Source: a virus
DNA: 20,351 nt
Direction: 5' to 3' (one strand)
Virus record (IMG/VR): IMGVR_UViG_3300023284_001866
Coordinates: 1 to 20,351 of that record
In this document: in pieces, positions 1 to 20,351 of the stretch
How the letters are laid out: each line of letters starts with the position of its first letter
Position numbering within the stretch: the first letter of the stretch is position 1
Position numbers and translations under genes: made by a program
Notes under the pieces: generated by a model
Seen by the model: the letters and a program-made list of their open reading frames with translations, nothing else
Told to the model about the DNA's origin: nothing
The model's database searches: none

Positions 1-170
1 AAGAGCATGAAGTAACTAGCCGGGCTCTCGACGCGCACCTTCTTGTCGATGTTAGTGGCGTCGGTGTTGAACGCGGTGTCCGCATCCCGCGCGGTAACGT
101 CAGCGTAGGTGCGAGCAGCTTGCGAGTGGTTGTCGTCTCCGATGAAGTCCTTGTGAAATATGTTTGCCAT
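1..170 (-). CDS. Phage virion-associated protein, N-terminal part (cut by window edge)
   Basis: Reading leftward from an ATG at 170, the frame stays open to the window edge for 56 residues and begins MANIFHKDFIGDD. It is rich in Ala, Asp and Thr (AARTYADVTARDADTAFNTD) and has a motif RVESPASYF near the cut end. Proteins with this type of start are common in phage structural regions, but I do not know the function. Its ATG shares one base with the TAA of the preceding gene (TAATG), so translation is probably coupled. It lies downstream of head and connector genes, so a virion role is likely by position only. Confidence 0.75.
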   Translation of the reverse strand, partial: MANIFHKDFIGDDNHSQAARTYADVTARDADTAFNTDATNIDKKVRVESPASYFML

Positions 171-1003
171 TACACGAACACCGGATTTCCGCGAACCAGC
201 TCGCCCGCGTTGTTGAAGCAGATGCGCAGATCCTCAGCCAGGATGAAAGTCTCGACCACCATGTTCTCGTGGACCAACTTCTGTAAGTCTATCGCGAACC
301 ACAACAATGCCGTGCCGCCTCCGGTGGCGTGACGCAGAGTGAATGCGTTGGGGCTGTTGAAGAACGCGTTGATCTGTATGCCCGGAGTGAACTGCACACC
401 CGGAGATATGTCTAGGACGATCTCACTGTTAGCGGGGAATTTAGAAGACGGGAAGTTCTTCTTGAAGAACACTATGTCGTTCGGCGGTATACCTTCTGAC
501 ATGACGAATGAAACGTCCGCGCTCGCACCCGTGGTACCGGTCTGTATATACAAGATCTTGGATATTACCAGATCTGGCGAGGGCAAAAGCGTCTCGTGGG
601 CGGTGCTCGTATGCTCTTCGCTGTTGTCAGATTGTCTAATTACCCGGACTTGCAGAGCCCCCATCTTCGAAGACTCAGGCGCTCTGGTGCCCTCGTCCGT
701 GAAGTCCTGCGCCACAACGATGTGATCATCCTCAAAATCCGGCGCGTTGACGACCAGGTGGTGGCCTGCCGCTGATATCCTGATCTCGCGACCCAACAGT
801 AGAGACCCCTGCGCGACCTGAAATTCGCCTGGGTTCCACACTTCGTCCTCACGCCGCTGAACCTCTGGAACATCGGTGAGTTCGTCCATTCTAATCCGCT
901 CACTGAGATCCTCGAACTCGCTGCCCCTGATGTACAGGGTGCCCGGCGTGGACGAATTGAAAACAGTTACAGAACCATCTCCATAGGCAGTATTAAGGGG
1001 CAT
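170..1003 (-). CDS. Putative virion protein, 277 aa, unknown function
   Basis: A 277-residue soluble protein beginning MPLNTAYGDGSVTVFN. It has no signal peptide or membrane segment. Alternating hydrophobic and polar stretches suggest a beta-rich fold, as in head or tail accessory proteins. The ATG directly follows the TAA of the connector gene (TAAATG) with an AGAGGTG ribosome site upstream. Its stop overlaps the start of the next gene. Its place just after a DnaT-like connector suggests a head-tail joining, neck or tail role, but no motif confirms this. Confidence 0.8.
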   Translation of the reverse strand: MPLNTAYGDGSVTVFNSSTPGTLYIRGSEFEDLSERIRMDELTDVPEVQRREDEVWNPGEFQVAQGSLLLGREIRISAAGHHLVVNAPDFEDDHIVVAQDFTDEGTRAPESSKMGALQVRVIRQSDNSEEHTSTAHETLLPSPDLVISKILYIQTGTTGASADVSFVMSEGIPPNDIVFFKKNFPSSKFPANSEIVLDISPGVQFTPGIQINAFFNSPNAFTLRHATGGGTALLWFAIDLQKLVHENMVVETFILAEDLRICFNNAGELVRGNPVFV

Positions 1004-1648
1004 TTAATCACCTCTGGCCAACCTAACATTCATGGAAGATCGTAATAGTTCCTCAAGCCAGAGATCCGCTTCCGGATATTCTGGAATGAGAAAGTCATTA
1101 ACCAGGGAGGATTTAACCCCCGTGGCGCCAGCCGCCAAGTTTTTGCCGAGAACCTGAGAGGTTGTCTCAAACCACTTCTCTTCTTCAAGGGGTCCGACCT
1201 TCTCTCTTATACGAGTGATTTGACCTGTCTCTCCCTGATCGGGACGATTAGCACAGACAGGATCTGTTAGATCTTGTCTTGGCACAGGTAGGGGGGCGTC
1301 CGGAGCTAGGACACCACACATAGCCGTACGGAGAGCATACTCCGCAGTAGCCTTTTCTAGTTGTCTAGGGATATCGTCTACGCTGGACAGCAGAAAGCCA
1401 TCGGCGTCAAAAGCAGATAGGCGGGGCCACTCAAGGCCCTGTCCCTTGGTAGAACGAACTCCACGGAACCTCAAGCCAAATCGCTTGTCGATATAGTCCG
1501 TCGCACGGATGATGGCGGATTCTTTTAGCGTAGTAGAGAAAGTAGACCAAGCAGTATTACCACGATCTGCGTGGTGTGTATCTACATAGGCTACGTCTAC
1601 ATAGGCATTCGCACCCGGAATACCCGTTCCAGTTTCTACGGTGAACAT
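1004..1648 (-). CDS. DnaT-like head-tail connector (adaptor) protein
   Basis: A 214-residue protein with the N-terminal pattern GANAYVDVAYVDTHHADRGN, then ATDYIDKRFG, a RFRG turn and LEWPR, ending with a helical AEYALRTA segment. I recognise this pattern from the phage family annotated as DnaT-like ssDNA-binding proteins. In virion operons these are thought to act as head-completion or head-tail adaptor proteins rather than in replication. The start lies inside the 3' end of the GIY-YIG gene (13-base overlap), so its ribosome site (GAGAGGCGGG) sits within that endonuclease's coding sequence. This suggests the endonuclease gene became fused to the upstream side of the connector. The assignment is from memory of the pattern. 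Confidence 0.65.
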   Translation of the reverse strand: MFTVETGTGIPGANAYVDVAYVDTHHADRGNTAWSTFSTTLKESAIIRATDYIDKRFGLRFRGVRSTKGQGLEWPRLSAFDADGFLLSSVDDIPRQLEKATAEYALRTAMCGVLAPDAPLPVPRQDLTDPVCANRPDQGETGQITRIREKVGPLEEEKWFETTSQVLGKNLAAGATGVKSSLVNDFLIPEYPEADLWLEELLRSSMNVRLARGD

Positions 1649-2196
1649 GTTGCCCGCCTCTCAGCCCACCACACCTTCATACGTTCGCTATGAGCTACTC
1701 GCTTCTCGGGATCAGAGTAAAACCCCTTCATGAATTCAGTATGTTCTGGTCTTTGCTTCCCGCGCCAAGCAGAACCCATGTTTTTTGTCTGTTCAGGCGT
1801 CAACTTACGTCCGGGTACCGCTTTCTTCTGTGCATCACGACAAACCTGCGAAACTCCACGCGTCTTTGCGGCCCGACTCATACGCTGTCGCGTCTCAGAA
1901 GAAATTTGATGATTTACACTTCCGCCGGTACGAAGATTATATCCATACGGAGCAAGGGTGCCCAGATCGTGGATATACTGAATCTCCAGCAAATCCACAT
2001 CTCGGTCCAAAGTGGCATAAGCTAAAACACTCAAGTCAAAAGAGGACCAACCATACTTCGCAATAGCGGCCTTCATCGCTCTACACCCGGAGGATGATAC
2101 CTGATGAAACCTCAATCGCTCAGACAGATTACTCGTCTGTCCGACGTATTGCTTTCCGTTAACCGTATTGGTCAAGCAATAGATTGTGAATGCCAT
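1636..2196 (-). CDS. GIY-YIG homing endonuclease (free-standing)
   Basis: A 186-residue protein. The GIY-YIG nuclease core is at the N terminus: TIYCLTN (4-10), YVGQT (17-21), Arg27 in SERLRFHQ, catalytic Glu71 in LLEIQYI, and the YGYNLRTGG motif at 84-92 with Asn87. The C-terminal half contains NUMOD3-like DNA-binding repeats (SSETRQRMSRAAK, then KLTPEQTKNMGSAWRGK, then PEKRVAHSERMKVWW). Enzymes of this class cut a specific site in endonuclease-free phage DNA and spread by recombination. It sits between virion genes with no intron visible. The ATG at 2196 follows a GGGGAGG ribosome site that is buried in a hairpin. The 3' end overlaps the connector gene by 13 bases. Confidence 0.92.
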   Translation of the reverse strand: MAFTIYCLTNTVNGKQYVGQTSNLSERLRFHQVSSSGCRAMKAAIAKYGWSSFDLSVLAYATLDRDVDLLEIQYIHDLGTLAPYGYNLRTGGSVNHQISSETRQRMSRAAKTRGVSQVCRDAQKKAVPGRKLTPEQTKNMGSAWRGKQRPEHTEFMKGFYSDPEKRVAHSERMKVWWAERRATCSP

Positions 2197-2198
2197 GA

Positions 2199-2225
2199 GG
2201 AGCCTCCCCTATAGGGTTAGGCTCC
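2199..2225 (-). promoter_or_regulatory. Hairpin enclosing the ribosome site of the GIY-YIG gene
   Basis: GGAGCC at 2199-2204 pairs with GGCTCC at 2220-2225, and the interior holds a palindrome CCCTATAGGG (2207-2216). On the minus-strand RNA this stem-loop contains the GGGGAGG ribosome site of the endonuclease whose ATG is at 2196. Phage homing endonucleases such as T4 I-TevI are known to be translationally restrained by an RNA hairpin over the ribosome site. The same arrangement is inferred here. Confidence 0.6.
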
Positions 2226-2405
2226 TTACGAGCCGCCCGCGCCCTTATCTGGTCCCTTTAGACCAGGGGACATGCCACGAACCATAGGTGCAGGATTCGG
2301 CTTCTTCATCGCAGAAGGACCGAGGTTCTTCACACCAGGGCCGCGCCGCTGGTTAGCATGCGACTGAGCGGCCATCTTCATGCCAGCTTCAATAATTCTC
2401 GCCAT
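2226..2405 (-). CDS. Small basic Gly/Pro-rich phage protein, 59 aa
   Basis: The ORF starts at ATG 2405 after an AGGAG ribosome site 9 bases upstream and ends with TAA at 2226. It encodes 59 residues starting MARIIEAGMKMAAQ. The tail is rich in Gly, Pro, Lys and Met (for example KKPNPAPMVRGMSPG and GPDKGAGGS), with no membrane segment, and is probably disordered. It lies between two virion genes. Function is unknown; a minor capsid or DNA-contacting role is possible but not shown. It is supported by the ribosome site, by the fit between neighbours and by its biased composition. Confidence 0.7.
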   Translation of the reverse strand: MARIIEAGMKMAAQSHANQRRGPGVKNLGPSAMKKPNPAPMVRGMSPGLKGPDKGAGGS

Positions 2406-2427
2406 GTTCTTCGTCTCCTGTTGCTAT

Positions 2428-2450
2428 GAGGGGGTTGTTAGGCCCCACTC
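2428..2450 (-). terminator. Intergenic hairpin, terminator-like but without U-tract
   Basis: GAGGGGG (2428-2434) can pair with CCCCACTC (2443-2450) around a short loop, just downstream of the 99-aa virion gene. No run of T follows on the minus strand, so it may be a leaky terminator or an mRNA-end or processing structure rather than a full terminator. Confidence 0.35.
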
Positions 2451-2453
2451 AGA

Positions 2454-2753
2454 TTAAGCGTCCAGCGAAGCTACGCGCGGTGCGAAGGCAATGTAGTTGC
2501 CATCCGTGTCGAGGTCGGCAACTGGCGTTGCGCCGATCTGCACTACGGTGTCGAAGTATCCAGCCGGATACTGATCGAAGTCACCTGCGGGATCACCCGC
2601 CTTCTCCGTTGCGTTCATCGAAGCGATAACCGCTGCAATGATTGCTGCGTCAGTCTGTGCGTCGTCTTCATGGACGACCACTTCGCGGATCTGATTGATG
2701 TCCTGGGTCACACCCTGAGTGGTGCGAGTCACCAGGTAAATTGCTGCGGCCAT
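2454..2753 (-). CDS. Putative small virion protein, 99 aa
   Basis: A 99-residue acidic soluble protein beginning MAAAIYLVTRTTQG, with a VVHEDDAQTDAAIIAAVIASMNA segment in the middle and no membrane segment. The ATG at 2753 follows an AGGAG ribosome site by about 8 bases. Its place among capsid-region genes suggests a minor head or decoration protein. I do not recognise the family. Confidence 0.75.
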   Translation of the reverse strand: MAAAIYLVTRTTQGVTQDINQIREVVVHEDDAQTDAAIIAAVIASMNATEKAGDPAGDFDQYPAGYFDTVVQIGATPVADLDTDGNYIAFAPRVASLDA

Positions 2754-2796
2754 TGGTTCTACTCCTGTTCAAAAGTGGCTACGGGGTTATCATATA

Positions 2797-2886
2797 CTAG
2801 AGCGCCAGTAGAAGCAAACACCCTACCAGCAGAGCAAGATTTTCGAGCTGTGGTGCCCAGACGGACCAGTCGTATAGATCGAACAT
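2797..2886 (-). CDS. Candidate 29-aa hydrophobic peptide
   Basis: A 29-residue ORF starting MFDLYDWSVWAPQLENLA and ending in a hydrophobic run (LLVGCLLLLAL), which could span or anchor in a membrane. It starts at ATG 2886, 7 bases after a strong AAGGAG ribosome site. A different frame (2759-2941, GTG start) is open over the same stretch but has no ribosome site, so I prefer this one. It fills an otherwise unexplained 220-base gap between virion genes. It could still be chance. Confidence 0.35.
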   Translation of the reverse strand: MFDLYDWSVWAPQLENLALLVGCLLLLAL

Positions 2887-2974
2887 CACGGTTCTCCTTG
2901 GGGCGGCTTGGAAGGGACCATCTTTTTACAACGGCCCCCACCGCGCTGAGCGTGCTCCCCTAGCCGCCTATTCT

Positions 2975-3637
2975 TTATGCGACCAGTGCTAACTCACTGG
3001 CTGTTCCTCGGTCGTAACCGGGCGCTGCCGCTTCAACATCCTGTCGAGTTAGATTGGCTTTGCCGTATGCTTCCTCGACCGCGTTCAACTTCGGCTTACC
3101 TTTATGGGCTCCTGTCATCACCCAATGGCTGTCCACGTCCGGGTCCAATTTCCGCACTGCGGCAGCTATGTCCAAGTTCACCGAGGACGACGGCTCCTCT
3201 GCCCGGTAATTAGCGTCTTCCGGGAAGACGGGAATCCCGGCGTGTCCGTGTCCGTCCCTATCGGCGCCAGCACTGGCGGTATCGGGCCGGTTGGCGTCAG
3301 CATCGCTTCCGCTGGAAACTGCTGCCTCTTCGGGAGATCCTCCCCCATCCGACTGAACACCGGCTGGAGCTGGAGGGTCAATCCCTTCGAGGGACGCCTC
3401 AGAAACTTTACTTGCGCCATTGGCTTCTGCCTCCTCTTTGGCTACTGCTGCGTCGTACTCGGGAGTACCGCGTGCATACGCACCATAGAAGCTGAATACC
3501 CGCGCGGCAGTACCCATGTTATCGGACGACTGCACCAAAGCGTAGACACCATTGACAAATTGGTGTCCGTTAATCACTGTCGTCTGACCCTTACGGGGGC
3601 CAAACAGACGAAACTCAAACTGCATTATTCCGCTCAT
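2975..3637 (-). CDS. Putative head-associated protein with disordered middle, 220 aa
   Basis: Three parts are visible. A folded N-terminal part (1-58) contains RLFGPRKGQTTVINGHQFVNG and an aromatic FSFYGAYARGTPEYD. An Ala/Ser/Asp/Gly-rich low-complexity linker covers about 60-155. A short C-terminal domain (165-212) has DSHWVMTG, NAVEEAYGKANLTRQDVEAA and PGYDR. The C-terminal pattern (HW, then a helix, then TR-x-(D/E)-(V/I)-x-A-A-P-G) recurs at the ends of phage head-region proteins I have seen, but its role is not known to me. The ATG at 3637 is chosen over 3643 because it lies 6 bases after GAGGAG. It sits between virion genes. Confidence 0.75.
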   Translation of the reverse strand: MSGIMQFEFRLFGPRKGQTTVINGHQFVNGVYALVQSSDNMGTAARVFSFYGAYARGTPEYDAAVAKEEAEANGASKVSEASLEGIDPPAPAGVQSDGGGSPEEAAVSSGSDADANRPDTASAGADRDGHGHAGIPVFPEDANYRAEEPSSSVNLDIAAAVRKLDPDVDSHWVMTGAHKGKPKLNAVEEAYGKANLTRQDVEAAAPGYDRGTASELALVA

Positions 3638-3666
3638 TGTCATCTCCTCAAGTAGGAAAGGGTGGC

Positions 3667-3684
3667 GGGGGCTCTGTGGCCCCC
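3667..3684 (-). terminator. GC-rich intergenic hairpin
   Basis: GGGGGC (3667-3672) pairs perfectly with GCCCCC (3679-3684) across a 6-base loop, between the 291-aa and 220-aa virion genes. There is no U-tract on the minus strand. It may be a weak terminator or an mRNA stabiliser. Confidence 0.4.
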
Positions 3685-3691
3685 TACCGGA

Positions 3692-4567
3692 TTACGAAGT
3701 ACTTTTAACCGGAACGATCCGTGGTGGAGCCAATGGTGAAGCGGGAACGGCCACTGTCAGTACCGCACCTGCACTGCCTTCATCCACAATGGTGCTGAGA
3801 AGAACGGTCTCAACAGTACCATTATTGCGAATTTCGAACTCGATTGCAGCGTCACCAATGTTGTCACCAACAGTAGCAACGGTGAATAGCCGAGCACCCG
3901 CAGCACCTTCAGACAGGTCAAGAGAGGATGTGAGATCAGCGAACGCCGCCAATTCTGTAACCATTTGAGCCATGATGGCTTCGTAACTGTTGGATGCGAA
4001 TTGAGATAGATCGATAGTTGCATTGGTACCGCCACCACCGGTTACGGCGTTGGCCGTCAAAGTAGGTAGAACAGAATACTCACCCGGATCGACCAACTCG
4101 ATTGCAGTGATAACACCCGTTGAAACGGTGATCACACGGAACGTTGCCGCACGAATGAATGTGCCGCCCGCCGCCGTGAGAATGTCATCAACGATGTAAG
4201 TGGCCGTACCACCCGAGTTCAATGCACCATCGAGGTGGAATCGGTTCCTGCCGATGATACCCTGAGCCTGGTTTCTGGTCTTGCCCTTTGCCTCTGCAAC
4301 GATAGGATCGACTGTTTGGGCTGCACCACCGGTAACACGACAGAAGCCGGACCAGCCGTCTCCGCTATCCGCCAACAGGGTAGTGGTCACGATCTCGGTT
4401 ATAGTCGCAAGAGTATTCCAGAGAGCGTTGCCATCACCGTCGAAACGGCCAGCAGCAGCTCTACGCGCTCCTGCGACATCCGCAGCGAAGATGACCATCT
4501 TGTCAGAGCCCTGACCCAGATTGCTCACTGGTGTGCTCTGTGGAAGTTCTACGAGATATGCAGGCAT
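3692..4567 (-). CDS. Putative virion (head) protein downstream of the major capsid, 291 aa
   Basis: A 291-residue protein beginning MPAYLVELPQSTPVSN. Its Gly/Thr/Ala/Val-rich, beta-strand-like composition (for example TAAGGTFIRAATFRV and TGGGGTNATIDLSQF) is typical of virion surface proteins. It has no signal peptide. The ATG at 4567 is used rather than the TTG at 4582 because AAGGAGG lies 5 bases before it. It follows the major capsid gene, from which it is separated by a strong hairpin. A head decoration, stabilising or tail-tube role would fit, but no family is recognised. Confidence 0.75.
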   Translation of the reverse strand: MPAYLVELPQSTPVSNLGQGSDKMVIFAADVAGARRAAAGRFDGDGNALWNTLATITEIVTTTLLADSGDGWSGFCRVTGGAAQTVDPIVAEAKGKTRNQAQGIIGRNRFHLDGALNSGGTATYIVDDILTAAGGTFIRAATFRVITVSTGVITAIELVDPGEYSVLPTLTANAVTGGGGTNATIDLSQFASNSYEAIMAQMVTELAAFADLTSSLDLSEGAAGARLFTVATVGDNIGDAAIEFEIRNNGTVETVLLSTIVDEGSAGAVLTVAVPASPLAPPRIVPVKSTS

Positions 4568-4593
4568 GTTGCCCTCCTTCAAGCTGTTAGTGG

Positions 4594-4620
4594 TAGGGGA
4601 GTGTCAGAAACACTCCCCTA
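4594..4620 (-). terminator. Strong 11-bp hairpin after the major capsid gene
   Basis: TAGGGGAGTGT (4594-4604) pairs perfectly with ACACTCCCCTA (4610-4620) around a 5-base loop. It begins 12 bases after the capsid stop codon on the minus strand. No U-tract follows. It may partly terminate transcription or protect the 3' end of an abundant capsid mRNA. Confidence 0.55.
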
Positions 4621-4632
4621 ATCCAGTACACC

Positions 4633-5607
4633 TTAGTTGGTGATGCCCGAAGCGCAGGCGAGACCCAGCTCAGAGAACAAGGCGAGACCAGCGTACCACT
4701 TTACGCGCCACACACGCTCGTCCTTCTCGAAGTGAGTTCCAACATCTTCAACAACCACGCCAGCCGCATTCGCAGCGGTCAGGCCAGCGATACCATGCTG
4801 ACGGCCACCTTCGTCGAGCGTACCCGCGAAGAAAGTCGTTGCAGTGGTCGTTGAGCCCTGCGTCTGGTCAATCGGCAGGTAGTCGTTGCGGAAGATTGGC
4901 ACACCGTTATAAACGGGAACGGTCTTACCAGAAGGCAGCTCCAAAACTTCGTTGATACCCGCACCACCCAAAGCGCGAAGCAGAGCCTTGAAGGCCCGGA
5001 TCGTGCGCTTGTGCATGATGTAGTAGTCAACGTCGCCGTCCTTGTCCACAACGAGGTCAGTAACCTCGTCCATGGTCTCGAACGATAGAGCGTCGCCGTT
5101 CGCAGCCGTTGCGGCAACTGTCTGAGCAGATGCACACAGGGATACGATACCAGGGAAAGTCTCGTTCGTACCGTCGCCGTTGACGAGCATGTCCTGATAC
5201 TTACGACCGGCAGACTTCGCCTTAGACCCGATCTGGGTCGCGGTCTGGTCGTTGCCGTCGCTGGAGCGGGTTGCCTGAATCAGGCCGTTCACCTCGGCGT
5301 CACCCATGATGGTCGTCAAGGATGCGGTTACTTCGGTGAAGGTAGCTGCGTTCTTAGCAGCCTGTCGCTCAGCTAGGTTGGAGCCTCCTGAAGCGGTAGA
5401 ACCAATAACACCATCGGTGTCACCGATACCAACCGTCGCAACAGGACCCAATAGGGCCTCGCGGTTGTACTTGAGGGCGTTACCGTCAATACCGTCGAAC
5501 GGGATAACCTCGAAGAAACGGTTGACGGTGATGATGCTCTCGATCACACCGGCAACTAACTCGTTTAGGCCAAGCTTGGCGCTTTCGGCCAGGGTTACGG
5601 AAGCCAT
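4633..5607 (-). CDS. Major capsid protein (HK97-fold type)
   Basis: A 324-residue protein beginning MASVTLAESAKLGLNELVAGVIE. The segment VNRFFEVIPFDGIDGNALKY resembles the start of many capsid proteins. A GDAEVNGLIQATRSS stretch and long helix are followed by a central DYYIMHKRTIRAFKALLRALG segment and a conserved-looking VPVYNGVPIFRNDYLP strand. The C-terminal part has GLTAANAAGVVVEDVG and WRVKWYAGLALFS. Length, composition and position directly after a scaffold-like gene all fit an HK97-fold major capsid protein. It has its own promoter (5744-5772) and a GAGGAG ribosome site 9 bases before the ATG, consistent with high expression. Confidence 0.85.
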   Translation of the reverse strand: MASVTLAESAKLGLNELVAGVIESIITVNRFFEVIPFDGIDGNALKYNREALLGPVATVGIGDTDGVIGSTASGGSNLAERQAAKNAATFTEVTASLTTIMGDAEVNGLIQATRSSDGNDQTATQIGSKAKSAGRKYQDMLVNGDGTNETFPGIVSLCASAQTVAATAANGDALSFETMDEVTDLVVDKDGDVDYYIMHKRTIRAFKALLRALGGAGINEVLELPSGKTVPVYNGVPIFRNDYLPIDQTQGSTTTATTFFAGTLDEGGRQHGIAGLTAANAAGVVVEDVGTHFEKDERVWRVKWYAGLALFSELGLACASGITN

Positions 5608-5743
5608 AATTGATTTCTCCTCTGCGTCCGTGTTGAATCAGGGTACCGGCCTGAGGAGAAGCCTCTCGCTTCCGTTATAACCTCGTGATCTTCTGAACAA
5701 GCATCACGCCTATTCAGAGTCACACCGAAAGAATTTCAGGGAT

Positions 5744-5772
5744 AGTATCTCAGGGAAGAAACAGGTTGTCAA
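5744..5772 (-). promoter_or_regulatory. Promoter for the major capsid gene
   Basis: On the minus strand, TTGACA (5767-5772) and GATACT (5744-5749) are separated by exactly 17 bases. The -35 box overlaps the last codons and stop of the scaffold gene. The predicted transcript has a leader of about 130 bases before the capsid ATG at 5607. The -35 is perfect; the -10 matches 4 of 6. Confidence 0.6.
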
Positions 5773-6635
5773 CCCCCTGGAAGCGTGCTACCCCCGCGTC
5801 CGTCTACCGCTTGACCTTTCGTAAGGCCAATGGAGATTTTCTGTTGGGAAGATAAGTTGTCCATGTTCTGCTGAGAACCGGGACGTTGTGTGGATCGGCT
5901 CATGGACCCAGGCGTAGTGCCTGACCCGTTAGGCGCTTCACTTTCGAATGCGCGTCCGAACCTATCTTGGGTTTTCATTTCAGCAACGAGGCCACCGACG
6001 CCTAAGAAGCCGCCAGCGGAATCGAGACGTGCATCACCCTGGGCATCCAGGACCGTCACGCCGTAGTCTCCGCTATCCTTCCGCACCATCTTGCACGCGG
6101 CAAGTACGTGGGGCAGAAGGAGGTCGATAGAGCCCTTATGTTCTGCGAGGGCACGGGAAGCTGCATCGGAAATCAGATGCTTGGACAGAGCACCGCGCAT
6201 TTCTGCCAGCTCCCCATCCTTGGTTTCAGTGACAGCCGCGACACGCCTATCGGCCTCCGCGTTCACCTTCTCCATATTGATCTTGATTTCCTTGCCACCT
6301 TTGATCTGTTCCTGGAGGTTATCCACGAACGCTTTCAGTGCAGCCGTCATGCCGTCGTCACCAGCCTCCAGGCCGACAGACAGTGCAAACTCGTCGATTG
6401 CCTTGGAGGCAAGCCGACGTTCCGCATTCTCATCTGTGACCTTTTTCTTGTCGTTACGCACGCCCAATAGGGACTCTTGGTTACCGAGCAAATCGGCAAC
6501 GATACCCATTGAGGAAGGAAGCAACGTGAACTTACCAGCGTTGTCACCTTCGCCTTCGCCGTACAGACCACGGTACTTCTCAGGAACGCCGTTGATGTCC
6601 TCGACCGTGGTGTTATTCTTGAAAGTGAACTCCAT
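5769..6635 (-). CDS. Putative scaffolding protein, 288 aa
   Basis: The protein starts MEFTFKNNTTVEDINGVPEKY with the VPEKYRGLYGEGEG feature often seen at the start of phage scaffold proteins. A charged, coiled-coil-like helical region covers about 100-155 (LQEQIKGGKEIKINMEKVNA, then ADRRVAAVTETKDGELAEM). A QDRFGRAFESEAPNGSG motif and a Ser/Gly/Gln-rich disordered tail follow. This is the usual architecture of head scaffolds, which assemble with and then leave the capsid. The start at 6635 is supported by GAGGAGG 5 bases upstream; the longer frame from 6674 has no such site. It lies immediately upstream of the capsid gene. Confidence 0.75.
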   Translation of the reverse strand: MEFTFKNNTTVEDINGVPEKYRGLYGEGEGDNAGKFTLLPSSMGIVADLLGNQESLLGVRNDKKKVTDENAERRLASKAIDEFALSVGLEAGDDGMTAALKAFVDNLQEQIKGGKEIKINMEKVNAEADRRVAAVTETKDGELAEMRGALSKHLISDAASRALAEHKGSIDLLLPHVLAACKMVRKDSGDYGVTVLDAQGDARLDSAGGFLGVGGLVAEMKTQDRFGRAFESEAPNGSGTTPGSMSRSTQRPGSQQNMDNLSSQQKISIGLTKGQAVDGRGGSTLPGG

Positions 6636-6732
6636 GTCATCCTCCTCTGGAGCTGGTAAAAGCGTTCCGTCCATATAGGCTCACCCCATATGCACCAGCC
6701 TTTACACATACAGCTTCACGCTGCACATAGTT

Positions 6733-6760
6733 AAAATACGCTAACCTACCGTCTTGTCAA
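6733..6760 (-). promoter_or_regulatory. Promoter upstream of the scaffold and capsid genes
   Basis: On the minus strand a perfect TTGACA (6755-6760) is separated by 16 bases from TATTTT (6733-6738). It lies in the gap between the exported-protein gene (stop at 6763) and the scaffold gene (start 6635), leaving a leader of about 90 bases. Confidence 0.6.
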
Positions 6761-6762
6761 GC

Positions 6763-7176
6763 CTATACGTCATCCCCTGGTACACTCCTAGGAGAGAGCC
6801 AAGTGAAACCTTTCTGTTTATGACTGTCCGCGAAGCGCCAAATCTCAATGACCTCTCCGTCAACCGATGTGAAGGTCCATAGCTTTTCTAGCAGTATGCC
6901 CCTAACTGCCCGGACACCCTGAGCAAAGTGTTCTGGAATGCGAGCGTCCCAACAAGGGGTGTCCCTGCTAATCCATTCGGCATACCCTTCCCCACCCTCG
7001 CGCGTAACAATATCGCTCATATCCCGAACCAATTGCTCGTCTGTACTGTTGCAATAGGCCCCGACTACGACCTTATCACCAGCTACCCACTTAGGATGGT
7101 CAGTAGCAGAAGCCGCACTTGTGCTGCCAATCAGCATGAACAAACCTAAAATAGAAACAGCAATCTTTTTCCACAT
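6763..7176 (-). CDS. Exported protein of unknown function, 137 aa
   Basis: The N terminus is a textbook signal peptide: MWKK, then a hydrophobic core (IAVSILGLFMLIG) and a STSAASA cleavage region (probably after residue 24). The mature part of about 113 residues is soluble and has two cysteines (Cys42, Cys75) that could form a disulfide in the periplasm. It contains an EWISRDTPCWDARIPEHFAQ stretch and several Trp. It has a good AAAGGAG ribosome site. Virion operons rarely contain secreted proteins, so this could be a moron gene that changes the host envelope, or a lysis or exclusion factor. No family is recognised. Confidence 0.75.
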   Translation of the reverse strand: MWKKIAVSILGLFMLIGSTSAASATDHPKWVAGDKVVVGAYCNSTDEQLVRDMSDIVTREGGEGYAEWISRDTPCWDARIPEHFAQGVRAVRGILLEKLWTFTSVDGEVIEIWRFADSHKQKGFTWLSPRSVPGDDV

Positions 7177-7193
7177 AATGGAACTCCTTTAGG

Positions 7194-7412
7194 TTACCAA
7201 GGACCGTGGCCATAGCGGGGTTTCGCATTGGCGATGGCCTTGTCGTAGTTGGCCTTAAAATCTGGATCTTTTTCCATATGCCGGTGGATGGTAGTCGTAC
7301 TCTCGCCCGACATGTTAGCTGCGTTTCGCTCGTTGTAACCGTTCTGGATTGCAGCCAGAAACTTCACAGTCCAGCCTGGACGTAGCTTGCATTGGTTGAG
7401 GGAATTGCTCAT
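7194..7412 (-). CDS. Small helix-turn-helix protein, TerS N-domain-like, 72 aa
   Basis: A 72-residue protein with the pattern WTVKFLAAIQNGYNERNAAN followed by MSGESTTTIHRHMEKDPDFK and ANYDKAI. This matches the helix-turn-helix plus trailing helix found at the N terminus of many phage small terminase subunits: a helix, N/A-rich turn, S/T recognition helix, and 'kDPdF...yd.A'. It lacks the C-terminal part of such proteins. Its ATG at 7412 has GAGGAG about 10 bases upstream, and it follows a full-length TerS-like gene by 3 bases. It may be a reduced paralogue acting as a DNA-binding regulator. The TerS relation is by pattern only. Confidence 0.7.
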   Translation of the reverse strand: MSNSLNQCKLRPGWTVKFLAAIQNGYNERNAANMSGESTTTIHRHMEKDPDFKANYDKAIANAKPRYGHGPW

Positions 7413-7415
7413 TGT

Positions 7416-7955
7416 CTAGTCACTCCTCTTAATCCGGTTCATCTGATTCTCAACTGGCTTGGCCTCGATGGTGATCGTCTTCTGTTGATCGTGCATTAGG
7501 ACTGCACTCTGCTCCCACTTTTCCTCGCTCTTAGCGGTCATGGGGAGGACGGCAATACCGAAGTTGATATTCGTGTCACCGCCGCGCGCATTCTCTCGAT
7601 ACACACCGGGCTTCAAACCACGCAGGACGAACATCAGCAACGTGTCCGAATAATTGGTCTTGTAGCCAGCCACCTCACCCTTGTAAAACACGGGCTCAAG
7701 TACGCCCTCTGTGGCACGCCGGATCGCCTCTGCCTCCAGAACGTGGGCCGCCGCCTCCAAAGCTTCATCCCATGCCTCAGCGAACTCCTCGTCATTGCGG
7801 CGGAACTTCTGGAAAGTAGATGTGTCTGTATGGCCACAAGCGCGTGCAGCCTCAGCCACCTTGCCAGTCTTAGCCAGGATACTCAGGAACACATTCCGCT
7901 TCTTCTTAGCGAGAACCACTCGGCTGTGCTTGTGCTTTGCGAGGCTCTGAGCCAT
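7416..7955 (-). CDS. Small terminase subunit-like HTH protein, 179 aa
   Basis: The N-terminal part (about 22-67) has a helix-turn-helix with FLSILAKTGKVAEAARACGH, then STFQKFRRNDEEFAEAWDEA. This is the usual DNA-binding pattern of phage small terminase subunits. After a helical ALEAAAHVLEAEAIRRATEG comes FYKGEVAGYKTNYSDTLLMF and a VLRGLKPGVYREN oligomerisation-type tail. Small terminases form rings that recognise packaging sites on phage DNA and hand it to TerL. This one is oddly placed far downstream of TerL, while another TerS-like pair is immediately upstream of TerL. Either could be the working packaging subunit. Confidence 0.7.
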   Translation of the reverse strand: MAQSLAKHKHSRVVLAKKKRNVFLSILAKTGKVAEAARACGHTDTSTFQKFRRNDEEFAEAWDEALEAAAHVLEAEAIRRATEGVLEPVFYKGEVAGYKTNYSDTLLMFVLRGLKPGVYRENARGGDTNINFGIAVLPMTAKSEEKWEQSAVLMHDQQKTITIEAKPVENQMNRIKRSD

Positions 7956-7968
7956 CGTTCTATTCCTT

Positions 7969-8046
7969 CTACTTCTTTTTCTTGCCCTTGCGCTTACGCT
8001 TGATTTTTACCGGCCGGGCCTTGGGTGGAGGGGGATGCTTAGCCAT
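7969..8046 (-). CDS. Very basic 25-aa peptide
   Basis: ATG at 8046 to TAG at 7969 encodes 25 residues, MAKHPPPPKARPVKIKRK followed by RKGKKKK. Thirteen residues are Lys or Arg and five are Pro. An AAGGAAGG ribosome site lies about 7-8 bases upstream, and the start overlaps the end of the preceding gene. The composition suits binding to nucleic acid or to acidic virion proteins, possibly inside the capsid. No family is known to me. Bias and ribosome site support it, but the length is very short. Confidence 0.55.
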   Translation of the reverse strand: MAKHPPPPKARPVKIKRKRKGKKKK

Positions 8047-8275
8047 GGTTCGTACCTTCCTTGACGTGTCTCACAATCTTTGGAAACCCTCCCTCTTCTA
8101 TTTCAGGAGGATCTTTTCTCTCACCACCGTCCGGATCTTCTTCTTCGTCATCCGTGTCGATATCCACCGTCACAAACATCTTGCCTCCGGTGATGTGAAC
8201 TCCAAATACATCACCGACTTCGTTGCCGTCCACATCCTTGATTTTTGCATTCATGAGCATCGACAGCATGTCCAT
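8039..8275 (-). CDS. Small acidic protein after the portal, 78 aa
   Basis: A 78-residue acidic protein beginning MDMLSMLMNAKIKDVDGNEV, with a strand-rich GVHITGGKMFVTVDID and a run of Asp/Glu (TDDEEEDPDGGER). Its ATG directly follows the portal stop codon (TAAATG). It overlaps the basic 25-aa ORF by 8 bases. The opposite charges of these two neighbours could allow interaction, which is speculation. Function is unknown. Confidence 0.75.
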   Translation of the reverse strand: MDMLSMLMNAKIKDVDGNEVGDVFGVHITGGKMFVTVDIDTDDEEEDPDGGERKDPPEIEEGGFPKIVRHVKEGTNHG

Positions 8276-9826
8276 TTACGTGTCCTCCATGTCACGTGGT
8301 GTGCCCGACTTGTCAGGTGGCGTGGCATTCGGAGCCTTAGCACCTGGAGCACCATCGGGTGCGGTCGGATCAAACGTACCCGGAACCTGTGGCTGAAGTG
8401 GTTTCAACTCCTTGTCTTCGAGCTGAAGCTGTATAAAGTCCTCTTCGAGATCGTAGTCGTCAGATAGAACACCCAGGCGCTTCGCCTCCTTAACGACTGC
8501 TTTTCGACTAATATCCTTGTCCGCACGGAGCGACTTGAGGAAGTCGAGACCGAACTTGTCAGCGTCCTCAGGACCGAAGTCATTCAGGATGGTGACGGTG
8601 CCCCCCTCCGCCTGGTTCAGCCATGTGGCGTGAATGCGAAGTGCGTTATTCACACTGTCGATAAAGCGGTTGATCATGTCCTGAAGAGGAGTAATGCTCT
8701 CTGCGCTATCAAGTGCCCTACCCGTAGCTGTCTCATTGCCGGGCATCTTCTTGAGGAACGTAGAGCCGTACGCCTCCATAGCCTTTTCGAGAGATTCCAA
8801 CTCTCTCCATCCGCTCTCGATGGACTTGCCGGTATGCTCAACGTAGTAGAAACGCCCGTTCGGGTCCTTAGTCGCGAGTAGCTGGCGGGGACCAATCCTC
8901 ATTGTGGTTCCCGACTGATCAGTTGCTCCAGCAACCGCCAACATAGGGAACCGAGCAACCGTCAGGACATTGATCTGATCCGACATGGATTGCCAATGCC
9001 GAATGTTCATGAAGGCGAGGTCTTCCAGAGGAGGCTTCGACATCAGGAAACTATTGCGCTGGCTGTAGAACGTTATGATCGGTATGAAGTTGATACCGGT
9101 TTCACCCTGCTCAATGATAATCCACTTTTCCTTCTTGCCCTTCTGCTTAACCAACTGCCAGACTTGGAAGAAACCGGGCATCAACACACGGATACGCTCA
9201 TGGATCACCTCGGCAAAGCCGACACGCTCAATCACGTTTTCCCGCAGCCGAACATGTGTGAACCACTCGCGCAACTCTTTTGTCTGAGGATCAATCACAA
9301 TTTCGGCCTCAGCGAAAATCATGTTCTCAGGCTCAATCCTGATCCAGAATGGACGGCGGCCATCAGCTCTATCGTCAGCCAGCGTGAGGGGCATAGCATC
9401 GGGATTCATCTGTGGCATATCCACCATGACATGGCACATGCCTTTGGCCAGCCCACACCGGAACCAGTCCCGGCAGAAGGTGGTGATGTCGTTGCCCTGG
9501 AGGTCGATGTTCGTAGCTTGCTCGACCATATCCTCAGGCACATCATTGTTTAGCTTCACGGGGTCTGAGAAGGGACGCCCAACAAAATGATCGAGAGTGA
9601 TCTCCATCGCGTTGAAGAGGACATTAACGTGCAGACGCTCGTTGTAATTATCGTCGCTCTCCTCAGCATGCTGCGGCAGGTACTCGCCAGCGGCGAACCG
9701 CATAGCCTTGGTTCCGCCCAGCAGAGTTTCGATCATAACCCAACTGCCGATCATCTCGTCCCATGCCAAGGAAGTCGTTGAAGGATCACTAGGGTCCTTG
9801 TTGTTTATAGTTCCGTGCTGTGCCAT
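8276..9826 (-). CDS. Portal protein (DUF4055-like)
   Basis: A 516-residue protein with N-terminal WDEMIGSWVMIETLLGGTKA and FAAGEYLPQHAEES. It has FNAMEITLDHFVGRPFSDPV, the wing-like CGLAKGMCHVMVDMPQ, and a WIRIEPENMI stretch. Then come FIPIITFYS, a helix-rich region (KPPLEDLAFMNIRHWQSMSD), and a C-terminal ATGRALDSAESITPLQ with a disordered Pro-rich tail. I recognise this order as the DUF4055 group of phage portal proteins, which form the dodecameric channel through which TerL pumps DNA. It lies two genes downstream of TerL, as expected. Confidence 0.85.
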   Translation of the reverse strand: MAQHGTINNKDPSDPSTTSLAWDEMIGSWVMIETLLGGTKAMRFAAGEYLPQHAEESDDNYNERLHVNVLFNAMEITLDHFVGRPFSDPVKLNNDVPEDMVEQATNIDLQGNDITTFCRDWFRCGLAKGMCHVMVDMPQMNPDAMPLTLADDRADGRRPFWIRIEPENMIFAEAEIVIDPQTKELREWFTHVRLRENVIERVGFAEVIHERIRVLMPGFFQVWQLVKQKGKKEKWIIIEQGETGINFIPIITFYSQRNSFLMSKPPLEDLAFMNIRHWQSMSDQINVLTVARFPMLAVAGATDQSGTTMRIGPRQLLATKDPNGRFYYVEHTGKSIESGWRELESLEKAMEAYGSTFLKKMPGNETATGRALDSAESITPLQDMINRFIDSVNNALRIHATWLNQAEGGTVTILNDFGPEDADKFGLDFLKSLRADKDISRKAVVKEAKRLGVLSDDYDLEEDFIQLQLEDKELKPLQPQVPGTFDPTAPDGAPGAKAPNATPPDKSGTPRDMEDT

Positions 9827-9856
9827 CCTGTTGCGTCCTCTAGTAGATTAGGCGAA

Positions 9857-10126
9857 TTATCTGTCACCGCCGAGCAGCAAGTCAATCCCCTCAGATAGAT
9901 CGGTCTCATCGGCCTCATCCGGAAATTCCTCCGGTGCACTTGGCTGCTCCATGTTGACTACATCGTCATTCACCACCACTCCGTCGAACGTCTTGCTCGA
10001 TTCGTAGCCGTTCTGGCCGACCGCATAGAATGCTAGCCGGTCATGCTCGTCTGTGCGAGAAACCAGCTTCACTTGAGTGTGACCCTGGCGCAAACACTCT
10101 CTTAGGAAATCTTCAAACGTATTCAT
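9857..10126 (-). CDS. Hypothetical phage protein, 89 aa
   Basis: The ORF is counted from ATG 10126, which lies 6 bases after GAGGAG and overlaps the stop of the upstream 35-aa ORF (TGATG). The protein starts MNTFEDFLRECLRQGHTQVK and has a strand segment LAFYAVGQNGYESSKTF. Its acidic tail is rich in Glu and Asp. It is soluble, has no signal peptide and sits between TerL and portal. The acidic tail might allow binding to a basic partner. No family is recognised. Confidence 0.75.
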   Translation of the reverse strand: MNTFEDFLRECLRQGHTQVKLVSRTDEHDRLAFYAVGQNGYESSKTFDGVVVNDDVVNMEQPSAPEEFPDEADETDLSEGIDLLLGGDR

Positions 10127-10233
10127 CAGAAACTCCTCTTGCACCAGTTGATGCAGTTAATGTCATATGCGACACATGCCGCACACCGGGTGTCCTTGAA
10201 GCGTCCCAGAAACCGACGCAAGAAACGCAGCAT
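10126..10233 (-). CDS. Cysteine-containing 35-aa peptide after TerL
   Basis: ATG at 10233 overlaps the TerL stop (TGATG) and has GGAGG 8 bases upstream. The stop at 10126 overlaps the next ATG in the same way. The peptide has an Arg/Phe-rich amphipathic start (MLRFLRRFLGRFKD) and then Cys17, Cys20, Cys27 and Cys31 (RCAACVAYDINCINWCK). The spacing CxxC-x6-CxxxC could bind a zinc ion. The coupling on both sides makes it likely to be translated. Function is unknown. Confidence 0.6.
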   Translation of the reverse strand: MLRFLRRFLGRFKDTRCAACVAYDINCINWCKRSF

Positions 10234-11807
10234 CAGAAAGTCCTCCGCGTCATGCCGGGCAGCTCCCAATTGAGCCGGTACCGGGTCATGTCCGCTAAAT
10301 GGTCCTCGTAATTGTCAGGAACCTCGTCGAGGTCCTTATCATCTCGTGGCATCGGAGGACACAGTTCTAGCCACCAAGCGCAACTGTTTGTAACGAAAAA
10401 GCCAGGATGCTCCCGACTCCCGTCAGGGTTCGGAATGGAGTTCTGAAGGTAGCTGCGGAGCATAGTCCACCCGCGCTTGCGAGAGCCGGATGACTTATCC
10501 GCCCTCTCCCATTCAATGCCTTCGTCTTCCATGTCATCGGCAGGACAACGCCCCGCACGATCCGTGTGTTTGTTGAAGATCTCGGTGTCGGCCGGACCCG
10601 GAAAGACCCTGGACCTAAGGCCCCGTGGGCTCCTAAGGCCCCATTCGATCTCGCGGTCCCGTATGCCAGCACCGATCTTCCGAGCGGAGAGACGTACGCC
10701 ACTGTTGTCCTTGCCGTCTGTCCCGTACCACTCATTCCAAAGGATGATATCACCTCGCACGTTTCCAATCAAGCGGTCGTTTACGATAATGGATTCGCCA
10801 TTGCTTTCAAGGAACCAACCGACCGCAAATGGGCTGCTCTGGCCATGGTCATAAGCGCGTGTAACTATCCATCCCCACGGGATTTTATCCACAGGGATAG
10901 AGGGTAGTACATGATGTCCCTTGTCGAAGATATCATCAATCATGCCGCCAGCGGTGATGTCCCACAGACCCTCCAACCACGCCTGGGCCTGGGCGGGGTT
11001 AGCCGCCGCTTCGCGAACCTGCATCGGATACTTCGGCACATCGTGCAACAACAGAAAATTCTCAGAAAGAGTGCTGTGAATTGCTACACGAGGCATTTCA
11101 CCTGGCTTATTTATAACGCGGCCACGCATATGAGGTAACTCGAACCGGCGCTTCACCCAGTTGTGACCAGGGCCATACGGGTTAGTGGTTGAACGCACGC
11201 GACACGGTACCCCCGGCTTCGGTGGGCGACAGCACGAGAACATCATCTTGTACGCTTTGTCATTTGCCCACTGCGTTAGCTCCTCCCAACCAATCCAAGG
11301 ATACTCATGCCCGTGATACTCGCCGTAAGAGCGTTCGTCTTCCATGTGGCGCAGCAAAAGTGCTTCACCCGTGGGCCAGACCGCCTGGTAGTCAGCCTTG
11401 CTCTTGAGGAACCGGAAGCCTGGATATAGGGATGTTAAAAGGGCTTCAATCTTGCGCACTACGTCGTCGAGATCGCCCAATTTCTGGCGGAACATAACGC
11501 CGCGCCATGCCTTGCCGTAACCCTTACCGACTTCTTTGGTAAAATCCATTATCAAGGATAGTGTTTTACCACCACCGCGCGTCCCCTCGTATAACGCCTC
11601 AAAGACGGGACATTCCAGAAAAGTGTACTGCGAGCCTGGCAGAGGCATCCATATCGGCTTATCAACCCTGCCGTTTTCGTAGGTAACCTGCGGCTCCCAT
11701 ACAGACTTTTCGCCGTCATCGTAATCACGGAGAAACCATGCCATCTCGTTGCCTACACTGTCTGCGGCCACGACACGCTTCTCTAGGATTGTGAATTCCT
11801 TAGCCAT
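10233..11807 (-). CDS. Terminase large subunit (packaging ATPase-nuclease)
   Basis: A 524-residue protein. The ATPase domain shows a Walker A-like GTRGGGKT at 75-82, a Walker B WIGWEE at 171-176 with the catalytic Glu, and the coupling motif STTNP at 206-210. The nuclease domain begins around residue 317 with AYDHGQSSPFAVGWF, whose Asp320 fits the first metal ligand of the RNase H-like fold. The protein drives ATP-dependent DNA packaging into the prohead through the portal and cuts the concatemer. Its ATG overlaps the upstream gene by 8 bases (ATGGCTAA), and its stop is coupled to the next small ORF. Length is normal for the family. Confidence 0.95.
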   Translation of the reverse strand: MAKEFTILEKRVVAADSVGNEMAWFLRDYDDGEKSVWEPQVTYENGRVDKPIWMPLPGSQYTFLECPVFEALYEGTRGGGKTLSLIMDFTKEVGKGYGKAWRGVMFRQKLGDLDDVVRKIEALLTSLYPGFRFLKSKADYQAVWPTGEALLLRHMEDERSYGEYHGHEYPWIGWEELTQWANDKAYKMMFSCCRPPKPGVPCRVRSTTNPYGPGHNWVKRRFELPHMRGRVINKPGEMPRVAIHSTLSENFLLLHDVPKYPMQVREAAANPAQAQAWLEGLWDITAGGMIDDIFDKGHHVLPSIPVDKIPWGWIVTRAYDHGQSSPFAVGWFLESNGESIIVNDRLIGNVRGDIILWNEWYGTDGKDNSGVRLSARKIGAGIRDREIEWGLRSPRGLRSRVFPGPADTEIFNKHTDRAGRCPADDMEDEGIEWERADKSSGSRKRGWTMLRSYLQNSIPNPDGSREHPGFFVTNSCAWWLELCPPMPRDDKDLDEVPDNYEDHLADMTRYRLNWELPGMTRRTF

Positions 11808-12021
11808 TGTATTTCATGACTCTGTTGAGCATAAAATCAAGAAGAACATCCGAGTAGAGTTGCATCTCCCCCACCACAATTTCTTTGAGAACTATTTTGT
11901 GAATAGTACCCTCCGTAGCACGGCGTATGGCCTCCTCCTCCAGGAGTAAGAACTCAGCTTCTCTCTTTTGGATCAGGTCAATCAGATCAAAATCAGAAAT
12001 TTGATTAAAGTTCTCAGCCAT
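11800..12021 (-). CDS. TerS C-domain-like protein, 73 aa (second half of a split TerS?)
   Basis: A 73-residue protein starting MAENFNQISDFDLIDLIQK. Its EEEAIRRATEG followed by VLKEIVVGEMQLYSDVLLDF and MLNRVM parallels the C-terminal half of the 179-aa TerS-like protein at 7416-7955 (AEAIRRATEG, then YSDTLLMFVLRG). It has no helix-turn-helix of its own; that part is in the preceding gene, overlapping by 8 bases in another frame. Together the two look like a small terminase split into DNA-binding and oligomerisation halves. It overlaps the TerL start by 8 bases, so translation is coupled. Confidence 0.7.
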   Translation of the reverse strand: MAENFNQISDFDLIDLIQKREAEFLLLEEEAIRRATEGTIHKIVLKEIVVGEMQLYSDVLLDFMLNRVMKYNG

Positions 12022-12295
12022 GCCGCGCCTCTAACTGCTCGTAGGCAAGCGTGCGCGCGGCCTGGAGACGCTTTCGCACCTCAGCCTGAAGCTTCTCTTC
12101 CAAAAATTCTAGATAGCACTCAATGAATGAACGGTCGAACTTGATGTTCGAGCAACACAGATTGGTCAGCTCTTGTGAGTTCATGCCAGCACGCCGACAT
12201 GCTTTGTTCCAATCCCCATGTTCACGCATCTCGCGCAAAAATCGGTCGGGGCGAACGTCTACAACGTCTCCCATTTGGTCCTCCAGGCCCAGCAT
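12014..12295 (-). CDS. TerS N-domain-like HTH protein, 93 aa (first half of a split TerS?)
   Basis: The protein reads MLGLEDQMGDVVDVRPDRFL, then REMREHGDWNKACRRAGMNS followed by QELTNLCCSN and a helical FLEEKLQAEVRKRLQAARTL. The NKACRRAGMNSQEL part fits a helix-turn-helix as in small terminases. The protein ends after the linking helix with ARHG-stop, and the next ORF supplies the matching C-terminal domain. It lies directly upstream of the TerS/TerL pair as in classical packaging operons. The ATG at 12295 is used; a GTG at 12298 is equally open. The ribosome site is weak (GGACAG). Its promoter is probably at 12358-12386. Confidence 0.7.
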   Translation of the reverse strand: MLGLEDQMGDVVDVRPDRFLREMREHGDWNKACRRAGMNSQELTNLCCSNIKFDRSFIECYLEFLEEKLQAEVRKRLQAARTLAYEQLEARHG

Positions 12296-12349
12296 CACGC
12301 TGTCCAGCGGGGGCGTTACATCACGCGCAGCCCCAATTTGTCATCATCG

Positions 12350-12357
12350 TTAACCAT
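12350..12357 (-). repeat. Isolated copy of the ATGGTTAA motif at the terminase promoter
   Basis: On the minus strand ATGGTTAA occurs here, immediately downstream of the predicted -10 box (12358-12363) and upstream of the terminase genes. Ten more copies are clustered at 19520-19991. I noticed no other exact copy in the window. Confidence 0.5.
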
Positions 12358-12386
12358 ACTATTTCACAAAAGAGCCGGGTTGTCAA
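12358..12386 (-). promoter_or_regulatory. Promoter of the terminase/head operon
   Basis: On the minus strand a perfect TTGACA (12381-12386) is followed after 17 bases by AATAGT (12358-12363, 4 of 6 matches to TATAAT). It lies just downstream of the 117-aa gene's stop and about 60 bases before the first TerS-like ATG. Confidence 0.5.
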
Positions 12387-12398
12387 ACCGCCCCCTTG

Positions 12399-12752
12399 CT
12401 AACTCTTATGCTGAGAGACCACAATCTTGTATTGCACAGCAGTTAGGATACCGGTGGGGGTCGCACGAACCGCGCGGATCGGCCCAGCTACGCTAACGGT
12501 TCCCGACTCATTTGCCTCAATTATATTAGCTGGCGGGGCCTCGAAAACTTTTGAAGTCATGAGAAGCACTTCGAATAGAACTGTCCCACCCGTAGCCAAC
12601 ACTCCTCCCCCATTAGCATCGAAAAACTGCACCGCAAAGAAATTATGAGGGTGATTGAGACTAAGGTTGGTCACCACAGCCACCGCTGCGACTGAGGTCA
12701 AGCCTGATTCCTTAATGAGTGTATTATCCCCCTCAAAAACAAATTCGGCCAT
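12399..12752 (-). CDS. Hypothetical beta-rich protein, 117 aa
   Basis: Starting at ATG 12752, the protein reads MAEFVFEGDNTLIKESGL, then SVAAVAVVTNLSLNHPHNFF and AVQFFDANGGGVLATGGTVL, ending KIVVSQHKS. Alternating strands, glycines and no charged helices suggest a small virion beta-sandwich such as a decoration or capsid-associated protein. A longer frame extends to 12893, but it would read through a plus-strand promoter and touch the tRNA-Cys gene, so 12752 is preferred although its ribosome site is poor. It is the first gene of the minus-strand virion block. Confidence 0.6.
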   Translation of the reverse strand: MAEFVFEGDNTLIKESGLTSVAAVAVVTNLSLNHPHNFFAVQFFDANGGGVLATGGTVLFEVLLMTSKVFEAPPANIIEANESGTVSVAGPIRAVRATPTGILTAVQYKIVVSQHKS

Positions 12753-12803
12753 AATGAAATACTTATCCCCATGCTTGGCGTTGGTAAACCTCTGCTGCCC
12801 CAA

Positions 12804-12830
12804 AAGATACCAAGAAATCCCTTTTGTCAA
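12804..12830 (-). promoter_or_regulatory. Possible minus-strand promoter for the 117-aa gene
   Basis: On the minus strand TTGACA (12825-12830) is followed by TATCTT (12804-12809) with a short 15-base spacer. It would be divergent from the strong plus-strand promoter at 12850-12878. The spacing is below optimum. Confidence 0.35.
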
Positions 12831-12849
12831 GCTACCCCGGAGAAAGAGG

Positions 12850-12878
12850 TTGACTTTCCCTCGGATTGAGAGTATAAT
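12850..12878 (+). promoter_or_regulatory. Strong promoter for the tRNA/HNH island
   Basis: TTGACT (12850-12855) and a perfect TATAAT (12873-12878) are separated by 17 bases. The predicted start is only a few bases before the tRNA-Cys gene. The TATAAT is followed by ACGC, similar to the two strong minus-strand promoters of the window. Confidence 0.85.
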
Positions 12879-12893
12879 ACGCTTTGAATTCAT

Positions 12894-12967
12894 GGTGCGG
12901 TGGCAGAATGGCTATGCGCCAGGTTGCAACCCTGGTTTTAATGCTGGTTCGAATCCAGTCCGTACCT
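12894..12967 (+). tRNA. tRNA-Cys (anticodon GCA)
   Basis: A full cloverleaf is visible. The acceptor stem GGTGCGG pairs with CCGTACC (one G-T). The anticodon stem is CCAGG/CCTGG with loop TTGCAAC, giving anticodon GCA. The T arm is GCTGG, TTCGAAT, CCAGT. The discriminator base is T, but the next bases are CAT, so CCA is not encoded, unlike in the two tRNA-Gly genes downstream. An HNH cassette follows directly and its far side carries the missing TCCA. CCA would have to be added by the host enzyme. Confidence 0.93.
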
Positions 12968-12968
12968 C
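12961..12968 (+). repeat. Direct repeat CGTACCTC, copy 1 (tRNA-Cys 3' end)
   Basis: These 8 bases form the end of the tRNA-Cys acceptor strand plus the next base. An identical copy lies at 13411-13418, directly after the HNH stop codon. Confidence 0.8.
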
Positions 12969-13002
12969 ATTATCCTTGCCATATCAATTACGGAGGTAAA
13001 TG

Positions 13003-13410
13003 ATGAGCAAAGGAAATAAGAAAAAAGCCGCTGCTCTCGGAATGTCTTATGGGGCCGCAGCTAACAGACTCAGAAAGATGATTCTTTTCTCCTTGGTCTG
13101 TCGTCTGAAATTAAACGTTTGTTATCAGTGTGATAGTGAAATTCTCTCTGTGAATGATATATCCATTGAGCACAAGAATCCTTGGATTCAGGCGGATAAC
13201 CCGGTGGAGAGTTTCTTTGATCTGAACAACATAGCGTTCTCTCACTTGAGTTGTAACATAGGAGCCGCTTCTAAGCCAAATAAAAAGTATTTCACTGAAG
13301 AAGAAAAACACCGAGGTCAAATAAGAAGAAATAAAAAACGGTGGCAGTCTTTGGGGAAAGAAGAACAGCAGAAAATAAGACGAGAACAATACTTACGAAC
13401 AGGGAAATAA
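13003..13410 (+). CDS. HNH endonuclease inserted at the tRNA-Cys 3' end
   Basis: A 135-residue basic protein. The HNH core has the zinc knuckle CYQC (Cys40, Cys43), the catalytic-type IEHKN (55-59), Asn75 in FDLNNIAFS, and HLSCN (His81, Cys84). Lys/Arg-rich ends (MSKGNKKKAAA at the start, KRWQSLGKEEQQKIRREQ near the end) would bind DNA. The second ATG at 13003 is chosen because GGAGGT lies 5 bases before it, while ATG 13000 is too close. It is transcribed with the tRNAs. It is flanked by CGTACCTC repeats, so it is probably a homing-type mobile gene that targets the tRNA gene. Its AT-richer codon use differs from its neighbours. Confidence 0.88.
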   Translation: MSKGNKKKAAALGMSYGAAANRLRKMILFSLVCRLKLNVCYQCDSEILSVNDISIEHKNPWIQADNPVESFFDLNNIAFSHLSCNIGAASKPNKKYFTEEEKHRGQIRRNKKRWQSLGKEEQQKIRREQYLRTGK

Positions 13411-13418
13411 CGTACCTC
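13411..13418 (+). repeat. Direct repeat CGTACCTC, copy 2 (followed by CA, completing TCCA)
   Basis: It starts immediately after the HNH stop codon. It continues CGTACCTCCA, which is what the original tRNA-Cys 3' end with an encoded CCA would look like. Confidence 0.8.
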
Positions 13419-13466
13419 CAAGTTCCTTATCTCCTGGTTGGCCGAAAGGCTGGCTGGGAGGCCAAT

Positions 13467-13541
13467 GCGGATGTAGCTCAGTGGTAGAGCGTCTGGTTGC
13501 CAATCAGAAGGTCGAGGGTCCGAGCCCCTCTATCCGCTCCA
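13467..13541 (+). tRNA. tRNA-Gly (anticodon GCC)
   Basis: The acceptor stem GCGGATG pairs with TATCCGC. The D arm is GCTCAGTGGTAGAGC. The anticodon stem TCTGG/TCAGA encloses loop TTGCCAA, giving anticodon GCC. The T arm is GAGGG, TCCGAGC, CCCTC. Discriminator T and an encoded CCA end at 13541. Confidence 0.95.
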
Positions 13542-13607
13542 GTTTCCGGGAAGTGCATTGAGACTTATAAGACCGAAAGGGCTCTGCACTCCGTTTTCAC
13601 GATAAAT
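13542..13607 (+). other. Structured spacer between the two tRNA-Gly genes
   Basis: AGTGCA and TGCACT form a closing stem. Inside it lie GAG/CTC pairing, a CTTATAAG palindrome and a CCGAAAGG hairpin with a GNRA loop. A similar GCCGAAAGGC hairpin lies in the preceding spacer (13441-13450). It may be part of a longer structured transcript or just tRNA-processing signals. Confidence 0.45.
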
Positions 13608-13681
13608 GCGGCCTTGGCCGAGAGGTTAGGCGACAGGCTTCCACCCTGTTCACATCGGTTCGAATCCGATAGGCCGCTCCA
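13608..13681 (+). tRNA. tRNA-Gly (anticodon TCC)
   Basis: The acceptor stem GCGGCCT pairs perfectly with AGGCCGC. The anticodon stem ACAGG/CCTGT encloses loop CTTCCAC, giving anticodon TCC. The T arm is ATCGG, TTCGAAT, CCGAT. Discriminator T and an encoded CCA end at 13681. Confidence 0.95.
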
Positions 13682-13684
13682 AGT

Positions 13685-13908
13685 TTGGTCCATACCAAAG
13701 ACAGGGCTTAGTAGGGTCGCTACCAAAACTCCCTCGAAGGGATTCCTGGACCAATTCAAACTCAGTCCCGGCCCTTACGACCGGGTGGTGCCCCTTGCTA
13801 CAAGGGCAGAAGAATTGGGTGATCCTACCGAAAGGATGGGCCGCTATGCATGCGCAGGACTTACCTGCTTTGAAAAGCCCGTGAGATATGGCCACGTGGC
13901 GCCCAATT
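13685..13908 (+). ncRNA. Candidate structured non-coding RNA after the tRNA genes
   Basis: No convincing gene lies here, but stems are dense. TTGGTCCA (13685-13692) pairs with TGGACCAA (13747-13754); an alternative TTTGGT/ACCAAA hairpin (13684-13699) competes with it. Other hairpins are GTAG/CTAC, CCCGG/CCGGG (13768-13785), TGCCCCTTG/CAAGGGCA (13789-13808), ATCCT/AGGAT (13822-13837) and GCAGG/CCTGC (13854-13868). AATTGGG (13813-13819) pairs with CCCAATT (13902-13908), closing a second domain. Long structured phage RNAs near tRNAs are known (GOLLD, ROOL), but I cannot match this to either; it is much shorter. It could instead be an mRNA leader for the next gene. Confidence 0.5.
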
Positions 13909-13942
13909 TCAATTTCTTACATAAAGCTGAAAGGCGAAACCC

Positions 13943-14224
13943 TTGGATAATCTGAATATCAAGGGTATTCGTGACGACGAGCCGTTTCGCCATGGCAAGA
14001 AAAGCCGTGGCCGCAAGCAGTTCGTGCTTCAGACGCGCTGGGCTCCAGGCCCCAATTATCGAAAAGAGGCTATGGGCTGGCTATGGCGCAGTCTCAGAGA
14101 GTGGCACACTCACAGCCGCTATCATACCGAATCTGCGCGTGATCAGGCATATACCGCCCTGGTCAAAAAGGCTGAAGTCTGCCACCTGCGCGAATGGTCC
14201 TACATGGAATATAGGAAGGTGTGA
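13943..14224 (+). CDS. Hypothetical phage protein, 93 aa (TTG start)
   Basis: A 93-residue basic protein reading MDNLNIKGIRDDEPFRHG, then GRKQFVLQTRWAPGPNYRKE and AMGWLWRSLREWHTHSRYHT, ending MEYRKV. It has many Arg, Lys, Trp and Tyr and no membrane segment. The TTG at 13943 follows GAAAGG by about 8 bases. Another frame (GTG 13971) is open over the same DNA but its composition is poorer. The stop overlaps the next ATG, a good sign for coupled translation. Function is unknown. Confidence 0.6.
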   Translation: MDNLNIKGIRDDEPFRHGKKSRGRKQFVLQTRWAPGPNYRKEAMGWLWRSLREWHTHSRYHTESARDQAYTALVKKAEVCHLREWSYMEYRKV

Positions 14225-14409
14225 TGAAGATCTTCTGGGTTGAGGACTTCCTGAGCCGCGAAGTCATTGAGAACAAATACTATTCCACTCGCGAGGAAGC
14301 TGCCGCCCGCCGCAATGAGCTGGGTTACGGCCTTGTGAAGGAGTGGAAATCGCAGAAAGCCACAGGGAAGCTGGCCGAATGCCACAAGAAATGGGCCGAT
14401 CAGCCGTAA
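14224..14409 (+). CDS. Hypothetical small phage protein, 61 aa
   Basis: A 61-residue charged protein starting MKIFWVEDFLSREVIENKYY, then a helix STREEAAARRNELGYGLV, ending KKWADQP. The start TGATG overlaps the previous stop, with AGGAAGG 4 bases upstream. Its 3' end overlaps the 3' end of the minus-strand HNH gene by 10 bases (convergent). Function is unknown. Confidence 0.7.
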   Translation: MKIFWVEDFLSREVIENKYYSTREEAAARRNELGYGLVKEWKSQKATGKLAECHKKWADQP

Positions 14410-14864
14410 TATTTCAACATAGAATCCAACCAATTCCCTACCGCCAGTACTTCCTCAGCCGTGGCATCACACTTAATCATGTTAGCCCGGTTTGAAATAA
14501 TCATAACGTTTCCAGGTATATAACCCAAAGCGTTGTCGATTCGGTCTAAAGAAGGCGAGTTTCCTACGGGGAGACCTGCACAATCCCAATCTAAGACAAT
14601 ACCCAAAACAGGACATATATCTGGAAGTGGATTGATGTCATCTATCGTGATGGAGAAATCCATCTCTTTAAGCTTGGCACGCTTCTTGGCGCGATGCAGC
14701 ATCCCACGAGACTTTGCAACCCTTTGATTCTTGGCGTAACGAGTAGCCTGATCAATCTTCTTGCACGGCGTGCAATAGATGTCCAGCCGATCTCGGGTAG
14801 TGGCAGCCGGAGGAAACTGAGATGCATCCTTCACCTGCTTACAAATGTTACATCGTTTTTCCAT
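14400..14864 (-). CDS. HNH endonuclease (free-standing homing type)
   Basis: A 154-residue protein. Two CxxC pairs at the N terminus (Cys5/8 and Cys31/34) form a zinc-ribbon. A basic helical segment follows (AKSRGMLHRAKKRAK). The core has PDICPVLGI, SPSLDRIDN (catalytic-type LDRID, 106-110), and the characteristic GYIPGNVMIISNRAN (114-128) with AT-x-EE near the end. Such genes are mobile in phage genomes. The ATG at 14864 is chosen; a TTG at 14873 is also open. The ribosome site is weak. It lies at the end of the minus-strand accessory block and meets a plus-strand gene tail to tail. Confidence 0.9.
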   Translation of the reverse strand: MEKRCNICKQVKDASQFPPAATTRDRLDIYCTPCKKIDQATRYAKNQRVAKSRGMLHRAKKRAKLKEMDFSITIDDINPLPDICPVLGIVLDWDCAGLPVGNSPSLDRIDNALGYIPGNVMIISNRANMIKCDATAEEVLAVGNWLDSMLKYYG

Positions 14865-14942
14865 GCCATTCAACTATAATTCAAGTAGAAAATAGGACCG
14901 ACCCCTGCATCACACAGAAAATCGGCCCTGGAGGAGTTGACG

Positions 14943-15023
14943 ATGACCCTTGGAGAGTATCGCAGGCGCGCCCTCGTGTCAACCCTCTCTTGTCGGCTTT
15001 ACGTTCACGATAGTGGTCACTAA
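14943..15023 (+). CDS. Candidate 26-aa peptide
   Basis: ATG 14943 follows GGAGG by about 8 bases and encodes MTLGEYRRRALVSTLSCRL plus a short tail, ending TAA at 15023 inside the left part of the inverted repeat. It is basic and could be a regulatory leader peptide. It stands alone on the plus strand in an intergenic gap, so chance is possible. Confidence 0.3.
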   Translation: MTLGEYRRRALVSTLSCRLYVHDSGH

Positions 15024-15051
15024 CTCATATAACGACCACTATCGTGAACGT
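15001..15051. repeat. 18-bp perfect inverted repeat
   Basis: The left arm (15001-15018) starts ACGTTCACGATAGTGG and the right arm (15034-15051) is its exact complement, with a 15-base loop. The right arm ends at the stop codon of the minus-strand gene at 15051. No T-tract follows on either strand, so it is not a typical terminator. It could protect an mRNA end or bind a dimeric protein. Confidence 0.9.
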
Positions 15052-15386
15052 TAGTGGACCGTCTTATTCCCGGATTCCCACAGAGGATTGAGGATTTCAA
15101 CTGCTTTACCCGTGTTGTCCGCGACACTGCTGCTCGCCCCGAAAACCTCCTCGAACCCAGAAACACTATAGCCGAGGGACATGTAGAATTCCATGTAGTC
15201 TTCCAGGGAAAACTTCCCCCTGAGGAAATTTAGACACACGGAGTTCAGGTCAATCTGATGGGTATTGAGAAGCCAGCAGACCACCTCATTCTCGACGAAT
15301 CGCTGGACGCCGTGGTCATCAATAATGGTGTTCACCGGCTGTCCGTCCACCAGAATGCAAATTTGATCTCCAGGAGTTGTGCTCAT
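15051..15386 (-). CDS. Hypothetical phage protein, 111 aa
   Basis: A 111-residue acidic protein starting MSTTPGDQICILVDGQPVNT, then VQRFVENEVVCWLLNTHQI and FLRGKFSLEDYMEFYMSLGY. It is soluble. The ATG at 15386 is preferred because AAGGAGG lies 6 bases upstream; the ATG at 15392 would be too close. It is the last gene before the long inverted repeat. No family is recognised. Confidence 0.75.
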   Translation of the reverse strand: MSTTPGDQICILVDGQPVNTIIDDHGVQRFVENEVVCWLLNTHQIDLNSVCLNFLRGKFSLEDYMEFYMSLGYSVSGFEEVFGASSSVADNTGKAVEILNPLWESGNKTVH

Positions 15387-15388
15387 GG

Positions 15389-15649
15389 TCATCCTCCTTC
15401 AAAGGAACCGTTAAACCCTTGTGCGCGCAACACTTCGATCAGGTAAGCCTCGTCCCTCTCAGAGCGGCGCCACCAGTCCTCAACGTAAACCGCAAACAGC
15501 CCGTTATCCGGATCTCGCCGAATCCCTTCTAGGCCGCGCAACTGCTCAGCCTTGGTGACGATGATTACATCATCAGATCGAAGTCCACTGCGGTGCATAA
15601 ATTCTCTAGCCCTTCGTCGCTGACAGGCGATTAGTACCAGCTTTTTCAT
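15389..15649 (-). CDS. Hypothetical alpha/beta phage protein, 86 aa
   Basis: A protein of 86 residues: MKKLVLIACQRRRAREFMHR, then SGLRSDDVIIVTKAEQLRGL and FAVYVEDWWRRSERDEAYLI. The pattern (hydrophobic strand, basic helix with 'aReF..rsGL', strand, 'aeqLRGL', strand with paired Trp) recurs in small phage proteins of unknown role. The start ATGA overlaps the previous stop. An upstream extension to 15706 lies inside the preceding gene and is not used. Confidence 0.75.
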   Translation of the reverse strand: MKKLVLIACQRRRAREFMHRSGLRSDDVIIVTKAEQLRGLEGIRRDPDNGLFAVYVEDWWRRSERDEAYLIEVLRAQGFNGSFEGG

Positions 15650-15900
15650 TCGACGGGCTTTCTGCGCTGCCAGTTGATCTCGAACCCGAGAAGCCGGACC
15701 TGCCACGTGGACCAGCCCTCAGTGTCGGTGCGTTCCCACCCCCATAGCATACTCCGCCAGAACTTAGGCCGATAGAGCCACCAGCTCAGCCAGAGGCCCC
15801 ACCAGACCGGGGTAACGTTGGCCTCCCGCTCAACCCGGAATTCCGCTAAGAAGAGGGTCTTCGGGCCAGGCTTCGTCAGGAGTTCCGCTACTATTTGCAT
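15646..15900 (-). CDS. Hypothetical tryptophan-rich protein, 84 aa
   Basis: An 84-residue protein starting MQIVAELLTKPGPKTLFLAE. An unusually Trp-rich middle (PVWWGLWLSWWLYRPKFWRS and MLWGWERT) may dip into a membrane. It then returns to charged residues. It has a GGGGAG ribosome site inside the upstream gene's end. It sits among small membrane proteins. Function is unknown. Confidence 0.7.
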   Translation of the reverse strand: MQIVAELLTKPGPKTLFLAEFRVEREANVTPVWWGLWLSWWLYRPKFWRSMLWGWERTDTEGWSTWQVRLLGFEINWQRRKPVE

Positions 15901-15905
15901 CGCGC

Positions 15906-16151
15906 TCAGTCTCCCCTGGCGACCCAGCCCTGAAGGCAGGCTCTAGGCTCGATCCCAAGCTGATCGCAAGCTATCATGAAGCTAGCCATCTTACCCTGAT
16001 AGATCAAAACATCCGCCTGACCTTGGTACTCGATCTGCGCCAGCTTGTCGTCATTGTGCGCATAGAGAAGTACTGTCCCGGCAGCCGTGGTCCATGCAGC
16101 GATCATAACCACCATGCAGGTTCCATAGATAACCCTTTTTAGAATTTCCAT
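15906..16151 (-). CDS. Small protein with N-terminal membrane segment, 81 aa
   Basis: An 81-residue protein beginning MEILKRVIYGTCMVVMIAAW and continuing TTAAGTVLLYAH. One hydrophobic segment (about 7-30) is followed by a soluble part with Cys residues (FMIACDQLGIEPRACLQGW). This is either a signal anchor or an uncleaved export signal, with the tail probably outside the cytoplasm. AAAGGG lies 7 bases before the ATG. It follows two tiny membrane ORFs and may form a small envelope-acting unit; a lysis role is possible but unproven. Confidence 0.7.
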   Translation of the reverse strand: MEILKRVIYGTCMVVMIAAWTTAAGTVLLYAHNDDKLAQIEYQGQADVLIYQGKMASFMIACDQLGIEPRACLQGWVARGD

Positions 16152-16154
16152 AGT

Positions 16155-16268
16155 TCAACCCTTTCTTATACTTGAGAAAATAATTGGGATGATTAGCACC
16201 AGAATGATGATAACTATTGAGATTATAGCCGGGCCGTATGCTGACAGGATAAATGCCATGGCCCCCAT
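16155..16268 (-). CDS. Tiny membrane protein, 37 aa
   Basis: ATG 16268 overlaps the stop of the upstream 57-aa gene (TGATG). The product is MGAMAFILSAYGPAIISIVI and IILVLIIPIIFSSIRKG: one long hydrophobic segment with a basic end. It is a single-pass membrane peptide of unknown role, coupled on both sides. Confidence 0.65.
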   Translation of the reverse strand: MGAMAFILSAYGPAIISIVIIILVLIIPIIFSSIRKG

Positions 16269-16441
16269 CACTCAGCCTCATATCCGATGGAGTGGTCGAT
16301 CCGAGCAGTGATCCCATGGAACAGGTCTGAAACCCCCTGACCAATGGCTGAAGCCCAGTAGATCGCCACCACGATAAAGATCACCCAAAAGAGGACCTTG
16401 GCCGCGAGAATCCCTTTGACAGTCCAATGCACCCAATTCAT
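16268..16441 (-). CDS. Small membrane protein, 57 aa
   Basis: ATG 16441 to TGA 16268. The sequence begins MNWVHWTVKGILAAKVLFWV followed by IFIVVAIYWAS, one membrane segment, then a soluble tail AIGQGVSDLFHGITARIDHS. AAAGGG is the ribosome site, placed in the last codons of the upstream gene. No family is recognised. Confidence 0.65.
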   Translation of the reverse strand: MNWVHWTVKGILAAKVLFWVIFIVVAIYWASAIGQGVSDLFHGITARIDHSIGYEAE

Positions 16442-16444
16442 GGT

Positions 16445-17179
16445 TCAACCCTTTATGTATCTGCGGCGGTTGGCCGCCACTGAGAAATCATCGCGGTCTA
16501 CGCCCCAGTCCACAGCCCACTGGCCCTCCAGCCATCTGTCCCGTTCTGCCTTTGTTATGAGGCGGGTGGCCGTCATCTCGTCGCCCGACGTGTCCGCCCT
16601 GCAATAACGCTGAAGATCCTCCAAGGCGGTGTTCAACTTCACATCTAACGGCGCGTTCGCATCCTCGTCCAAGGCGCGTATGGCCGCTTGCCCACCCCCA
16701 TAGCCTGCGGCAAGGGCCGCCACTTTGCCAACCTGCCTTTGCGCCTTCGCGTCTAGCTCCGCCTTCTCCGTCGCGGTTAACCCCGACTTCGCGTCCACAT
16801 CTCCGAGCGGATCAACCATCCTCCCGTTTATCTTGTACGGCTGAGGCGCAATGGCATCCGGATCTGGCTTGCGTTTAGCCGTGTTCCGCGCAATGGCATC
16901 TTGGTAATTCTTCGAAACAGATGGCTGAATTACCTTCCCGTCCACATCTCCGAGCGGATCAACCGTCCTCCCATTCATCTTGTATGGCTGCCCAATGCCA
17001 ATGGACGGATTGGGCGTATACGTATACACTTCTCTTCTGCCAAGATCTATGGCGAGATAATTAGTGGAGCCGTCGAAGGTGGGCGCAGACTTCTCCAGGC
17101 CGCTATCACACCGGTAACCGCCGTTCTCGCCCTCGGGATCGAATTGCTGCTTGATCCGGATATTGTCAGCAATCGACAT
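16445..17179 (-). CDS. Hypothetical phage protein with internal duplication, 244 aa
   Basis: A 244-residue soluble protein. Two near-identical blocks, QPYKMNGRTVDPLGDVDGK (64-82) and QPYKINGRMVDPLGDVDAK (113-131), stand 49 residues apart. The C-terminal part is charged and helical (KSGLTATEKAELDAKAQRQV, and KLNTALEDLQRYC), ending RDDFSVAANRRRYIKG. The repeats look like short binding modules. The start overlaps the upstream stop (TGATG). No family is recognised; a virion-associated or scaffold-like role is only one option. Confidence 0.7.
   Translation of the reverse strand: MSIADNIRIKQQFDPEGENGGYRCDSGLEKSAPTFDGSTNYLAIDLGRREVYTYTPNPSIGIGQPYKMNGRTVDPLGDVDGKVIQPSVSKNYQDAIARNTAKRKPDPDAIAPQPYKINGRMVDPLGDVDAKSGLTATEKAELDAKAQRQVGKVAALAAGYGGGQAAIRALDEDANAPLDVKLNTALEDLQRYCRADTSGDEMTATRLITKAERDRWLEGQWAVDWGVDRDDFSVAANRRRYIKG
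16792..16843 (-). repeat. 52-bp direct repeat, copy 1
   Basis: It matches 16939-16990 at 48 of 52 positions, with the first 26 bases identical. It encodes the QPYKxNGR block in the 244-aa protein. Confidence 0.85.
16939..16990 (-). repeat. 52-bp direct repeat, copy 2
   Basis: Second copy of the repeat, 147 bases away (in frame). All four differences are transitions. Confidence 0.85.
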
Positions 17180-17514
17180 CAGATGTTCTCCTTGGTCGAA
17201 CGTTTCGCGGCAATCTCTGCCGGTGTCGGGAACTCCTCCGCGATATCACGTTTAAGCTGTGACATTTCGTCATACCGGCTGTCAATTTCGAGTTTAGCGT
17301 CCCGTAGCCTCTGGGCTGCCGTGCAAAGCACCGCGCGCAAAGGACCGGCATATCCGCGTGCCCGGCGCTCCAACTCCTCGATACAGTCCTCGGCACTCAA
17401 GTCCGTATCCACGTATTCTGCCGGGGTCCAAATCTCTCGTTCCGCCTTCTGCTTCTCACCATACTGGGCGCGCCGTTCTTTTCGGGGCAATCTAACGGTT
17501 GCATCGTGGCTCAT
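17179..17514 (-). CDS. Hypothetical charged helical protein, 111 aa
   Basis: A 111-residue protein starting MSHDATVRLPRKERRAQYGE, then EIWTPAEYVDTDLSAEDCIE and helices LRAVLCTAAQRLRDAKLEID. It is predicted helical, with no membrane segment. The ATG at 17514 lies 6 bases after GAGGAG and is the first gene downstream of the promoter at 17546-17574. The stop overlaps the next gene's start. Function is unknown. Confidence 0.75.
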   Translation of the reverse strand: MSHDATVRLPRKERRAQYGEKQKAEREIWTPAEYVDTDLSAEDCIEELERRARGYAGPLRAVLCTAAQRLRDAKLEIDSRYDEMSQLKRDIAEEFPTPAEIAAKRSTKENI

Positions 17515-17545
17515 GTTCGTCTCCTCAAAAGGCTGATTTCCGCGC

Positions 17546-17574
17546 ATTATACTCGATCATGCCGCCAAAGTCAA
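17546..17574 (-). promoter_or_regulatory. Strong promoter (TTGACT, 17 bp, TATAAT)
   Basis: On the minus strand TTGACT (17569-17574) and a perfect TATAAT (17546-17551) are separated by 17 bases. The block TTGACTTTGGCGGC at the -35 and the downstream GCGGAAATCAGCC nearly repeat those of the promoter at 19148-19176. It drives genes from 17514 leftward. Confidence 0.88.
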
Positions 17575-18095
17575 GAGAAAAGATACTTCCGCCAGGAGGT
17601 CCATTCATAGAGTTTGAAATGCCCGTAGATGTGAGCCGCTGCCACTGTCCAGAACCCCCATTCGCGCCGAGTGGCCTTACGCCAGACGAAAGTGGCCGTC
17701 CAGCCGTCAAATATCGCCTCTCGCCCCCACCAGGCTGTCGATCCGTCGTATCTCTCACACGTCGTCCAGCGATACCGAGCTGCGCCCTCCTGAATGTGGG
17801 CGTACTCGGCAGGCCGGAAATGCCAGCGAAACGCCTCCACCGCATTTCTCGCGGATCGACCCTCTCGTATGCGGTATCCATAAGGTTTCAGATCGAGCAC
17901 CCGCTCATAGTAGGTTTTTAGCGGGAAAGTCCAGAAATCGTAGGGGTGGTCGTGGAAGTCGCGGTCGTTGTCGCCCCGGTGGAAGAAGTGGAAATAGAGC
18001 TGGCCCCACCGCGTCTTTGGCGTCAATTTCACCCTGGTCAGGTAGCAGGTCGAATATTGGCCGTCCCGCCCGTATATCCGCTTGATCATGCTCAT
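17571..18095 (-). CDS. Cupin-like phage protein, 174 aa
   Basis: The protein starts MSMIKRIYGRDGQYSTCYLT. It has the phage cupin-type motif FHRGDNDRDFHDHPYDFWTF (38-57) with HxH (His48, His50), then LKTYYERVLDLKPYGYR, a RPAEYAHIQEG stretch with His100, and a C-terminal WRKATRREWGFWT. This arrangement (HDHP, then a later His) is common in small phage proteins that probably bind a metal in a double-stranded beta-helix; their substrate is not known to me. The ATG at 18095 overlaps the previous stop (ATGA). Frame upstream to 18251 overlaps the preceding gene and is not used. Confidence 0.75.
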   Translation of the reverse strand: MSMIKRIYGRDGQYSTCYLTRVKLTPKTRWGQLYFHFFHRGDNDRDFHDHPYDFWTFPLKTYYERVLDLKPYGYRIREGRSARNAVEAFRWHFRPAEYAHIQEGAARYRWTTCERYDGSTAWWGREAIFDGWTATFVWRKATRREWGFWTVAAAHIYGHFKLYEWTSWRKYLFS

Positions 18096-18322
18096 ATCTT
18101 GATCCCACTTCGACCCATACCACACCCACCACCCATGCGCTGGATGACCATTGTGCTCCCGTGCTGGTAAGCGGCCAACTCTTGGTTCGGGTACTGTACC
18201 CTCAGCGCCGCCACCGCATCCTCGAAGGAGACATTCTCTCGTCTGAAGCACACTGTGTCGTAGGGCTCCTTGATCTTTGAAACCTGGGCCAGATAGTCTG
18301 ATTGGTCACAAAAGATCTCCAT
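18092..18322 (-). CDS. Hypothetical phage protein, 76 aa
   Basis: Starting at ATG 18322: MEIFCDQSDYLAQVSKIKEP, then YDTVCFRRENVSFEDAVAAL and QELAAYQHGS. A GTG at 18334 is also open and lies just after GAGGAAA, so the true start is uncertain. The protein is soluble, and its 3' end overlaps the cupin gene by 4 bases. No family is recognised. Confidence 0.65.
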   Translation of the reverse strand: MEIFCDQSDYLAQVSKIKEPYDTVCFRRENVSFEDAVAALRVQYPNQELAAYQHGSTMVIQRMGGGCGMGRSGIKI

Positions 18323-18323
18323 G

Positions 18324-18560
18324 TTAAGGGCCACTTTCCTCTAGGGCGCTCTCCCGCGTAACAAGTTCAGCGGTGTACACCTCTTTCACTACCATGAACT
18401 TATTGGAGTTGGCTAGAGCCATTTTCTTGGCATATCTCTTGGCCTGATCCAGTGCTGGCCAGGGACCACCGATGCGATCCCAGGAAAATACATTGTCATC
18501 CACGTATCTGATTAGAACAAAAAACACCAGCTCACTCCTTGATTTGTGCCGTAGAACCAT
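18324..18560 (-). CDS. Hypothetical phage protein, 78 aa
   Basis: A 78-residue protein starting MVLRHKSRSELVFFVLIRYV, then GPWPALDQAKRYAKKMALAN and KFMVVKEVYTAELV. It has strand-helix-strand character. The ATG overlaps the previous stop (TGATG) and has GGAGGG 5 bases upstream. A GTG inside (after AAGGAG) is an alternative start. Function is unknown. Confidence 0.7.
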   Translation of the reverse strand: MVLRHKSRSELVFFVLIRYVDDNVFSWDRIGGPWPALDQAKRYAKKMALANSNKFMVVKEVYTAELVTRESALEESGP

Positions 18561-18856
18561 CAGTTCCCTCCTCGGTTGACGGAGTAGAAACTCAGGACTT
18601 CCCTCACTCCGGCCAGTCCAGTTTTGATTGACTCATGCAGCCAGGCACTCCTCACATCGTCTCTATCTAAATGGAGGAAATGCTCACAGAAGTTGTAGAG
18701 CTGAATATTGTCATTGGTGAACATCAGGGCCTCGTCACCGACTTCTGGCGCCGCAAAAGATACCTCCCCCATTTTGAGATACTTATAGTGGGGAGAGTCA
18801 TGCTCCAACCACTGCCCGGCCAGCGGCCCACCTATGCACATTCCCTCAAATATCAT
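18560..18856 (-). CDS. Hypothetical phage protein, 98 aa
   Basis: A 98-residue protein starting MIFEGMCIGGPLAGQWLEHD, then SFAAPEVGDEALMFTNDNIQ and HFLHLDRDDVRSAWLHESIK. The start 'GGPLAGQWL' followed by 'H' resembles small phage proteins of unknown function I have seen. It has GAGGAGG upstream, inside the end of the preceding gene, whose stop is one base before the ATG. Confidence 0.75.
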   Translation of the reverse strand: MIFEGMCIGGPLAGQWLEHDSPHYKYLKMGEVSFAAPEVGDEALMFTNDNIQLYNFCEHFLHLDRDDVRSAWLHESIKTGLAGVREVLSFYSVNRGGN

Positions 18857-18857
18857 C

Positions 18858-19103
18858 TCATTCCTCCTCTAACAGCGCGACCCGAGCGACCAGGATCTTG
18901 AGAGAATAGTGGGAAAACAGCCGATCCTGCTCATACATGGCAATACGCTTCTCAATCTGGCGAATTTCTTCCCTCAAGATGGGGATGTCAGAATCAGCCT
19001 TTTTGATCCGATTTCGCCGGTCTTGCTGAAGCGTCTCCAGGGCCAGCACGACCTCAATGTTAGTCCTGTTCTCAGCTTCGATGATTACATCCGCTGTCAA
19101 CAT
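18858..19103 (-). CDS. Hypothetical coiled-coil protein, 81 aa
   Basis: Starting at ATG 19103: MLTADVIIEAENRTNIEVVL, then LETLQQDRRNRIKKADSDIP and a long helix ILREEIRQIEKRIAMYEQDR. Heptad-like spacing suggests a coiled coil. The ATG is about 10 bases after AGGAG; a TTG at 19124 is also open but lies upstream of that site. It is the first gene after the promoter at 19148-19176 and so probably early expressed. Function is unknown. Confidence 0.7.
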   Translation of the reverse strand: MLTADVIIEAENRTNIEVVLALETLQQDRRNRIKKADSDIPILREEIRQIEKRIAMYEQDRLFSHYSLKILVARVALLEEE

Positions 19104-19147
19104 ATCGTTTCGGCTCCTATGCAACGATTAAACGGCTAATTTCCGCG

Positions 19148-19176
19148 ATTATACGCCTTTTGGCCGCCAAAGTCAA
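19148..19176 (-). promoter_or_regulatory. Strong promoter (TTGACT, 17 bp, TATAAT)
   Basis: On the minus strand TTGACT (19171-19176) and TATAAT (19148-19153) are separated by 17 bases. It shares TTGACTTTGGCGGC and GCGGAAAT-AGCC blocks with the promoter at 17546-17574. It drives the accessory gene train. Confidence 0.9.
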
Positions 19177-19195
19177 TGAAAAAGTGAAACGATTC

Positions 19196-19237
19196 GTGAA
19201 AAACGTGAAAAACCGTTATTTGGCGTGAAAAACGGTT
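19196..19237. repeat. GTGAAAAAC repeats and AACCGTT dyad
   Basis: GTGAAAAAC occurs at 19196-19204, 19205-19213 and 19225-19233. AACCGTT (19211-19217) and AACGGTT (19231-19237) form an inverted pair. The block lies just upstream of the strong promoter, where an activator, UP-element or repressor site could sit. Confidence 0.6.
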
Positions 19238-19328
19238 AAAAAGGCGCCGATTCTCTGAAAACGGGTTTTTCGCGATTTTTGGCAGTTTTAGGGCGCCGCC
19301 AGCCGATTTTCTGCGAAAACGCTGTAAA

Positions 19329-19393
19329 ATGCCAAAATTGACATATTAGTCAATTAAACCCCCATAAAGTGCCATAATTGACGTTTTAGTCAA
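19329..19393. promoter_or_regulatory. Two 25-bp operator-like repeats with TTGAC/GTCAA dyads
   Basis: TGCCA, then AATTGAC, a spacer and TTAGTCAA occur at 19329-19353 and again at 19369-19393 (40-bp spacing). Each holds a dyad: AATTGAC/GTCAATT (19336-19355) and TTGAC/GTCAA (19378-19393). This looks like binding sites for a dimeric regulator. Confidence 0.6.
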
Positions 19394-19511
19394 GGGAGAA
19401 CGTAGGCCGCGAGGGTCAAAGCGTCTGGAGCGAAATATTCCAAAACTATATGCCGCTCGGGTCAAAGTGAGCTGCATAATAAAGAACGATATGAATCAGG
19501 GGGGATGGCCT

Positions 19512-19554
19512 GCCCCCCTATGGTTAATATCGGGTTTAACCATAGACGGGGGGC
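19512..19554. repeat. Long imperfect hairpin carrying two ATGGTTAA copies
   Basis: GCCCCCC (19512-19518) and GGGGGGC (19548-19554) flank TATGGTTAA (19519-19527) and its complement TTAACCATA (19536-19544). It is a 16-bp inverted repeat with a 3-base bulge. Confidence 0.8.
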
Positions 19555-19636
19555 GTTAACCATCTTTGTTAAGTATAGTTCTTAATACATATCAATAAAG
19601 ATCTATTAATATACATGGTTAATACTATTGCACACT

Positions 19637-19650
19637 GGCTGAATACTGCG
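19637..19650 (+). repeat. 14-bp inverted repeat, left arm
   Basis: GGCTGAATACTGCG is repeated as its exact complement at 19910-19923, bracketing the inner part of the ATGGTTAA array. Confidence 0.8.
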
Positions 19651-19779
19651 ATGCGTATGGTTAACACTGCATTAAGGATAACAAACATGGTTAACGCCGG
19701 GGCCGGAGGCCCTATGGTTAATGCCCTCCTCGCCCATAGGCACAGCTCAACCTTAATTCATATTTATTAACGCTTCGCT

Positions 19780-19798
19780 TTATGCGATAAACGCATAA
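19780..19798. repeat. Dyad TTATGCG-N5-CGCATAA
   Basis: Perfect 7-bp arms lie around a 5-base centre, three bases before a reverse ATGGTTAA copy. It is a possible protein-binding site. Confidence 0.6.
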
Positions 19799-19909
19799 TG
19801 TTAACCATGTCTATTAGCACACATTAATGGAAATCACCCGGCTAAGACAATGATATAGCATTAATAATCATTAATATAGAGGGTATGTGTGGCACGCATA
19901 AGCCAGAAC

Positions 19910-19923
19910 CGCAGTATTCAGCC
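19910..19923 (-). repeat. 14-bp inverted repeat, right arm
   Basis: CGCAGTATTCAGCC, exact complement of 19637-19650. Confidence 0.8.
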
Positions 19924-19991
19924 ATTCTTATGGTTAAAACCTGTAGTTAATACAGGTCTCTATGGTCCAAAGGGTTGAAATGTATGGTTAA

Positions 19992-20351
19992 TTTCGCCCC
20001 TCCAGCGGGGTATATCCAAGGCTGGTATATTATGCATTAGTCGCATAAGCCATTGTTCTATCATGTGCTATGCGCATATCTCACTATACCCTCACAGTCT
20101 CCGCCTATCAGTAGCCTTGCCCCATACGCGCACCATATGAGCCATCTATCCCCCCTAGGGCGCCCATACAGAGCGATAAGCCTCTAATCCCTGCCCAGGT
20201 GCCCCAATAGGAGCCCTTGCAGCCCTAGCACGCTGTGAGGCTCGCCATAGGTCAACGGGAATTCCCATATCGGCCAGGAGGGCGGAACGGGTTTTCTCAA
20301 TTGCCAGGTTTTATTCGCTCGAATAGATTTAATGCCCGGCAGTCTTTGCCT
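19992..20351. other. Remaining non-coding stretch to window end
   Basis: I see no convincing gene here. A short minus-strand ORF (20155-20268, 37 codons from ATG) has plausible composition but no ribosome site. Another minus frame is open from the window edge to about 20186. A few dyads such as GCCCCTCCAGCGGGG-like pairing near 19996 are present. The segment may continue the regulatory region or hold the end of an outside gene. Confidence 0.4.

Follow-up and report, generated by a model that had tools for sequence, protein, structure and literature searches.

How does a lone nuclease gene come to stand at the very end of a tRNA gene, with the tRNA whole in front of it and a second copy of the tRNA's 3' end directly behind its stop codon? 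The question is raised by a phage contig of 20,351 bases, hereafter the window, in which an HNH endonuclease gene separates a tRNA-Cys gene from two tRNA-Gly genes. The features of this locus are listed below; L002 and L004 are IMG/VR relatives of the window.

12894 to 12968, plus strand: tRNA-Cys (GCA), found by ARAGORN and by Rfam RF00005 at 54.6 bits (gathering threshold 29), fold intact
12961 to 12968, plus strand: upstream repeat copy CGTACCTC, made up of the acceptor 3' strand, the discriminator, and C74
12969 to 13410, plus strand: inserted cassette of leader and HNH gene, not in L002 or L004, borders as in 18 family members
12972 to 12999, plus strand: leader with the ribosome-binding site GGAGGT
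13000 to 13410, plus strand: HNH endonuclease of 136 amino acids, PHROG 23251, from its open reading frame, a profile match, and invariant residues
13411 to 13420, plus strand: tRNA-Cys 3'-end remnant CGTACCTCCA, directly behind the HNH stop codon
13421 to 13466, plus strand: original spacer with hairpin, TGGCCGAAAGGCTGGC, directly 3' of tRNA-Cys in L002 and L004
13467 to 13541, plus strand: tRNA-Gly (GCC), ending TCCA (ARAGORN, Rfam)
13608 to 13681, plus strand: tRNA-Gly (TCC), ending TCCA (ARAGORN, Rfam)

A tRNA-Cys gene with two 3' ends

The 3' end of the tRNA-Cys gene reads CCGTACC-U73-C-A-U; the gene continues with CAT and therefore has no encoded CCA. Across the 20-kb window, both strands included, CGTACCTC occurs only at 12961-12968 and 13411-13418 (chance expectation, 0.45). 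The first base of the rear copy is the base after the HNH stop codon, and with the CA that follows it forms CGTACCTCCA, a complete tRNA-Cys 3' end with CCA. An 8-mer repeated anywhere in the flanks would be unremarkable without a constraint on position (p about 0.10); the repeat is significant because of its fixed position, at the tRNA end and at the stop codon, and because it recurs in relatives. A cassette of about 442 bp occupies the 3' end of the tRNA-Cys gene, and, with its acceptor strand provided by the upstream copy, the tRNA remains complete. The first-pass annotation had described this arrangement correctly: the broken CCA, the tRNA-Cys end repeated after the HNH stop codon and running on into CCA, the tRNA kept intact (as the ARAGORN call and the Rfam score attest), and the TCCA ends of both tRNA-Gly genes. 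Rfam reports three tRNAs only within 12000-14400, and the tRNA-Cys is contiguous. We considered a group I intron in the tRNA gene and ruled it out on that contiguity and on the absence of any intron RNA in Rfam over the same interval.

Several other open reading frames of the window, all on the minus strand, bear on its gene content. The tail-protein-like frame at 12399-12893 (PHROG 16185), opposite in strand to the tRNA-Cys gene, starts directly at the first base of that gene. The frame at 14400-14873 is Endonuclease VII/HNH-like (PHROG 3322, 1035) and is a third nuclease candidate near the tRNA array; a GIY-YIG endonuclease frame at 1636-2196 (Pfam PF01541, 38 bits), amid structural genes, is a second homing-endonuclease candidate. 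The frames at 7416-7955 and 12014-12298 both match the terminase small subunit family PHROG 4044, and the latter, a partial relative of 94 amino acids, lies shortly before the large terminase gene.

Relatives of the window with an empty site

A search with the terminase gene recovered the IMG/VR relatives L002 to L004 at 80-83% identity, together with the more distant L005. In all four, the two tRNA-Gly genes are present and the tRNA-Cys gene ends in TCCA, which is the ancestral end that had been supposed for the window. No HNH gene stands between the tRNA-Cys and tRNA-Gly genes in L002 and L004. The spacer hairpin (GGCCGAAAGGCTGGC in L002) lies immediately 3' of the tRNA-Cys CCA in these two relatives and 3' of the second copy in the window. 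When the flanks of the window were joined and aligned to L002 and L004, they gave an uninterrupted tRNA-Cys gene plus spacer, the sole extra being 9 bases between CCA and the hairpin. The proposal that about 442 bp (roughly 12969-13410) had been inserted at the tRNA-Cys 3' end is thus upheld by their absence from L002 and L004. The first-pass annotation had also proposed looking for an HNH-less array in related phages. Such arrays exist, with CCA directly joining the hairpin spacer, whereas the literal joined string CGTACCTCCAAGTTCC was not obtained: L002 and L004 are too diverged for it, and the proof for the window is therefore one of alignment, not identity. Because the tRNA-Cys bodies are likewise too diverged, an own duplicate and an imported, foreign 3' end cannot be told apart in the window itself. 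A search for a close relative carrying the same tRNA-Cys found none, and a DNA search of annotated phages with the window returned tRNA cross-matches only and no relatives.

The HNH protein and its relatives

The window protein matches the profile PHROG 23251, "HNH endonuclease" (E value of 2.2e-26, residues 9-111), and scores below threshold against Pfam HNH (15.5 bits; cut-off, 21.4). The family-invariant residues are all present, namely, CxxC, SIEH, N76-I77, S80-H81, and C84-N85, and they cover the HNH core of zinc CxxC, E-H, N, H, and C-N. Its AlphaFold model (pLDDT of 89) has an HNH fold, for which the best PDB match is the Gme HNH nickase 4h9d, at a weak Foldseek E value of 0.016; a search of solved structures by sequence gave no significant match. 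No GIY-YIG domain was matched in the protein, which falls outside the SegB family.

An IMG/VR search with the window protein alone returned one distant match, and we instead used two alignment-based scans of IMG/VR and phage records, which yielded a family set of 145 distinct genes. A scan of genome contigs gave two matches only; one of them, L176 from an Acidobacteriota MAG, has the tRNA-end repeat. A tRNA 3' end lies within 90 nt upstream in 62 of the 145 relatives, with most isotypes represented, and the relatives in annotated phages stand regularly 14-60 nt behind a tRNA. In the HNH tree, tRNA-adjacent genes occur in both halves, the half of the window and the half with most of the phage records; a well-supported clade (L105-L175), mostly from marine contigs, lacks any tRNA nearby. 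Close HNH relatives belonging to a single Pseudomonas clade (support 100/97) are hosted by Ser, Trp, and Gln tRNAs.

The family shows further peculiarities of placement. Five phage contigs (L096, L103, L137, L199, and L200) each hold two family HNH genes, mostly each at a different tRNA. In L084, L092, L094, L095, L101, L108, L126, L137, and L147, the HNH gene fills the spacer exactly, its stop codon reaching or overlapping the 5' end of the downstream tRNA. In L103 (2881-2999), the tRNA-Pro downstream of the HNH gene is preceded by a tandem copy of its own 5' part (ATACGGGGTGTAGCACAGTTGGTAG), placed after the HNH stop codon.

The tRNA-end repeat recurs across the family

In 18 family members, the window included, the tRNA 3' end is repeated at the HNH stop codon. 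The carriers, arranged by tRNA, are as follows.

tRNA-Cys: the window
tRNA-Pro: APT65, L097
tRNA-Gly: 1.007.O, L106
tRNA-Gln: Ep020
tRNA-Trp: Bitten
tRNA-Asn: L100, L192, Roomu-2, SalP219
tRNA-Ser: L210, L218, L242, 37F, phiPsa300, PPSC2
Acidobacteriota bin: L176

In nearly all of these carriers, the upstream copy breaks off part-way through CCA, and the downstream one runs into a full CCA. The borders are the same across many tRNA species and unrelated phages, with the left at C74/C75 of the tRNA and the right at the HNH stop codon. The rear copies start at tRNA position 57 to 68, in the T-loop, the T-stem, or the acceptor strand, and never further 5'. We scored the repeat at 51 independent tRNA-adjacent loci, with CCA excluded from the score and the expectation taken from swapped partners; we had settled the test before adding the Pseudomonas and Salmonella cases. 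A score of at least 7 was reached at 9 of the 51 loci against 0.32 expected, directly at the stop codon in 8 of the 9; in L095, one of the nine, the match lies 19 nt past the stop codon and is probably due to chance. A score of at least 8 was reached at 7 loci against 0.08 expected, and at none of 457 other tRNAs of the same phages. Given this recurrence at many tRNAs in unrelated phages, the HNH cassette is best read as a mobile gene that has specialised on tRNA genes.

Two findings weigh against this reading: a recognisable rear copy is absent in 46 of the 64 tRNA-adjacent relatives in the tree set, and the clade without a nearby tRNA is large. A comparison of the Felixounavirus VpaE1 with Andreotti likewise places the HNH gene exactly between tRNA-Tyr and tRNA-Asp, with no repeat remaining. 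Unconstrained direct repeats around HNH genes that have no tRNA were also tried and were rejected as mostly A-rich chance matches. At two loci, the copies differ at the discriminator, which is U in the tRNA-Ser and G in the rear copy of L218:204 and G in the tRNA-Gln and A in the rear copy of L262:997; either difference could alter charging if the tRNA is used.

Occupied and empty sites weigh the alternatives

Presence and absence of the gene between matching flanks, as for a free-standing homing endonuclease, is seen between the window and L002/L004, between phiPsa300 and psageK4, and between 1.007.O and 1.243.O/BUCT_X002. In the Pseudomonas phages phiPsa300 (L264) and psageK4 (L269), the aligned flanks of the former overlap on the latter by the 19 bp GATTCCTTTACCCGCTGCC; the difference is therefore one 441-bp insertion with a 19-bp repeat, and the same measure gives 442 bp for the window. 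The phiPsa300 copies do not differ from each other or from the empty site of psageK4, and the PPSC2 copies are identical within that phage although the tRNA ends of PPSC2 and phiPsa300 differ. Since the copies match their own tRNA in both phages, duplication or exchange within the repeat also happens. These two cases are what we would expect if insertion simply copied the phage's own tRNA 3' end, by a staggered cut and fill-in or by template switching, with later mutations diverging the copies and with no tRNA sequence carried by the cassette itself. We regard this explanation as a serious competitor with a sizeable minority share of the probability.

What sets it back is a trio of Vibrio phages. 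In 1.243.O and BUCT_X002, an empty tRNA-Gly gene ends in GTCGTCGGTTCGATTCCGACATGTTGCTCCAATTTTAAGG and has the T-arm CGGTTCGATTCCGACATGTTGCTCCA. In 1.007.O (L087), the tRNA-Gly gene ends in GTCG-AGAGTTCAAATCTCTCATGTTACTCCA and is followed by the HNH gene and then by ATCGACATGTTGCTCCAATTTTAAGG. The front T-arm AGAGTTCAAATCTCTCATGTTACTCCA differs from CGGTTCGATTCCGACATGTTGCTCCA in both stem strands, and the tRNA-Gly end of the empty phages, CGACATGTTGCTCCAATTTTAAGG, is intact behind the HNH stop codon of 1.007.O. The comparison thus shows directly that the T-arm and 3' end preceding the HNH gene in 1.007.O are foreign and that the native end lies behind it. Plain duplication sits poorly with a whole T-arm in which both stem strands have changed together relative to two empty relatives, next to a rear copy that has not changed, and also with the T-stem differences between the two copies in L192 and L210. 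Against the 5' acceptor strand of the tRNA, the rear copy of APT65 and that of 1.007.O form perfect pairs, whereas the front copy has 2 G-U pairs or 1 mismatch (L267 was left out of this comparison). With the front copy foreign and the rear copy native, the cassette can therefore bring its own tRNA 3' end. The earlier claim that the cassette carries a replacement 3' end accordingly stands for 1.007.O and fits APT65, and it gives way to plain duplication in phiPsa300.

The front copy of L100 fits its tRNA better than the rear copy does, as expected for a decayed remnant, and is not diagnostic. As an empty site for APT65, the Lahexavirus phages LAh_8 and LAh_9 were set aside; they have the same tRNA order and a different tRNA-Pro and give syntenic support only. 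DNA searches for HNH-less relatives of L106 and L242 yielded none that were usable.

The cassette could be lost through recombination of its direct repeats, which would leave an "empty" site, and the direction of change is therefore unfixed in each pair. The tRNA-HNH-tail arrangement might then be the old state and the HNH-less phages its excision products, with precise excision restoring CCA. We think this unlikely: within one genus the occupied sites fall at different isotypes, the common state is the empty tRNA, and excision from 1.007.O would not give back the T-arm of its empty relatives without an exchange inside the rear copy. It is more doubtful still that the HNH gene merely sits in permissive tRNA spacers, as SegB and other spacer homing endonucleases do, with the repeat a chance match or an old tRNA fragment. 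Many relatives do fill the spacer between two tRNAs with no repeat, and the 8-bp repeat of the window has its unremarkable p value when position is ignored; against this, the repeats reach 19 bp, end at the CC of CCA, start at the HNH stop codon, and exceed expectation as counted above, and psageK4 provides an exact empty site for phiPsa300.

Prophages and genomic islands that target tRNA genes insert at tRNA 3' ends, restore the tRNA, and leave direct repeats; they need a site-specific recombinase, and each of these much larger elements keeps to a single, fixed isotype. The HNH cassette resembles them in its site, in the regeneration of the tRNA 3' end by the element, and in the direct repeats at its borders, and it differs in recombinase, isotype range, and size. 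Integration by an integrase is the least probable account of all, as only the HNH gene lies between the repeats, with no recombinase (a difference from integrase elements that had been remarked on at the outset), and the isotype targets change among close relatives where an attachment site is normally fixed.

A hairpin in the leader

In the tRNA-type family members, a six-pair hairpin surrounds the ribosome-binding site in front of the HNH gene. Covariation across 27 sequences of the tRNA clade supports it: pairing is complete (100%), double changes occur in 6 of 6 pairs, and slid controls fail. The leader of the window, which lies outside the 27-sequence alignment, is a deviating version with a weak alternative pairing, TTGCC/GGTAA; this inverted match may be the counterpart of the family hairpin. 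The family hairpin is like that of the T4 homing endonucleases whose ribosome-binding site is sequestered (the I-TevI, mobE, and segB type). Hairpins that hide the ribosome-binding site are described for T4 segB and Aeh1 mobE (PMC2988022).

A proposed mechanism

The cassette in the window is probably a free-standing homing endonuclease of the HNH type, one that targets the tRNA T-arm and carries or regenerates the tRNA 3' end, with cleavage as its putative first step. The HNH protein would nick or cut tRNA genes in the T-arm, where the starts of the rear copies at positions 57 to 68 would place a break, and the break would be repaired from a cassette-carrying phage. The two tRNA-end copies would serve as recombination arms, a role suggested by the T-arm GTTCGAxTCC being common to nearly all tRNA genes; by virtue of this shared T-arm, one cassette could move between tRNA isotypes. 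Each move would put a duplicate or donor-derived 3' end before the HNH gene, with the previous end now downstream of that gene, and the CCA missing from the tRNA gene would be supplied post-transcriptionally by the CCA-adding enzyme of the host. A T-arm acting as a homology arm on both sides of the cassette would also account for the close relatives at Ser, Trp, and Gln tRNAs. That the copies are functional recombination arms, and that the unit of T-arm plus 3' end, HNH gene, and second 3' end jumps between isotypes through the universal T-arm, we propose tentatively, as a prospect a little short of even. If this reading is true, the unit alters the 3' halves of tRNAs and sets off reshuffling within the tRNA arrays of phages.

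Comparison with known mobile nuclease genes

In the fungal mitochondria of Allomyces and Glomus, the mORFs found in atp6, atp9, cox2, and nad3 are endonuclease ORFs that bring a replacement C-terminus and leave the native one behind (PMC3630166). The phage cassette is like them in being a free-standing homing endonuclease within a gene, with a replacement 3' part and a native 3' part that persists behind. The mORFs are LAGLIDADG or GIY-YIG nucleases that swap the C-terminal codons of mitochondrial protein genes, whereas the phage cassette is an HNH gene that acts on tRNA genes, at the T-arm and the acceptor 3' strand; with its other nuclease fold, it is no homologue. The mORF-type architecture is present in the window, but its copies are identical, and the replacement is thus seen only in 1.007.O (L087).

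The SegB nuclease was reportedly studied by Brok-Volchanskaya in 2008. It is, like the window cassette, a free-standing phage homing endonuclease among tRNA genes. According to PMC13096335, SegB of T4/T6 is a GIY-YIG enzyme that cuts inside tRNA genes at the motif RAWTSGAAC, and the 3' end of segB shares microhomology with a tRNA 5' end. Its fold is thus GIY-YIG, not HNH, and the available part of that source describes no duplication or swap of a tRNA 3' end. By our reading, the reverse complement of RAWTSGAAC is GTTCSAWTY of the T-loop, and it is in this region that the rear copies begin. Two unrelated nucleases, SegB and the HNH family of the window, may by this analogy have converged on one universal part of tRNA genes.

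The T4 genes mobA-E are, like the cassette, free-standing HNH genes located in spacers; they are not associated with tRNAs, and the available part of PMC2988022 describes no gene-end duplicate for them. Free-standing enzymes of T4 can cleave at a great distance from the place of their own insertion (PMC2988022).

Implications

These data support the insertion of an element, probably a free-standing homing endonuclease, with one refinement: the tRNA end is imported in some cases and duplicated in others. We found no earlier description of tRNA-end duplication by an HNH gene in open-access full texts. That homing endonucleases stand beside phage tRNA genes was already known, as was, more recently, the cutting of tRNA genes by SegB. 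The present addition is an element with fixed borders that inserts into the tRNA gene itself, at many isotypes, and that keeps the tRNA whole by means of a duplicated or swapped 3' end. Occupied and empty phages are at hand as ready pairs, phiPsa300 with psageK4 and Vibrio 1.007.O with 1.243.O. Such an element offers an explanation for part of the disorder of phage tRNA arrays, for the loss of encoded CCA, and for the occurrence of hybrid tRNAs.

Follow-up and report, generated by a model that had tools for sequence, protein, structure and literature searches.

Does the DNA that surrounds and follows a pair of phage tRNA-Gly genes encode a structured non-coding RNA? The original prediction placed a possible RNA of this sort at positions 13419–13942 of the window, by which we mean the whole analyzed stretch, a 20,351-base virus record that encodes portal, major head, and both terminase genes. 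Its TerL is at most ~52% identical to that of named phages, among them Bordetella phage FP1 and Pseudomonas phage PaMx11, and 60–83% identical to that of eleven uncultured contigs. Both tRNA-Gly genes were confirmed, with a tRNA-Cys gene upstream on the same strand, so the region is embedded among tRNAs as claimed; the trio lies on the + strand, oriented away from the genes for terminase. Five related contigs have this tRNA-Cys/Gly/Gly trio next to TerL, the window and four relatives (L002 and L003, which are one contig; L004; L005 and L083, also one contig; and L006). In the four relatives the trio sits upstream of TerL, and non-coding sequence lies 3′ of the last tRNA in each. A TerL search of GTDB genomes returned relatives at 35–56% identity, none with the trio. 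The features of the window discussed below are these.

12850–12878, + strand: sigma-70-like promoter, TTGACT-17-TATAAT, before tRNA-Cys; 11 of 12 consensus matches, consensus match only.
12894–12968, + strand: tRNA-Cys(GCA), called by ARAGORN and Rfam.
13430–13461, + strand: HP1, a G-U-rich 14-bp hairpin with a GAAA loop at 13444–13447, from folding, covariation, and model search.
13467–13541, + strand: tRNA-Gly(GCC), called by ARAGORN and Rfam.
13542–13607, + strand: Gly-Gly spacer, with a possible but unsupported hairpin at ~13549–13592 (z = 0.01).
13608–13681, + strand: tRNA-Gly(TCC), called by ARAGORN and Rfam.
13685–13754, + strand: domain 1, tentative, with closing helix TTGGTCCA (13685–13692)/TGGACCAA (13747–13754); z = −0.71.
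13755–13811, + strand: domain 2, tentative, two local hairpins; z = 0.04 for 13755–13820.
13812–13909, + strand: domain 3, closing helix P1 and three hairpins, from independent folds, model match, and covariation.
13812–13820 with 13901–13909, + strand: P1, closing helix of domain 3.
13824–13840, + strand: hairpin A of domain 3, CCUACC-GAAA-GGAUGGG.
13854–13868, + strand: hairpin B of domain 3.
13877–13900, + strand: hairpin C of domain 3, with a AGAUAUGGC loop.
13943–14224, + strand: 93-aa gene with a TTG start, directly 3′ of the RNA and not part of it.

All motifs named in the original prediction were located at their positions in the window: TTGGTCCA is at 13685 and TGGACCAA at 13747, AATTGGG is at 13813 and CCCAATT at 13902, CCGAAAGG occurs at 13442, 13573, and 13828, GCCGAAAGGC at 13441, TTTGGT at 13684, and ACCAAA at 13694. 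The listed stems are thus present, but most are no more than expected by chance. The 261-nt tail after the tRNAs folded with z = −0.99 (28 of 200 shuffles as good) and an energy in the range seen for other 260-nt segments of the window, the 532 nt including the tRNAs folded with z = −0.11, and at least one perfect 8-bp stem occurred in 29% of dinucleotide shuffles of the tail. Because 8-bp stems are common in shuffles and the folding energy is ordinary, the number of stems alone is no proof of a structured RNA. Nor did one ornate RNA spanning 13419–13942 emerge, as shuffled sequence folded as well as the Gly-Gly spacer did (z = 0.01), and likewise the middle domain (z = 0.04). What stood were two separate conserved elements: a hairpin 5′ of the two Gly tRNAs, and a domain of ~100 nt at the 3′ extremity.

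The first element, HP1, lies between tRNA-Cys and tRNA-Gly(GCC), and the predicted GNRA hairpin GCCGAAAGGC proved to be its tip. HP1 folded with z = −4.27 (13427–13467) and was found in the window, L003, L004, and L005; in L002 and L005, it is directly 3′ of tRNA-Cys. In an alignment of the four phages, 98.2% of cells were paired and both members of 4 pairs had changed; pairing was lost when the partners were shifted by 1–3 columns. A covariance model (R2) matched the four copies at E < 2e-15, with the next match at E about 1 in the 710 kb searched; as R2 was built from these same copies, its informative part is the absence of others. Searching 50,697 phage records with HP1 by blastn gave nothing beyond chance, and IMG/VR pattern scans for HP1 returned known contigs only.

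The second element is domain 3. Folded alone, the window sequence formed three hairpins enclosed by P1 (z = −1.88); the corresponding segment of L002, folded independently, adopted the same layout (z = −2.51). A model made from the window domain alone matched L003 with 30 bits (E = 3.9e-5). AATTGGG/CCCAATT, one of two long-range closing stems in the original prediction, therefore closes a domain that a relative shares in layout but not in sequence. The other, the TTGGTCCA stem, lacks covariation support. The structural alignment of domain 3 contained 8 doubly changed pairs, 7 of the 9 in P1 and one in hairpin C, with all counted cells paired, but this alignment was fitted to the structure and is hence biased towards it. 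For this reason, P1 was also tested without an alignment, by shuffling the flanks of the shared core: an equally strong helix arose in 1.1% of shuffles for the window and in 0 of 5000 for L002. Within a 21-nt block, CCUACCGNAAGGAUGGGCCGC, the sole difference between the window and L002 is the N of the GNRA loop in hairpin A. Taken together, these findings on domain 3 are the main evidence that the tail is an RNA under selection. Covarying helices in homologs were found for HP1 in four phages and for domain 3 in two, too few for R-scape-grade statistics.

Domain 3 is firm only in the window and L002/L003. Model and motif searches found no domain 3 in L004 or L005, though their trios are intact. 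IMG/VR pattern scans for the core returned known contigs only, a relaxed hairpin A pattern gave no copy adjoining a tRNA among the matches listed, and blastn of the tail against the 50,697 phage records gave nothing beyond chance, with matches to the tRNAs only. Relatives sought via the downstream 93-aa and 61-aa proteins comprised L002 only; the 93-aa gene product has a 42% identical protein there and no PHROG match.

L006 holds a suggestive candidate for a weaker copy. Within the 138 nt that follow its tRNA-Cys, CUAC-GCAA-GUAG and then GGGCUGC are enclosed by GGUAGGGUG/CACCCAACC. Of shuffled sequences, 0.07% contained the hairpin plus motif, and 0 of 3000 had a P1 of this kind as well, the motif having been loosened after the L006 sequence was seen; by the models, this copy scored only 9.5–10.4 bits (E 0.55–0.6). 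It lies between the last tRNA and a 15-bp stem with a T run, which is likely a terminator whose 11-nt loop falls beyond the range of the terminator scanner. As a separate observation, the Gly-Gly spacer of L006 (L006:7193-7304) is very stable (z = −6.58) and contains a 12-bp and a 9-bp hairpin.

In the remainder of the window region, domain 1, domain 2, and the Gly-Gly spacer folded no better than shuffles, and domains 1 and 2 had no comparative support. The TTGGTCCA stem begins 3 nt after the tRNA, where a helix that strong has p = 0.01. A strong helix within a few bases of the tRNA end was also seen in L006 (p = 0.013) and marginally in L005 (p = 0.06); in L002 and L004, the helix near the tRNA end was not stronger than expected. 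The TTTGGT/ACCAAA switch suggested earlier was drawn from one sequence and gained no comparative support. In L004, long non-coding spacers separate all three tRNAs (L004:372-604 and L004:720-944), and the one between its Gly tRNAs exceeds shuffled sequence in stability (z = −2.69), with no similarity to domain 3 found. Between the two Gly tRNAs of L002, at ~5190–5324, there is a possible 44-codon ORF (MTEVEKTVNALLAKAVKAV...) with a GGAGG site.

The earlier judgments that the region is non-coding and is neither GOLLD nor ROOL both held. There is no convincing ORF. Minus-strand coding was considered and rejected: the two frames on that strand are similar over just 16 residues, where they overlie the conserved RNA block, and no protein is conserved across the stretch. 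With cmscan and all of Rfam 15, only tRNA reached the gathering score in the window. ROOL and GOLLD gave no match for 13400–13960 at E up to 10, Intron_gpI gave none either, with limits of E = 10 for the window stretch and E = 5 for L002, L004, L005, and L086, and permissive Rfam searches of the window and relatives gave chance-level matches only. These results exclude any recognizable group I intron, GOLLD, or ROOL. The idea that domain 1 is a degenerate tRNA was likewise rejected, with no RF00005 match at E up to 10 and no tRNA-like match in the tail. As shape is kept while sequence changes and no known RNA family matches, HP1 and domain 3 are very probably real non-coding RNA elements of some kind.

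How might these elements be expressed? The promoter match before tRNA-Cys in the window has a counterpart at the same place in L002 (12 of 12 consensus matches), and L004 and L006 have 10 of 12 matches before the first tRNA; consensus matching found no promoter on the tRNA strand of L005. After the tail, the + strand of the window has no terminator-like site. A single transcript through the tail is plausible. We propose that the region is one stable-RNA transcription unit, in which a strong host-type promoter would drive tRNA-Cys, HP1, tRNA-Gly(GCC), tRNA-Gly(TCC), and a ~230-nt non-coding tail ending in the conserved, independently folding domain at 13812–13909. Host tRNA-processing nucleases would release the tRNAs, and HP1 would act in cis in precursor maturation, as a spacer or as a nuclease- or protein-binding hairpin. 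The tail would persist as a structured phage RNA in its own right, with domain 3 as its cap; the invariant parts of that domain, GNRA hairpin A and the GAUAUGGC loop, look like possible binding surfaces for a protein or RNA partner. We consider this model, an operon for stable RNAs that includes a hairpin for maturation and a structured tail at the 3′ end, possibly a free RNA, somewhat better than an even bet.

Several other explanations bear on the same observations. HP1 and domain 3 could be nothing but cis-acting signals for tRNA maturation, providing spacing, nuclease sites, or 3′-end protection, with a cut-off tail that has no function. HP1 does lie between tRNA genes in all four phages that have it, the last tRNA is followed within a few bases by a helix in the window, in L006, and marginally in L005, and domain 3 is absent from L004 and L005 despite the intact trio; domain 3, however, is 130 nt beyond the last tRNA and has invariant loops that a processing signal would hardly need, and we regard this explanation as unlikely. 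Slightly less probable is that domain 3 serves as a cis-acting leader of the 93-aa gene, riboswitch-like or a translational operator, rather than as a free RNA. The gene begins 33 nt after P1, and its homolog is downstream of the matching domain in L002, but there an HNH-like ORF (L002:5643-6008) separates domain 3 from the gene, and the terminator-like stem of L006 comes right after its possible copy of the core; both arrangements weaken the leader explanation.

That the stretch is neutral spacer with chance stems would fit its ordinary folding energy and the shuffle-like behavior of domains 1 and 2 and the Gly-Gly spacer. The P1 and HP1 stems, however, have been rewritten yet remain complementary, and the models match; because of these compensated changes, chance is already improbable for HP1 and domain 3, and we think it very unlikely overall. 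Least probable of all is a decayed self-splicing intron or other ribozyme imported with neighboring homing endonucleases. HNH genes do occur in or adjoining the operon in the window and L002, and a GAUAU motif, reminiscent of the J8/7 region of group I introns, is a mere lead in its favor; against it, no Rfam intron or ribozyme matched at permissive E-values, all three tRNAs are uninterrupted, and the P1 closing helix does not correspond to the P3/P7 pseudoknot of such introns.

Our best reading is a structured RNA tail peculiar to this lineage and a processing hairpin, both in a tRNA operon with a strong promoter: a new RNA of a known general kind and distinct from GOLLD and ROOL. The T4 tRNA cluster encodes stable non-tRNA RNAs of 100–150 nt (species 1 and 2, or RNA C and D) that are transcribed with the phage tRNAs, as proposed here, and whose function is unknown. 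Phages and prophages also encode the structured non-coding RNAs ROOL and GOLLD, which frequently lie close to tRNA islands and whose function is unknown; ROOL env-120 is 659 nt, many GOLLD RNAs exceed 800 nt, and these RNAs form nanocages (PMC12286853). The RNA described here is comparable in position, directly after the Cys-Gly-Gly trio in the window and likewise in relatives, but not in family: ROOL and GOLLD are large, over 600 nt with many pseudoknots, whereas here 261 nt separate the last tRNA from the next gene and the tail is ~230 nt. The phiKZ ncRNA candidates, ~100–180 nt, are also phage-encoded, and the first of them is assumed to arise by processing of a longer transcript, but they originate in a 3′ UTR and a 5′ UTR of mRNAs rather than in a tRNA operon (PMC8545117).

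A bolder version, to which we give a low probability, is that the tail belongs to a new class of trans-acting phage RNA. Its ~100-nt core (P1, GNRA hairpin A, GGGCYGC, and the GAUAUGGC loop) would bind a host or phage partner, and its periphery would change rapidly from phage to phage, as might be expected of an arms race against nucleases or defenses of the host. The role of phage RNAs encoded beside tRNA genes, GOLLD and ROOL included, is an open question, and the modest size of a conserved ~100-nt core makes it amenable to probing, purification with partners, and structure determination. Turnover of sequence while structure stays suggests that such RNAs have perhaps been overlooked.

The tRNA loci themselves differ among these phages. 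The 93-kb relative, L006, has a main array (L118, G004:C1:42600-48000) of ~29 called tRNAs, none Cys or Gly, and the trio beside TerL thus completes the set; the trio (L006:6978-7379) is 30 kb from that array. The phage of the window may likewise carry a second tRNA array outside the present fragment. The HNH gene of the window lies between tRNA-Cys and HP1 (region 13000–13410), a different position from that of the HNH-like ORF in L002, as if insertions favored the tRNA operon. Further mobile endonucleases in this 20-kb fragment are a GIY-YIG-like ORF within the head gene region (1636–2196, − strand, identified by eye) and an endonuclease VII/HNH-like gene (14400–14873, − strand). Elsewhere in the window, the protein encoded at 17571–18251 (− strand) has a match (E = 3.7e-21) to a PHROG family that bears the name cysteine dioxygenase.

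Follow-up and report, generated by a model that had tools for sequence, protein, structure and literature searches.

In Alphaproteobacteria, the cell cycle and motility are under the control of the response regulator CtrA. Its full binding site is TTAA-N7-TTAA, and TTAACCAT represents a half-site or ungapped variant of this sequence (PMC3692519, PMC6180460, PMC11527210); in Caulobacter, half-sites located over the −10 element repress transcription and those near the −35 element activate it (PMC4287350). A 2022 study reported that phages follow the host cell cycle through CtrA, in the case of a few uncharacterised genes (PMC9437464). In Brevundimonas phage Delta and other phages, gaps or terminal repeats are dense in CtrA sites and are bound by CtrA, which represses a promoter in the Delta gap and activates promoters of phiCbK and Cp1R7A-A1; the authors of that study proposed that CtrA control delays lysis, an effect termed “lytic deferment” (PMC9437464). 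In addition, the repeat TGCGTTAACCAT in a gap of Sphingomonas phage vB_StuS_MMDA13 overlaps predicted CtrA sites (PMC7472734, PMC9437464).

The window analysed here is the whole virus record IMGVR_UViG_3300023284_001866, a 20,351-bp fragment in which exact copies of the word ATGGTTAA are clustered within 472 bases. The reverse complement of ATGGTTAA is TTAACCAT, and, as judged from sequence, the array and the associated operator set are probably CtrA half-sites that control transcription both where the module ends and at the promoter of the terminase operon. The array consists of the following elements.

19520–19991, both strands (7 +, 3 −): array of ten ATGGTTAA/TTAACCAT words in an AT-rich, gene-free region
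19513–19550: hairpin with copies 1 and 2 in the stem (arms 19513–19527 and 19536–19550)
19520–19527, + strand: copy 1, left hairpin arm
19536–19543, − strand: copy 2, right hairpin arm
19556–19563, − strand: copy 3, TTAACCATCTTTGTTAA, with a second TTAA at +13
19615–19622, + strand: copy 4, of which the opposite strand reads TTAACCATGTATATTAA
19657–19664, + strand: copy 5, whose TTAA at 19661 starts the sole exact TTAA-N7-TTAA of the array (19661–19675)
19687–19694, + strand: copy 6, inside the 16-mer AACAAACATGGTTAAC (19680–19695)
19714–19721, + strand: copy 7
19801–19808, − strand: copy 8, TTAACCATGTCTATTAG
19930–19937, + strand: copy 9; a small hairpin follows at ~19939–19958
19984–19991, + strand: copy 10

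A preliminary description of this DNA had held that seven direct and three inverted copies of an 8-bp motif exceed chance, and dinucleotide-preserving shuffles of 19500–20000 bore this out, with a mean of 0.056 and a maximum of 2 copies of ATGGTTAA against the ten observed; in the same shuffles 4.7 TTAA were expected, and 20 are present. The motif search over the rest of the DNA that it had recommended was run on the window and returned one further copy only (12350–12357). All 11 copies are intergenic, and 10 of these lie inside the 472 bp, a count of half-sites in an incomplete genome. The AT-rich, gene-free surroundings and the inverted pair in a large hairpin, both noted in that description, were also confirmed: the GC content is 41% in 19501–20000 and ~53% overall, no ORF of at least 60 aa is found in 19140–20351, and the arms of the hairpin at 19513–19550 are 87% complementary and enclose a loop of 8 nt. 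One open-ended frame of 55 aa extends to the right edge, and the gene-free status applies leftward of and inside the region, because the record ends at 20351. The single-strand fold of the region has a z of −5.8. A 51-aa ORF at 19615–19770 was considered as a coding array of Met-Val-Asn repeats and was rejected, because the copies occur on both strands and stop codons lie between them. No nucleotide relatives of the array region were identified in the phage collection, the pattern of the first hairpin had no match in IMG/VR, and a search of Rfam returned tRNAs only. Several other elements were identified in or beside the gap.

19636–19650 and 19910–19924: arms, 259 nt apart, of a perfect 15-bp inverted repeat, TGGCTGAATACTGCG
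19413–19466, + strand: two GGGTCAAA words, starting at 19413 and 19459, with no others in the window
19338–19353 and 19378–19393: two TTGAC-N6-GTCAA dyads, possible operators of another regulator
19148–19176, − strand: sigma70-type promoter TTGACT-N17-TATAAT (11/12), serving the leftward gene block

Both arms of the 15-bp inverted repeat adjoin a copy of ATGGTTAA. The two TTGAC-N6-GTCAA dyads are positioned 40 bp apart in the DNA that separates the leftward promoter from the array, and share the context TGCCANAATTGAC; they are absent from the relatives tested. The promoter is situated between the gap and the ORF at 18858–19109, which is the first gene of the leftward block; the leftward genes begin at 19109 and form the left flank of the gap, whose right flank falls past the end of the record.

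The array resembles published CtrA arrays, but half-sites appear to be its building blocks, because the full site TTAA-N7-TTAA occurs exactly once, approximately as expected from the density of TTAA (estimate 0.7); three more matches contain one mismatch. Exact full sites number 4–6 in the relatives G7, G4 and Delta. In the window, a second TTAA is more common at +13 (N9) than at −11, which is not the textbook spacing of CtrA, and the N9 spacing is only weakly significant once the number of spacings tried is allowed for. The N9-spaced TTAA pairs in 19556–19622 and 19934–19950 number 4 exact and 10 with one mismatch, including a run of 13-bp steps at 19556, 19569, 19582 and 19595. The form TTAACCAT-N5-TTA, likewise not of textbook spacing, is shared by the window with Delta and Caulobacter phages.

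The position of the array was considered in relation to the genes of the phage, including the following.

4633–5607, − strand: major capsid protein, 66% to Bordetella phage MW2 and 52% to Brevundimonas phage Delta
10233–11807, − strand: terminase large subunit (TerL), YuA/M6-like
12014–12298, − strand: 94-aa gene, the first behind the terminase-operon promoter, upstream of TerL
17571–18251, − strand: cysteine-dioxygenase-like protein

The terminase, portal and capsid proteins place the phage among the YuA/M6-like siphophages: their best cultured matches are in Bordetella and Pseudomonas phages (49–66%), and Rhodobacter and Brevundimonas phages provide more distant matches. Relative to the terminase gene, the array is located ~7.7 kb upstream, on the far side of the ORF that opens the leftward block (18858–19109). 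The protein encoded at 17571–18251 matches 11 phage records, 10 of which are alphaproteobacterial, an indirect hint at an alphaproteobacterial host. A pattern search of IMG/VR with the three proteins adjoining the gap (18858–19109, 17571–18251 and 18560–18856) returned no relatives. Two other routes to the host were set aside. Bacterial assemblies with TerL relatives proved to be metagenome bins of mixed phyla, of which 4 of 14 are alphaproteobacterial and the best match is in a Bacteroidota bin; and avoidance of GANTC, the CcrM site, was uninformative, because the motif is not less frequent in the window than in Pseudomonas phage M6. GANTC is strongly depleted in RcSimone-Hastad (MW677525; 4 vs ~320 expected) and Delta (MN862068; 48 vs ~485), moderately in the window and not at all in G4 or G7. 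Elsewhere in the window, a stretch at 12894–14873 with one tRNA-Cys gene, two tRNA-Gly genes and small ORFs, among them a weak match to HNH, separates a small-gene block from the terminase operon, and a GIY-YIG endonuclease gene is located at 1636–2196. Tail genes, which would bear on whether a pilus or flagellum is the receptor, as considered for the CtrA-site-dense (LPEG-type) alphaproteobacterial phages (PMC9437464), fall outside the window.

Comparable gaps are present in several relatives. The distantly related Brevundimonas phages Delta, Leszy and BabaJaga carry TTAACCAT and many TTAA in the gap beside the structural module, together with the GGGTCAAA words, and three uncultivated relatives (G4, G5 and G7) contain TTAACCAT arrays with dense TTAA located 7–12 kb upstream of TerL. 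G4 is a complete IMG/VR genome of ~92.9 kb, circular by a 157-bp end repeat, and its array lies inside a 2.1-kb gap that separates leftward from rightward genes; divergently transcribed modules also flank the gap in BabaJaga and Leszy, and the left-side layout of the BabaJaga gap (36421–37594) is the same as that of the window. A second cluster of TTAACCAT/AAGGTTAAC words is found in G4 (contig of L012) at 87018–87745, ~7.5 kb from the main gap. Delta is similar to the window in its TerL, portal and capsid homologs and in having its gap where the structural module ends on the terminase side, and the gap itself shares TTAACCAT, dense TTAA, the GGGTCAAA words and the 16-mer AACAAACATGGTTAAC. The two differ in composition, since AAGGTTAAC and full TTAA-N7-TTAA abound in the Delta array, which has four TTAACCAT among its many TTAA at the equivalent position, whereas the window has ten TTAACCAT and one exact full site; moreover, binding by CtrA has been demonstrated for Delta, whereas the sites of the window are known from their sequence. 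MMDA13, as compared by published descriptions, is alike in having a 1.2-kb GC-poor gap with TGCGTTAACCAT repeats between divergent modules, but differs in that the repeats are four imperfect direct copies.

The word was found to be absent from M6, RcRudolph, RcSimone-Hastad and the available parts of FP1 and V45iii, relatives that infect Pseudomonas, Bordetella, Variovorax or Rhodobacter; Loktanella phage pCB2051-A has one copy. Among the relatives fetched, all carriers of the word with a known host infect alphaproteobacteria, but the converse fails, since Rhodobacter is an alphaproteobacterium and yet its related phages lack the array. No family match to an OmpR-type regulator or to GcrA was identified in the complete relative G4; therefore, any CtrA-like factor would be supplied by the host.

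The distribution of the word extends to unrelated phages. The 16-mer AACAAACATGGTTAAC that contains copy 6 is present exactly in Delta and, within the terminal repeat, in the unrelated Caulobacter phages CcrRogue and CcrBL10. A scan of IMG/VR for AACAAACATGGTTAAC yielded 47 stretches, some of them expected by chance and several in large phage genomes, two of which (223,720 and 220,934 bp) correspond to CcrRogue and CcrBL10. The phiCbK-like Caulobacter phages share the exact AACAAACATGGTTAAC, and CtrA activates genes there (PMC9437464); they differ from the window in being unrelated and large and in having their sites in terminal repeats with many genes, under activation rather than repression. 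A further unrelated phage, L133 (IMGVR_UViG_3300010368_000237), whose terminase resembles those of alphaproteobacterial phages among others, contains 37 TTAACCAT and 39 TTAA-N7-TTAA in 14.8 kb; 24 of the 37 TTAACCAT form the 3′ half of an exact TTAA-N7-TTAA, with TTAA 11 bp upstream, and many are located shortly 5′ of an ORF. L133 has the densest CtrA-type region among the phages examined (1100–11500), with near-identical CGTTAACCCTTTGTTAACCAT elements preceding many small leftward ORFs and with 24-bp tandem repeats of TTAACCATGTTTGTTAAGGNGCCG. Because AACAAACATGGTTAAC is common to unrelated phages, a host factor fits better than a phage-specific initiator: on this comparison the word appears to track a host factor, and not an initiator, as would be expected of phage iterons.

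The preliminary description had favoured a phage replication origin whose iterons bind a phage initiator, an interpretation that the present evidence does not support and that is improbable. The clustering of direct and inverted repeats in AT-rich, structured and gene-free DNA is indeed shared with phage iteron origins, but iterons are regular, co-oriented repeats of ~17–22 bp, and the sites here are a short 8-bp word in mixed orientation and with irregular spacing, common to unrelated phages and also located singly inside promoters. No DnaA box (TTATNCACA) is found in 19110–20351, and no initiator gene is in view in a record that ends 360 bp to the right of the array. The analysis of GC skew advised in the preliminary description gave no decisive outcome: in Delta and BabaJaga the distance between the extremes and the gap is at least ~5 kb, which argues against an origin, and the minimum lies ~1 kb from the array in G4, which would favour one but is not decisive, because divergent transcription would give the same result. 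A related possibility is a phage origin gated by host CtrA, whose binding would block replication instead of, or in addition to, transcription. The Caulobacter chromosomal origin carries CtrA sites, and by this analogy the same sites, in a plausible origin position between the divergent modules of G4, could serve such a function; however, neither a DnaA box nor an initiator was found nearby, and the lone copies at promoters argue for transcription; a gated origin is considered unlikely. The other suggestion of the preliminary description, a regulatory hub of operators, is supported, given that the word equals the CtrA half-site, that the corresponding gap of relatives also contains it and that lone copies occur in core promoters.

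These lone copies include the one in the window outside the array.

12358–12386, − strand: promoter TTGACA-N17-AATAGT, preceding the terminase operon
12350–12357, − strand: 11th copy of the word, intergenic, directly downstream of this core promoter and ~50 bp from the start codon at 12298

The word in the terminase promoter is present at the aligned position in L009 (TerL 83%); TTGACA is aligned in L009, L010 and L011, the latter two without the word. Among 13 lone copies outside arrays in the window and its relatives, from which a Delta copy at 43371 and near-identical Brevundimonas duplicates were omitted, 9 have TTGAC within ~30 nt upstream vs 4% expected (p ~3e-10, a value that is optimistic because the list was drawn up after several copies had been noticed). 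The word also occurs 151–190 bp before the capsid gene in four lineages (166 bp in L009, 159 in G5, 190 in G7 and 151 in three Brevundimonas phages); the promoter of the window's own capsid gene contains no copy. Capsid and terminase promoters are not discussed as CtrA targets in PMC9437464, and a limited literature search found no such targets elsewhere.

Copies in a gap and in the core promoters of several genes resemble an operator network, and could thus be operators of a phage-encoded repressor or activator that recognises ATGGTTAA in the gap and at late promoters, in a manner similar to the stoperators of mycobacteriophage L5. We regard this as unlikely, since the word equals the host CtrA half-site, occurs in L133 and, with the exact 16-mer, in unrelated Caulobacter phages, and is missing from beta- and gammaproteobacterial relatives that have homologous structural genes.

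Control by host CtrA is thus the reading that we prefer. According to this model, the array sits in the gap found at the terminase end of the leftward structural module in a YuA/M6-like phage of an alphaproteobacterium; phosphorylated CtrA (CtrA~P) of the host would bind the array and the terminase-operon promoter (12350), and would thereby raise or lower phage transcription with the cell-cycle or motility state of the host. We infer binding of CtrA in the window phage, as well as the sign and the biological purpose of the control; at 12350, repression is more likely, because the site abuts the −10 element, and the most likely purpose is to let the phage adjust the timing of its gene expression to the host cell cycle. 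A broader proposal, which we put forward tentatively, is that CtrA directly controls late genes in a YuA/M6-like clade of phages of Alphaproteobacteria, with the gap array as the hub: half-sites would act in the core promoters of terminase operons and ahead of the major capsid gene, and packaging and capsid synthesis would wait for a particular stage of the cell cycle.

The gap with its CtrA sites would be a variant of the phenomenon reported in 2022, and the copies at late promoters are the part that would be new. An array with the appearance of iterons would be recognisable as sites of a host regulator through the comparison of unrelated phages. If the model is correct, the CtrA signal is exploited through a simpler half-site by an uncultivated branch within a large group of siphophages, and the sites at terminase and capsid promoters make the effect on the lytic cycle directly testable; direct control of late genes, if true, would identify a concrete target for the proposed “lytic deferment”.
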